Below are positions 1 to 48,560 of a stretch of DNA of 48,560 bases, piece by piece. How positions within the stretch are numbered: the stretch's first letter is position 1; the number at the start of each line of letters is the position of its first letter. The notes under the pieces are model-generated. The model was not told the origin of the DNA. It saw only the letters and a list, made by a program, of their open reading frames with translations, and searched no databases. Source of the stretch: Blastococcus sp. CT_GayMR16 (GTDB lineage: Bacteria > Actinomycetota > Actinomycetes > Mycobacteriales > Geodermatophilaceae); NCBI RefSeq assembly GCF_004570875.1, contig NZ_SPQK01000026.1, positions 1 to 48,560 of the forward strand. The letters are read 5' to 3'. Position numbers and translations under genes: made by a program.

Positions 1-2
1 CC

Positions 3-353
3 CGGCGCCGCACCGTGCACGCGCTGTCGTCGGCGCTGGCCGGCGGGGACATCGCCCTCGACCCCGGCGCCGACCGCGCGGAGGCCGCCCGGGCGCTGCT
101 CGCCGTCCCCGGGATCGGCCCGTGGACGGCGGCACTGGTCGGGCTGCGCGGCCTGGCCGATCCCGACGTCTGGCTCCCCGGCGACCTCGCCCTGCGGAAG
201 TCGCTCACCGCGCTGGGCAGCACCGACGCGGACGCCGCCACGCGGTGGCGCCCCTGGCGGTCCTACGCCGTCCTGCACCTCTGGGCACTCGCCGTGCCGT
301 CTCTCTTCACCCGTCCGACCACAACTGGATCCGCCCTCCCGAGGAGCGCCTGA
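3..353 (+). CDS. DNA-3-methyladenine glycosylase II, C-terminal part (5' truncated by window edge)
   Basis: The frame is open from the left edge, so only the last 116 residues are visible. They carry the helix-hairpin-helix motif LLAVPGIGPWTA and the following DLALRK stretch, whose Asp matches the catalytic Asp of HhH-GPD glycosylases of the AlkA type. Such enzymes excise 3-methyladenine and related alkylated bases. The TGA stop overlaps the ATG of the downstream alkyltransferase (ATGA), so the two repair genes are translationally coupled. In actinobacteria this domain is often the C-terminal part of an Ada-AlkA fusion; the missing 5' end leaves that open. Confidence 0.85.
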   Translation, partial: RRRTVHALSSALAGGDIALDPGADRAEAARALLAVPGIGPWTAALVGLRGLADPDVWLPGDLALRKSLTALGSTDADAATRWRPWRSYAVLHLWALAVPSLFTRPTTTGSALPRSA

Positions 354-892
354 TGACCGCCCTGTCCCATTCCGCCCGCCACGCCACCATCGCCACGCCG
401 CCCGGTCCCTTCACCGTCGTGGTCAGCACCGACGCCGAGGGCCGGGACGTCGTCCTCGCCAGCGGCTGGACCGCCGACCTCGGCGACCTGCTGCCCGTCA
501 TCCATCCGACCCTGCGACCGGTCTCGTCGCTGCGGGCCGACGACCTCCCCGTCCTCGACGTGGTGGAGAAGTTCTTCGCCGGCGAGGTCACCGCCATCGA
601 CGACGTCCGGGTGAGCCAGCGCTCGGGCCCGTTCCTCACCGAGGCGTGGGAGATCCTGCGCACGGTGCCCGCGGGGCACCCGGACAGCTACGCCTCCTTC
701 GCCGCCCGCTGTGGCCGGCCGGCCGCCGTCCGGGCAGCCGCGAACGCGTGCGCCCGCAACGCCGCCGCACTCTTCGTGCCCTGCCACCGGGTCCTCGGGT
801 CCGACGGCGGCCTGGGCGGCTTCCGCTGGGGGACGCCGGTCAAGCGCCTACTGCTCGACCACGAGGCGGAGCACGCCCCCTTCTCCGCCTGA
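353..892 (+). CDS. ogt: Methylated-DNA--protein-cysteine S-methyltransferase (Ogt/MGMT)
   Basis: A 179-residue suicide alkyltransferase that moves the alkyl group from O6-alkylguanine to its own cysteine. The active-site motif PCHRV is present with Cys144, followed by the family's GxGGF(R)WG segment and a KRLLLDHE C-terminus. The N-terminal part matches the short beta domain of Ogt proteins. I chose the ATG overlapping the preceding stop; the frame stays open further upstream, but that part is a shadow of the glycosylase gene. Pairing with an AlkA-type glycosylase indicates an alkylation-damage operon. Confidence 0.93.
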   Translation: MTALSHSARHATIATPPGPFTVVVSTDAEGRDVVLASGWTADLGDLLPVIHPTLRPVSSLRADDLPVLDVVEKFFAGEVTAIDDVRVSQRSGPFLTEAWEILRTVPAGHPDSYASFAARCGRPAAVRAAANACARNAAALFVPCHRVLGSDGGLGGFRWGTPVKRLLLDHEAEHAPFSA

Positions 893-896
893 GCTG

Positions 897-1349
897 TCAG
901 CTGGGTAAGGGGGCGGTGAGTTCGAGATTGATGTCGTCTGGGTCCTGGACGGACAGGATGGCGATCCCGAAGCCGGCCAGCTCCGTGACCTCACCGTGGT
1001 CGACGCCGCTTGCGTCCAGACGGGCCGCGGCGGCCTGCAGGTCCTCGGGTGATCCGACAGCGAGGCTGAGGTGGTCGAGCCCCACCCTGGTGGACCGGAA
1101 GCGATCTCCTGCTTCAGCCACCGGACGCAGTCCCAGCAACTGGTCGCCCACGGAGAAAACACAGCCGCCGTAGAGGCGCGCCGGGTCCTCCTGCACAGCC
1201 GGGTCACCGCTCTGGTCACTGAAGTCAGCGGCGGGCCCCACCCCCAGCAGGCGCACGTAGAAGTCCTTGGATCGGGCGATGTCGGTCACCGTCAGCCGGA
1301 CGTGATGGATGGCGCCGGGCCGGGCCAGCGGCTCAGAGGTGTCGGTCAT
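897..1349 (-). CDS. VOC (glyoxalase/bleomycin resistance) family protein
   Basis: A 150-residue single VOC module. It opens with the first beta strand (IHHVRLTVTDIARSKDFYVRLLG) and closes with the second half (GLDHLSLAVGSPEDLQAA...DPDDINLELTAP). Conserved His residues near both half starts and a late Glu (NLELT) are the usual metal-ligand positions. The substrate cannot be predicted. The chosen ATG has AAGGTGA upstream; an in-frame ATG at 1367 would add six residues. The frame continues far upstream as noncoding shadow. It converges with the alkyltransferase gene, with stops 4 nt apart. Confidence 0.85.
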   Translation of the reverse strand: MTDTSEPLARPGAIHHVRLTVTDIARSKDFYVRLLGVGPAADFSDQSGDPAVQEDPARLYGGCVFSVGDQLLGLRPVAEAGDRFRSTRVGLDHLSLAVGSPEDLQAAAARLDASGVDHGEVTELAGFGIAILSVQDPDDINLELTAPLPS

Positions 1350-1490
1350 CACGTCACCTTGCGCCATGGTTCCGGTTCGCGCCGGACGCGACGCCACGAG
1401 CTGTCGCCGGCCCCACGGCCGGCACCCCGGGGCCGCGGGTCCCACCCGACCTCCGCGGAGTTGTCGGACCCCTCCGGCACCCTCCGGGGC

Positions 1491-2591
1491 ATGGACGCCG
1501 CTTCCCTGCTCACCGGTCTCCTCCTCGGCGCACTGCTGGCCACCGCGGTCACCCTCGGCGTCGTCACGCTGTCGGCCCGCCGCCGGCCCGAGGGGTCCGG
1601 TCTCGAGCCGGTGCACGAGTCGCTGGACCACCTGCACCGGCTGCTCGCCGGGATGGAACGTGCGCGGGCGACCGCGCACGGCGAGCTGCGCGAGCAGATG
1701 GGCACCGTCGGGCAGACGTCCGACCAGCTGAAGCACGAGACGGCGGCCCTGGTCACCGCGCTGCGCACCCCGCACGTGCGGGGCCGGTGGGGTGAGGTGC
1801 AGCTGCGCCGGGTCGTCGAGGTGGCCGGGCTGCTGGAGCACTGCGACTTCGTCGAGCAGCCGTCCGGGGTCAACGACCAGGGCGCCGGGGTCCGGCCCGA
1901 CCTGATCGTGACGCTGGCCGATGGGCGACAGGTCATCGTCGACGCCAAGGTGCCCTTCAGCGGCTACATCGAGGCGGTCCAGGCCACCGACCAGGCGGTC
2001 CGCGACCAGCGCGTGCAGATGCACGCCCGCCAGCTCCGCGCCCACGTCGACGCCCTCGCCGCACGCCGCTACCCGACGGCGTTCCGCCCGGCCGCGCCGT
2101 TCACCGTGCTCTTCGTCCCCTCCGACGGCTTCCTCACCACCGCCCTGGAGGCCGAGCCCGGGCTGCTCGAGTACGGGTTCGCCCGCGACGTCGTCCTGGC
2201 GACCCCGAGCACGCTGCTCGCGCTGCTGCGCACCGTCGCCTACTCGTGGCGGCAGGAGCGGCTCGCCCGCGACGCCGACCAGGTGCTCGAGGTCGGTCGC
2301 CGGCTGCATGCGCGGCTCAGCACGCTGTCCGGGCACCTGACCCGCCTCGGCTCGGCCCTCGGCACCACGATGACGCGCTTCAACGAGACGGTCGGCTCCT
2401 ACGAGCGCTCGGTGCTGACGGCGGCCCGCCGGTTCGACGACCTGGGCATCGCCGAGAGCCCGGTGCCCGAGCCGGAACCGCTGGAGGCCACGATCCGTGC
2501 CCTGCGTCCCGAGGCTCCGGCATCGCCGGATTCCTTCGACTTGCTCGAGGATGACGAGCCGTTGGTGGCGCGCGACGGCACCGGCGGCTGA
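1491..2591 (+). CDS. rmuC: DNA recombination protein RmuC
   Basis: A 366-residue protein with an N-terminal membrane anchor (about residues 4-24, LLTGLLLGALLATAVTLGVV), a helical region, and the RmuC core. Family hallmarks are RGRWGEVQLRRVVEVAGLLEHCDF, the PDLIVTLADGRQVIVDAKVP block and the TLLALLRTVAYSWRQE segment. RmuC has a restriction-endonuclease-like fold and limits inversions at short inverted repeats in E. coli. The ATG is the first Met before the membrane segment. The end converges on a glycosyltransferase gene with 22 nt between stops. Confidence 0.92.
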   Translation: MDAASLLTGLLLGALLATAVTLGVVTLSARRRPEGSGLEPVHESLDHLHRLLAGMERARATAHGELREQMGTVGQTSDQLKHETAALVTALRTPHVRGRWGEVQLRRVVEVAGLLEHCDFVEQPSGVNDQGAGVRPDLIVTLADGRQVIVDAKVPFSGYIEAVQATDQAVRDQRVQMHARQLRAHVDALAARRYPTAFRPAAPFTVLFVPSDGFLTTALEAEPGLLEYGFARDVVLATPSTLLALLRTVAYSWRQERLARDADQVLEVGRRLHARLSTLSGHLTRLGSALGTTMTRFNETVGSYERSVLTAARRFDDLGIAESPVPEPEPLEATIRALRPEAPASPDSFDLLEDDEPLVARDGTGG

Positions 2592-2613
2592 GCGCTCCGC
2601 GAGAACCGACCCG

Positions 2614-3687
2614 CTACGCGCCCTTGCGCCCGGCGCGGACGCGGACGTCGATGGCCTGCTGCCAGGCGTCCACCCAGTGCGCTGCCGTGTGCTCGGTCAG
2701 GTGTGCAGCCAGCACGGTCTCCCGCGCACGGACGGCGTGCTCCCGACGATGCTCGGCGTCCTGGATGCCCTTCGTGATCCACTTCGCCCAGTCCCGCGGA
2801 GACCGGGCGCGCATCCCGAGGCCGAGGCGCTCGTACTCCGCGCTCGGCGAGCGCACGACGTAGACCCCCCGCGCCGCGAACTCCAGAACCTTCAGCCAGC
2901 TCTTGGCCGTGTTGAACCGGTCGTCGCGCAGCGGCGCGACGCCCACGTCGAACAGCTCGCCGATCGCCCCCGCGTACCCGTCGACCTCCCGGATCCAGGG
3001 CACGTGCCCGGGCTCCTCCGTCAGCGCCAGCCGCTGCCGCGCGTCCTCCTTCTGCCCCAGGATCGTGAAGCGACTGGTGCCGCGGGTGGAGGCCAGCGCC
3101 TGCTGCAGTCCGGTGCCCATCTCCTGCAGGTCGTACGGGTGCCCGAGCACCGCGCCCGTCCATCCCACGGTGACGATCTCCGGCACCCGGTCGTAGGCCG
3201 GCGGCAGCTCGGCGATCCGGCGCGGAATGGCGTTGGGGACGACAGCTCCCCGGCCGCGAGAGGCGTACTCCGCCAGCAGCAGCGGCGTGGACGTCGTCAC
3301 GAAATCGGCCGCCCTCGCGCACTCCAGAGCGATACGGGCCAGGCCTTTGCGAACGAGGGTGCCGTGGGCGGGGTGACCGAAGGGGACCGCGGACAGCAGG
3401 TCGTCCATCTCCACGACCACGGCCACGCCCTGCGCCTGCAGGATGCGGATGCAGTCGAGCATCGCCGGCGTCTTCGGCAGCTGGAGCACCACGACGTCGG
3501 CACCCTGGGCGTCCACGTCGCTGATCTGCGGTACCCCACCGGCGGACGACGGCCGCATGCTCGTCGTGAGCCCGCTCTGGACCGTGACGCGGACCCCGAG
3601 CCCGGACTCCCCGACCGCCCGGGCCGGCTCCTCGACGCGGTAGTAGTCGGAGCCGATGTGACCAACGGTGGTCAGCAGAACGTTCAT
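2614..3687 (-). CDS. Glycosyltransferase, GT-B fold (family-4-like)
   Basis: A 357-residue protein with a Rossmann-like N-terminal half (MNVLLTTVGHIGSDYYRVEEPARAV) and a C-terminal half with the GT4-type pattern GVAPLRDDRFNTAKSWLKVLEFAARGV. That segment takes the place of the usual nucleotide-sugar binding region. It is probably cytosolic and transfers sugar from an activated donor. The C-terminus (ARETVLAAH...WVDAWQQAI) resembles that of the larger glycosyltransferase at 19760-21646, so both may serve the same surface polymer. Donor and acceptor are unknown. Confidence 0.75.
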   Translation of the reverse strand: MNVLLTTVGHIGSDYYRVEEPARAVGESGLGVRVTVQSGLTTSMRPSSAGGVPQISDVDAQGADVVVLQLPKTPAMLDCIRILQAQGVAVVVEMDDLLSAVPFGHPAHGTLVRKGLARIALECARAADFVTTSTPLLLAEYASRGRGAVVPNAIPRRIAELPPAYDRVPEIVTVGWTGAVLGHPYDLQEMGTGLQQALASTRGTSRFTILGQKEDARQRLALTEEPGHVPWIREVDGYAGAIGELFDVGVAPLRDDRFNTAKSWLKVLEFAARGVYVVRSPSAEYERLGLGMRARSPRDWAKWITKGIQDAEHRREHAVRARETVLAAHLTEHTAAHWVDAWQQAIDVRVRAGRKGA

Positions 3688-3853
3688 CGTCGGAGAAGAC
3701 CCTTCCGGAGCAGGCGCCTCGCAGGAGGACCGCTGGCCCCGGCACGTCAGGCGGGCGCGGGTCCGGTGCAGCCCTCGGAGGACAGAGGAGTACTCCGGTA
3801 GGTATCGGCAGCCCGGACGGGAACCTGCCCCTCAGCGCTCCGCCCGCGCGAGC

Positions 3854-4816
3854 TCAGTCGCCGGTGACGGCCCGTCGCTGGCGCAGCTCGTGCGGGAGGG
3901 CGAAGACCAGACGCTCCTCGGCGGCCTTGACCGTCTCGACGTCCGGGTAGCCGCGCTCGGCCAGCCAGTCCAGCACCTCGCTGACGAGGATCTCCGGCAC
4001 CGAGGCGCCACTGGTGACCCCCACGGTCCCCACGCCGTCGAGCCAGGCCGGGTCGATCTCGGAGGCGAAGTCGACCAGGTGGGAGCCACGGGCGCCCGCC
4101 TCCAGCGCGACCTCGACGAGCCGCACGGAGTTCGACGAGTTGGTCGAGCCCACGACGATCACCAGGTCGCACTCGCCGGCCATCTGCTTCACGGCCTGCT
4201 GCCGGTTCTGCGTGGCGTAGCAGATGTCGTCACTCGGCGGTGCCTGCAACCCAGGGAAGCGGTTCTTGAGCTGGTCGACCGTCGCCAGCGTCTCGTCCAC
4301 CGAGAGCGTGGTCTGCGACAACCAGACCACCTTCTCGGGATCGCGCACCTGGACGTTGGCCACGTCGTCGGCACCGTCGACGAGCTGGATGTGGGACGGC
4401 GCCTCACCGGCGGTGCCCTCGACCTCCTCGTGACCGCGGTGACCGATCAGCAGGATGTCGAAGTCGTCGCGGGCGAACCGCTTCGCCTCCTGGTGCACCT
4501 TCGTGACCAGCGGGCAGGTCGCGTCGATCGTGCGCAGCTGCCGCGCCGCGGCCTCCTCGTGCACGGCCGGGGAGACGCCGTGGGCACTGAAGACGACCAC
4601 CGAGCCCTCGGGCACCTCGTCGGTCTCCTCGACGAAGATCGCCCCGCGGCGCTCGAGAGTGGCGACGACGTGCTTGTTGTGGACGATCTGCTTCCGGACG
4701 TACACGGGGGCACCGTGGATCTCCAGCGCGCGCTCGACGGCGACCACCGCACGGTCCACGCCGGCGCAGTACCCCCGCGGGTCGGCCAGGAGGACACGTC
4801 CACGCTGCTCAGCCAT
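3854..4816 (-). CDS. ispH: 4-hydroxy-3-methylbut-2-enyl diphosphate reductase
   Basis: A 320-residue IspH (LytB). It catalyses the last step of the MEP isoprenoid pathway, turning HMBPP into IPP and DMAPP with an iron-sulfur cluster. The three cluster cysteines are visible: GYCAGV (Cys17), DATCPLV, and CYATQNRQ. The SSNSVRL phosphate-binding segment is also present. I chose the ATG at 4816, preceded by a G-rich Shine-Dalgarno; the frame extends 30 codons upstream without family similarity. It diverges from the gene at 4945, as lytB2 does in the corresponding mycobacterial region. Confidence 0.96.
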
Positions 4817-4944
4817 GCCCCCATCGTAGGTGGGCCGGGGGCACGTCCCCCGGGGCTGCGGGGTGGAACCGGACACCACCACCTCGCCGGGTGGATCTGG
4901 ACACATCGGGTGTCGCGCTGGAAGTTGTGGGGCAGGGTGTGCCC

Positions 4945-6198
4945 ATGGCTCGAGAAATCCCTGAGGTTGTCCGCGCGGCCGCTGGTCTGGCCGCCACCGT
5001 TCTGGACGAGGCGCGCAAGCTGCCCGAGACGCTGCCCGGGCTGCCGGTGCGCGTCATCGGACTGGCCATGCAGCAGGCGATGAAGGTCCAGCAGCAGTAC
5101 GCCGGCTTCGTCGCCCGCGGCGACGAGCTGTTCACCGGGCTGCGCGGCGAGGACGAGCCTGGCCTGGCCACCTTCGACGACGACGACGAGCCGGCGCCGG
5201 CCTCCACCGGCTTCCGGGAATCCGCCTTCGACCGCGCCGGTGACACCGAGCCCACCAGCGCGAGCGCCGACCTGATCGTCGACGAGGAGGTGGCCGACCT
5301 CCCCGACGACCCGGCCGCCGACGCGGTCACCGCCGTCGTGGACGACCTCGCCGAGCAGGTCGAGGACGGTCGTCAGACGATCGAGGAGCTCGCCCAGGAG
5401 GCGCCGGACGCCGAGGCGATCCTCGACGAGATCGCGATCGACGAGCTCGTCGACCAGGCCCCCACGCTGGAGGAGACCGCTCCCGTCGCCTCCGAGCCGA
5501 CGACGTCGGCCAAGGCTCCGAAGCCGGCCAAGGCCGCCAAGGCGACCAAGCCCCGGAAGTCCGGCAAAGCGGCCGCGAAGGCCCCCGAGGACGCCGTGGT
5601 CACCGAAGATGCTGCGGTGACCGAGGACGCCGCCGCGGTGGAGACCGCGCTCGTCGAGGGAACACTGGCCGCCACCGACGCCGCCGAATCCCCCGCAACG
5701 GACTCGGCCACCGCTGCCGACACCCTGGACGCCGAGCCGACGGCCGGCGTCGCCACCACCGTGGACGTCCTCACGCCCGCCGGCGAGGTCGACACGGTCG
5801 AGGCGACGGTGACCGACGAGGGCGTCGCGGCCCCCGAGAGCCCGGCGGACGCCGAGCCGGCTCCTCCGGCCGACGCGCCCGCCACGGAGAACGACGCCTC
5901 CACCGCGACCGACGAGAGCGGCACCCCGGTGGCCGCATCCGGCACCGGCGAGACCCAGGGCGCGAGCGCCAACTCCCAGGCCGCCGGCACCGCCCCGATC
6001 GACGGTTACGACAGCTTCTCGGTCGCCCAGCTCCGGGGCCGACTCCGCGGCTACGCGCTGAGCACCGTCCAGGAGCTCGTCTCCTACGAGGAGGCCACCC
6101 GCGCCCGCGCGCCCTACCTCACGATGCTGCGCAACCGGCTCGAGAAGCTCGAGGAGCAGGCGGTCGAGTCCAGCCCGCTCGCACCGCGCGGCGCCTGA
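4945..6198 (+). CDS. Ala/Asp-rich protein, possible lipid-droplet-associated type
   Basis: A 417-residue protein in three parts. An N-terminal amphipathic helical region (about 1-65, [24 protein letters not shown]...[15 protein letters not shown]) is followed by a long low-complexity Ala/Asp/Thr/Glu-rich middle with a Lys-rich patch ([19 protein letters not shown]). A short conserved-looking C-terminal helix region follows ([24 protein letters not shown]...[12 protein letters not shown]). The position between ispH and xseA and the terminal motifs recall actinobacterial proteins annotated as lipid-droplet-associated (the Rv1109c position). That name is an inference from memory of synteny; the function is unproven. 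Confidence 0.7.
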
Positions 6199-6247
6199 AA
6201 CTCCGCGAGCACGGGAGCCGTCAGGAGCTCATGGCACCCTCGGCGGC

Positions 6248-7498
6248 GTGACCGCACCCTCCTCACCCGAGGCACCGTGGCCGGTGCGCACGGTGGCGCG
6301 GAAGATCGCCGACTGGATCGGCCGGCTCGGTGAGGTCTGGGTCGAGGGCCAGGTCGCCCAGCTCTCGCGCCGCGGCGGTGCGGCCACGGTGTTCCTGACC
6401 CTGCGCGACCCGGCGGCCGACCTGTCGGTGCCGGTCACCTGCCACCGGGACGTCGCCGAGCGACCGGACCTGGAGCTCACCGAGGGCTCGCGGGTGATCG
6501 TCCGCGCGCGGCCCGACTACTACGTCGCCCGCGGCTCGTTCTCGCTGCGCGCCACCGAGATCCGGGCCGTCGGGCTGGGGGAACTGCTCGCCCGCATCGA
6601 GCGGATCCGGCAACTGCTCGCCGCGGAGGGGCTCTTCGACGCCGTCCGGAAGCGGCCGCTGCCGTTCGCCCCGGCGGTCGTCGGCGTGATCACCGGCCGC
6701 GACAGCGCCGCGGAGCGCGACGTCCTCGTGACCGCCCGCCGGCGGTGGCCCGCCGTCCGCTTCGAGATGTTCAACTGCGCCGTCCAGGGACCGCAGGCGG
6801 CGCAGAACGTCATCGACGGGCTGCGCAGGCTGGACGCCGATCCCGCCGTCGAGGTCATCGTGATCGCCCGGGGCGGCGGGTCCGTCGAGGACCTGCTGCC
6901 CTTCTCCGACGAGGGGCTGGTGCGTGCGATCGCCGCGACGCGTACGCCCGTCGTCACCGCCGTCGGCCACGAGACCGACACGACGCTGGTCGACCACGTC
7001 GCCGACGTCCGGGCGGCCACTCCCACCGACGCCGCGCATCGGATCGTGCCGGAGATCGGCGAGCAGCGGCGCCTCGTCGACGGGCTGCGGTCACGCGCCC
7101 GGAACCTCCTCACCGGCCGGCTCGAGCAGCAGGCGCGCTGGCTGGAGTCGATGCGCACCCGCCCGGTGCTCGCGTCGCCGGACCGCCTGCTGCACGGGCG
7201 GGAGGAGGACGTGCTGGGCCTGCGCACCCGCGCCCGGAGGACTCTCGTCCACCGCGTCGAGGGCGCCGAGCGCGACCTCGAGCACGCCCGCGCCCGGGTC
7301 GCGGCGCTCTCCCCCGCGGCCACGCTGGAGCGCGGCTACGCGGTGGTGCAGCGGGTCGACGGCGCCCTGGTCCGCGATCCCGCCGAGGTGGCAGACGGCG
7401 AACTCCTCCGGGTGCGCGTGGCCGGGGGGCGGCTCCCGGTTCGCGTCGACCGCAGCACCGACCAGACACCGCCCATCGAGGAGGATCAGCAGCCGTGA
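6248..7498 (+). CDS. xseA: Exodeoxyribonuclease VII large subunit
   Basis: A 416-residue XseA, the catalytic subunit of the nuclease that degrades single-stranded DNA to oligonucleotides. The N-terminal OB fold ([32 protein letters not shown]) is followed by the catalytic core with [33 protein letters not shown]-type motif (here [22 protein letters not shown]) and [25 protein letters not shown] helical C-terminal region follows. The start is GTG at 6248. Its stop overlaps the GTG start of xseB by 4 nt, as expected for coupled subunit synthesis. Confidence 0.95.
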
Positions 7499-7713
7499 GC
7501 GAGAACGCCGAGCCGACCACCACCTACGAGCAAGCCCGCGAGGAGCTCGCCGACGTCGTCCGCCGACTGGAGGCCGGCGGGCTGACCCTCGAGGAGTCGC
7601 TCGCACTCTGGGAACGCGGCGAGGAGCTGGCGAAGCTCTGCCAGCACTGGCTCGACCGCGCCCGCGAACGCCTTGCCGCCGCCGCGCCGGTCGACGACGC
7701 CGGGCGGGACTGA
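7495..7713 (+). CDS. xseB: Exodeoxyribonuclease VII small subunit
   Basis: A 72-residue XseB. The family motif [39 protein letters not shown] is complete and forms the helical hairpin that binds XseA. The GTG start sits inside the xseA stop (GTGA overlap). Its own stop codon lies in the loop of a 12-bp inverted repeat that probably terminates the operon. Confidence 0.95.
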
Positions 7714-7725
7714 CCCGGCGTCGTC
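7693..7725. terminator. Hairpin overlapping the xseB stop codon
   Basis: GACGACGCCGGG at 7693-7704 pairs perfectly with CCCGGCGTCGTC at 7714-7725 around a 9-nt loop containing the xseB TGA. There is no T-tract. It lies between the convergent genes xseB and the one ending at 7737, so it may act in both directions. Confidence 0.55.
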
Positions 7726-7736
7726 GTCCGCCCGCG

Positions 7737-8063
7737 TCAGGCGGCCCGCTGCGCGGGTCCGTCGGAGGTGACCACGAGACCGGCGTCGGACAACAGGGCG
7801 AGCACCCGGTCGGCCCGGAGTCGCAGGAGTCGGGAGATCTGCATGTCGGCGAGCCGGTGGTTGTTGGCGTCGGGCGCGAGCGGGTCACCCGGGCCGTCGT
7901 AGAGACAGCGCGCGAGCATGTCGCGGACCTCGGGCGGCACGAGCGGACCAGGGCGCACCGGAGGCCTGGGGGACGGCACCCGGGTCACCATCCCGCAGGC
8001 ACACGAACCGCCGGTGGCGGGGGGCCGGTGGTCGCCGCCGGGGCAGAGAACACGAGGGGGCAT
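7737..8063 (-). CDS. Small hypothetical protein
   Basis: A 108-residue protein that I do not recognise. The N-terminus has three cysteines (RVLCPGG and SCACG) that could form a small metal site with His11. A Pro/Arg-rich linker is followed by a helical C-terminus (LADMQISRLLRLRADRVLALLSDAGLVV) that looks like a small helix-turn-helix or dimerisation unit. The ATG at 8063 is supported by AGGAG six nt upstream. It converges with xseB and lies downstream of the DUF4245 gene on the same strand, with a gap of about 158 nt that has no obvious gene. Confidence 0.6.
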   Translation of the reverse strand: MPPRVLCPGGDHRPPATGGSCACGMVTRVPSPRPPVRPGPLVPPEVRDMLARCLYDGPGDPLAPDANNHRLADMQISRLLRLRADRVLALLSDAGLVVTSDGPAQRAA

Positions 8064-8221
8064 GGGGGCTCCTGGATGCTGCGCGAGTGGCTCGCGTGAC
8101 TGGTGGGACGGAAGAGTCCCGTGAGCCACGGACCGCCGACGCGCGGCGCTCCGGAGAGTAACCATCTCGTGACATTCGCCACAATTGCGCTCCTCCACCG
8201 CCGAATTGCGGCCGTAGCAAG

Positions 8222-8845
8222 TCAGGCGGAGTACGGCTCCACGGCGGCCGCGACGGTCTCCAGCTCCTCGTCCGAGGCCGAACCGCTGACCGCGACGATC
8301 GCGACGCCGTCCTCCCGGGACAGCACGGTCTCCCCGTTCTGGGCGGTGGACCGGGTCCATGAGCGGCCCTCGACGTCCACCGTCCCCTGCGCTTGAGCCC
8401 CGTCCAGCACCTTCGCCAGCGGTTCAGCGCGCCGGTCATCGCTGACGACGAAGCCGGCGAACTCCTCGGACGGGGTCACGTAGCCGATCTCCAGTGTCAC
8501 CGGGTCGCCCTCGGATGCGGCTCCGGCGTCGGTCCGTGCGCTGGTCGGGACGTAGTCCTTCCCGAGGCCCTGGGGGTACTGGATCGGGTAGCTCGCGCGG
8601 GCGGCGGCCAGGTCGACCGTCGTCGCCGGGTCGATCTCGCGGATCGGGTCGACATCGGGGCTCTGCCGGAACGTCGTCCACGCCACGATGACGAGGCAGA
8701 TCACCACGAGCGGCAGCAGCGACCGCACCATGTTGGCCGCGTTCATCCGGGCCGCCCGCTGGATCGCCGGGCTCTCGGCCGGCGCCGGAGCGGCGTCGTC
8801 CTGCGGCTGGGAGGGTCGCTGGCTCGTCGGGCCCACTCCGGTCAT
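8222..8845 (-). CDS. DUF4245 family membrane-anchored protein
   Basis: A 207-residue protein with a disordered N-terminus, one transmembrane segment (about residues 41-60, [21 protein letters not shown]) and an extracytoplasmic domain with [20 protein letters not shown] and [24 protein letters not shown]. This is the DUF4245 pattern found beside glpX in actinobacteria (Rv1100 position). Function is unknown. It is divergent from glpX, with only 66 nt between starts. Confidence 0.8.
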
Positions 8846-8911
8846 GCACCTAGGATCGCAGGAGAGCTCGCCCCCATTGCCACCAGCGCCGGTGGCCGAT
8901 CTGGAGGTCCC

Positions 8912-9964
8912 GTGTCGCTGCCCGTCCCCGCAGGTCCCGTCCCGTCGAGCGGCGGGTTCAGCACCGACCGGCCGGCACCCGACCGCAACCTCGCCCTCGA
9001 GCTCGTCCGCGTCACCGAGGCGGCGGCGATGGCCGCCGGTCGCTGGGTGGGCCGGGGCGACAAGAACGGCGGCGACGGCGCGGCGGTGGACGCGATGCGG
9101 GCGCTCATCGGGACGGTGAGCATGAACGGCGTCGTCGTCATCGGCGAGGGCGAGAAGGACGAAGCGCCGATGCTCTACAACGGCGAGCAGGTCGGCGACG
9201 GGCAGGGGCCGGAGTGCGACGTCGCCGTCGACCCGATCGACGGCACCACGCTGATGGCCAAGGGCATGCCGAACGCGATCGCCGTCATGGCCGTCGCGGA
9301 CCGGGGCGCCATGTACGACCCGTCGGCCGTGTTCTACATGGAGAAGCTCGCCACCGGTCCCGCCGCCGCCGACGTCGTCGACATCACCGCGCCGGTGGCC
9401 GAGAACATCAAGCGCATCGCCAAGGCCAAGAAGAGCTCCGTCGGCGACGTGACCGTCTGCATCCTCGACCGTCCCCGCCACGAGCAACTCGTGCAGGACG
9501 TCCGCGAGGCCGGCGCCCGCATCAAGTTCATCACCGACGGCGACGTCGCCGGCGCGATCGCCGCCGCCCGCGAGGGCACCGGGGTCGACCTGCTGCTCGG
9601 CATCGGGGGCACGCCGGAGGGGATCATCGCCGCCTGCGCGCTCAAGTGCATGGGCGGCGCGCTGCAGGGCAAGCTGTGGCCCAAGGACGACGACGAGCGG
9701 CAGAAGGCCCTCGACGCGGGGCACGACCTCGACCGCGTCCTGCACATCGACGACCTCGTGCGGGGTGACGTCTTCTTCGTCGCGACCGGCATCACCGACG
9801 GCGAACTGCTGCGCGGCGTCCAGTACCGGTCCGGCGGCTGCACGACGCAGTCGCTGGTGATGCGGTCGCGCTCGGGCACGATCCGCTCGATCGAGAGCCT
9901 GCACTCCCTGGAGAAGCTGCGCGCCTACTCGGCGGTCCCGTTCGACCGGAACGACGAGGAGTAG
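8912..9964 (+). CDS. glpX: Fructose-1,6-bisphosphatase, class II
   Basis: A 350-residue GlpX enzyme that converts fructose 1,6-bisphosphate to fructose 6-phosphate in gluconeogenesis. Metal and substrate motifs are [17 protein letters not shown], the [12 protein letters not shown] loop, [13 protein letters not shown] and [28 protein letters not shown]. The start is GTG at 8912 with GGAGG four nt upstream; the frame is open further upstream but overlaps the DUF4245 gene. Many actinobacteria rely on this class II enzyme rather than class I. Confidence 0.96.
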
Positions 9965-9966
9965 AC

Positions 9967-9994
9967 CCGTGACCGGCCCCCGCGCCGGTCACGG
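9967..9994. terminator. Bidirectional hairpin between glpX and the DUF1707 gene
   Basis: CCGTGACCGGC at 9967-9977 pairs with GCCGGTCACGG at 9984-9994 around a 6-nt loop, directly after the glpX stop and overlapping the stop of the convergent gene. There is no T-tract. Confidence 0.6.
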
Positions 9995-10630
9995 CTGCGG
10001 GGGTGGCGGCTGGCGCTCGGCGAGCCGGTCCAGCAGCGCTCGCCACCGGCTGGGCGACTCCCCCGGGGCCAGGCTGCGCAGGCGGAGGTCACCGAACACC
10101 GTCCGCCCGTGGACGACGATCAGCGGCGTACCGGCCAGCCGCTGCACCGGTGCGAGCTCGACCTTCCGGTCGCCGAGCACCGTTCGTCCGTGCAGCTCCG
10201 CGTCCACCCCTTCGGCGACGATCACGTCGACGTCACCGAGACCGGTGCTGAGGTAGAGGTCGATCCGGTCGGCATCGGTGCGCAGCGTGCGCAGGTCGAG
10301 CCGGATGTCGCCGAACACGGTGCTCACCCGCTGCGGAGGCGCCGCCCCGACCGTCAGTACGACGTCGCCGAAGACGCTCCGGACCTCCTCCTGGGCCCGC
10401 ATGCCGACGATCTCCGCGGCCGGCCGGGGCTGCGCCGGGAGGTCGGCCATGAGGACGTCGAGCTCGGCGGTGGTCACGGCCGCGTAGGCGGCGTCGGCCC
10501 GCTGGCCGAACTCGTCGAGGTTGATCCGGCCCTCACCGACGGCCGTCTGGAGCCGGGTGATCACCGCTTCCCGGTCGGCGTCGGACGCACGAACGGCAGG
10601 CGGACGGTCGGGGGACTCGTTCTCCTCCAC
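9989..10630 (-). CDS. DUF1707 and LiaF-like domain protein
   Basis: A 213-residue soluble protein. The N-terminal DUF1707 domain (about 13-65) has the signature RASDADREAVITRLQTAVGEGRINLDEFGQRADAAYAAVT. The C-terminal half repeats short beta segments (VRSVFGDVVL, VSTVFGDIRLD, GRTVLGDRKVE, GRTVFGDLRLR), as in the LiaF-like 'cell wall-active antibiotics response' domain. In Firmicutes LiaF modulates envelope-stress signalling; here the role is unknown. The start is GTG. It converges with glpX. Confidence 0.8.
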   Translation of the reverse strand: MEENESPDRPPAVRASDADREAVITRLQTAVGEGRINLDEFGQRADAAYAAVTTAELDVLMADLPAQPRPAAEIVGMRAQEEVRSVFGDVVLTVGAAPPQRVSTVFGDIRLDLRTLRTDADRIDLYLSTGLGDVDVIVAEGVDAELHGRTVLGDRKVELAPVQRLAGTPLIVVHGRTVFGDLRLRSLAPGESPSRWRALLDRLAERQPPPPQP

Positions 10631-10683
10631 GGTGCCGCACCGTAGTCCGGCTCGGCGGTGCGAGGGCCGGCCCGGGACGCGGA

Positions 10684-10717
10684 GCGACCCGGCACCTCAC
10701 GCGAGGTACCGGGTCGC
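10684..10717 (-). terminator. Hairpin downstream of the Pro/Gln-rich membrane protein gene
   Basis: A 15-bp stem (10684-10698 with 10703-10717, one mismatch) and a 4-nt loop lie 26 nt beyond the stop of the leftward gene ending at 10743. There is no T-tract. Confidence 0.5.
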
Positions 10718-10742
10718 CCGGGCGTTCGATCCCTTCCGGGCG

Positions 10743-11552
10743 TCAGGCCCCCGGGAACGCGTCGACGCAGTACACCGTGTCGGAGTTCCCGACCGGCTGG
10801 CGGCCGGCGCAGGTGCCGCCGTAGATCTCGTAGAGCGAGTCGACCTCCGACTCGTTGTAGAGGTCGTCGCACGACTGCATGTCGCCGTCGTAGCAGCTCT
10901 GCGCGTACTGGTTCAGGACCGGGTCGTCGCCGAGACCGTCCGGCGTCACGGTGGCGGGCGGGATGTCGGTGCTGCCGCTCGTCGGCGCCGAGCTGGAGGA
11001 GCTCGAGGACCGCGAGGTCGACGTGGACGACCGGCTGGACGTCGACGCCGAGCTCGAGGTCGCAGCCGTCGTCGTGGAGCTGGCGGTGTTGCTCTCGTCG
11101 TCGTTGCCCAGCAGCAAGAACAGCGCCACGCCGATCGCGGCGAGCACGACGACGCCGGCCACGATCAGAGCGATGAGGGTGTTCTTGTTGCCCTTCGGCT
11201 GCTGACCACCGGGCCCACCCGGAGGGGCCCACTGCTGACCGGGCGGGCCGTACGGCGGCTGACCCGGCTGCTGGCCGTACTGGGGCTGGCCGTACGGCGG
11301 CTGACCCGGCTGCTGGCCGTAGGGGGGCTGCTGCCCGTACGGCGGCTGCCCGCCGTAGGGCGGCTGACCCGGCTGACCCGGCTGCTGGCCGTACGGCGGC
11401 TGCGCGAACTGCTGCGTCTGATCACGCTCGCCGGGGGTGCCGAACTGCTGGGTCGGGTCGTTCGCACCGCCCGGCGGATTCCAACCCTGTGAACCGGGCT
11501 GCTCACCTCCGGGCTCGTTGCCGCCCTGCGGCGGGTACGGCGGCTGTGACAT
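10743..11552 (-). CDS. Pro/Gln-rich single-pass membrane protein with DGDMxxCDDLY C-terminal motif
   Basis: A 269-residue protein. The cytoplasmic N-terminus (about 1-125) is made of PPYGQQPGQ-type repeats. One transmembrane segment follows (about 130-150, NTLIALIVAGVVVLAAIGVALFLLL in part), then a Ser/Thr linker and a small C-terminal domain. That domain (DPVLNQYAQSCYDGDMQSCDDLYNESE...YGGTCAGR) has four or more cysteines suited to disulfides outside the cell. The ATG at 11552 has GAGGAG upstream. The neighbouring gene encodes a clear paralogue of the C-terminal domain. I do not know the function; an envelope role is inferred. Confidence 0.75.
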   Translation of the reverse strand: MSQPPYPPQGGNEPGGEQPGSQGWNPPGGANDPTQQFGTPGERDQTQQFAQPPYGQQPGQPGQPPYGGQPPYGQQPPYGQQPGQPPYGQPQYGQQPGQPPYGPPGQQWAPPGGPGGQQPKGNKNTLIALIVAGVVVLAAIGVALFLLLGNDDESNTASSTTTAATSSSASTSSRSSTSTSRSSSSSSSAPTSGSTDIPPATVTPDGLGDDPVLNQYAQSCYDGDMQSCDDLYNESEVDSLYEIYGGTCAGRQPVGNSDTVYCVDAFPGA

Positions 11553-11664
11553 GGGGAGACTCCTCGGAAGACGCATGGGTCGGCGGTGCGGATGCTAAGG
11601 CCCCGGGGCACCGACCTCCACCATCTCGGCCGCGCCCAGCGTGCGCGCTCGGCGCGTCCCCGTC

Positions 11665-12243
11665 CTAGTCCAGGTCGGTGCAGGCCATGACGGCGAACTG
11701 CTTGACCCGTCCGCCGCACGTGCCGGCGTACTCCTCGTAGGCCGACATGGGCGGCGACTCGTAGTAGAGGTCGTCGCACGCCTGCATGTCACCGTCGAAA
11801 CAGCCCTGCGCGTACGCGTCGAGCACCGGGTCCGGCCCGAGCTGACCTGGGGCGGTCGCCGGGTGCTCCTCCACCGGACCCGGGCTGACGTACTCCGAGG
11901 ACCACATGCCCTCGTCCGGGACGCCGAACATGCCGTCAACGGAGCCGGAGAACTCCTCCCCCATCCCGCGGCCGATGTCCTCCGCCGCAGCCGAGAACAG
12001 CACCGCCACCAGGAGCCCGGCGACGACCGCCCCGACGAGGGCGCCCGCGGCAGCGACGAGGGCCAGCACCAGCGGCCCACGGCCCGCGCTCGACGCCCGC
12101 GGCGGTGCCGTGGCGAACGGCGGCGCGGGAGGGTGCGCGTCCCAGGTCGGGACCCAGGTCGGTGCCGGCCAGCCGCCGACGCCGGACGAGGCGTACGGGT
12201 CGGACATGCCGGAGGCCGAGGGATAGGGCGGCGGCTGGGTCAT
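11665..12243 (-). CDS. Single-pass membrane protein, paralogue of the 10743-11552 product
   Basis: A 192-residue protein with a short Pro-rich N-terminus, a transmembrane segment (about 55-80, [27 protein letters not shown] in part) and a C-terminal domain [42 protein letters not shown]. That domain aligns closely with the neighbour's and keeps its cysteines. The ATG at 12243 has AGGAGGG upstream. It is divergent from fumC. The function is unknown. Confidence 0.75.
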
Positions 12244-12400
12244 GCAGACCCTCCTGTGGGCTCGGCTCGCGCGCGACCGGGCGGACGCCGCCTCCCCGTC
12301 ATCGGCCTGCCCGGACCGGGCCGGAACCGTGCGGTCCTCACGACACTGTCTAGGGTCCCTTCCGGAGCACTGTCACCATCCACACCACCGGGAGCACAGC

Positions 12401-13804
12401 GTGGCCAGCGACAAGGACGGCGCGGAGTACCGCATCGAGCACGACTCCATGGGAGAGGTCCGCGTTCCCGCGTGGGCGAAGTGGCGTGCCCAGACACAGC
12501 GGGCGGTCGAGAACTTCCCGATCTCGGGCACCCCCATCGAGCGCGAGCTCATCGGCGCCCTCGCGGCGATCAAGGGCGCAGCAGCCACGGTCAACGCCGA
12601 TCTCGGAGTCCTCGACGGCGAGATCGCCACCGCGATCAAGACCGCCGCCGCGACCGTCGCTCAGGGCGACTGGGACCAGCACTTCCCGATCGACGTCTTC
12701 CAGACCGGTTCGGGGACGTCGAGCAACATGAACACCAACGAGGTCATCGCCACGCTGGCCACCGAGGCGCTCGGCTTGCCGGTGCACCCGAACGACCACG
12801 TGAACGCATCGCAGTCGTCCAACGACGTCTTCCCCTCGGCGATCCACGTGGCCGCCACCGGCGCGATCGTGCGCGACCTGATCCCGGCCCTGCAGCACCT
12901 CGAGCTGTCGCTGTCGCGCAAGGCCGACGAGTTCGCCGACGTCGTCAAGAGCGGGCGCACGCACCTGATGGACGCGACGCCGGTGACTCTGGGCCAGGAG
13001 TTCGGCGGCTACGCGGCCGCCGTCCAGTACGGCGTCGAGCGCCTCCGCGCCTCCCTGCCCCGCATCGGCGAGCTGCCCCTCGGTGGGACCGCCGTCGGCA
13101 CCGGGATCAACACCCCGCCCGGGTTCGCTGCCGCCATCATCGAGCAGCTGGCCGGCGAGCTGGACCTGCCACTGTCGGAGGCGCGCAACCACTTCGAGGC
13201 GCAGAGCTCGCGGGACGGGCTGGTGGAGGCCTCCGGCCAGCTCCGCACCATCGCCGTCGGCCTGGTGAAGATCGCCAACGACCTGCGCTGGATGGGCTCC
13301 GGCCCGCGCACGGGCCTCGGCGAGATCTTCCTGCCCGACTTGCAGCCCGGCAGCTCGATCATGCCGGGCAAGGTGAACCCGGTGCTCCCGGAGGCGACCG
13401 TCCAGGTGGCCGCGCAGGTCATCGGTAACGACGCCGCGGTCGCGTTCGCCGGCTCAACCGGCAACTTCGAGCTGAACGTGACCCTGCCGCTGATGGCCCG
13501 CAACGTGCTGGAGTCCATCCGGCTGCTGAGCAACGTGAGCCGGCTGCTGGCCGACCGCTGCATCGACGGCATCACCGCCAACGTGGAGCGCTGCCGCGAG
13601 CTGGCCGAGTCCTCGCCCTCGATCGTCACCCCGCTGAACAAGTACATCGGCTACGAGGAGGCCGCGATCGTGGCCAAGCAGTCGCTGAAGGAGAAGAAGA
13701 CGATCCGCCAGGTCGTGCTGGAGCGCGGCTACGTCGAGCAGGGGAAGCTCAGCGAGCAGCAGCTCGACGAGGCCCTCGACGTGCTGTCGATGACGCACGC
13801 CTGA
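12401..13804 (+). CDS. fumC: Fumarate hydratase, class II
   Basis: A 467-residue class II fumarase of the TCA cycle (fumarate to L-malate, no iron-sulfur cluster). Signatures are [50 protein letters not shown] and the fumarase/aspartase signature [11 protein letters not shown]. The start is GTG with GGGAG upstream. The length matches the family. It is followed by a strong two-tier hairpin. Confidence 0.95.
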
Positions 13805-13810
13805 AAAGGA

Positions 13811-13859
13811 CCCCCTCCTCCCCGCCCCTCGCACGCTCTGGGCGGTGCCCTGGAGGGGG
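13811..13859. terminator. Two-tier hairpin after fumC
   Basis: Outer stem CCCCCTCC (13811-13818) pairs with GGAGGGGG (13852-13859). Inner stem CCGCCC (13822-13827) pairs with GGGCGG (13840-13845). It lies 6 nt after the fumC stop and just before the end of the convergent oxidoreductase gene, so it probably works for both. There is no T-tract. Confidence 0.6.
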
Positions 13860-13881
13860 CCGGTCGGGGTCACTCGCCCAC

Positions 13882-15261
13882 TCAGCCGGCCGTCTCGGCG
13901 GCCTGCAGGCCCTGGATCACCTGCTCGTTGAACGAGTCGAACCCGAACGCCCGCGCGCCACCGATGACGGTCGCCGGCAGGCCGAGCGCGTGCAGCCTCT
14001 CGACGGCCCGGGCATGCGTCTCGACGTTGTCGGCCGTCGGATCGGTGAACGTGGGTCCGGCGAAGACGCCGAGGTCCTGTGTCGGCGCACCCTCGGCCAC
14101 GATGCCCACCCGCTGCAGCACGTCCCGGGCCACGTCCGCAGCGACGTCCTTGGCTACGTCGTACGACAGTTCCACGCACAGGACGCGCGTCGCGGTCCGG
14201 TCGTCGAGCTCGCCGGGGGTGATGCGGTAGGCCGGGACGTCGGTGTCCAGCACGTGCAGGTAGCCGGGCAGACGGCGGACGTCGGCCTCCCGCGCTCCCA
14301 CCCACGCGAACACCGAGTGGACCTTGCTCGGCGCGAAGGGGATGCCCACGGCGCCGAACAGATCGCCCGCCCCCACCCCCAGGATCGGACGATCGGCGAC
14401 CTCTCCCCGACCGTCGGAGAGTCCGATGCGCACCTGCGCACCGACCTGCTCGACACCCGTCAGGGCGTCGCAGGACACCACCTCGACGAGCGGCGAGCGC
14501 AGGCGTGCCAGCAGTGCCTCGACGACGGGGCCCATCCCCCCGGGACGGACGACCGTGAGCGGCCGATCCGGGACGAAGCCCGGCAACCGCCCGCTGAAGA
14601 CCTCGGCCACGGTCTGCGGCCAGAACAGCGGCATCCACAGCTTGCGCCGGAGGGTGGCGAGCACGTCCTGCCCGCCACCGGGCCGCATCTTCCCGATGAG
14701 CGGCGCGATCAGGCGCTCGTGGAAGGTGCGCCCGTGCTGGTGGAGGGAGGCGTCGTCGAAGGTGGCGGTCCCCAGCCGGTGACGTTCCTCCCCCGAGAGC
14801 CAGCCGGCGGGCCCGTGCGCGCGGACCGCTGCCTCCGCCTCGGCGGCGATCTGCCGAGCATCCTCGGCGCTGACCAGCTCGGCGCCCCGGGTCAGGTCGG
14901 ACGTGAGCAGCACCTCGGGCCCGAGTCGACCACCGACGAACGAGGCCGGCTCATCGATGTCGACGATCCGATCGGCACCGACCAGCTCCCGCACCCACGA
15001 GTCGATCAGGCCGACGAAGGGCCGGTGCCCGTCGCCCTCCGGCCGGTACTCGGCGAGCGGGGGCGCCGTCGCCGTCCCCTCGTAGCGCAGTTCGAGGACG
15101 CGCATGCCGAGTTCGAGGCGGTGCCCGCCGCGCTCGATGGCCGTGAACCCGCCGCCGACCCCCTTGCGTGGGAGGAGCAGCCGCACCGGACGTCCGCGGG
15201 ACGCCAGCGCGTCGGCCGCGGCGAGCGCCGCGACGGTTCCGCCGACCACCACTTGCGCCAT
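13882..15261 (-). CDS. FAD-dependent oxidoreductase (amine oxidase/protoporphyrinogen oxidase-like)
   Basis: A 459-residue protein with an N-terminal dinucleotide-binding fold (VVVGGTVAALAAADALASRGRPVRLL, a variant of the usual GxGxxG) and a second flavin-contact segment (GGHRLELGMRVLEL). A long substrate domain follows (PLTVVRPGGMGPVVEALLARL). The C-terminus has an FAD-closing stretch (VIGGARAFGFDSFNEQVIQGL). The ATG overlaps the stop of the upstream acyltransferase-like gene, so the two are coupled in one leftward operon with two methyltransferases. The substrate is unknown; a UDP-galactopyranose-mutase-like or sugar-oxidising role is possible given the glycan genes around it. Confidence 0.7.
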   Translation of the reverse strand: MAQVVVGGTVAALAAADALASRGRPVRLLLPRKGVGGGFTAIERGGHRLELGMRVLELRYEGTATAPPLAEYRPEGDGHRPFVGLIDSWVRELVGADRIVDIDEPASFVGGRLGPEVLLTSDLTRGAELVSAEDARQIAAEAEAAVRAHGPAGWLSGEERHRLGTATFDDASLHQHGRTFHERLIAPLIGKMRPGGGQDVLATLRRKLWMPLFWPQTVAEVFSGRLPGFVPDRPLTVVRPGGMGPVVEALLARLRSPLVEVVSCDALTGVEQVGAQVRIGLSDGRGEVADRPILGVGAGDLFGAVGIPFAPSKVHSVFAWVGAREADVRRLPGYLHVLDTDVPAYRITPGELDDRTATRVLCVELSYDVAKDVAADVARDVLQRVGIVAEGAPTQDLGVFAGPTFTDPTADNVETHARAVERLHALGLPATVIGGARAFGFDSFNEQVIQGLQAAETAG

Positions 15262-16196
15262 CAGTCGAGCCCCGCCACGAAGACCTTGCGCGTGCCCGGT
15301 AGCGCCCCGACCGAGCGCTTGAAGTTCACCAGGCCGAGGTTCGGCGTCCCGTCCTTCTCGCTGGACGGGCCGAGGTCCACCAGCCGGGCGCCGGTCCGCA
15401 GGGACTCGGCGAGCACGAGATACGCGAGCAGACCCATGGGCGTGGGGCGCCCGTTCCGATCCGCATCCCCGGCGTCGGCCCAGTGGACGACCTGGTCGAC
15501 GTCGGTCAGGACGCGGTACACGACGGCCGCGGCCACCGGGGTGCCCGCCTCCCGGAGGAGCAGCAGGCGGACCCGCTCCGGGAAAGCCTGCTTCATCCGC
15601 TCCAGGTACTCGCGCGGCAGCCCGGGGGGGCGCCCGTGGGCCACGCGGTTGTCGGCGATGATCCGGTGCAGCGTCGTGAGGTCCTCGCCTCCCTCGACCA
15701 CGCTCAATTCGTGCGCTCGCCCCAGTGCGGCACGCACGTAGCGCCGGCGGCGGTCCTTGAAGAGCGACAGCACACCCGGCGCACCGTCGACGCCTGTCAG
15801 GTCGACGTGCTGGTTGAGGTCGCAGTGGGCCACCGTGAACCCCAGGTGCAGCAGCGCGTACTCCAGCAGCGGCTCGGCCGCCGAGTACACCGGGGGCCGC
15901 GCGCGGATCCGGACCTCCCGGATGCCGTCGGCCCGGAATGCGGCCAGTGCGCCGGTGACCAACCCGAGGACGTCGTCGACCGGCGTCGCCTCGACCAGAT
16001 CCGGGCCTCCGAAGGGTGCGCTGTGCCCGGAGACGAAGACGTCGTCGGCAGCGACCCCGTCGAGCACCCCGACCAGCCGTCCGTCGGAACGGTGCTCGTA
16101 CCGCCGGCGCTCTCCGACGGGGACCCCGTTGAGATCGTGGAAACGCGCATCGCAGAAGAGCAGGCCACCACCGAGGAGCGGCTCGGACGAGGTCAC
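15261..16196 (-). CDS. GNAT/FemAB-like acyltransferase
   Basis: A 311-residue protein with two GNAT-like halves. The first is weakly conserved. The second (about 150-300) follows the Acetyltransf_6/FemAB pattern: SLFKDRRRRYVRAALGRAHELSVVEGGEDL, PVAAAVVYRVLTDVDQVVHWADAGDAD, then PMGLLAYLVLAESLRTGARLVDLGPS and GLVNFKRSVGA. It may acylate an amino sugar made by the neighbouring genes, or add an amino acid as FemAB proteins do. The start is uncertain: GTG at 16196 fits the operon spacing, and an upstream Met codon at 16238 would overlap the preceding gene by 38 nt. Confidence 0.7.
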   Translation of the reverse strand: MTSSEPLLGGGLLFCDARFHDLNGVPVGERRRYEHRSDGRLVGVLDGVAADDVFVSGHSAPFGGPDLVEATPVDDVLGLVTGALAAFRADGIREVRIRARPPVYSAAEPLLEYALLHLGFTVAHCDLNQHVDLTGVDGAPGVLSLFKDRRRRYVRAALGRAHELSVVEGGEDLTTLHRIIADNRVAHGRPPGLPREYLERMKQAFPERVRLLLLREAGTPVAAAVVYRVLTDVDQVVHWADAGDADRNGRPTPMGLLAYLVLAESLRTGARLVDLGPSSEKDGTPNLGLVNFKRSVGALPGTRKVFVAGLD

Positions 16197-16200
16197 GGGA

Positions 16201-16932
16201 TCAGTCCGTACGCCGCGCGCGGACGGCGATGTTGGCACCGAGATCGGCGGGCAGCTCGTCGCCGAGGTCGTTGAGCGCCTGGACGAGCTGCGGGGAGAAG
16301 TCGAGCATCATCGCGTTGGGGAGCGGCTTGAAGAACAGACCCTTGCGAGCGAACGGCTCCAGCCCGGCCCGGCGCAGGTCGTCCTCCAGCGTCGGGAGGT
16401 CGTAGACGCGCTGGTGCCCGACCAGGTGGTCTCTGGGGCTGAGCGTGTCGAGCTCGGGCTGCAGGCCCATCAGGACCGCGAGCCGCCGGTGCAGGGACCG
16501 GCGGTTGGGTACGACGACGACCATCTCCCCACCGGGCGCCAGCCAGGTGCGCAGGTGCTCGAGCAGCGGGACAGGGTCGTCCACGTGCTCGAGGACGTGC
16601 AGCGCCATCAGCTTGTCGCACGGCTCGTCGGGGACGTGCTGCTCGAACAGGGCCTCCACGACCTCGACCGACGGGTACTCGTCCCGCACCTGGGCGGCGA
16701 GACTGGGCGCCCCCTCCACCACGACGTACCTGCGGGGCAGAGCGGCCAGCCGGGAGAGCGTGATCCCCTCGCCGACGCCCAGCTCGATCACCACGTCCTG
16801 CGGGGAGACCAGGGCGGCGAGCCAGTCACAGCAGTGCTCCTGGCAGGCGTCCTCGATGAACTTGTCGGGGACGTCGTCATTGAGGTGGTACGTGTGCGCG
16901 ATGCGCTCGAGCTCGTCCGTGCGGGCCTTCAA
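16201..16932 (-). CDS. Class I SAM-dependent methyltransferase (paralogue 1)
   Basis: A methyltransferase of 243 residues from TTG at 16932. Motif I is VIELGVGEGITL, followed by VVVEGAPSLAAQVRDEYP, MALHVLEHVDDPVPLLEHLRTWLAPGG and VVVPNRRSLHRRLAVLMGL. The TTG is preceded by GAAGGAG at good spacing. An ATG at 16974 would add 14 residues and overlap the previous stop by 8 nt, but has no good ribosome binding site. The protein is clearly homologous to the product of the adjacent upstream gene. It probably methylates a sugar within the glycan island; the acceptor atom cannot be read from the sequence. Confidence 0.82.
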   Translation of the reverse strand: MKARTDELERIAHTYHLNDDVPDKFIEDACQEHCCDWLAALVSPQDVVIELGVGEGITLSRLAALPRRYVVVEGAPSLAAQVRDEYPSVEVVEALFEQHVPDEPCDKLMALHVLEHVDDPVPLLEHLRTWLAPGGEMVVVVPNRRSLHRRLAVLMGLQPELDTLSPRDHLVGHQRVYDLPTLEDDLRRAGLEPFARKGLFFKPLPNAMMLDFSPQLVQALNDLGDELPADLGANIAVRARRTD

Positions 16933-16966
16933 CGGCGCTCCTTCGGTCGCGGCGGATCCCCGGTGA

Positions 16967-17710
16967 TCAGGCATCGACCGGCTCGGCGTCCATCCACAGT
17001 TCCGACCCGAGGTCCGGGAGCAGCAGTGCCAGCGCATCGAGCCCGTCCAGCATCTGGGACGTCAGGAACTGCTCGTCGACCAGGTGCTGCATCTGGGCGT
17101 GCGTGAACGGCTTGACGAAGATGCTGCCCCGGTGCGTGACGGCGAACCCCGCGCGGTGGAGCTCGCCCTCGAGGCCGGCGGCGTCGTACACGCCCCGCTG
17201 CTGCATCGTGCGCTGGGTGTCGGACTCGGTCGTCACGTCGGGGATCAGGCCCATCGCCACCGCCAGGAGCCGGTGCAGTGAGCGGGCGCTCGGCACGTTG
17301 ACGTGCAGCACTCCCCCGGCGGCGCACAGACGGCGCGCGGCGGCGAGCAGTCGCTGGGGGTCGGGCACCTCGTGCAAGAGGCAGCTCACGACGACCATGT
17401 CGAAGGGGCCGTCGGAGGCGTCGAGGTCCTCGGCGTACCGCTCGAGCACGGTGACCTCCGGCCGCCCGTCAGCCAACCGCCGGGCGTTCGCGGCGAACGC
17501 CGGGGCCGGCTCGACGACCACGGTCTCCAGACCCGGCAGGTCCAGGAAGATCGGGGACTCACCGCAGCCGATCTCGAGAAGCCGGCGAGGTCCGTGGGCG
17601 GCGACCCGGGCGAGGACACGCCGACGGCGAAACGCGATCTGCAGGGGCTCGAACGGCAGTGCCCGGTACTGCTCCACGTAGTCGACGAGGTCGCGCGGGG
17701 CATCGGTCAC
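16967..17710 (-). CDS. Class I SAM-dependent methyltransferase (paralogue 2)
   Basis: A 247-residue methyltransferase with motif I LLEIGCGESPIFL, an acidic motif II (VVVEPAPAF), MVVVSCLLHEVPDPQRLLAAARRLCAAGG and VNVPSARSLHRLLAVAMGL. Its C-terminal half aligns with the neighbour: VYDAAGLEGELHRAGF versus VYDLPTLEDDLRRAGL, and IFVKPFTHAQM versus LFFKPLPNAMM. The start is GTG at 17710 with GAGGAG upstream; the frame is open further but without similarity. It is the first gene of the leftward glycan operon, divergent from the FdtA-type gene. Confidence 0.82.
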   Translation of the reverse strand: MTDAPRDLVDYVEQYRALPFEPLQIAFRRRRVLARVAAHGPRRLLEIGCGESPIFLDLPGLETVVVEPAPAFAANARRLADGRPEVTVLERYAEDLDASDGPFDMVVVSCLLHEVPDPQRLLAAARRLCAAGGVLHVNVPSARSLHRLLAVAMGLIPDVTTESDTQRTMQQRGVYDAAGLEGELHRAGFAVTHRGSIFVKPFTHAQMQHLVDEQFLTSQMLDGLDALALLLPDLGSELWMDAEPVDA

Positions 17711-17996
17711 GGCGCCGTTCTCCTCGGGTCGGGGTTCCTGCACGACCGGCCGGATATCGGCCTCCTTCGCACGCTCACTCCGGCGCCACGGTAACCGAGG
17801 ATCCACCCGGAACCCCGGAGGACGGCGACTGCGGCGAGCAGCCGGAACGAGCGCTCCGGGCCCGCACCGTCGGCTCATCGGCGGGAAGGAGCGGCCGCCT
17901 CTCCGGTTATCGTCGTCCGCGACCCGCTACCGAGCAGCGGCTCCGCACCGATCCGCGTCCGCGGTTCCGATCTGTTGCTTCCGGGATGGGCAAGTC
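17711..17996. promoter_or_regulatory. Divergent intergenic region of the glycan island
   Basis: These 286 nt separate the leftward methyltransferase operon from the rightward ketoisomerase operon and must hold both promoters. I see no convincing gene and no clear -10/-35 pair, operator palindrome or RNA element in it. Confidence 0.4.
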
Positions 17997-18539
17997 ATGA
18001 ATCCGCACCTCTCCCCCCAGGGTTCCCCCGCCGGTCCCTCGTCCCCCACCAGCGACGACCGGCGGTCCGCCCAGCCGGGCCGGCGGGTCACCGACTGGAA
18101 CCCGCCCCCGGAAGGCAACGGAGCGGGCTGCCGCATCGTCGACCTGCCCCGGGTCACCGATCCCCGCGGGAACCTCACCTTCATCGAGGGCAACGAGCAC
18201 GTCCCGTTCGACATACAGCGCGTCTACTACCTCTACGACGTGCCGGGCGGTGAGTCTCGCGGCGGGCACGCGCACCGCGGCCTCGAGCAGCTGATCGTCG
18301 CGGCAGCGGGAAGCTTCGACGTCATCGTCGACGACGGGTCCGAGGTGGCCCGCTTCCACCTCAACCGCTCCTACTACGGCCTGTACGTGCCGCGGCTGAC
18401 CTGGCGCGAGCTCGGCAACTTCTCGACCGGCAGCGTCTGCCTTGTCCTCGCCTCCCAGAAGTACGGCGAGGACGACTACTTCCGCGACTACGACGAGTTC
18501 ATCGTCGCCCGGAACGTAGCTCAGGGAGTGACCCCGTGA
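17997..18539 (+). CDS. dTDP-6-deoxy-hex-4-ulose 3,4-ketoisomerase (FdtA/QdtA/WxcM-like cupin)
   Basis: A 180-residue cupin with a disordered N-terminal extension of about 35 residues. Family motifs are DPRGNLTFIEGNEHVPFDIQRVYYLYDVPGG, RGGHAHRGLEQLIVAAAGSFDVIVDDG with the catalytic-type His pair, then YGLYVPRLTWRELGNFSTGSVCLVLASQKYGEDDYFRDYDEF. FdtA and QdtA shift the keto group from C4 to C3 on dTDP-6-deoxy-xylo-hexulose. The stop overlaps the aminotransferase start (GTGA). Product stereochemistry, Fuc3N or Qui3N type, cannot be decided here. Confidence 0.88.
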   Translation: MNPHLSPQGSPAGPSSPTSDDRRSAQPGRRVTDWNPPPEGNGAGCRIVDLPRVTDPRGNLTFIEGNEHVPFDIQRVYYLYDVPGGESRGGHAHRGLEQLIVAAAGSFDVIVDDGSEVARFHLNRSYYGLYVPRLTWRELGNFSTGSVCLVLASQKYGEDDYFRDYDEFIVARNVAQGVTP

Positions 18540-19657
18540 ACGCTCCCGCGGTCACTCCGCGCACCCCGTTCCTCGATCTCCAGGCGCTGCACACCGAACT
18601 CGCCGAGGAGCTCGACGAAGCAGCGCTGCGGGTGCTGCACAGCGAGCGGGTCCTGCTCGGACCCGAGCTGGAGTCGTTCGAGCAGGACTGGGCCGGGGCG
18701 GTGGGCGCCGGCGCCGCCGTCGGCGTCGGCAACGGTCTGGACGCGCTCGCGCTCGGACTGCGCGCACTCGGGGTCGGCCCGGGCGACGAGGTCGTCGTCC
18801 CCTCCCACACCTTCGTCGCGACCTGGCTCGGCGTCCTCCACGTCGGTGCGGTCCCCGTCCCCGTGGACGTGTCACCCGTGACGGGCGGGTGGGAGCCCGA
18901 CGCCGTCGAGTCCGCCGTCGGGGAGCGGACCCGCGTGCTGCTCCCCGTCCACCTCTACGGGCACCCCGTCGACCTCGACCCGCTGCTCGATATCGCCCGA
19001 CGGCACGGACTGGCGGTCCTCGACGACGCCGCGCAGGCACACGGTGCGCGCTACCGCGACCGGCCCGTGGGAGGCCTGACCGATCTCACGGCCTGGAGCT
19101 TCTATCCGGGCAAGAACCTGGGGGCCATCGGTGACGGCGGCGCGCTGACGACGTCGGACCCGCAGCTCGCCGAACGGTTGCGTTCGCTGCGGAACTACGG
19201 CTCTACCCAGAAGTACGTCCACGACGAGATCGGCTGGAACAGTCGGCTCGACGAGCTGCAGGCGGCGCTGCTGTCGGTGAAGTTGCGTCGTCTCGCCGAG
19301 CACAACGCGCGTCGCCGGGACGTGGCTGCCCGGTACGACATGGCCCTGGACGGCACGGAGCTGGTCCGGCCGCTGGCGCCCGCCTGGGGCACGTCGGTGT
19401 GGCACCTCTACGTCGTCCGGACGCCGCACCGGGACGCTCTCCGCGAGCACCTCACGGCATCCGGGATCGAGACGGGGATCCACTACCCCGTGCCGCCGCA
19501 CCGTCAGCCGGCCTTCGCGGGGACGTCGCTGGCCGACGCGCACCTTCCCGCCGCCGACCTGCTCGCGCGGGAGGTGTTGAGCCTGCCCATGGGGCCTCAC
19601 CTGACCGAACACCAGCAGGAGCGGGTGGTCGACGCAGTGCGGACGTTCCGCCCCTGA
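18536..19657 (+). CDS. DegT/DnrJ/EryC1/StrS-type sugar 3-aminotransferase (FdtB-like)
   Basis: A 373-residue PLP enzyme. Motifs are GVGNGLDALALGLRALGVGPGDEVVVPSHTF, LDDAAQAHGARY and the Schiff-base lysine in WSFYPGKNLGAIGDGGA (Lys193). Later segments are GWNSRLDELQAALLSVKL and GIETGIHYPVPPH. Following the ketoisomerase, it would transaminate dTDP-3-keto-6-deoxyhexose to a 3-amino-3,6-dideoxyhexose. The GTG start overlaps the preceding stop by 4 nt. No rmlA or rmlB is in the window, so dTDP-4-keto-6-deoxyglucose must come from elsewhere. Confidence 0.9.
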   Translation: MNAPAVTPRTPFLDLQALHTELAEELDEAALRVLHSERVLLGPELESFEQDWAGAVGAGAAVGVGNGLDALALGLRALGVGPGDEVVVPSHTFVATWLGVLHVGAVPVPVDVSPVTGGWEPDAVESAVGERTRVLLPVHLYGHPVDLDPLLDIARRHGLAVLDDAAQAHGARYRDRPVGGLTDLTAWSFYPGKNLGAIGDGGALTTSDPQLAERLRSLRNYGSTQKYVHDEIGWNSRLDELQAALLSVKLRRLAEHNARRRDVAARYDMALDGTELVRPLAPAWGTSVWHLYVVRTPHRDALREHLTASGIETGIHYPVPPHRQPAFAGTSLADAHLPAADLLAREVLSLPMGPHLTEHQQERVVDAVRTFRP

Positions 19658-19759
19658 CCCACCGTCACGGTCAGATGGCGGGCACGGGACGCCGATGACG
19701 TACCGGAGCTGTCGGCGGACACCGGAGACGGCGCACTGCATCTCCAGGAGGCACCACCC

Positions 19760-21646
19760 ATGCATCGCGTCCCAGCCGCCGCGCACCCCCGGCTGCGCGC
19801 CAACCGCGCGCGGTACGACCAGGCGCTGGAGGTCGTCCTCCGGCGACACGCGCAGGGGGACGCCGAGGGCGTCCTCCGGGCAGCGACCGTGGCCGCGAAC
19901 GTGGCGTGGCGGGCACCGAGCGAGCTGTTGAACGACCCGGACCTGGAGCGCCTGGTCATCTCCTCCGTGCGAGCACCTGGTGACAGCACCACCGTCGACG
20001 GCGGGCGCTCGACCGGCAGGGTGCTGCACGTCCTGTCCGAGGCCTACCTCCTCGGAGGGCACACCCGGTTGGCCTGGCGATGGATCGGCCGCGACAGCCG
20101 GCACAGCGACGTCGCCCTCACCAACCAGCACAGCCCGTTGCCCGAACCTCTGCGGGCCGCCGTGACGGCGGCGGACGGCTCGGTGTTCGACCTGCGCGCC
20201 GACCACGCCGACCTGCTGGAGCGGGCCGAGGCGCTGCGCCGGCTGATGGATCGCGCCGACGTCGTCGTCTACCACGTCCACCCCTACGACGCGGTGGCTC
20301 TCGCGGCAGCCAACCTGCCCGGACGGCGCCCGCCCATCGTCTTCGACAACCATGCCGACCACACCTTCTGGCTGGGGCTCGGCTGCGCCGACGTCGTCAG
20401 CGACAACCGCCTGCGCGCGCAGCAGCTGTCCCGGGAGCTGCGCGGGGTGCGCAGCGATCGCCTCGCGGTGCTCCCGCTGCCCCTGGCGGAGGTCGCCGGG
20501 TCGTGGACGGCCGAGGCGGCCCGCGCCCGCCTGCGGTTGGGGCCGGACGACGTCGTCGGCCTGTCCGTGGCAAGCGCGTTCAAGATGAGTCCGGTCTGGG
20601 GCCGTGGCTTCGACAGCCTGATCGCACGGGCTCTCACCGACTTCCCGCGACTGAAGGTGATCCTCGCGGGTGTGGGCGCCGAAGGGCCGTGGGCGCCGTT
20701 GGCGCAGCGCTTCCGCGGCCGACTCCTCCCGCTCGGCGTCGTCGGCGACCCGGAGCTGCTGTACGCCGCCGCCGACATCTACCTCAACTCCTATCCCCTG
20801 CCCGCCGGCACGTCCGTGCTGGAGGCGGCCGCCACCGGGCTGCCGGTGCTGAGCCTGCTGGACCTGGGCGAGAAGGACGGCCACGCGACGGTCCTCCAAT
20901 CCGGCGCGCCAGGGCTCGACGGCGTCCGGCACGCCGAGGCGACCGAGGACGACTACCTGCGCCACCTGCGCAAGCTGGTCAGGGACGGTCGGCTGCGGGC
21001 CGAGCGGGGGGCCGCGGCGCGGGAGAGCGTGCTGGCAGCGCACACCGGTGACGGCTGGTCGCGCCGGTTGGAGGCCCTGTACGAGGCCGCGCGCCGCGTC
21101 GACGCGGCCGACCTCGACGACTACCCGGACCTGCCCCAGGACCGGAGCTATGCAGCGATGGTCCTGTCGTTCGCCGCGTCGTTGGACGCCACCATCGACC
21201 TGGTGACCGCTGCGGCGCCCCTGGGACCGCAGGCGGGCGACCTCGCCCACGACCTGTTCGCGGCGAGCAACCGCGACGAGGGCCCGTCGGTCTCGGTGCG
21301 GATCAGGTCGGGCTGGGAGCACCAGCCGGAAGGGGCCCGGCGCCTGCTGGCGCTCGCCCGGGCGCACCCCCGGCTGGCCGTCAGCCTGCCCTTCGCGGCC
21401 GGCGACGACGCCGAGGCCTCCCGCACCGTGGCGCTGCTGACGTCGTTGCTCGCGCTCGACGGGACGACCACCAGCGACTGCGGCGACATCAGCCTGGACG
21501 CCGACGCCCCCGCGGTCACCGGGCCTGCCGTCCCCGGGGAGATCGCCCTCGGCTCCGAGGCACTGGACGAGCTCGAGGCCCTGCTCATCTCGCCGCTCTG
21601 GCAGCCCTTCGTCGCCGACGCGGAGGCCTCGACCGTCGCGGTGTGA
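19760..21646 (+). CDS. Large glycosyltransferase with extra terminal domains
   Basis: A 628-residue protein. A helical N-terminal part (about 1-85, RYDQALEVVLRRHAQGDAEGVLRAATVAANVAW) precedes a GT-B core (about 88-445). The core has GRVLHVLSEAYLLGGHTRLAWRWI, HVHPYDAVALAAANLP and the GT4-like block SYPLPAGTSVLEAAATGLPVLSLLDLG. The last 180 residues are a separate domain unlike anything I recognise. AGGAGG lies before the ATG. It follows the aminotransferase gene by 102 nt, so it probably transfers the amino sugar. The His-rich donor region and TPR-like N-terminus recall protein O-glycosyltransferases, but that is inference. Confidence 0.72.
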   Translation: MHRVPAAAHPRLRANRARYDQALEVVLRRHAQGDAEGVLRAATVAANVAWRAPSELLNDPDLERLVISSVRAPGDSTTVDGGRSTGRVLHVLSEAYLLGGHTRLAWRWIGRDSRHSDVALTNQHSPLPEPLRAAVTAADGSVFDLRADHADLLERAEALRRLMDRADVVVYHVHPYDAVALAAANLPGRRPPIVFDNHADHTFWLGLGCADVVSDNRLRAQQLSRELRGVRSDRLAVLPLPLAEVAGSWTAEAARARLRLGPDDVVGLSVASAFKMSPVWGRGFDSLIARALTDFPRLKVILAGVGAEGPWAPLAQRFRGRLLPLGVVGDPELLYAAADIYLNSYPLPAGTSVLEAAATGLPVLSLLDLGEKDGHATVLQSGAPGLDGVRHAEATEDDYLRHLRKLVRDGRLRAERGAAARESVLAAHTGDGWSRRLEALYEAARRVDAADLDDYPDLPQDRSYAAMVLSFAASLDATIDLVTAAAPLGPQAGDLAHDLFAASNRDEGPSVSVRIRSGWEHQPEGARRLLALARAHPRLAVSLPFAAGDDAEASRTVALLTSLLALDGTTTSDCGDISLDADAPAVTGPAVPGEIALGSEALDELEALLISPLWQPFVADAEASTVAV

Positions 21647-21703
21647 GGCGCCCAGCTGCCCGAGGGAGGGCGCGCGGTCAACCGGGGCAGTAGCGTCCGT
21701 TCG

Positions 21704-23020
<1,317 letters not shown>

Positions 23021-23050
23021 CAGCGGAACCCGTCCTTCTCGCGACGGGGC

Positions 23051-23096
23051 CACGGGCCGGGTAGCCCTCCAGCGACGGAGGGCTACCCGGCCCGTG
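23051..23096 (+). terminator. Perfect 20-bp hairpin after gltA
   Basis: Positions 23051-23070 are the exact reverse complement of 23077-23096 around the 6-nt loop AGCGAC. The hairpin begins 30 nt after the gltA stop and is followed by CCTTCTCCT rather than a T-run. It is most likely a terminator. Confidence 0.75.
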
Positions 23097-23165
23097 CCTT
23101 CTCCTGGCCCCCGCCCTACGGTTGGTGCGCTCCCGCCCGGCACCGGCACGACAGGAGGACAGCCC

Positions 23166-23357
23166 ATGGTCGAGCCGCTCGGCGACGACGTCCTCGTCGT
23201 ACCCCCGATGCCCCTGGCGACCGGGCAGCTGCTGGAGTCCGAGGACGACGGCCCGCCGGTCCGGATCACCAAGCTCGAGTTCGTCGTCTCCACCGAGGAC
23301 GGCAACGAACTGCGGATCCCGCTCGTCCTGCGGCACGGCGCCTGGTGGGCGCCCTGA
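23166..23357 (+). CDS. Small hypothetical protein
   Basis: A 63-residue protein that I do not recognise. AGGAGG lies 7 nt before the ATG. The sequence is acidic at first ([19 protein letters not shown]), then a beta-like [30 protein letters not shown]. It has no signal peptide or membrane segment. It sits between the gltA terminator and the VanY-type gene and may be a monocistronic unit. Confidence 0.6.
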
Positions 23358-23542
23358 CCCGTCACCCGCGCGGGTCACCTGCACAGATGCCCCCGAAGGT
23401 TCACCCTCACCCGGACGGGTGAGTTCCGAGTACGAGCCTTTCAGCCACCCCCCTCGGCACGTCGATACGAGGTCCAACGCCCCGCTGCACCCGCAGCGGA
23501 GCAGGCCACGTAACGACGACGAGACCGCCGGGGGACGCTGCA

Positions 23543-25519
23543 GTGCCTGCATCACGCACGTCCCCCGCCCGTCCGCGTCCGGTCATCAGCGCCCGCGAGG
23601 CGCAGGCCTTGCGCGAGGCCATGGCGCTGCGCCAGACGCTCGCCGCCGGTCAGACGCTGACCCCCGCCCAGGCGACCGCACTGCGCACCGCCGCTGCCGC
23701 CGCGGTCCGGACCGCTCCCCCCGGCAGCCGGCCCGGGTCCCCCGCCGTCCGCCGGAAGCCAGCGCCCGGTCGGAGCGCCGCGAAGCGTGCGCCGGCCCGC
23801 AAGCCGAAGAGCCGGGCGAAGGCCTCCGCGCGTCCGGAGAAGTCGGCTCTCGCCTCGCGCTGGTCCACGCGGCTGGGCGTGGTCGCCATGAGCACCCTGC
23901 TGCTCCCCGCCGTCGCCGTCCTGGTGCTGCCCGGCTCCGACGACGGCGGCTCCGCCAACGGTCCGCTCGACGTCACCACGCTGGCCCTGACCGCGCAGAG
24001 CTCGCTGCTGGAGCAGGCCGGCCGGTACCGGCAGCTGGAGCAGGAGGTCGCCCAGCGGCAGACCGAACTGCAGCAGGCCCGGGACGCCGAGCTGACCGTC
24101 CGCGCCCAGGTCGAGGCCGAGCAGGCCGTCGTCGGCACGACCGCCGCCGACCTGTACCGGTCCGCGCCGGCCGAGCGCTTCCCCGTGCTCGGCCTGGACG
24201 TCGAGGACGACGCCGCGACCACTGACGCCCTCTATCGCGAGGCGCTGGCCGAGCGCGCCGAACGGGCGCTGGAGGGTGTGGTGGTGCGCGCGGAGCGGAC
24301 CGGCACCGCCCTCGTCGCTGCCACCGACCGGGTGGCCGAGGCCGAGGCCGCCGTCGCCGCGGCCAGCGACCTGGCTGCCGGTGTCCTGGCGAAGGTGCGC
24401 GACAAGGTCGAGGACCTCAGCCCCGCGGTGACCGCGCAGCTCGCCGCCCTGGGCGGAGGGGCCGGAGTGGAGCAGGATCGCAACAGCCAAGCCCTGGTGC
24501 GCTGGCAGACCTACCTCGGCCAGCTCGCCTCGGCCGGGATCGAGCCGCCCTCCGCGGCCGCTCTGGCCGACGCGACCGACCTGCCGTCCGGGCTCTCCCC
24601 CGCCCTCGACGCCACCGGCCGGCCGGTGCCGGGGGTCGCCTGGGCCGTGATCGGCAGCAGCCCCGTCACGGTGCTGCCCGCCGAGACCGTCGCCGCCGTC
24701 AGCACCGCCCTCTCCCAGGTCGGCAAGCCCTACGTCGACGGCACGTCCGGCCCCGAGACCTATGACTGCGGCGGTTTCACCTCCGCGGCCTGGCTGCTGG
24801 CCGGGTACGCCGTCCCCTCGACGCCGGAGAACCAGTGGGCGACCGGCGCACCTGTCGCCCTGGCCGACCTGCAGGTCGGCGACCTCGTCTTCTCCCCGGG
24901 CGGCCAGGACGTCGGCATCTACCTCGGCGACGGCGACGTCGTCGGCGCCTCGGCCGGCACCTACCAGGTCGGCGTCCGTTCGGTGCCGGCCGGATCCTCG
25001 GCCACCCGGGTGACGTTGCCCGCGCCTGCCCAGACCAACGCTGCGCTGCCTCCGGGTGGCGACACCGGGATCTGCGGCGCGGCCCTGCCCGTGCCGGGTC
25101 CGGTCAGCCCGGCCTGGGGCGGCTACGCCAACGGCCAGATCCCCGGCGAGGCACTGTGCGCCCTGGGTGCGGCCCGCCACGCCCTGCGCTGCGACGCCGC
25201 GGCGTCCTACGTCCGCATGAGCACGGCGTTCGAGTCGGCCTTCGGGTCACCGCTGTGCATCACCGACTCCTACCGGTCCTACGCCAGCCAGGTGTCGGCG
25301 TTCGCCCGCAAGCCGGGCCTGGCCGCCGTGCCCGGCACGTCCAACCACGGGTGGGCCCTGGCGGTCGACCTGTGCGGCGGGATCAACGTCGCCGGGTCGC
25401 AGCAGTGGACCTGGATGACGGCGAACGCGGGTCGCTTCGGGTTCGTGCAGCCGGAGTGGGCACGGCCGGGCAACGAGAAGCCCGAGCCGTGGCACTGGGA
25501 GTTCGGCTACATCTCCTGA
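23543..25519 (+). CDS. Membrane-anchored D-alanyl-D-alanine carboxypeptidase (VanY type) with degenerate NlpC/P60 domain
   Basis: A 658-residue protein. A basic cytoplasmic N-terminus (about 1-108) precedes a membrane segment (about 109-130). A coiled-coil region (about 150-300, QLEQEVAQRQTELQQA...) follows, then an NlpC/P60-like domain (about 385-490) and a C-terminal VanY domain (about 530-658). VanY has SYRSYASQ, the zinc ligands in SNHGWALAVDL and WHWEFGY, and looks active. The NlpC/P60 part keeps Cys (YDCGGF), but the catalytic His is Asp (QDVGIYLGDG), so it is probably inactive. The start is GTG with GGGGGA upstream. It is predicted to trim or bind peptidoglycan stem peptides outside the membrane. 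Confidence 0.85.
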   Translation: MPASRTSPARPRPVISAREAQALREAMALRQTLAAGQTLTPAQATALRTAAAAAVRTAPPGSRPGSPAVRRKPAPGRSAAKRAPARKPKSRAKASARPEKSALASRWSTRLGVVAMSTLLLPAVAVLVLPGSDDGGSANGPLDVTTLALTAQSSLLEQAGRYRQLEQEVAQRQTELQQARDAELTVRAQVEAEQAVVGTTAADLYRSAPAERFPVLGLDVEDDAATTDALYREALAERAERALEGVVVRAERTGTALVAATDRVAEAEAAVAAASDLAAGVLAKVRDKVEDLSPAVTAQLAALGGGAGVEQDRNSQALVRWQTYLGQLASAGIEPPSAAALADATDLPSGLSPALDATGRPVPGVAWAVIGSSPVTVLPAETVAAVSTALSQVGKPYVDGTSGPETYDCGGFTSAAWLLAGYAVPSTPENQWATGAPVALADLQVGDLVFSPGGQDVGIYLGDGDVVGASAGTYQVGVRSVPAGSSATRVTLPAPAQTNAALPPGGDTGICGAALPVPGPVSPAWGGYANGQIPGEALCALGAARHALRCDAAASYVRMSTAFESAFGSPLCITDSYRSYASQVSAFARKPGLAAVPGTSNHGWALAVDLCGGINVAGSQQWTWMTANAGRFGFVQPEWARPGNEKPEPWHWEFGYIS

Positions 25520-25522
25520 GGA

Positions 25523-26287
25523 TCAGGTCCAGGGCAGGTCGGCGAGGTCCCGCGACGGCAGGGTGACGCTGGCCTCGGTCGTCTCCCCCGCCAGCCGGGC
25601 GGCGATCCCGGGGCCGGCACAGGCGACCGGCCGGTGCGGGGTCACCACCACGTGCATGTCGGTCATGGCCAGCCCGGCGGCCGTGATCCGCCGGAGCATC
25701 CGCTCGGGCGCGACGAGGGCCGCCGTGGCCAGGACGGGCACCGTGGCGTGCGACCACAGCGCCACGGGCCCCTCGACCCGGAGGTCCAGGGCGACGTCGT
25801 GGGCACGGCCGCTCGCGGCCGAACGGGCGCGGTGCACCTCCGCCGGGCCGGCGGCGGTCGAGGGGGTCCACGGCAGGGCCAGGTCACCCCGGAGGACGAC
25901 GACCCGCCAGCCCACCGACGCGTGCCGGGCGTCGGACCAGTCGAGGACGGCGATGCCCGCGGCCGCCGCAGCGGCGTCGGGCACCGGGCGGTGGGCCACC
26001 CAGGACGTGAGGGCGGCGGAGATCCCGGCGGCCGTCGGGGGGACGCCGGCGCGGGTCATGTCGTCGGCCAGCTCGCCCAGCCCGATGCGCACCTGCCGCT
26101 CGTCCTCCTCGACGACGACGACGGAGCCGGCGCCCGAGCGCTTGACCAGGCCCACCCGCAGGCGGGGCGTGGCCAGGGAGGGCAGGAGACCGTCGGCGAC
26201 CTCGCGCAGGTCGGCCACGCCGATCCGCGTCGGCCGCAGCCGCTGCATCAGGCCGGCGGACGAGCCACCGAACCGGGTGTCCGTCAC
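25523..26287 (-). CDS. Hypothetical protein
   Basis: A 254-residue protein that I do not recognise, starting at GTG 26287. The N-terminus (LMQRLRPTRIGVADLREVADGLLPSLATPRLRVGLVKR) is helical and basic. The rest alternates beta-like and Ala-rich stretches (VVVVEEDERQVRIGLGELADDMTRAGV, WSHATVPVLATAALVAPERML). There is no signal peptide. Its GTG overlaps the stop of the upstream 115-residue gene (GTGA), so the two are coupled. The frame stays open about 118 codons upstream in Arg/Pro-rich shadow, which I excluded. Its stop lies 4 nt from the VanY-type gene's stop. Confidence 0.6.
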   Translation of the reverse strand: MTDTRFGGSSAGLMQRLRPTRIGVADLREVADGLLPSLATPRLRVGLVKRSGAGSVVVVEEDERQVRIGLGELADDMTRAGVPPTAAGISAALTSWVAHRPVPDAAAAAAGIAVLDWSDARHASVGWRVVVLRGDLALPWTPSTAAGPAEVHRARSAASGRAHDVALDLRVEGPVALWSHATVPVLATAALVAPERMLRRITAAGLAMTDMHVVVTPHRPVACAGPGIAARLAGETTEASVTLPSRDLADLPWT

Positions 26288-26631
26288 TCGGCGGTTCCGC
26301 TGCCGAGGAGGACGCGCACCGCGGCCGGCAGGTCGGGTATGGCGAGCACGCCGGCCAGCTCGGCGGCGCTGAGCCGGACCGGGAGCATGTCCTCGTCCCA
26401 GCCGGTCGCCAGCCGGACGCGGGCCGCCGAGGCCGGCCAGACGGCGTCGCGGGCGGCGGCGACGTGGAGTTCGGTGAGCACGTCCTCGAGGTGGATCGCG
26501 GCGACGGGGTGCACCAGGCAGCCGGTCAGGGCCGCCCGCACCGCGGTCGCGAGCTGGGTGCGGTGGGTCCCGGTCAGCCAGTACGGCACGAGAACCTCGG
26601 AGCCCGGCTCGCCGGCCGGCAGGGCGCTCAC
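26284..26631 (-). CDS. Hypothetical protein, coupled to the downstream unknown gene
   Basis: A 115-residue protein, probably from GTG at 26631. It is mostly helical (HRTQLATAVRAALTGCLVHPVAAIHLEDVLTEL, ARLATGWDEDML in part, LSAAELAGVLAIPDLPAAVRVLL) and carries no known motif. The start is uncertain because the frame continues upstream and no strong ribosome binding site is visible. The overlap with the next gene suggests the two proteins act together. Confidence 0.5.
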   Translation of the reverse strand: MSALPAGEPGSEVLVPYWLTGTHRTQLATAVRAALTGCLVHPVAAIHLEDVLTELHVAAARDAVWPASAARVRLATGWDEDMLPVRLSAAELAGVLAIPDLPAAVRVLLGSGTAE

Positions 26632-26848
26632 GGGCGCCCACCGCGGTCGAGGGGAACGACCCGCACGCCCGCAGGCCCGGTGCCGTCGTCGTCGTTCCCC
26701 CGTGGTGTCACGAGGTGGATATCGGCAGCGCGGCACCCCGATCGACCCGTGCGGGGAGCGTTTTCCGCCCCACTCCCAGACTCCACGCGCGTAACCGCCG
26801 GGCATCTGGGGCGTTGCCATTCCGTAGCCGCTTCCAGGAGGCACGTCC

Positions 26849-28135
26849 ATGCGCCGCACCGTCACCGTCGCTCTCGCCGTCGCGCTCGCCACGTCCGTGG
26901 TCACCGCGGGTTCCGCGGCCGCACAGGGAAAGCCAGGCAGCCAGGGGACGCCCCGCGACGTGATGTTCGTGGGGAACAACTGGGAGGGCACCGCGACCGT
27001 CGTCGACGCTCGCACGCACCGCGCCGTCCGGACGCTGGACATGATCCCGGACAAGGCGGAGCGGATGGCCGAGATCCTGACCCATCCGGACAAGCTGGCG
27101 TTCTACCTGGCGATCCAGCAGGGCGTGGGCGAGGGGCACGACCAGTACACCGACGACATGTTCACCACCGCCGACGGGCGGATGGTGGCGGTGAGCCGGC
27201 CGAGCTTCGCCGACGTCGTCGGCATCGACCTGGCCTCGGGTGCGATCGTGTGGCGCTTCCCGATGGAGGGCTACCGGGCCGACCACATGGGCGTCTCGCC
27301 CGACGGGCGGCGCCTGCTGGTCAGTGACTCGACGGCGAACAAGGTGCACGAGCTCGACATCGTGACCGGCGCGAAGCTGCGAGAGTTCGCCAGCGGCGAC
27401 ACCCCGCACGAGAACAACTACACGCGGGACGGCGAGCGGATCTTCCACGCCAGCATCGGCACGGTCTACACGCCCACTGACCAGCCGGTGTTCGACACGA
27501 GCAAGGGCGAGCGGGTGTTCCAGATCGTCCGGAACAGCGACATGGGCATCGAGGCCCGGTGGGACATGGGCAAGGAGCTGGCCGAGGCCGGCTACCCCGA
27601 CATGAGCTCCGCTGTGCGCCCGATGGCCGTCGCGCCGGACGAGCGGTTCGTGTATCTGCAGGTCTCGTTCTTCCATGGGTTCGTCGAGTTCGACACCCAG
27701 GCACCGGACGCCGACCCCGCGCAGACCTACGACGGCGAGCCCGCGGTCGGTGCGGTCCGCCGCGTCGTCCCGTTGCCGGACCGGACCAACGGCTTGCCAC
27801 GGGAGCAGTACGTCCTGGACTCCGCGCACCACGGCCTCGCGATCAACGAGGCAGGGACGACGCTGTGCGCCGCGGGGACGATGTCGGACTACGCCGCGAT
27901 CGTCGACCGGGAGAGCCTGCGTACGACCATCGTCGACGTGGGCGACAAGCCGTACTGGTCGACCAACGGCGCCGTCGGCGACACGTGCTGGGTGTCGGTC
28001 AGCGGCGAGGACAAGGTCGTCGTGATCGACTACTCGTCCGCCCGGACGGTCGCCACCGTGCCCGTGGGCGACCATCCGCAGCGCGTGCGTGAGGGCCTCG
28101 TGGCCCGCGACGTCCTGACGTCCTGGAACCGCTGA
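26849..28135 (+). CDS. Secreted YncE/YVTN-type beta-propeller protein
   Basis: A 428-residue protein with a signal peptide (about 1-25, MRRTVTVALAVALATSVVT...SAAA). A beta-propeller follows, built of repeats such as FVGNNWEGTATVVDARTHRAVRTL, SRPSFADVVGIDLASGAIVWRFPM, VSDSTANKVHELDIVTGAKLREF and VSVSGEDKVVVIDYSSARTVATVPVGDHPQRV. Proteins of this type act as surface or periplasmic binding scaffolds; no enzyme motif is visible. AGGAGG lies upstream of the ATG. The stop is 14 nt before a 15-bp hairpin (28150-28182). Confidence 0.8.
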   Translation: MRRTVTVALAVALATSVVTAGSAAAQGKPGSQGTPRDVMFVGNNWEGTATVVDARTHRAVRTLDMIPDKAERMAEILTHPDKLAFYLAIQQGVGEGHDQYTDDMFTTADGRMVAVSRPSFADVVGIDLASGAIVWRFPMEGYRADHMGVSPDGRRLLVSDSTANKVHELDIVTGAKLREFASGDTPHENNYTRDGERIFHASIGTVYTPTDQPVFDTSKGERVFQIVRNSDMGIEARWDMGKELAEAGYPDMSSAVRPMAVAPDERFVYLQVSFFHGFVEFDTQAPDADPAQTYDGEPAVGAVRRVVPLPDRTNGLPREQYVLDSAHHGLAINEAGTTLCAAGTMSDYAAIVDRESLRTTIVDVGDKPYWSTNGAVGDTCWVSVSGEDKVVVIDYSSARTVATVPVGDHPQRVREGLVARDVLTSWNR

Positions 28136-28149
28136 ACCCCGCGGGTCGC

Positions 28150-28182
28150 CCCTTGTTGATCAGGAGACCTGATCAACAGGGG
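28150..28182. terminator. Hairpin A (left copy), core TGATCAGGAGACCTGATCA
   Basis: A 15-bp stem with one G-T pair (28150-28164 with 28168-28182) and an AGA loop. It is placed as terminator of the beta-propeller gene. Its 19-nt core recurs exactly, with the same loop on the same strand, at 29369-29387. Confidence 0.7.
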
Positions 28183-28214
28183 TCCTGGCTCAGCGTCGAT
28201 GGTGAGCCAGGACC
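28181..28214. repeat. Hairpin B (left copy), GGTCCTGGCTCA stem
   Basis: GGTCCTGGCTCA (28181-28192) pairs with TGAGCCAGGACC (28203-28214) around a 10-nt loop, directly joined to hairpin A. A related 15-bp hairpin lies at 29328-29365 on the other side of the AbiEi/DUF559 gene. Confidence 0.8.
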
Positions 28215-28220
28215 CACGAT

Positions 28221-28237
28221 GGTGAGCCAGGACGGCG
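28221..28237 (+). repeat. Inner half-repeat b (left), GGTGAGCCAGGACGGCG
   Basis: This is a third copy of the GTGAGCCAGGAC arm. It is the inverted partner (16 of 17 positions) of 29307-29323. GATGGTGAGCCAGGAC is also directly repeated with period 20 (28198 and 28218). Confidence 0.75.
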
Positions 28238-28246
28238 TTCCGGCGG

Positions 28247-29266
28247 TCAGGCAGCGTCCGACGTCCGGACCGGTTCCGCTCTCGTCACCGTGCGGAAGCG
28301 CCGCTCCGTCACGTACGGGGCGGCCAGCAGGCTCCGGATCCGGGTCGCTGTCTGCGGCCACCCAGGGCCGAGATCGTCGTTGACGACGCGGACGACGCGG
28401 ACACCGGCGTCCCGCAGCCGGTCCTCGCGCCGCTTCTCCTGCCACAGCACTTCACCGGACGGCGACCCGTTCCGGGGATCGGTGTACTTCACCCGCCCGT
28501 CGAACTCCACGGCGACCGCCGCCTCCTCGTACCAGGCATCCACGCGTCCGAGGAAGCCGGCGTCGTCATGGATCTCGACCTGCAGGTCCGGGCGCGGCAT
28601 CCCCGCGAAGAGCAGCGCCAGCCGTCCTCTGGTCTCCAGTGGGGACTCGGCCCGGCCGTCGCTCAGGTCCAGGGCCCGAGCCGCCCCCGAGATGCCCACA
28701 CGATGGGTGCCGGCCAGGACGGCGCGCAGAAGCTCTGCACGATCGACCTTCAGGGCCCGCATGGCGGCGTCGACGGCGATCACGCTGTCGGTCAGAGACC
28801 ACTCGCGCGCACAGTCGACCAGCGTCCGCGCCACGGACGTCGTCCCGAATGCCAGCCACGGGCGGACGTCGTCGTCGGGGAGCGCCGCTCGGGCGACGCG
28901 GTAGCCACGGCCACGCCGCCACTGGTCGACTGCGGTGACACGGACGTCGCGCGGCTCGGTCCGCGGGACGATCAGGTCGTGCAGACGCGCGGCGGATGCG
29001 TGACTCAGCACGGGACCGGATCGGAGGCTCAGCAGCACCGCGAGGCAGTCGGCGAGGTGTTGCTGTCGTGGATCGGTCGTGGCGACGTCGTCCGCAGCGA
29101 TGTAGACGCCCTTGCGCAAGCGGACCCACCGGCGGGCGCTGAGCTCGGCGCGGACGTCCTCGACCCGGTAACCGACCGCCAGCGCCTCCTTGCTGGTGAA
29201 GACGCCGAGACGGGCACTGGCGATGGTTCGCAGCCGCGGATGCACCACAGGAGTGTCGCGACCCAT
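28247..29266 (-). CDS. AbiEi-like wHTH plus DUF559 (PD-(D/E)xK nuclease-like) protein
   Basis: A 339-residue protein. The N-terminal winged-helix region (about 1-60, RLRTIASARLGVFTSKEALAVGY...RRWVRLRKGVYI) matches AbiEi-type antitoxin domains. The middle is helical. The C-terminal DUF559 domain keeps the Vsr/restriction-like residues: Asp in GRVDAWY, VEFDGRVKY, and QEKRREDRLRDAGVRVVRVV. It is probably a DNA-binding nuclease; no partner toxin lies next to it. I chose the ATG at 29266. A TTG at 29305, behind AGGA from the flanking repeat, would add 13 residues. The gene stands alone between mirror-ordered hairpins. Confidence 0.78.
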   Translation of the reverse strand: MGRDTPVVHPRLRTIASARLGVFTSKEALAVGYRVEDVRAELSARRWVRLRKGVYIAADDVATTDPRQQHLADCLAVLLSLRSGPVLSHASAARLHDLIVPRTEPRDVRVTAVDQWRRGRGYRVARAALPDDDVRPWLAFGTTSVARTLVDCAREWSLTDSVIAVDAAMRALKVDRAELLRAVLAGTHRVGISGAARALDLSDGRAESPLETRGRLALLFAGMPRPDLQVEIHDDAGFLGRVDAWYEEAAVAVEFDGRVKYTDPRNGSPSGEVLWQEKRREDRLRDAGVRVVRVVNDDLGPGWPQTATRIRSLLAAPYVTERRFRTVTRAEPVRTSDAA

Positions 29267-29306
29267 CCGGATGGGTGGCAGGGCACCGGCGAGCTCTGTG
29301 GACAAC

Positions 29307-29323
29307 CGTCGTCCTGGCTCACC
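29307..29323 (-). repeat. Inner half-repeat b' (right), inverted partner of 28221-28237
   Basis: Read on the minus strand it gives GGTGAGCCAGGACGACG, 16 of 17 identical to the left copy. It lies directly upstream of the nuclease-like gene and may supply part of its leader. Confidence 0.75.
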
Positions 29324-29327
29324 GTTT

Positions 29328-29365
29328 CGGGTCCTGGCTCACGGTCGACGGTGAGCCAGGACCCG
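29328..29365. repeat. Hairpin B' (right copy)
   Basis: CGGGTCCTGGCTCAC (29328-29342) pairs perfectly with GTGAGCCAGGACCCG (29351-29365) around GGTCGACG. It mirrors hairpin B on the left of the gene. Confidence 0.8.
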
Positions 29366-29391
29366 TAATGATCAGGAGACCTGATCATTAC
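29365..29391. terminator. Hairpin A' (right copy)
   Basis: GTAATGATCAGG (29365-29376) pairs perfectly with CCTGATCATTAC (29380-29391) around an AGA loop. It lies 17 nt beyond the stop of the leftward sigma-like gene and so can serve as its terminator. The core is identical to hairpin A. Confidence 0.7.
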
Positions 29392-29407
29392 CGCCCCAAG
29401 CGGGGGG

Positions 29408-30508
29408 TCAGTCGACGAGTTCGGCCAGGCGCGTCTTGAGCGCCTGCTCCACCCGGTCGGCGTACACGTTCATGTTCCGCACCGAGGTGTTCAGGTCGGT
29501 CGAGAGCTGCGTCTTCGTCTGCCCGCCCCAGGTGGTGAGGTACCAGGTCGCCCAGCCGAGCACGTTGGGCTGACCCGCACGCTGGTCCCGTCGCGCGGAC
29601 GGGTCGGGGGCGCAGGCGGCCGTCAGGGCGTGCGACAGCAGCGTCTGCTCCGCCTCGCCCATGATCTCGTCGGGCGCCTCGGAGGAGTCCGGCAGCAGGA
29701 TCTCGGTGGCGTCGGGCCCGCCGTCCAGGGACTGCAGGTTGCGCAGCCCGTTCAGGGTCGCGACCGTCTGCGAGTTGCGCCGCAGGGTCGCCACGCTCTG
29801 CCCCATGTAGGCGGCGAGCTCCTTCTCACTGGGCCTGCGCTGGTTCTCGGCGATGAAGGCCGCGATCGCCTTCTGCTGCTTGTGCTCGGTGTCGGCGGCG
29901 GTGCGCCCGTGGGCGTTGCGGCCGAGGTCGTGCACCCACTTCGACAGCTGGGTGGCGAGGAACGCCCCGAACGGGACGCCCTTGGTCTCGTCGTACTGGG
30001 CGACGGCCTTCAGCACCCACTCGTAGACCTGCTGGCCCAGGTCGTCGGGGTCGGGCAGGTGCAGCCGGATCGTGCTCATGTTGCGCTGCAGCCGCTTGAG
30101 GCTCACCGGCCCGTAGTGCCGGCAGAGGTCGTTCAGGAAGTCGGCGGGCAGGTCCCGCGGGGCGCGGCGCCGGACGTCGGTCTCGGCCCGCAGGCCGATG
30201 GTCGAGGAGCCGTGGCGGGCGGCCCAGGCGCGGATCCAGTCGGCCAGCACCGAGGCGGACCCGCAGGCGCCGTCGACCCGGTAGAGCCCGTCGCCCTGGT
30301 CGTAGCTGACCGTGACGCCGTCGGGAAGTTCGCTGCGGAACTCCTCGAGCGGGAGCTCGTGGTCGACGCGGAAGTGCACCCGGTCGCGGGGCGTGATGGG
30401 CGCGAGCGTCCAGCCGTCGGCCTCGGGGAGGCCGCCGAACACGAGCGGCTGGCGGATCCGGTTGCGGTTGTCGGTCTCAGTGGACGTGGGGAAAAGGGTG
30501 TCGGACAC
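29408..30508 (-). CDS. Divergent sigma-70-like protein in the flagellar block
   Basis: A 366-residue protein. An N-terminal domain of about 130 residues is unfamiliar to me. A region resembling sigma region 2 follows (DPDDLGQQVYEWVLKAVAQYDETKGVPFGAFLATQLSKWVHDL). Then a region-3-like helix set (KAIAAFIAENQRRPSEKELAAYMGQSVATLRR...LRNLQSLD) and a C-terminal helix-turn-helix-like stretch (GQTKTQLSTDLNTSVRNMNVYADRVEQALKTRL) in the place of region 4. The GTG start has AGGAG upstream. It is last in the leftward block containing csrA and fliW. Weak conservation leaves open an anti-sigma, DNA-binding or inactive derivative. Confidence 0.6.
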   Translation of the reverse strand: MSDTLFPTSTETDNRNRIRQPLVFGGLPEADGWTLAPITPRDRVHFRVDHELPLEEFRSELPDGVTVSYDQGDGLYRVDGACGSASVLADWIRAWAARHGSSTIGLRAETDVRRRAPRDLPADFLNDLCRHYGPVSLKRLQRNMSTIRLHLPDPDDLGQQVYEWVLKAVAQYDETKGVPFGAFLATQLSKWVHDLGRNAHGRTAADTEHKQQKAIAAFIAENQRRPSEKELAAYMGQSVATLRRNSQTVATLNGLRNLQSLDGGPDATEILLPDSSEAPDEIMGEAEQTLLSHALTAACAPDPSARRDQRAGQPNVLGWATWYLTTWGGQTKTQLSTDLNTSVRNMNVYADRVEQALKTRLAELVD

Positions 30509-30578
30509 CGGTACTCCTGGGGACCTACGGGGAAGGAGGGCCTCGGGGAAGGAGGCCCGGAAGTCACTCGGGAGGCCG

Positions 30579-31073
30579 TCAGGCCGGGATGCGTTCACCC
30601 GGGCCGGGCATCCGCGGGGCCGGCACCGGCGAGGCCGGCACGACCGGGAGTCCCTCGAGGACGTCCGCGGCGATGGCGCCACCGGCCGCCTGCTCGATGA
30701 GGACGGCGGCCGCAGCGCGCTCGGCGCCACTGGGCTCGGCGGTGTAGACGGGCATGTGGTCGTACAGCGAGGTGAAGATCGCGCTGACGAACGCATAGGC
30801 GGCCTGGGCCTGCGGCGAGAACTTGGCGACGGCGGTGCGGGGACCGAGGTCGACGCCGACGGTCACCCGGACGACGCGGTCGTCCTTGCTCAGGCCGGTG
30901 ACGGCGAAGGAGACCTCATCGTGCTCGGCGGCGAGCGTCGCGAGGGCGGCCAGGCACTTGCGAGTGGCACCACGTCGCGGCCGGAGCTGGACGTGGACGA
31001 CCACGGTCTCCGGCTCGGCCTGGTTGATGGCCTGGGCGTTGAATGCCTCTGCCTGCGTTGCACTGCGTTCCAT
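30579..31073 (-). CDS. Hypothetical protein of the flagellar block
   Basis: A 164-residue protein without a recognised family. It has a beta-like central part (ETVVVHVQLRPRRGATRKCLAALATLAAEHDEVSFAVTGLSKDDRVVRVTVGVDLG), a helical segment (SPQAQAAYAFVSAIFTSLYDHM) and a Pro-rich tail (VVPASPVPAPRMPGPGE). There is no signal peptide. The ATG has a G-rich leader. It lies 70 nt upstream of the sigma-like gene and about 200 nt after csrA, so it is probably co-expressed with the sigma-like protein. Confidence 0.65.
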   Translation of the reverse strand: MERSATQAEAFNAQAINQAEPETVVVHVQLRPRRGATRKCLAALATLAAEHDEVSFAVTGLSKDDRVVRVTVGVDLGPRTAVAKFSPQAQAAYAFVSAIFTSLYDHMPVYTAEPSGAERAAAAVLIEQAAGGAIAADVLEGLPVVPASPVPAPRMPGPGERIPA

Positions 31074-31273
31074 GCTGATCGCCCCCTGTCACTTGCTTGA
31101 GGGGAAATCTGCCCTATGCCTCGGCAACGAAGGCCACAACACTCGCCGTGTCATACGCAGTTATGCGCGACTACTTCGGCAGAAGTTGCCCGTGTCGGCG
31201 CAGCTGAGGACTGGTTCACAGACTCGCTGGCAGGCTCTGCCAAAGCAGAGGTCCCCCAGGCCATGCAGATCTG

Positions 31274-31660
31274 TCAGGCGGGAGCGTCCTTCGGAGCGTC
31301 GACCGGGGTTGCGACAGCCGCAGCGGCGTCGGTCGCTGCGTCGCCGGTCGCGGCGTCGCCGGTCGCCGCGTCGTCGGTCGCCGCGTCGTCGGTCGCTGCG
31401 TCGTCGGTCGCGGCGGCGGCCTCGGTCGCGGCCGGCGAGGGAGCGAAGGCGGCGAGGGCGCCGAGACTGTCGGCGGTCACCTGCGCGGCGAGGAGGTTGG
31501 CCTCGGCGATCTGCCGGTAGACCTCCTCGCGGTGGATCGCCACTTCGCGGGGGGCCTTGAAGCCCAGTCGCACGGTGCCACCGCGGACCTCGACGACGTG
31601 GACCTCGATGTCGTCGCCGATGCGGATCGTCTCGCCGACGCTGCGGGTGAGTGTGAGCAC
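31274..31660 (-). CDS. csrA: Carbon storage/translational regulator CsrA with long repetitive tail
   Basis: The first 60 or so residues are canonical CsrA (MLTLTRSVGETIRIGDDIEVHVVEVRGGTVRLGFKAP, then REVAIHREEVYRQI), the dimeric RNA-binding fold that recognises GGA in mRNA leaders. The protein is 128 residues instead of the usual 60-75. The extra C-terminus is made of Ala/Thr/Asp pentapeptides (DAATD, DAATG) encoded by 15-bp tandem repeats. The start is GTG with GGAGG upstream. It follows fliW, whose product antagonises CsrA in Bacillus, so the pair likely controls flagellin translation. Confidence 0.9.
   Translation of the reverse strand: MLTLTRSVGETIRIGDDIEVHVVEVRGGTVRLGFKAPREVAIHREEVYRQIAEANLLAAQVTADSLGALAAFAPSPAATEAAAATDDAATDDAATDDAATGDAATGDAATDAAAAVATPVDAPKDAPA
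31331..31420 (-). repeat. 15-bp tandem repeat in the csrA tail
   Basis: Six consecutive 15-nt units of the type GGTCGCNGCGTCGTC; the first five are nearly identical and the last is degenerate. They encode the DAATD/DAATG peptide on the minus strand. Unit gain or loss would stay in frame. Confidence 0.85.
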
Positions 31661-31772
31661 GAATACCCCTCCATGGGTGTCTGTGGAACTAGCCGTCCTT
31701 GGCGTTGCCCGTCACACGGGCCGTTCACGAGTGGGAGCAGCCGCGTCACGATGCCACGGCGCCCCGATGGGG

Positions 31773-32228
31773 TTATCGGCGCAGTGGCCGCCTGATGGGA
31801 TGCACCCCGTCGGTGAGGACGAGTTGCCGGGCTCGCTGATTGTCGGGGTTGACGACCAGCGGCGCACGCAGGTTCGCCGTCGCCGCGGTGACGTCCCCGT
31901 CGGGAACCGTCACCAGGCAGTACAGCGACGCATCCTCCGCCGCCGCCATACCCAGCTCGGTGCAGGCGGCTCCCGGCAGGGCCGGCGCGTAGTCGGGGAA
32001 GAAGGACGCGGCGGAGACGGCGAGGAACCGGGGCCCGTCGGGGGCGACGGACTGCAACCAGAACAGGTGGCCACCGCCGTCCGCGGGCACCAGGACGTAG
32101 TCGCGGTGCCCGGGAAAGCCGGGGAGCGGCTCCGCGAGATCCAGCACCTGAACGAGCGGCGGCACCGGAACCCGGGCAACCGAGGGCCGCGCGGGTGCCG
32201 GCCGCGTCGCGACCGGGGACGGCGTCAT
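31773..32228 (-). CDS. fliW: Flagellar assembly factor FliW
   Basis: A 151-residue FliW with a short Pro-rich N-terminal extension. Family features are LDLAEPLPGFPGHRDYVLVP, FWLQSVAPDGPRFLAVSAASFFPDY, LYCLVTVPDGDVTAATANLRAPLVVNPDNQRARQLVL. FliW binds free flagellin or CsrA and frees flagellin mRNA from CsrA repression. The ATG is preceded by GAGG. It lies between flgL and csrA in the usual order. Confidence 0.92.
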   Translation of the reverse strand: MTPSPVATRPAPARPSVARVPVPPLVQVLDLAEPLPGFPGHRDYVLVPADGGGHLFWLQSVAPDGPRFLAVSAASFFPDYAPALPGAACTELGMAAAEDASLYCLVTVPDGDVTAATANLRAPLVVNPDNQRARQLVLTDGVHPIRRPLRR

Positions 32229-32271
32229 GCGGGCAGCCTCCTCGGCGCCTCGGGTGTCGGGTACCGGGACA

Positions 32272-33153
32272 TCAGCGCAGGTAGTCCAGCAGCGTGGGCG
32301 TGAGGGCCTTGGCCGTCGCGGCCAGCGCCGCCTCGTACCCGACCTTCTGCATCTGCAGCTGCATGATCGTGTTGGGCAGGTCGATGTTCTCGGTCTCGGC
32401 CAGGCGCGACGAGAGCGTCAGGGCACGGTCGGAGTTGACCTGGTCCTCACGGTCGACGCGTGCGGCCCGGGACCCGACGTCGGCGACCGCGGTGAGCATG
32501 CCCTTCATGACCACGTCGAGGTCGGCCAGGTGGCCGGCCAGGGCGGTCGGGTTGGCGACCACGTCCGTGGCGATCTTGTCGGCGATGGCGAAGATGTCCG
32601 CGCCGGCCGGCCCGAACGCCTGCGGCCCCGGCGTGTCGACCTGGACGACCTCGGTGTCGGACACCCGGCGCGTCACCGGCGGCCCGACCTGGCCCACGTA
32701 GGTGCCGGCCGCGTCGTAGGCCTTGCTTCCCGGCGTGACGCCGCCGAACAGCGGCCGCCCCCCGATCGAGCGGTTGGCCAGGCTCAGCAGGCCGTCCCGG
32801 AGGGAGGAGACCTCGGTGGCGATCGCCTGGGCGCTGACGTCGCTGTTCGAGCCGGTGTTGCTGCCCTGCACGGTCAGGTCGCGGATGCGGCGCGCCGTGG
32901 AGAGCATCTCCTGCAGCGAGGAGTCGGTCTGCTCGAGCCAGCTCTTCGCGTCGTTGATGTTGCGGGACTGCTGAGCAGTGGCGGCCTGGTCCGACCGTGC
33001 CTGCATCGCCCGGTTCGTGCCGGTCGGCGAGTCCGACGGCGCATTGATGAGCCGACCGGAGGTGAGCTGCTGCTGCAGCTTCCCGACCGCGTCGAGGTTC
33101 CGGTTGAGACCCTGGAGACTGGTGAGCGCGACGGCGCGCTGGGTGATCCGCAT
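32272..33153 (-). CDS. flgL: Flagellar hook-associated protein 3 (hook-filament junction)
   Basis: A 293-residue FlgL with flagellin-like ends: the N-terminus MRITQRAVALTSLQGLNRNLDAVGKLQQQLTSGRLINAPSDSPTG and the C-terminus LAETENIDLPNTIMQLQMQKVGYEAALAATAKALTPTLLDYL. Both form the D0/D1 coiled coil. It is exported by the flagellar type III apparatus and joins FlgK to the filament. It starts 5 nt after the flgK stop. Confidence 0.95.
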   Translation of the reverse strand: MRITQRAVALTSLQGLNRNLDAVGKLQQQLTSGRLINAPSDSPTGTNRAMQARSDQAATAQQSRNINDAKSWLEQTDSSLQEMLSTARRIRDLTVQGSNTGSNSDVSAQAIATEVSSLRDGLLSLANRSIGGRPLFGGVTPGSKAYDAAGTYVGQVGPPVTRRVSDTEVVQVDTPGPQAFGPAGADIFAIADKIATDVVANPTALAGHLADLDVVMKGMLTAVADVGSRAARVDREDQVNSDRALTLSSRLAETENIDLPNTIMQLQMQKVGYEAALAATAKALTPTLLDYLR

Positions 33154-33158
33154 TCAGA

Positions 33159-34565
33159 TCAGCGCCCCACGAGCCCGGTGCGGTTGATCAGCTGGTCCAG
33201 CGTCTCGTCGATCGCCGTCACCAGCCGACCGGCGGCCGAGTAGGCGTGCTGGAACGACAGCATGTTGGTCATCTCCTCGTCGATGTTGACGCCGGCCACC
33301 GACTCGCGGGCTGCGTCGACCTGGGTGCTGATGACCGCCTGGATGTCGAGGTTCCGGCTGGCGACGGCCGCCTGCACCCCGAGCTCGACGATCATCTTCC
33401 GGTAGCCCGCATCGGTCCCGGTCGTGGACTGACGCAGCTGCGCGATCGCGTCGGCGTTCCCGTGGTCGAGTGCGGGGACACCGGCGGTCGGGCCCACGCT
33501 GGAGGCGGCCACCTTCTTCGGGTCGGTGATCATCACCTTCAGCGACGCCGCCGTGATGGGGCCGCTGGCCGATCCGAGCAGCGGCGTGCCTGCGACCCCG
33601 GCCAGGTCGAATCCGGTCGCGTGGGCGGTGTTCAGGCCGGTCGCGAGGCTGACCGCGGTGTCGTCCAGGGCCTTGCGGTAGCTCGGGATGATCGTGGTCA
33701 GCGAGTTCAGCTGCCCCTCGGCCGTGCCGCCGGGCCGCACGGTGTAGCCGCCGGAGCCGGTCACGATCCGGGGCGCGTCGGCGGTGACGCCGTCCACGCT
33801 GTAGGTGCCCGCGGTCGCCAGGCTCGACGCCGAGGACCCGGACACGAGGGTCATGCCGCCGACGAGCACGTCGACGACGCCGTCGTCGCCGTGCCGCACC
33901 GTGGCGCCGACCTGGTCGGCCAGCTTCATGACGAGCAGGTCGCGCTGGTCGGAGAGGTCGTTGGCCGGCAGGCCGCTCTGGTGGGCCCGCTGGATGGCCT
34001 TGTTGAGGTCGGCGATGGACGTGGCAGAGGCGTTCACATCGGCCACGAGGACGTCGAGGCTCTCGCGGGACTGCGTCCACTGCGCGCCGAGCGAGGCCTG
34101 GCTGAAGTGGATGCCACCGACCAGGGTCTCCAGGCGCTTGAGCATCTGCCCGCGGGCGGCCTCGTCCTGGGGCTGGTTCGCGACGTCCTCCCAGCCGGAC
34201 CACATGTCCGCCAGGAGGCTCTGGATGCCGGTGTCGCCGGGCTCGCGGAAGGCCTGCTCGACCAGCTCGAAGGTCTCGTTCTCCACGGTCAGCCGGGCGC
34301 TGTTGGCATGCTCGGTGTGCCCGCGGCCCTCGAGGAAGGCGTCCCGGATCCGGGTGACCTCGTCGGCGCTCACGCCGCCGCCGATGCCGTTGCTAGTGGA
34401 GAAGAAGGCCGGGACGACGCTGCCGCCGATGGCCGCGAGGTCGACCCGCTGGCGGGAGTACCCCTCGGTGTTGACGTTGGCGATGTTCTGGCCGGTCACG
34501 TCCAGCGCGCGCCGCTGCGCCCAGAGGGCGGTGGTGGCCGCGTTCAGCGACGAGAACGTGCTCAC
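33159..34565 (-). CDS. flgK: Flagellar hook-associated protein 1
   Basis: A 468-residue FlgK. The N-terminus has the rod/hook signature (FSSLNAATTALWAQRRALDVTGQNIANVNTEGYSRQRVDLA) and the C-terminus the matching helix (SVAGVNIDEEMTNMLSFQHAYSAAGRLVTAIDETLDQLINRTGLVGR). The start is GTG at 34565 with GAGGAG upstream; that site lies inside a 76-nt junction repeat which also contains the flgN stop. Confidence 0.95.
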   Translation of the reverse strand: MSTFSSLNAATTALWAQRRALDVTGQNIANVNTEGYSRQRVDLAAIGGSVVPAFFSTSNGIGGGVSADEVTRIRDAFLEGRGHTEHANSARLTVENETFELVEQAFREPGDTGIQSLLADMWSGWEDVANQPQDEAARGQMLKRLETLVGGIHFSQASLGAQWTQSRESLDVLVADVNASATSIADLNKAIQRAHQSGLPANDLSDQRDLLVMKLADQVGATVRHGDDGVVDVLVGGMTLVSGSSASSLATAGTYSVDGVTADAPRIVTGSGGYTVRPGGTAEGQLNSLTTIIPSYRKALDDTAVSLATGLNTAHATGFDLAGVAGTPLLGSASGPITAASLKVMITDPKKVAASSVGPTAGVPALDHGNADAIAQLRQSTTGTDAGYRKMIVELGVQAAVASRNLDIQAVISTQVDAARESVAGVNIDEEMTNMLSFQHAYSAAGRLVTAIDETLDQLINRTGLVGR

Positions 34566-34641
34566 GTGGACTCCTCGCTGACGCTCGTCGTGTGCGTTCG
34601 CATGGCTCCGTTGCCCATCGGTGAACTCGCAAGCTCGTTCA
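34566..34641 (-). repeat. 76-nt gene-junction repeat, copy at flgN/flgK
   Basis: On the minus strand the unit begins with the flgN stop in TGAACGAGCTTGCGAG and ends with CGACGAGCGTCAGCGAGGAG plus 5 nt before the flgK GTG. It matches, at the same length, the fliF/fliG junction (43039-43114) and two tandem units before fliK. Confidence 0.85.
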
Positions 34642-35124
34642 CAGCGCACCGTCCAGGGTGACGGCGCGGTGCGAACCGTCGTCCGTGCGACCGGTCGAGC
34701 CGTAGGTGCCGGCATTCGGGGTCTTCACCGACAGCAGGGCGTCACCGATGGCGGCCAGGCCGCCCTCGATCAGCTCCCGGTTGGCGTCGGAGAGGCTGCG
34801 CAGGTCGGTGACGAGGACGAGCAGCGCCTCGTGGTGCTTGGCGAAGAGGTCGTTCCACGGCGCCGGAGCGGCGTCGGCGACCTGACGCAGGGACGGGTTG
34901 GCACCCAGGCCCAGCTTGACGGCGATGGCCTCGGTCGCGGCGGCGCGCTCCACCTCGAGCGTGCGGAGCTGGTCGAGGACCACCTCGATCTCGTGGGCGA
35001 TGCGCGCCAGCCAGCGGGTCTTGCCCGTCAGGATCAGGTACTGCTTCTCCTCGGCCTTGAACAGCAGCAGGTCCAGGAGCTCCTGCTCCCGCCACAGCAA
35101 CGTCGACAGGTGCTGGTAGTCCAC
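34639..35124 (-). CDS. flgN: FlgN-type flagellar export chaperone
   Basis: A 161-residue helical protein with the FlgN pattern: WREQELLDLLLFKAEEKQYLILTGKTRWLARIAHEIEVVLDQLRTLEVERA in the first half and the coil LRSLSDANRELIEGGLAAIGDALL in the second. FlgN chaperones FlgK and FlgL, whose genes follow directly. The start is GTG at 35124; the frame extends 37 codons upstream without similarity. It is the first gene of the leftward flagellar operon. Confidence 0.88.
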   Translation of the reverse strand: MDYQHLSTLLWREQELLDLLLFKAEEKQYLILTGKTRWLARIAHEIEVVLDQLRTLEVERAAATEAIAVKLGLGANPSLRQVADAAPAPWNDLFAKHHEALLVLVTDLRSLSDANRELIEGGLAAIGDALLSVKTPNAGTYGSTGRTDDGSHRAVTLDGAL

Positions 35125-35207
35125 GTGTCCACCGCCCTTCCGTCGTGTCTCTCCGCATCGCACCGGGGGCCACTTCTGGCAGCTCCCGGCGGATCTTCGT
35201 CGACCTG

Positions 35208-35236
35208 CCATCGGCATGCCGTCGCGAGCCCTCAAG
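35208..35236 (-). promoter_or_regulatory. Candidate FliA-type promoter of the flgN operon
   Basis: Read on the minus strand: CTTGAG (35236-35231), 15 nt, then GCCGATGG (35215-35208). The -10 resembles GCCGATAA of sigma-28; the -35 matches the local CTCAAG pattern in four of six positions. It is about 85 nt upstream of the flgN GTG. Confidence 0.5.
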
Positions 35237-35256
35237 CCGAAGCCGACAACTCGGTG

Positions 35257-35285
35257 CTCAAGTCGAAGAGGAAATGTGCCGACAG
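35257..35285 (+). promoter_or_regulatory. Candidate FliA-type promoter of fliA
   Basis: CTCAAG (35257-35262), 15 nt, GCCGACAG (35278-35285), ending 38 nt before the fliA GTG. It has the same spacing and the same CTCAAG as the flagellin promoter, which suggests autoregulation. Confidence 0.6.
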
Positions 35286-35323
35286 CGGTGCGATCCGGGC
35301 CACGGTCAGCCGAGAAGGAGGAC

Positions 35324-36292
35324 GTGAGCCCGACCCGTGCCCTGGCGGCCGACCGCCCCCTGCGTGAGCGGCCCCTGCGCGATCGAAATCAGCGCGAACG
35401 GACCCCGAACGCCCGACCGCAACAGTCGGCGCGGGGCCGGTCGCAGCAGGAGATCGACGCGCTCGTGACCGAACACCTGCCCCTGGCGTCGTTCGCGGTC
35501 AACGCCGTGGCGGCGCGCATCTCGCTGCCCGGCCACGTCAGCCGCGACGACCTCCTCTCCTGTGCGCACGTGGCACTGGTCGAGGTCGCCAAGCGGTTCG
35601 ACCCCTCCGCGGGAGCCTCGTTCGCCACCTATGCCCTGGCCCGACTGCAGGGGGCGGTGCTCGACGAGCTGCGCTCCGGCGACTGGGCCAGCCGGTCGGT
35701 GCGCGCTGCGGCCCGACGCAGCGATGCCGCGGCCGACGCACTCACCATCTCCCTCGGCCGGCCTCCCACGCGGGAGGAGCTCGCCGTCAGCCTCGGCGTC
35801 CCCCGCAGCGAGCTCGACAGCCTGCAGGTCGACGTCCACCGGGCCGTCATGGTCAGCATCGACGCCGAGACCGGTGGCGACGGCACGTCGCTGGACCTTC
35901 CCGACACCGGGGAGTCCCCCGAGCGCGCCCTGCTGCGCGGCGAGCGGGCTCGCTACCTGCACGAAGCGATCCGTGCACTGCCCGACCGGCTCGACGAGGT
36001 CGTGGAGCGCAATTTCTTCGGTGACGAATCACTGACCGACATCGCCGATGACCTCGGCGTCACACTCTCGCGCGTCTCGCAGATGCGAGCACGCGCGTTG
36101 ACCCTCCTGCACGCCGCGATGAGCGAGGTGTGGGAGGGCCGGCCGGTCCCCGCCGACGGCGGGGTCCGTGCCCGGAACCAGCAGAAGAGTTACGTGGACC
36201 GGGTTGCCGGCCGCGCTCCGACGCCGGTCACGGTCCCCCGCCAGCGGGCGGGATGGCCGATGGCCGGACACGGGACGGCCCAGCCCGCCTGA
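35324..36292 (+). CDS. fliA: Flagellar sigma factor FliA/WhiG type
   Basis: A 322-residue sigma-70 family protein. A basic N-terminus (about 1-40) precedes region 2 (VTEHLPLASFAVNAVAARISLPGHVSRDDLLSCAHVALVEVAKRFDPSAGASFATYALARLQGAVLDELRSGDWASR). Region 3 (TISLGRPPTREELAVSLGV) and region 4 (IRALPDRLDEVVERNFFGDESLTDIADDLGVTLSRVSQMRARALTLL) follow. The LRSGDWASR stretch is typical of FliA and WhiG. The Arg-rich C-terminal tail of about 45 residues is unusual. The start is GTG with AAGGAGG. It is likely to drive late flagellar genes. Confidence 0.93.
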   Translation: MSPTRALAADRPLRERPLRDRNQRERTPNARPQQSARGRSQQEIDALVTEHLPLASFAVNAVAARISLPGHVSRDDLLSCAHVALVEVAKRFDPSAGASFATYALARLQGAVLDELRSGDWASRSVRAAARRSDAAADALTISLGRPPTREELAVSLGVPRSELDSLQVDVHRAVMVSIDAETGGDGTSLDLPDTGESPERALLRGERARYLHEAIRALPDRLDEVVERNFFGDESLTDIADDLGVTLSRVSQMRARALTLLHAAMSEVWEGRPVPADGGVRARNQQKSYVDRVAGRAPTPVTVPRQRAGWPMAGHGTAQPA

Positions 36293-36337
36293 GCTACGCC
36301 CGACCAGGTGAAACGGCCGAGAAATGCGGTCGTTCGC

Positions 36338-36366
36338 CTCAAGGTGCGGCCCACCCGGGCCGTAAT
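36338..36366 (+). promoter_or_regulatory. Candidate FliA-type promoter of flagellin
   Basis: CTCAAG (36338-36343), 15 nt, GCCGTAAT (36359-36366). The -10 is close to the sigma-28 consensus GCCGATAA. The predicted start near 36373 leaves a leader of about 68 nt. Confidence 0.65.
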
Positions 36367-36398
36367 GACCACTGAGACAACACAACCACCCGCAGCAC

Positions 36399-36436
36399 GG
36401 ATGCAGCGGGATCTCCAGAACCCCTTCCAAGGAGGA
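36399..36436 (+). promoter_or_regulatory. Putative CsrA-binding region in the flagellin leader
   Basis: Four GGA motifs lie in the leader: 36399-36401, 36409-36411, 36431-36433 and 36434-36436. The last two are within the Shine-Dalgarno AAGGAGGAA. CTCC at 36413-36416 could pair with GGAG of the Shine-Dalgarno. The layout resembles the CsrA-repressed hag leader of Bacillus. CsrA binding here is inferred. Confidence 0.5.
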
Positions 36437-36441
36437 ACATC

Positions 36442-37710
36442 GTGGGTCTGCGCGTCAACAACAACATCGCGGCGCTCAACGCGTACCGCAACCTGTCCGT
36501 CACCGACGGCCAGATGAGCAAGTCGCTGGAGAAGCTCTCCTCCGGCTTCCGTATCAACCGCGCTGCAGACGACGCGGCCGGCCTCGCCATCTCCGAGGGT
36601 CTGCGCTCGCAGATCGGTGGCCTCAAGGTCGCCGTCCGCAACACCCAGGACGGTATTTCGGTCGTGCAGACGGCTGAAGGTGCGCTCACCGAGACGCACA
36701 GCATCCTGCAGCGCATGCGCGACCTGGCTGTCCAGGGCTCGAACGACGGCGGTCTGAACACCGACGCCAAGGGCAACATCCAGTCCGAGATCACGCAGCT
36801 CAAGTCCGAGCTCGACCGAATCGCGAGCTCCACCACCTTCAACGGCAAGAAGCTCCTCGACGGCAGCTACCAGGCCAGCTTCCAGGTCGGCGCCAACGCC
36901 GGCGAGACCATCGCCGTCAGCATCGGCACCGCCATGGGCGCGGCCGGCCTGAAGGTCGACGGGGTCGACGTGACCGGTGCGGGGGCCTTCGCCTTCCAGA
37001 CCGGCACCGCCGCCGCGTCGGGCAAGGCCGTCATCTCCACCGCGGCGACGACCGCCGCCGCCGCGGTCATGACGATCACCGAGACCACCGCCGGGTCCGC
37101 CGCCGACTGGAGCACCGGTTCCGGCTCGGTCGCCGCTTACCAGTCGCTGTCGGGCACGATCGGGTTCGGCGGCAAGACCCTGGACCTGGGCGCCGTGGAC
37201 TACGGGTCGGCCACCACCGCCACCCAGGCGCTGGCTGCCCTGAACACCGCCGCGCAGGCCGCGTTCGGTCTGGCCTCCGGTGTCAACCCGTTCGCGGGTT
37301 CGACCACCGGCGTGACCTTCACGGTGCCCGCCGTGGCAGTCGCGGGCTACACCACGGCCAGCGGTTTCGCCCTGAGCTCCTCGGCCGGCGACGTCGCCAA
37401 GGCCACCCCGACCTTCACCGCCGCCAGCGGTGCGGACGCAGCCATCGACCTGCTGGACACGGCCATCAAGAAGGTCTCCACCCAGCGGGCCGACCTCGGT
37501 GCGATCCAGAACCGGTTCGACCACACCATCAACAACCTCAACGTCGCGGTCGAGAACCTGACCGCCTCCGAGAGCCGCATCCGCGACGCCGACATGGCGC
37601 AGGAAATGGTCCAGTTCACCCGGAACCAGATCCTGTCGCAGGCCGGCACCGCGATGCTCGCGCAGGCCAACCAGGCCTCGCAGGGTGTCCTGCAGCTGCT
37701 CCAGGGATGA
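36442..37710 (+). CDS. fliC: Flagellin
   Basis: A 422-residue flagellin. The N-terminal D0/D1 (GLRVNNNIAALNAYRNLSVTDGQMSKSLEKLSSGFRINRAADDAAGLAISEGLRSQ) and C-terminal D1/D0 (VSTQRADLGAIQNRFDHTINNLNVAVENLTASESRIRDADMAQEMVQFTRNQILSQAGTAMLAQANQ) are canonical. The middle (about 165-340) is an Ala/Thr/Ser-rich variable domain that could be exposed and glycosylated. The start is GTG with AAGGAGG. Promoter, leader GGA motifs and a strong terminator mark it as a single transcript. Confidence 0.96.
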   Translation: MGLRVNNNIAALNAYRNLSVTDGQMSKSLEKLSSGFRINRAADDAAGLAISEGLRSQIGGLKVAVRNTQDGISVVQTAEGALTETHSILQRMRDLAVQGSNDGGLNTDAKGNIQSEITQLKSELDRIASSTTFNGKKLLDGSYQASFQVGANAGETIAVSIGTAMGAAGLKVDGVDVTGAGAFAFQTGTAAASGKAVISTAATTAAAAVMTITETTAGSAADWSTGSGSVAAYQSLSGTIGFGGKTLDLGAVDYGSATTATQALAALNTAAQAAFGLASGVNPFAGSTTGVTFTVPAVAVAGYTTASGFALSSSAGDVAKATPTFTAASGADAAIDLLDTAIKKVSTQRADLGAIQNRFDHTINNLNVAVENLTASESRIRDADMAQEMVQFTRNQILSQAGTAMLAQANQASQGVLQLLQG

Positions 37711-37742
37711 GCTAGCCGACAGCTAGGCGCAGCTCCACCCGG

Positions 37743-37776
37743 GTGAGGGGGGAGGCCCACCGGCCTCCCCCCTCAC
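37743..37776 (+). terminator. Perfect 15-bp hairpin after flagellin
   Basis: GTGAGGGGGGAGGCC (37743-37757) pairs with its exact complement (37762-37776) around a 4-nt loop, 32 nt after the flagellin stop and 40 nt before fliD. There is no T-run. Confidence 0.75.
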
Positions 37777-37816
37777 TCACACCCGCCCGATCCGCGTACC
37801 GACCCAGGAGGCAGAC

Positions 37817-39217
37817 ATGAGCATGAGTGTCGACGGACTGGTGTCGGGCATGGACACCACGAGCCTGATCAACCAGCTCATGCAGGCCGAGGCCGGGCCG
37901 CAGACGGCTCTCAAGACCAAGCTCGCGGCGTCGCAGAACAACGCGTCGGCCTACCGCACGGTCAACACGACCTTCCTCGCGGTCACCGCCGCCGCCGAGG
38001 CCCTCACCGCGGCGTCCCTCACGGCCGCCCGCAAGGTCAGCGCCAGCAACTCCAGCGTCACCGCGAGCGCCGGCACCACCGCCGTGCCGGGCGCCGCCAT
38101 CAACTTCACCGTCACGAACCTGGCGAGCACCCAGTCCGTCCTCAGCAACACCGAGTGGAGCTCGGCCACCGCCGACGTGCGCACGGTCGAGCCCGCCTGG
38201 CCGATCGAGATCCTCAACAGCGACCTGACGTCGCGCGGCACCGTGAGCGTCCCGCCCGGCGCGACCCTCGCCGAAGCCGTCGCAGCCATCAACACGGCGA
38301 ACCTGGGCGTGAAGGCCTCCACCGTGAGCACCGGCGGCGGCAAGTACCGCATGCAGCTGACGAGCGCGACCCCGGGCGCCGAGGGCACGTTCATCGTCAA
38401 GAGCGCCACGGAGACCCCGGCCACCGCCGGCACGAAGTTCGTCCAGACCAGCGCGGGCCAGGACGCCACCCTCGACCTGGGTGGCGGCGTCGTCGCCACG
38501 TCCACGAGCAACACCTTCGCCGACCTGCTGACCGGCGTCTCGGTCACCGTGTCCAAGGTCGATCCCGCCGCGGTGACCCTGACCGTCGCCAGCGACACCG
38601 ACTCGGTGACCAGCAAGGTCCAGGCCCTCGTCGACGCGATGAACGCGGCGCTCAGCACGGTGAAGACCTACACGTCCAACGCCAGTGGCAGCACGGCGGC
38701 GCTCAAGGGCGACTACTCGGTCACGTCGCTCGCGGGCAAGCTGCTCGACGCGGTGTCGAGCGCGGTGGGGGCCGACGGTTCCCCGGCCCAGGTCGGCTTC
38801 CAGCTCAGCAAGGACGGCAAGGTCACCTTCGACAAGGCCAAGTTCGCCACCGCGCTCAAGGACAACCCGGCCCTGGCGCAGCGGATGGTGGGCGGCACGC
38901 TCGGCAGCTTCGGCCCGGACGGCGTCGTCGGCGGCACGGACGACGTCGCCGCCACCACGGGCATCGCCGGCCGCATCCTCGCCGTCTCGAAGTCGGCGTC
39001 CGACGCCACGACGGGGACGCTGGTCGCCCTCGCCAACGGCCAGGACACCATGGGCAAGGACATCAAGGACCGCATCGCCGCGTGGGACCTGCGCCTGGCC
39101 AAGCGCAAGGAGACGCTCACCCGCCAGTTCACCGCCATGGAGACGGCGCTGAGCTCGCTCAAGAACCAATCGACCTGGCTCGCCGGGCAGATCAACTCGC
39201 TGTCGTCGTCGTCCTGA
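37817..39217 (+). CDS. fliD: Flagellar filament cap protein
   Basis: A 466-residue FliD (HAP2). The N-terminal helix is typical (DGLVSGMDTTSLINQLMQAEAGPQTALKTKL). The C-terminal domain has LVDAMNAALSTVKTYT, DGKVTFDKAKFATALKDNPALAQRMVGG and the final coiled coil (DLRLAKRKETLTRQFTAMETALSSLKNQSTWLAGQINSL). It caps the growing filament and helps flagellin fold. AGGAGG precedes the ATG. Confidence 0.94.
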   Translation: MSMSVDGLVSGMDTTSLINQLMQAEAGPQTALKTKLAASQNNASAYRTVNTTFLAVTAAAEALTAASLTAARKVSASNSSVTASAGTTAVPGAAINFTVTNLASTQSVLSNTEWSSATADVRTVEPAWPIEILNSDLTSRGTVSVPPGATLAEAVAAINTANLGVKASTVSTGGGKYRMQLTSATPGAEGTFIVKSATETPATAGTKFVQTSAGQDATLDLGGGVVATSTSNTFADLLTGVSVTVSKVDPAAVTLTVASDTDSVTSKVQALVDAMNAALSTVKTYTSNASGSTAALKGDYSVTSLAGKLLDAVSSAVGADGSPAQVGFQLSKDGKVTFDKAKFATALKDNPALAQRMVGGTLGSFGPDGVVGGTDDVAATTGIAGRILAVSKSASDATTGTLVALANGQDTMGKDIKDRIAAWDLRLAKRKETLTRQFTAMETALSSLKNQSTWLAGQINSLSSSS

Positions 39218-39266
39218 TCCCCCGCAGACCCTGCTCGATCTTCCCCACGCTCCAGGAGAAATCTCG

Positions 39267-39653
39267 ATGAGTGCCGCATCCCTCCGCGCCCGCTACCTCG
39301 GCGACTCCGTCGCGACGAGCTCGCCGCAGCAGGTGCTGGTGATGCTGTACGACCGACTGGCCCTCGACCTCGAGCGCGCCCAGAAGGCCGTCGCCGCCGG
39401 CGAGCGCGAGGCGGCCAGCGAGCAGCTGCAGCACGCCCAGGCGATCGTCCTGGAACTGCTGTCCAGCCTCCAGGTCGAGGCCTGGGAGGGCGGCCCGCGG
39501 CTCGCCTCGCTGTACAACTGGCTGATCGGCGAGCTCGTGCAGGCCAACATCAAGCTCGACACCAACCGGATCTCCGCCTGCCGCCAGGTGGTCGAGCCGC
39601 TCCGTGACGCGTGGCGCCAGGCCGCCGCCTCACTGGCGGGCAGTCCGTCATGA
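39267..39653 (+). CDS. fliS: Flagellin export chaperone
   Basis: A 128-residue FliS with the family opening LRARYLGDSVATSSPQQVLVMLYDRLALDLERAQKAV and the helix LYNWLIGELVQANIKLDTNRISACRQVVEPLRDAW. It binds the flagellin C-terminus in the cytosol. The stop overlaps the ATG of the next gene (ATGA). Confidence 0.94.
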   Translation: MSAASLRARYLGDSVATSSPQQVLVMLYDRLALDLERAQKAVAAGEREAASEQLQHAQAIVLELLSSLQVEAWEGGPRLASLYNWLIGELVQANIKLDTNRISACRQVVEPLRDAWRQAAASLAGSPS

Positions 39654-40009
39654 CCGGCCGGCGCCCCTTCGAGGGCGCGCACCAGCAGCCGACCCCGATC
39701 AACTGGACGGTCGTCCTGGACCACCTCGAGGGCGAGGTCCTCGCGGCCGAGGAGACGATGGCGCGCGGACGCGCCGACGAGATCGCCGCCTGGGGACGAC
39801 GCGCCGACGACTGGGTCCCGCCGTCCAGCCTGGGCACGATCCCGACCGACCTGCGCGAGCGGGCGGCCCGCCTCCTGCAGCACCAGCTCGCCGTCGCCGA
39901 GGCGCTGATCGAGCGGATCACGCAGTCCCAGCGCCAGCGTGACGTCGCCGCCCGGATGTCCTACGCACCCGCTCGCCCGGTCGCCTCCTTCATCGACAAG
40001 GCGCTCTAG
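39650..40009 (+). CDS. Hypothetical protein in the fliT position
   Basis: A 119-residue helical protein coupled to fliS by an ATGA overlap. Segments are INWTVVLDHLEGEVLAAEETMARGRADEIAAWGRRADDW and LRERAARLLQHQLAVAEALIERITQSQRQRDVAARMSY. Size, helical content and position fit a FliT-like chaperone for FliD, but sequence similarity is not evident. An 11-bp terminator-like hairpin follows. Confidence 0.65.
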   Translation: MTGRRPFEGAHQQPTPINWTVVLDHLEGEVLAAEETMARGRADEIAAWGRRADDWVPPSSLGTIPTDLRERAARLLQHQLAVAEALIERITQSQRQRDVAARMSYAPARPVASFIDKAL

Positions 40010-40025
40010 ACCGCTCTCCCCCGTC

Positions 40026-40056
40026 GCCCCGTCACCCGCCCTGCCGGTGACGGGGC
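40026..40056 (+). terminator. Intrinsic-type terminator after the fliD-fliS operon
   Basis: GCCCCGTCACC (40026-40036) pairs perfectly with GGTGACGGGGC (40046-40056); the loop is 9 nt and TCTTGTG follows. It is 16 nt after the stop at 40009. Confidence 0.7.
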
Positions 40057-40369
40057 TCTTGTGCGTTCTCGGCGTCCTTCGGCGTCCAGCGGCCTGATCG
40101 TGCACGGAAGGTGCCAACTCCCCCGCCCCCGTCGGCTCAGGACACGGCGAGGTCACCGCTGGTCACATGCACCACGGCGATCTCCTGCGACCCGGGCGCC
40201 CCTCCTGTGGGGGACCCGCGGTCACCCCCGGAGAGCCGGGTGCCGATGAGGCAAGAGCACGGACAGCACCACTTCGCCACGGATCGGCGGACCCCGCACT
40301 CGCTCGCGAGTGCCTTCCGCATACCCGGAGGTCGATCGTGTTCTGCTGCATCCGTCGGCGACCCGTTCC
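40057..40369 (+). promoter_or_regulatory. Leader region of the flgB-fliK operon
   Basis: About 310 nt without a credible gene. A possible FliA-type -10, GCCGATGA, lies at 40242-40249. Fifteen nt upstream is GTCACC (40221-40226), which shares only TCA with CTCAAG, so the assignment is weak. A short direct repeat GGCGTCC (40070 and 40081 areas) is visible. The long leader before flgB could be regulatory, but I see no recognised RNA motif. Confidence 0.35.
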
Positions 40370-40717
40370 ATGATCAACGACTCCACCTCGACGGCCCTGC
40401 ACGCCGCCCTCTCCGGGCTGGCGCAGCGCCAGCGGGTCACCGCGGACAACATCGCCAACATCCAGACTCCCGGATTCCTCGCCGGCCGCGTCGACTTCGA
40501 GTCCTCGCTGCGCGGGGCACTCCGCAGCGGTGAGGCCCCCGCGGTCAACGGCGGTACGACCGCCCGTTCGCTCGAGCCGACCAACACCAACGGCAACAAC
40601 GTCAACCTGGACCAGGAGACGGTCATCGCCACCGAGACCGGCCTGCGGTACCAGCTCGCCCTCAATGCGCTGGACGGCAAGTACAACGTCCTGCGCAGCT
40701 CCCTCAGGACGCAGTGA
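40370..40717 (+). CDS. flgB: Flagellar basal-body rod protein FlgB
   Basis: A 115-residue proximal rod protein with ALHAALSGLAQRQRVTADNIANIQTPGFLAGRVDFESSLRGAL and the C-terminal helix ETGLRYQLALNALDGKYNVLRSSL. The ATG at 40370 gives the usual N-terminus, although no good ribosome binding site precedes it and the frame is open upstream. It is the first gene of the rod, MS-ring and export-ATPase operon. Confidence 0.92.
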   Translation: MINDSTSTALHAALSGLAQRQRVTADNIANIQTPGFLAGRVDFESSLRGALRSGEAPAVNGGTTARSLEPTNTNGNNVNLDQETVIATETGLRYQLALNALDGKYNVLRSSLRTQ

Positions 40718-40718
40718 G

Positions 40719-41126
40719 ATGGCCGTCTTCGACACCCTCGGCATCTCGGCGTCCGGCCTCATGGTCAACCGCAAGTGGATGGACGCCGTCTCGGACAACA
40801 TGTCCAACCTCAACACGGTCAACCCGTACGAGGCCGAGCCCTTCCGCGAACGGCTGATCGTCGCCCAGGCCGTGGACTACGGCTCCGGGACCGGCGGCGT
40901 GCGCGTGGCCCGGGCCGAGTTCGGCGGGGACCCCCAGGGACGCATCGTCTACGAGCCCGACCACCCGCTGGCCAACGAGGAGGGGTACGTCCGGTACCCC
41001 GACATCGACATGGGTGACCAGATGGTCCAGCTGATGATGGCCCAGCGCGGCTACCAGGCGAACCTCGCCGTCGTCGAGCGGGCCACCAACGCGTACCAGG
41101 CCGCTCTGCGGCTCGGGAAGGGCTGA
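40719..41126 (+). CDS. flgC: Flagellar basal-body rod protein FlgC
   Basis: A 135-residue rod protein with FDTLGISASGLMVNRKWMDAVSDNMSNLNTV, GRIVYEPDHPLANEEGYVRYPDIDMGDQMVQLMMAQRGYQANLAVVERATNAYQAALRL. The ATG follows the flgB stop by 1 nt. Confidence 0.95.
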   Translation: MAVFDTLGISASGLMVNRKWMDAVSDNMSNLNTVNPYEAEPFRERLIVAQAVDYGSGTGGVRVARAEFGGDPQGRIVYEPDHPLANEEGYVRYPDIDMGDQMVQLMMAQRGYQANLAVVERATNAYQAALRLGKG

Positions 41127-41128
41127 CC

Positions 41129-41443
41129 ATGACGTTCCCCCTCGGCGGCATCATGCCCGTCGGTGTCGGCGCCACCTCCGGTGTGGCCGGCGCACTGACC
41201 GGCGTCCCGCAGGCGCAGAACTCCGACGGCTTCGCGGCCGTCCTGGCGTCGTCCATCGACGGGCTCCAGGGTGCGCAGAAGACCGCGGACACCCTGGCGA
41301 CCCAGGCCGCCACCGGCGACCTGAAGGACGTGCACGACTACATGATCGCCAGCAACGAGGCAGCGCTGGCGACCGAGATGGTCGTGACGATCAAGAACAA
41401 GGCCGTTGAGGCGTTCAACGAGATCATGAGGATGCCTGTCTGA
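41129..41443 (+). CDS. fliE: Flagellar hook-basal body complex protein FliE
   Basis: A 104-residue FliE linking the MS ring to the rod. The conserved end is VHDYMIASNEAALATEMVVTIKNKAVEAFNEIMRMPV. The stop overlaps the fliF ATG by 1 nt (TGATG). Confidence 0.94.
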   Translation: MTFPLGGIMPVGVGATSGVAGALTGVPQAQNSDGFAAVLASSIDGLQGAQKTADTLATQAATGDLKDVHDYMIASNEAALATEMVVTIKNKAVEAFNEIMRMPV

Positions 41444-43041
41444 TGAAGTCGGCACTCGCCGGGACGCTGGAGCGCGCCCGCTCTACGTTCTCAACGATCA
41501 GCTTGGGGCAGAAGGTCGTCATCGGCCTTCTGCTCGTCGGGCTGCTTCTCGGCGGGTTCTTCTTCTTCCGCTGGATCACCGCCCCCACCCAGGCCCCGCT
41601 GTTCTCCAACCTCGCGTCGGCGGACGCCTCGGCGATCGTCGACGAGCTGAACGCCGCCGGTGTCGCCTACGAGCTCACCGACGGTGGCCAGACGATCATG
41701 GTCGCCCAGGACTCCGTCTACGACCTGCGCCTGAGCATGAGCGGCAAGGGACTGCCGGCCGGCCAGGACACCGGGTACGCCCTTCTGGACCAGCAGGGCA
41801 TCACCACGAGTGAGTTCCAGCAGCAGACGACCTACCAGCGGGCACTGGAGGGTGAGCTGTCCAAGACCCTCGAGGCCCTGGACGGCGTGCAGACGGCGGT
41901 CGTGCACGTCGCCCTCCCCAAGGACGAGGTGTTCGTGACCGAGCAGTCCAAGCCCACGGCGTCGGTCATGCTGACGCTGGCGGCCGGCACGGCTCTGAGC
42001 GGCGAGCAGATCCAGGCGGTCACCAACCTCGTGTCCTCCAGCATCCAGGACATGGACCCCGATCAGGTGACCGTCACCGACTCCACCGGCCAGGTACTCG
42101 CGGCGCCCGGAACTGGCGTCACTGCCGCGGCCGGCGACGCCCGGTCGCAGGTCGAGCAGGAGTACGAGGGGCGCCTTTCGGCGAGTGCGCAGAGAATTCT
42201 CGACTCCGTCCTCGGCCGGGGCCGCTCGGTCGTGTCGGTGCGCGCGGACGTCGACCTGTCCCAGCGGCAGTCGACGTCGGAGACCTACACCTACCCCAAC
42301 GGCGCCCCGCCGCTGTCGTCGAGCACCACGACGGAGGCCTACACGGGAAGTGGCACGCCTGTGGGCGGCGTCCTCGGACCGGAGAACATGCCCGACGCGG
42401 CGGCCAACGCCGGTGGGGGCGGCTCTACCTACAACAAGGGACAGACGACCGAGAACAACGCCGTCGACAAGACAGTGGAGACCGTCGAGTCCGCGCCGGG
42501 CGTGCTCAACCGGCTCACGATCTCGGTGGTGATGGACGACGCCGTCGCCGCGAACCTCAACCAGCAGCAGATGCGCGACCTCATGACCACAGCCGTCGGT
42601 CTCGACACGGCACGCGGCGACGCCATCACTGTCGCCTCCCTGCCGTTCGACACCACGGCCGCCGACGCTGCCGCCGCGGACATGGCGGCCGCCCGCGCGG
42701 CCGACGCCAGCGCCCAGATGTGGTCGATGATCCGCACCGGCGGCATCGCGGCCGGCATCGCGCTCGTCGTCCTCCTGGTGTGGCTGCGCTCCCGCCGTCA
42801 GGAGGAGATCGAGGACGACTACGAGCCCCTCGAGCTCACCGACGACATGCTCGCCGAGCTGGACCGGCTCCGGATCTCCAGCACCCGCGAGGAGCTCCGC
42901 CCCAAGGTCGATACCGCAGCCATGGAACTCGAGGCCGCCGAGCGGCAGAAGGTACGGGGGGAGATCTCCACCATGGTCAGCGAGCGTCCCGACGAGGTCG
43001 CGGCGATGCTCCGCGGCTGGTTGAGCGAGAACAAGTCGTGA
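41443..43041 (+). CDS. fliF: Flagellar MS-ring protein FliF
   Basis: A 532-residue FliF with two transmembrane segments (about 25-46, VVIGLLLVGLLLGGFFFFRW; about 430-447, GGIAAGIALVVLLVWL). Ring-building motifs lie between them, including PLFSNLASADASAIVDELNAAGVAYELTDGGQTIMV and ALEGELSKTLEALDGVQTAVVHVALP. The long YscJ/FliF middle has KTVETVESAPGVLNRLTISVVMDD. The C-terminal cytoplasmic tail should bind FliG. The stop codon is the first codon of a 76-nt junction repeat. Confidence 0.95.
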   Translation: MKSALAGTLERARSTFSTISLGQKVVIGLLLVGLLLGGFFFFRWITAPTQAPLFSNLASADASAIVDELNAAGVAYELTDGGQTIMVAQDSVYDLRLSMSGKGLPAGQDTGYALLDQQGITTSEFQQQTTYQRALEGELSKTLEALDGVQTAVVHVALPKDEVFVTEQSKPTASVMLTLAAGTALSGEQIQAVTNLVSSSIQDMDPDQVTVTDSTGQVLAAPGTGVTAAAGDARSQVEQEYEGRLSASAQRILDSVLGRGRSVVSVRADVDLSQRQSTSETYTYPNGAPPLSSSTTTEAYTGSGTPVGGVLGPENMPDAAANAGGGGSTYNKGQTTENNAVDKTVETVESAPGVLNRLTISVVMDDAVAANLNQQQMRDLMTTAVGLDTARGDAITVASLPFDTTAADAAAADMAAARAADASAQMWSMIRTGGIAAGIALVVLLVWLRSRRQEEIEDDYEPLELTDDMLAELDRLRISSTREELRPKVDTAAMELEAAERQKVRGEISTMVSERPDEVAAMLRGWLSENKS

Positions 43042-43114
43042 GCGAGCGCGCGAGCTCACGCATGAGCCCAGCACGGCCCGGTATGGCGGCGACGAGCGTC
43101 AGCGAGGAGTCGTC
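43039..43114 (+). repeat. 76-nt gene-junction repeat, copy at fliF/fliG
   Basis: It begins with the fliF stop in TGAGCGAGCGCGCGAG and ends with CGACGAGCGTCAGCGAGGAG plus 6 nt before the fliG ATG. The 3' 20 nt are identical to the flgN/flgK copy. Confidence 0.85.
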
Positions 43115-44200
43115 ATGACGATGGCAAGCATGGAGCAGCTCGTCGGGATCGGCGGGGCAGCGTCCAACCTGCCCGCCGTCGCGGCGCCTCCCGCGCGCGC
43201 CGAGCTCCCCGGCCTGCGCAAGGCCGCCGTCTTCCTCGCCCAGATGAGCAAGGAGGAGGCCGGCGTCCTGCTGTCCAAGCTCCGGCCGCGCGAGGTCGAG
43301 TCGCTCACCCGCGAGCTGATGCGCCTGGGCTCGGTCGAGTCCGAGGACGTCGACGGCGTCATGAACGAGTTCCACGGCCTGATGACCGCACAGCACTTCA
43401 TCGGCCGCGGTGGCGTGGACTTCGCCCGCGAGATCCTGGCCGCGGGCCTGGGCGAGGACAAGGCCGAGGGCATCCTGTCGCGGCTCAACGTCGTCTACAC
43501 CGAGGTCCCGTTCGCCTCGCTGCGCAATGCCGACACCCGCCAGCTCGTGACGTTCCTCAAGGACGAGCACGCGCAGATCATCGCCCTGGTGCTCGCGCAC
43601 CTCACCGCAGGGCAGTCGGCCGAGGTGCTCTCCGGTTTCGCGCCGGAGCAGCAGGCCGAGGTCGCCCACCGCATCGCCACCATGGACCGCACCTCCCCGG
43701 AGATGGTCCGGCTGGTCGAGGAGGAGCTGGGCCGCCGGATGGGCTCGCTGCTCGCGCACCAGGACATGACCACGGTGGGTGGCGTCGAGACCCTCGTCGA
43801 GATCATCAACCGCTCGCCGCGGCCCACGGAGCGCTCCATCCTCGAGTGGCTGGACAACACCGACCCCGAGCTCGCCGAGCAGGTCCGGTCGCAGATGTTC
43901 GTCTTCGAGGACATCGTCACGATCGACGACCGGTCCCTGCAGCAGGTGCTGCGCGAGGTCGAGGCCAACGACCTGGCCACGGCGCTCAAGGGTGTCCGGC
44001 CCGACGTCCGCGACAAGGTCGTCCGGAACCTCTCCGAGCGCGCCTCCGAGAACCTCAACGAGGAGATCGAGCTGCTCGGCCCGGTGCGCACCCGCACCGT
44101 CGAGGAGGCCCAGGCGAAGGTCGTCACGGTCATCCGGACGCTCGAGGAGCAGGGCGTGCTCACGCTGACCCGCGGTCAGGACGATGAGTTCGTTGCGTGA
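43115..44200 (+). CDS. fliG: Flagellar motor switch protein FliG
   Basis: A 361-residue FliG with an N-terminal extension of about 30 residues. The N domain is KAAVFLAQMSKEEAGVLLSKLRPREVESLTRELMRLG. The middle domain has LKDEHAQIIALVLAHLTAGQSAEVL. The C domain is MFVFEDIVTIDDRSLQQVLREVEANDLATALKGVRPDVRDKVVRNLSERASENLNEEIELLGPVRTRTVEEAQ, with the charged torque helix. The middle-domain EHPQR-type motif is EHAQI here. The C-terminus overlaps fliH by 17 nt. Confidence 0.95.
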   Translation: MTMASMEQLVGIGGAASNLPAVAAPPARAELPGLRKAAVFLAQMSKEEAGVLLSKLRPREVESLTRELMRLGSVESEDVDGVMNEFHGLMTAQHFIGRGGVDFAREILAAGLGEDKAEGILSRLNVVYTEVPFASLRNADTRQLVTFLKDEHAQIIALVLAHLTAGQSAEVLSGFAPEQQAEVAHRIATMDRTSPEMVRLVEEELGRRMGSLLAHQDMTTVGGVETLVEIINRSPRPTERSILEWLDNTDPELAEQVRSQMFVFEDIVTIDDRSLQQVLREVEANDLATALKGVRPDVRDKVVRNLSERASENLNEEIELLGPVRTRTVEEAQAKVVTVIRTLEEQGVLTLTRGQDDEFVA

Positions 44201-44960
44201 GGGAGTGCTGCTGCGCGGCAGCGGAGCAGAGCGGGCCACGCCGTATCGCGAGCAGGGTCCGGTCCAGCACCACATTCCCCAGCAGCAGACGCAGCCCCGC
44301 GAGGAGCACCTCCAGGTCGAGGAACGGCGGTCGACCATCCGCCGGGCCGCCGATCTGCCGGTCGTGGGCGGCGGCGCCTCCTTCCGGCTCGGCGACGTGT
44401 ACGCCGAGGAGCTGGAGCGGCTGCGCCAGCACGCCCACGCTGAGGGCTTCGCCGCCGGCCACGCCGAGGGCATGGGTGCGGCCGCCGCGGTCGTCGCCGA
44501 GGCGGAGCGGGCGGCCGCCGAGAGGCTGGCCGACGTCCAGGCGCGGTGGGAGCGGCGGGTCGCCTCGGCGACGGCCGCGCTCGGCGCTGCGGTGACCCGG
44601 CTCGACGAGGCCGTCGTCCCCGTCGCCGACGAGGTGCGCGAGACGATCATCGGGATGGTCCTGACGCTGGTCGAGGACATCCTCGGCCGGGAGCTCGCCC
44701 TGGCCGAGTCCCCCGTGCTCGACGCCGTCCGCCGTGCGCTGGCCCTGTGCCCGTCCGACTCGCCGACCGTCGTCCGCGTCCACCCCGACGACCTCGCCGA
44801 GATCCCGGCCGAGGCGCTCGCCGAGCTGCCGGACTCCGTCCGGGTGCTCGGCGACCCGGCCGTCGAGCGGGCCGGCGCGGTGGCCGAGACCGGTCCTCGC
44901 CGCATCGACGCCCAGCTGATGTCGGCTCTCGAGCGGGTCCAGGCGGTCCTGACCTCATGA
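44184..44960 (+). CDS. fliH: Flagellar assembly protein FliH
   Basis: A 258-residue regulator of the FliI ATPase. A variable Gln-rich N-terminus precedes a long helix with GxxxG-like Ala/Gly repeats (HAEGFAAGHAEGMGAAAAVVAEAERAAAERLADVQARWERRVASA). The FliH/SctL C-terminal domain follows (VPVADEVRETIIGMVLTLVEDILGRELA...VRVHPDDLAEI). It starts within the fliG end and overlaps the fliI ATG by 4 nt. Confidence 0.92.
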   Translation: MSSLREGVLLRGSGAERATPYREQGPVQHHIPQQQTQPREEHLQVEERRSTIRRAADLPVVGGGASFRLGDVYAEELERLRQHAHAEGFAAGHAEGMGAAAAVVAEAERAAAERLADVQARWERRVASATAALGAAVTRLDEAVVPVADEVRETIIGMVLTLVEDILGRELALAESPVLDAVRRALALCPSDSPTVVRVHPDDLAEIPAEALAELPDSVRVLGDPAVERAGAVAETGPRRIDAQLMSALERVQAVLTS

Positions 44961-46267
44961 GTCTCCCCAGCGCCCTGATCACGCGGGCCCGCGCCGCGGC
45001 CCGGCCGCAGGTGACCGGTTCGGTCAGCGGGGCCATGGGCCTGACGATGACCGTCGACGGCCTGTCCGCCGCGGTCGGCGACCTCGTGGAGGTCAACCCG
45101 GGCGAGCGGGGGCTGCTGGCCGAGGTGGTCGCGGTCGGCCGCGACCGGCTGACCTGCATGCCGCTCGGCACGCTCTCCGGCGTGCACGCCGGCGCCCCCG
45201 TCCGCGCGACCGGCATGCCGCTGCAGGTGCCGGTCGGCGAGGCACTGCTCGGCCGGGTGCTCGACGGGCTCGGCCGGCCGGTCGACGGCGGTCCGCCGCT
45301 GGGCTCCCGCGTCTCCTACGTCGACCTGGCCAGCGAGACCCCGCACGTGCTGTCGCGCAGCCGGGTCGACGAGCCACTGACCTTCGGCGTGCGCGCCCTC
45401 GACACCCTGGTCCCCTGCGGCAAGGGACAGCGACTCGGCATCTTCGCCGGTTCGGGCGTCGGCAAGTCCAGCCTGCTGGCCCAGATCACCCGCGGCACCG
45501 ACGCCGACGTCCGCGTCATCGGCCTGATCGGCGAGCGTGGTCGTGAGGTCCGCGAGTTCATCGAGGAGAACCTCGGGCCCGAGGGCATGGCGCGCACCGT
45601 CGTCGTCGTCGCCACCTCCGACGAGCCGCCGCTGGTGCGGCTGAAGGCCGCATTCGTCGCCACCCGTATCGCCGAGGCGTTCCGTGACCAGGGCCGCGAC
45701 GTGCTGCTGCTCATGGACTCGATCACCCGCACCGCGATGGCCCAGCGCGAGGTCGGCCTGTCGGCGGGCGAGCCCCCGGCGACCCGCGGCTACCCGCCGA
45801 GCGTGTTCGCGATGATGCCGCAGCTGCTGGAGAAGGCCGGTACGGGAGTCACCGGGTCCATCACCGGGCTGTACACCGTCCTGGTCGAGGGCGACGACCA
45901 CAACGAGCCGATCGCCGACACCGCCCGCTCGATCCTGGACGGGCACATCGTGCTCACCCGCAAGCTGGCCACCGTCGGCCACTTCCCGTCCATCGACGTC
46001 CTCGAGTCGATCTCCCGGGTGGCAAGTGCCGTCGTCCCGCCGGAGCAGATGGCCGACGCCCGCGAGGTCCGCCGGCTCATGGGCGCGCTTCGCGACGTCA
46101 AGGAGCTCATCGAGATCGGCGCGTACCAGACCGGCACCGACCCCCTCGTCGACCGCGCCCGCCAGCTCGCGCCGTCGATCGAGTCGTTCCTGCAGCAGCC
46201 CATGGGCGAGTCGACGCCGCCGGAGGAGTCCTGGTCGTGGTTGCAGCGGATCGTGAGGGGCGCATGA
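44957..46267 (+). CDS. fliI: Flagellum-specific ATPase FliI
   Basis: A 436-residue ATPase of the flagellar type III export apparatus. Walker A FAGSGVGKSSL is at about residue 165, GLIGERGREVREFIEE follows, Walker B is in DVLLLMDSITRTAMAQREV, and the later segment is GEPPATRGYPPSVFAMMPQLLEKAG. The C-terminal helix EIGAYQTGTDPLVDRA is also typical. It is coupled to fliH by an ATGA overlap. Confidence 0.96.
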   Translation: MSLPSALITRARAAARPQVTGSVSGAMGLTMTVDGLSAAVGDLVEVNPGERGLLAEVVAVGRDRLTCMPLGTLSGVHAGAPVRATGMPLQVPVGEALLGRVLDGLGRPVDGGPPLGSRVSYVDLASETPHVLSRSRVDEPLTFGVRALDTLVPCGKGQRLGIFAGSGVGKSSLLAQITRGTDADVRVIGLIGERGREVREFIEENLGPEGMARTVVVVATSDEPPLVRLKAAFVATRIAEAFRDQGRDVLLLMDSITRTAMAQREVGLSAGEPPATRGYPPSVFAMMPQLLEKAGTGVTGSITGLYTVLVEGDDHNEPIADTARSILDGHIVLTRKLATVGHFPSIDVLESISRVASAVVPPEQMADAREVRRLMGALRDVKELIEIGAYQTGTDPLVDRARQLAPSIESFLQQPMGESTPPEESWSWLQRIVRGA

Positions 46268-46310
46268 CAGCCCGATCGACGTGGCCGCCCGAGTTGCGCG
46301 GGGGTATGGC

Positions 46311-46778
46311 GTGAAGCGCGCCGTCTTCCGGCTGCAGCCGGTCCTGGAGCTGCGCCGCACCGAGGAGCGCGCCGCCGCGGCCGCCGCAGCGCAGGCCGCG
46401 AACACCGCTGCCGACGCCGACCGCCGGGCCACCGACTACGAGACGGCGCTGGCCGGCGCCTCCCTTCCGCGCATGCTGCCCGCCCGCGACTTCGTCCTCG
46501 CGATGACGCTGCTGCGCACCGCCGCGACCGACGCCTCCGACGCCCGCTCCCTGGCCACCGCGCAGGCGGAACAGGCCGAGCTCGTCCGTGCCCAGTGGAC
46601 GGCGGCCGCCCAGCGCACCAAGGGCATGGAGAAGCTGCGCGAGCGACACCAGGTCGCCCTCCAGCACGCGGAGGACGCCGCCGAGGAGCGGGCGGTCGAC
46701 GACCTCGTCACCGGCCGCGCCGGCCGGGCGAAGACCACCGGAACCGACGTCGCCGAGGGGGTCTCGTGGACGGAGTGA
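46311..46778 (+). CDS. fliJ: Flagellar export protein FliJ
   Basis: A 155-residue coiled-coil protein, preceded by a G-rich ribosome binding site, GTG start at 46311. The N-terminus FRLQPVLELRRTEERAAAAAAAQAANTAAD is typical of FliJ. The rest is an Ala-rich antiparallel coiled coil (AERAQAEL-like heptads). FliJ stimulates FliI and escorts chaperones. It overlaps the hydrolase gene by 13 nt. Confidence 0.88.
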   Translation: MKRAVFRLQPVLELRRTEERAAAAAAAQAANTAADADRRATDYETALAGASLPRMLPARDFVLAMTLLRTAATDASDARSLATAQAEQAELVRAQWTAAAQRTKGMEKLRERHQVALQHAEDAAEERAVDDLVTGRAGRAKTTGTDVAEGVSWTE

Positions 46779-47713
46779 CTCAGGTCCAGACCCGGATCAG
46801 CGAGATCCAGTCGCGCTTCCTCTACGCACCGAAGTCGACGGGCTCCGGCGACTGGGCGAGCGCGGCCGCGGCCGCCGGCCTCAACTCCACTGGCGCGACC
46901 TCGGCCGGGAGTTCGACTGCGTCGGCCTCGGAGAGCGCAGTCGTCGCCGAGGCGCAGAAGTACATCGGGGTGCCCTACCTCTGGGGTGGCACCGACCCGT
47001 CGAAGGGCCTGGACTGCTCCGGCTTCACGCAGCAGGTGTTCGAGAACCTGGGCATCGACCTGCCGCGGACTTCCTCCCAGCAGGCGACCGCCGGTCGTCC
47101 GGTCGCGTCGGTCGCCGACGCCCGCCCGGGCGACCTGGTGTTCTTCGACTACTCGTCGGATCGGCCGGGCATCGATCACGTCGGCATCTACCTCGGGGAC
47201 GGCAAGATGATGGACTCGCCGAAGCCCGGGGACACCGTGGGTGTCCGCAACGTCGGCACACCCACCCTCATCCGCCGCGTGCTTCCCGAACCGACGCTGT
47301 CGGCCGCTTCGTCGAGCGGTGGCGCGGCGCTGGCCGGCGTGCCCTATGCCGACCTCTTCAGCCGGGCGGCCAGCCGGTACGGGGTGGACGCCTCACTGCT
47401 CGCGGCGGTCGCGTCGCAGGAGTCGAGCTTCAATGCCTCGGCGGTCTCCCCGGCCGGCGCCCAGGGGCTCATGCAGTTCATGCCCGCCACGGCCAAGGGG
47501 CTCGGCGTCAACGCCCTCGACCCGAACTCGGCCATCGACGGCGCGGCCCGGTACCTCAGCCAGCTCACCAAGCAGTTCGGTTCCACCGACCTGGCGCTGG
47601 CGGCCTACAACGCCGGCCCCGGCACGGTGAGCCGCTACGGCGGGATCCCGCCCTACCCCGAGACCCAGAACTACGTCCGAAGCGTGATGAGCAAGGCGGA
47701 GGCCTACCGATGA
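46766..47713 (+). CDS. NlpC/P60 plus lytic transglycosylase (SLT) protein, probable flagellar peptidoglycan hydrolase
   Basis: A 315-residue two-domain hydrolase. The NlpC/P60 domain (about 55-165) has AQKYIGVPYLWGGTDPSKGLDCSGFTQQVF and DHVGIYLGDGKMMDSP, with catalytic Cys and His. The SLT domain (about 195-310) has RYGVDASLLAAVASQESSFNASAVSPAGAQGLMQFMPATAKGLGV and LALAAYNAGPGTVSRYGG, with the catalytic Glu in SQESSF. No signal peptide is visible, so export through the flagellar apparatus, as for FlgJ, is plausible. The start is GTG at 46766 with GAGGGGG; GTG at 46775 is the alternative. Its TGA opens a tandem junction repeat. Confidence 0.88.
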   Translation: MDGVTQVQTRISEIQSRFLYAPKSTGSGDWASAAAAAGLNSTGATSAGSSTASASESAVVAEAQKYIGVPYLWGGTDPSKGLDCSGFTQQVFENLGIDLPRTSSQQATAGRPVASVADARPGDLVFFDYSSDRPGIDHVGIYLGDGKMMDSPKPGDTVGVRNVGTPTLIRRVLPEPTLSAASSSGGAALAGVPYADLFSRAASRYGVDASLLAAVASQESSFNASAVSPAGAQGLMQFMPATAKGLGVNALDPNSAIDGAARYLSQLTKQFGSTDLALAAYNAGPGTVSRYGGIPPYPETQNYVRSVMSKAEAYR

Positions 47714-47787
47714 ACGAGCTCGCGAGTCCATCCAGGAACGCAGCACCGTTCGGTCACGAGGCCGACGAGCGACAGCGAGGAGGACCC
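47711..47787 (+). repeat. 77-nt gene-junction repeat, first of a tandem pair
   Basis: It starts with the hydrolase stop in TGAACGAGCTCGCGAG and ends in CGACGAGCGACAGCGAGGAG plus ACCC-type spacer before a GTG at 47788. It matches the flgN/flgK and fliF/fliG junctions. Confidence 0.85.
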
Positions 47788-47788
47788 G

Positions 47789-47864
47789 TGACCGAGCTCG
47801 CGAGGGAACACAGGGACAGAGCACCGGTGGTCGCGACAGCGACGAGCCCCGGCGAGGAGACATC
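47789..47864 (+). repeat. 76-nt gene-junction repeat, second of a tandem pair
   Basis: It starts TGACCGAGCTCGCGAG and ends with GGCGAGGAGACATC before the fliK GTG at 47865. It is more diverged in the 3' block (CGACGAGCCCCGGCGAGGAG). Confidence 0.85.
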
Positions 47865-48560
47865 GTGACCGCTCCCGTGATCCCGTCCGCGCCAGGGGCT
47901 CGGACGACGTCCGCGAGCGGTGCTGCATCTCGCAGCAGCACCGGACCCTCGCCCTTCGCCTCGATGCTGGACGACGCGCTGTCCGCCGACCGGCCCGCGG
48001 GCCGCGGTCCGGCTGACCGGGGCGTGGAGCGGCGCACCTCCTCGGACGAGCGGGACGCCCGCGCGGCGGACCGCGCTGCCGACACGGCCGACCGCGCCGC
48101 CGACCGGGTGGCCGACAGGGCCGACCGCGCCGTCGACCGGGCCGCTCACCGGGCGGAGCGCGCAGCTGCGCACGCCGCCTCCCGTGCGGGCCGGGCCGGC
48201 GACCGGCCGTCCGGGACGTCCGACGTTCCCGAGGGCGACGGTCCCGTCGGCGACGCGAAGACCGTGGTCGCCCCCGAGACCCCCGTGTCAGCAGCGCCCG
48301 AGGCGAGCACGGAGCCGGTCCCCTCCGGACTGCCGGCCGCCGTATGGGCGCTGTTGATGGGTGGCCCTGCCGTGGTCCCGGTGCAGACCGAGGTTGCGCC
48401 GGGGACGACCGACGCGACCACAGCGGTCGCACCGGTCGCTGCGGTGGCTGCCGCCTCGGCCGATCCGACGGACCTGCCTGCCGGCCCGCCCGTCGTGCCG
48501 GCCGGAGCCGCTGCCGCGGAGACCGTCGCCGTGCCGGCCGCCGGGCCCGCCGCACCGCCC
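47865..48560 (+). CDS. fliK: Flagellar hook-length control protein FliK, N-terminal part (3' truncated by window edge)
   Basis: An open frame of 232 codons without a stop to the window end, starting at GTG with GGCGAGGAG upstream. The opening (TAPVIPSAPGARTTSASGAASRSSTGPSPFASMLDDALSADR) resembles FliK N-termini. A charged ADRAADTADRAADRVADRADRA-like repeat follows, then Pro/Ala/Thr-rich sequence. The conserved FliK C-terminal domain lies outside the window. The assignment rests on position after fliJ and the hydrolase, size, composition and the N-terminal FASMLDDAL stretch. Confidence 0.7.
   Translation, partial: MTAPVIPSAPGARTTSASGAASRSSTGPSPFASMLDDALSADRPAGRGPADRGVERRTSSDERDARAADRAADTADRAADRVADRADRAVDRAAHRAERAAAHAASRAGRAGDRPSGTSDVPEGDGPVGDAKTVVAPETPVSAAPEASTEPVPSGLPAAVWALLMGGPAVVPVQTEVAPGTTDATTAVAPVAAVAAASADPTDLPAGPPVVPAGAAAAETVAVPAAGPAAPP

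Follow-up and report, generated by a model that had tools for sequence, protein, structure and literature searches.

A dispersed repeat at start codons in Actinomycetes carries a hairpin arm that covaries with the bases of its host genes

Results

Four repeat units lie at gene junctions in the window

The window, a 48,560-nt contig of Blastococcus sp. CT_GayMR16, contains four copies of a short repeat, all at the places reported in a first-pass annotation of the sequence. Copy A, a 77-nt unit (34566..34642, minus strand), lies between flgN (34639..35235, minus strand; Pfam FlgN, PF05130, E 3.4e-20) and flgK (33159..34565, minus strand; Pfam FlgK_D1, PF22638, E 1.5e-51), which starts with GTGAG; it contains a 26-codon open reading frame (ORF) with its stop codon at 34564-34562. 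Copy B, also 77 nt (43038..43114, plus strand), separates fliF (41443..43041, plus strand; Pfam YscJ_FliF, PF01514 and PF08345) from fliG (43115..44200, plus strand; Pfam FliG, PF01706, PF14842 and PF14841), which starts with ATGAC, and its 26-codon ORF stops at 43116-43118. Copies C and D form a tandem pair on the plus strand, downstream of a gene for a lytic enzyme with NlpC/P60 and SLT domains (46595..47713, plus strand; PF00877, PF01464). The lead unit, C, is 78 nt long (47710..47787) and its ORF continues in frame through copy D, giving 52 codons; the second unit, D, is 77 nt long (47788..47864) and has a 26-codon ORF with its stop at 47866-47868. The open frame that follows (47865..48560, plus strand) runs up to the contig end; no Pfam family was found in 47865-48557, and from its position we infer that the frame is fliK-like. 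A genome of the same genus has, in addition to the closer fliG, a second and more divergent one (L260, G024:C1:3754577).

The 3' motif that the annotation described as common to the copies is exact in three of them and has two mismatches in the fourth, and the window holds four matches with up to three mismatches against 0.24 expected. The shared 5' motif is exact in two copies and has one mismatch in the other two, but taken alone this motif is not a usable signal (9 matches against 6.9 expected). The annotated lengths of 76, 76, 77 and 76 nt are right when counted from the T of TGA, but become 77, 77, 78 and 77 nt when counted from the R of RTG. A known RNA family was considered and set aside: Rfam 15 gave no match above the gathering score in the window and none in 13 loci.

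The repeat is dispersed in the genome, the family and the class

The first-pass annotation had proposed a profile search of the complete genome. A covariance model built from 25 copies, after a pattern search and reading of the loci, gave 32 matches at E <= 0.1 in the window's own genome, a 4.52-Mb draft in 47 contigs of which the window is one (C18); the five weakest, all below 25 bits, were dropped, leaving 27 copies of at least 58 bits. These occupy 24 sites, three of which are tandem pairs. A flagella-specific element is unlikely, since contigs other than the window carry 23 of the 27 copies.

Matches were found in 106 of 112 genomes of the family, representing 11 of 12 genera, and in none of the remaining six genomes. 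They number from 1 to at least 41 per matching genome; one same-genus genome has 80, weak matches included, and within one genus the range is from 4 to 80. At the level of the class, where 11 candidates were scored per genome, 81 of 394 genomes had a match at E <= 0.001; many single weak matches near 1e-4 are regarded as noise, and strong copies occur in families f2, f10, f11, f15 and f19. Among the matches listed are Geodermatophilus, Blastococcus, Modestobacter, Pseudonocardia, Amycolatopsis, Sciscionella, Kineosporia and others. The class-level units that were read measure 68, 71, 77 and 80 nt, with a few of 69, 79 and other lengths. Tandem arrays comprise two to four units; in several genomes, equally scoring units follow one another every 77 nt, and locus L215 has identical 68-nt units. 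A different tandem array, with units of about 50 nt that mix the two ends of the repeat, begins at locus position 1501 of L226 (G208) and is perhaps a decayed relative.

The unit extends from start codon to start codon

The unit had been annotated as running from the upstream stop codon to the ribosome binding site of the next gene, a boundary that we replace: its natural limits are two start codons. All 27 own-genome copies have RTG at the 5' end and RTGA at the 3' end. The ends of the unit read RTGAGCGAGC (5') and GAGGAGnnnnnRTGA (3'). A small ORF, mostly of 26 codons (25 to 27 in the ORFs read), overlaps its neighbours at RTGA; read from the first RTG, it stops exactly at the TGA that overlaps the next RTG (+1) in 24 of the 27 copies. 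The three exceptions each lead one of the tandem pairs and measure 75, 78 and 78 nt; their ORFs read through the second unit to its exact end. In all three pairs the first unit is a multiple of three nucleotides long, which fuses its ORF with that of the second; arrays in other genomes often proceed at 77-nt steps.

The annotation took the TGA to be the upstream stop or to overlap a start. Upstream coding status was assessed visually, on the basis of frame length and third-position GC. The stop of an upstream coding frame overlaps the 5' RTG at 17 of the 24 own-genome sites (15 as RTGA and two as TAATG or TGATG). At the other seven sites no clear overlapping upstream gene was found, the upstream sequence being judged non-coding or uncertain (five have an SD-like motif before the 5' RTG, by a loose pattern), and the landing site is therefore the start codon, RTGA, regardless of a stop. 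Downstream of all 24 terminal units in this genome there is an open frame that measures 240 nt or more and has a third-position GC of at least 0.87. In two further genomes, for which 108 of 130 matches were used (the remainder being weaker, partial or not fetched), the solo or last units have RTGA at the 3' end in 49/52 and 32/35 cases and an ORF stop at +1 in 40/52 and 25/35, more decay than in the window's genome.

Differences between copies fall on the three codon positions in the proportions 197/236/202, and the peptide is unconserved. A selected peptide was rejected, there being no codon-position or synonymous bias, and the peptide of the small ORF does not seem to be of importance in itself. 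Nor are unit lengths significantly frame-keeping: 14 of 32 units of lengths other than 77 nt equal 2 mod 3. The annotated picture of an element between cistrons survives in that the repeat is dispersed, duplicating and keeps the stop/start overlap, but it missed the internal ORF and the hairpin formed between arm and host described below.

Orthologous junctions are empty or filled

Orthologous junctions with and without the repeat, a comparison likewise suggested at the outset, differ by one unit, the step from an empty to a filled site being 77 nt exactly. For each copy, left and right flank were aligned separately against the loci and the gap between them was measured. The gap is 77 nt in 75 copy-locus pairs, 0 in 40, 80 in 15 and -3 in 14, and more rarely 74 (12 pairs), 78 (11) or 154 (4); the pairs are not independent, many of the 77s being the same own locus fetched twice, and some 0-gap pairs are differences in array length or weak matches. 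The best case of an empty site has flank identities of 97/96% (L154 versus L101, with a Blastococcus MAG in the pair). At the fliF-fliG junction, the window's copy lies between ..aagtc and ATGACGATGG; a relative from another genus (L235) has ..aagtc directly followed by ATGACGATGG, and two relatives from the same genus (L232, L236) have ..aagtc directly followed by GTGAC. Because orthologous junctions are empty or filled with such precision, we conclude that the repeat moves or duplicates; the family is dispersed and probably still mobile.

The unit ends are not inverted repeats of one another, i.e. terminal inverted repeats are absent. As regards a target-site duplication, the base after TGA agrees between the two ends in 98 of 126 solo copies and there is a weak excess of agreement at -2, -4 and -5, but the R of RTG differs between the ends in 10 of 27 own-genome copies. 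The Y1 transposase domain (PF01797) was found in neither the window's genome (0/1) nor 18 genomes of the family (0/18, 14 of which have at least 39 matches), against 5/14 control genomes. Mobilisation by a Y1/RAYT enzyme was rejected, no such enzyme being found in these 19 genomes.

A hairpin arm in the 3' half covaries with host bases

In the left half of the unit, RTGAN (positions 1-5) pairs with positions 18-22, and at 5-18, 10 of 25 own-genome copies are changed on both sides and still paired. In copy B this hairpin (43038..43059, plus strand), around CGAG..GCGAG, is present in the copy's own minimum free energy (MFE) fold, and pairs 1-22 and 5-18 covary over copies. The right half consists of one long hairpin, 41-53 with 72-84, that holds the SD sequence, the start codon and host codons 2-3, positions 82 and 83 closing host codon 2 and position 84 opening codon 3. 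The right hairpin of copy B (43078..43121, plus strand; unit positions 41-84) accordingly runs from the arm through the SD block and spacer to the start codon, and takes in host codon 2 and a single base of codon 3; it is supported by covariation over 172 copies and is present in the copy's own MFE fold. That of copy C (47751..47794, plus strand) is present in the MFE fold with z = -4.61 (0/200 shuffles equally stable), and the start downstream of this copy is that of the ORF in copy D. The equivalent positions in copy A (34559..34602, minus strand) and copy D (47828..47871, plus strand) were assigned by alignment only and the hairpin is absent from their own MFE folds. Over all single-copy folds, the right hairpin appeared in three of six sequences, and five of the six were no more stable than shuffles, one being more stable.

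The 5' arm of this right hairpin covaries with host bases. The base after the downstream RTGA pairs with position 43 in 160 of 178 solo copies (shuffled mean 80, maximum 100 in 2000 shuffles), the 178 being drawn from 192 copies with a 3' RTGA after 14 without a clear anchor were dropped. Over the 172 copies with standard spacing, 43:82 is paired in 156 (shuffled mean 78), and covariation z scores are 13.3 for 43-82, 10.0 for 47-78, 8.7 for 41-84, 8.3 for 42-83 and 5.3-7.1 for 48-77, 49-76, 50-75, 52-73 and 53-72, with shuffles that ignore relatedness. In the same copies covariation ends at 40-85 (z 0.1), pair 51-74 has no significant covariation (z 1.8), the host side of 46-79 never varies, and no slid register rises above its shuffles. 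Positions 44.81, 45.80, 54.71 and 55.70 are mostly G.A or A.G oppositions, which are assumed to pair; 44.81 is G.A in 134/172 copies and 45.80 is A.G in 88/172, and those at 54-55/70-71 enclose the invariant segment 56-69. Arm and target are complementary over up to 11 contiguous pairs in register. Class-level loci (the f19 68-nt type and others) supplied 29 units; among the 14 that were solo with a clear anchor, the variable base is paired in 12 (shuffled mean 6.4, the best of 2000 shuffles also reaching 12) and the start-codon base in 10.

Several other descriptions were tried. The target was first predicted mainly from positions 5/18, which gave way to 37 and 43 and, after these, to the arm as a whole. 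A pseudoknot in which the arm forms the loop (stem 40-42/49-51) was set aside because the long hairpin is simpler and support for the pseudoknot is weaker (42-49 z 5.4, 41-50 z 4.3). Wobble pairs, as a sign of pairing at the RNA level, were too few to use. When a trend of pairing with age was looked for, 12 of 17 old copies were paired. Position 37, outside the hairpin, is often identical to host base 82 (G-G in 86, C-C in 49 and T-T in 5 of 178 copies).

Match between arm and host could arise if the arm were a targeting guide, with moving DNA or RNA picking start codons complementary to it, as IS200/IS605 guides pair with their cleavage sites. The complementarity in register is what such a guide would give, the order guide - hairpin - target resembles the IS200/IS605 right end, and the subtype of the left half predicts the target base: copies with C18 tend to have G at the target and those with G18 tend to have C (p=1.8e-11 overall, and p=0.0012 and 0.00018 when single genomes are taken), and the base after TGA is the same at both ends in 98 of 126 solo copies. 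Nevertheless, PF01797 is absent from the 19 genomes examined, and near-identical left halves carry different arms, which argues that one guide is not simply reused; we regard targeting by the arm as unlikely.

The arm differs between sites with the same left half

The 42 orthologous filled pairs, which may include cases of separate insertion at the same site, contain 54 cells changed in both arms; 35 of these are paired in both members, as compared with 0-1 of 20-34 in slid registers. The orthologs L146 and L175, for example, differ by G-C to C-G at 52-73, and none of the others among 201 copies is closer to L146. Fifty non-orthologous pairs (38 loci) with at most one difference in positions 1-36 differ by 2.2% in this segment, 28.7% per site in the arm, 3.9% in the SD block and 25% in the spacer and host start; when arms are swapped within them, the own arm pairs better in 28, equally in 18 and worse in 4. 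Among 17 copy pairs identical in 1-30, differences rise abruptly near 38/39, become infrequent over block 54-72 and reappear at 73. Between orthologous sites, differences in the arm versus the left half are 6.2% versus 13.4% at 88-100% flank identity (n=6), 18.8% versus 18.4% at 80-88% (n=7), and 36.9% versus 24.6% at 60-80% (n=22, possibly including independent insertions). From these ortholog and non-ortholog comparisons it follows that the arm is stable for a while at each site and differs between sites despite the same left half.

The sharp borders in the 17 pairs, the excess of arm differences in the 50 and the faster divergence of the arm between distant orthologs would all be produced by template switching in an imperfect hairpin, which would copy one arm onto the other and so correct the arm to the host after insertion; pairing would then be kept up by mutation and not by function. 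Template switching is described as making and keeping RNA hairpins (PMC8794818). Such copying would, however, repair the common G.A at 44.81 and A.G at 45.80, and the arm is slower than the left half at close orthologs and equal to it at intermediate ones, leaving this explanation doubtful. A further alternative is that gene conversion among old, fixed copies keeps their left halves alike while arms stay, with little or no transposition. Left halves that diverge more than arms between close orthologs, yet are near-identical between unrelated sites, fit gene conversion, but the 0-nt gaps at empty sites whose flanks are highly identical and the wide spread of copy number within one genus do not, and we consider it distinctly improbable.

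We read these patterns as an arm remade at or soon after insertion, with gene conversion of left halves as the main alternative. Tentatively, on arrival the arm may be remade to complement the start codon and codons 2-3 of the new gene, placing the start at once under the control of upstream translation. It is similarly conceivable, short of an even chance, that the constant parts, 1-38 and 54-72, move and that the 15-nt arm, 39-53, is site-specific. If true, mobile DNA would here adapt to a host gene in an uncommon manner, by an arm remade for each site, and synthetic operons might draw on it as a coupling module.

Discussion

We favor the view that this is a dispersed repeat of Actinomycetes, similar in its working to the mycobacterial interspersed repetitive units (MIRUs), that inserts at RTGA start codons and would keep translation of the host operon coupled. 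The repeat supplies the SD sequence of the host gene, which could be held in the hairpin together with the start codon, and the hairpin may prevent this strong SD from driving initiation at the host gene by itself. A ribosome coming in from the upstream side would translate the small ORF and open the hairpin, then terminate at the TGA overlapping the host start and reinitiate. We infer such coupling because of the anatomy of the unit and the known -4 coupling (PMC12548453). If reinitiation at the host start is coupled in this way, insertion would therefore be nearly neutral and tolerated inside operons; the repeat is most likely a near-neutral mobile cassette for translational coupling. Structures for translational coupling in ordinary operons, reviewed in the same source (PMC12548453), are alike in that the start lies in an RNA structure opened by upstream translation. 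Here, in contrast, the module is a dispersed repeat with a site-specific arm and a proposed opening.

MIRUs, about 40-100 nt in length, have long been used for strain typing. Given a large, polymorphic, non-mycobacterial family in which empty and filled sites can be compared and the hairpin matches the host, it becomes possible to test how such repeats land on start codons and why they are tolerated. The first-pass annotation knew of no described family of this kind, a statement contradicted by PMC12548453 (Brown and Wade 2025, citing Supply 1997), in which mycobacterial MIRUs are described as apparently mobile, with insertion at start codons and an ORF under -4 coupling. Three identical 77-bp MIRUs are reported for senX3-regX3 of one strain in PMC4213456, which likewise cites Supply 1997. 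Like MIRUs, the repeat is short (mostly 77 nt), sits at start codons, has an internal ORF overlapping at -4, and occurs both dispersed and in tandem arrays (2-4 units). By analogy it would work like a MIRU, and membership is not claimed. A literature search, a weak one in that subscription literature was thinly covered, found no description of the family outside mycobacteria.

A MIRU core pattern (up to two mismatches) was found in 65 of 118 genomes of one genus, presumably Mycobacterium, and the reversed pattern gave no matches. Of the 20 MIRU loci, several (L267, L268 and L270 among them) have a unit of 53 nt whose TGA overlaps the start that follows, and in others this is not seen. Common landing site, -4 ORF and tandem arrays, along with GAGCG..AGCGA..GGAG-like blocks seen by eye in both, would be expected if the repeat were a true MIRU relative diverged beyond detection, which would extend a known element to other genera. 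We consider this somewhat unlikely: at 19 of the 20 loci (one locus not being given) covariance model R1 found nothing significant at the position of the MIRU, and by eye MIRU units appear to lack arms pairing with the start codon. MIRU units also differ in length, being 53 nt in two arrays read and 51 in a third, whereas the repeat has about 26 codons and two start-codon hairpins.

Other small elements share part of this anatomy. IS200/IS605 and REP/RAYT elements have same-strand hairpins near both ends with a short recognised sequence beside each, in which the repeat is like them, and the repeat also has an internal sequence complementary to its end, as in the IS200/IS605 type; it differs in that no Y1 transposase was found in the 19 genomes searched, in its strict placement at start codons and in its internal ORF. 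MITE-like repeats (ERIC, BOX, RU) are likewise small, non-autonomous and dispersed, and RU elements are reported to carry ORFs (PMC2759123), but the ends of the repeat are not mutual inverted repeats and its placement is exactly at start codons. As a side observation on the MIRUs themselves, L267 and L268, from Mycobacterium-like genomes, contain tandem arrays of three and six 53-nt units.
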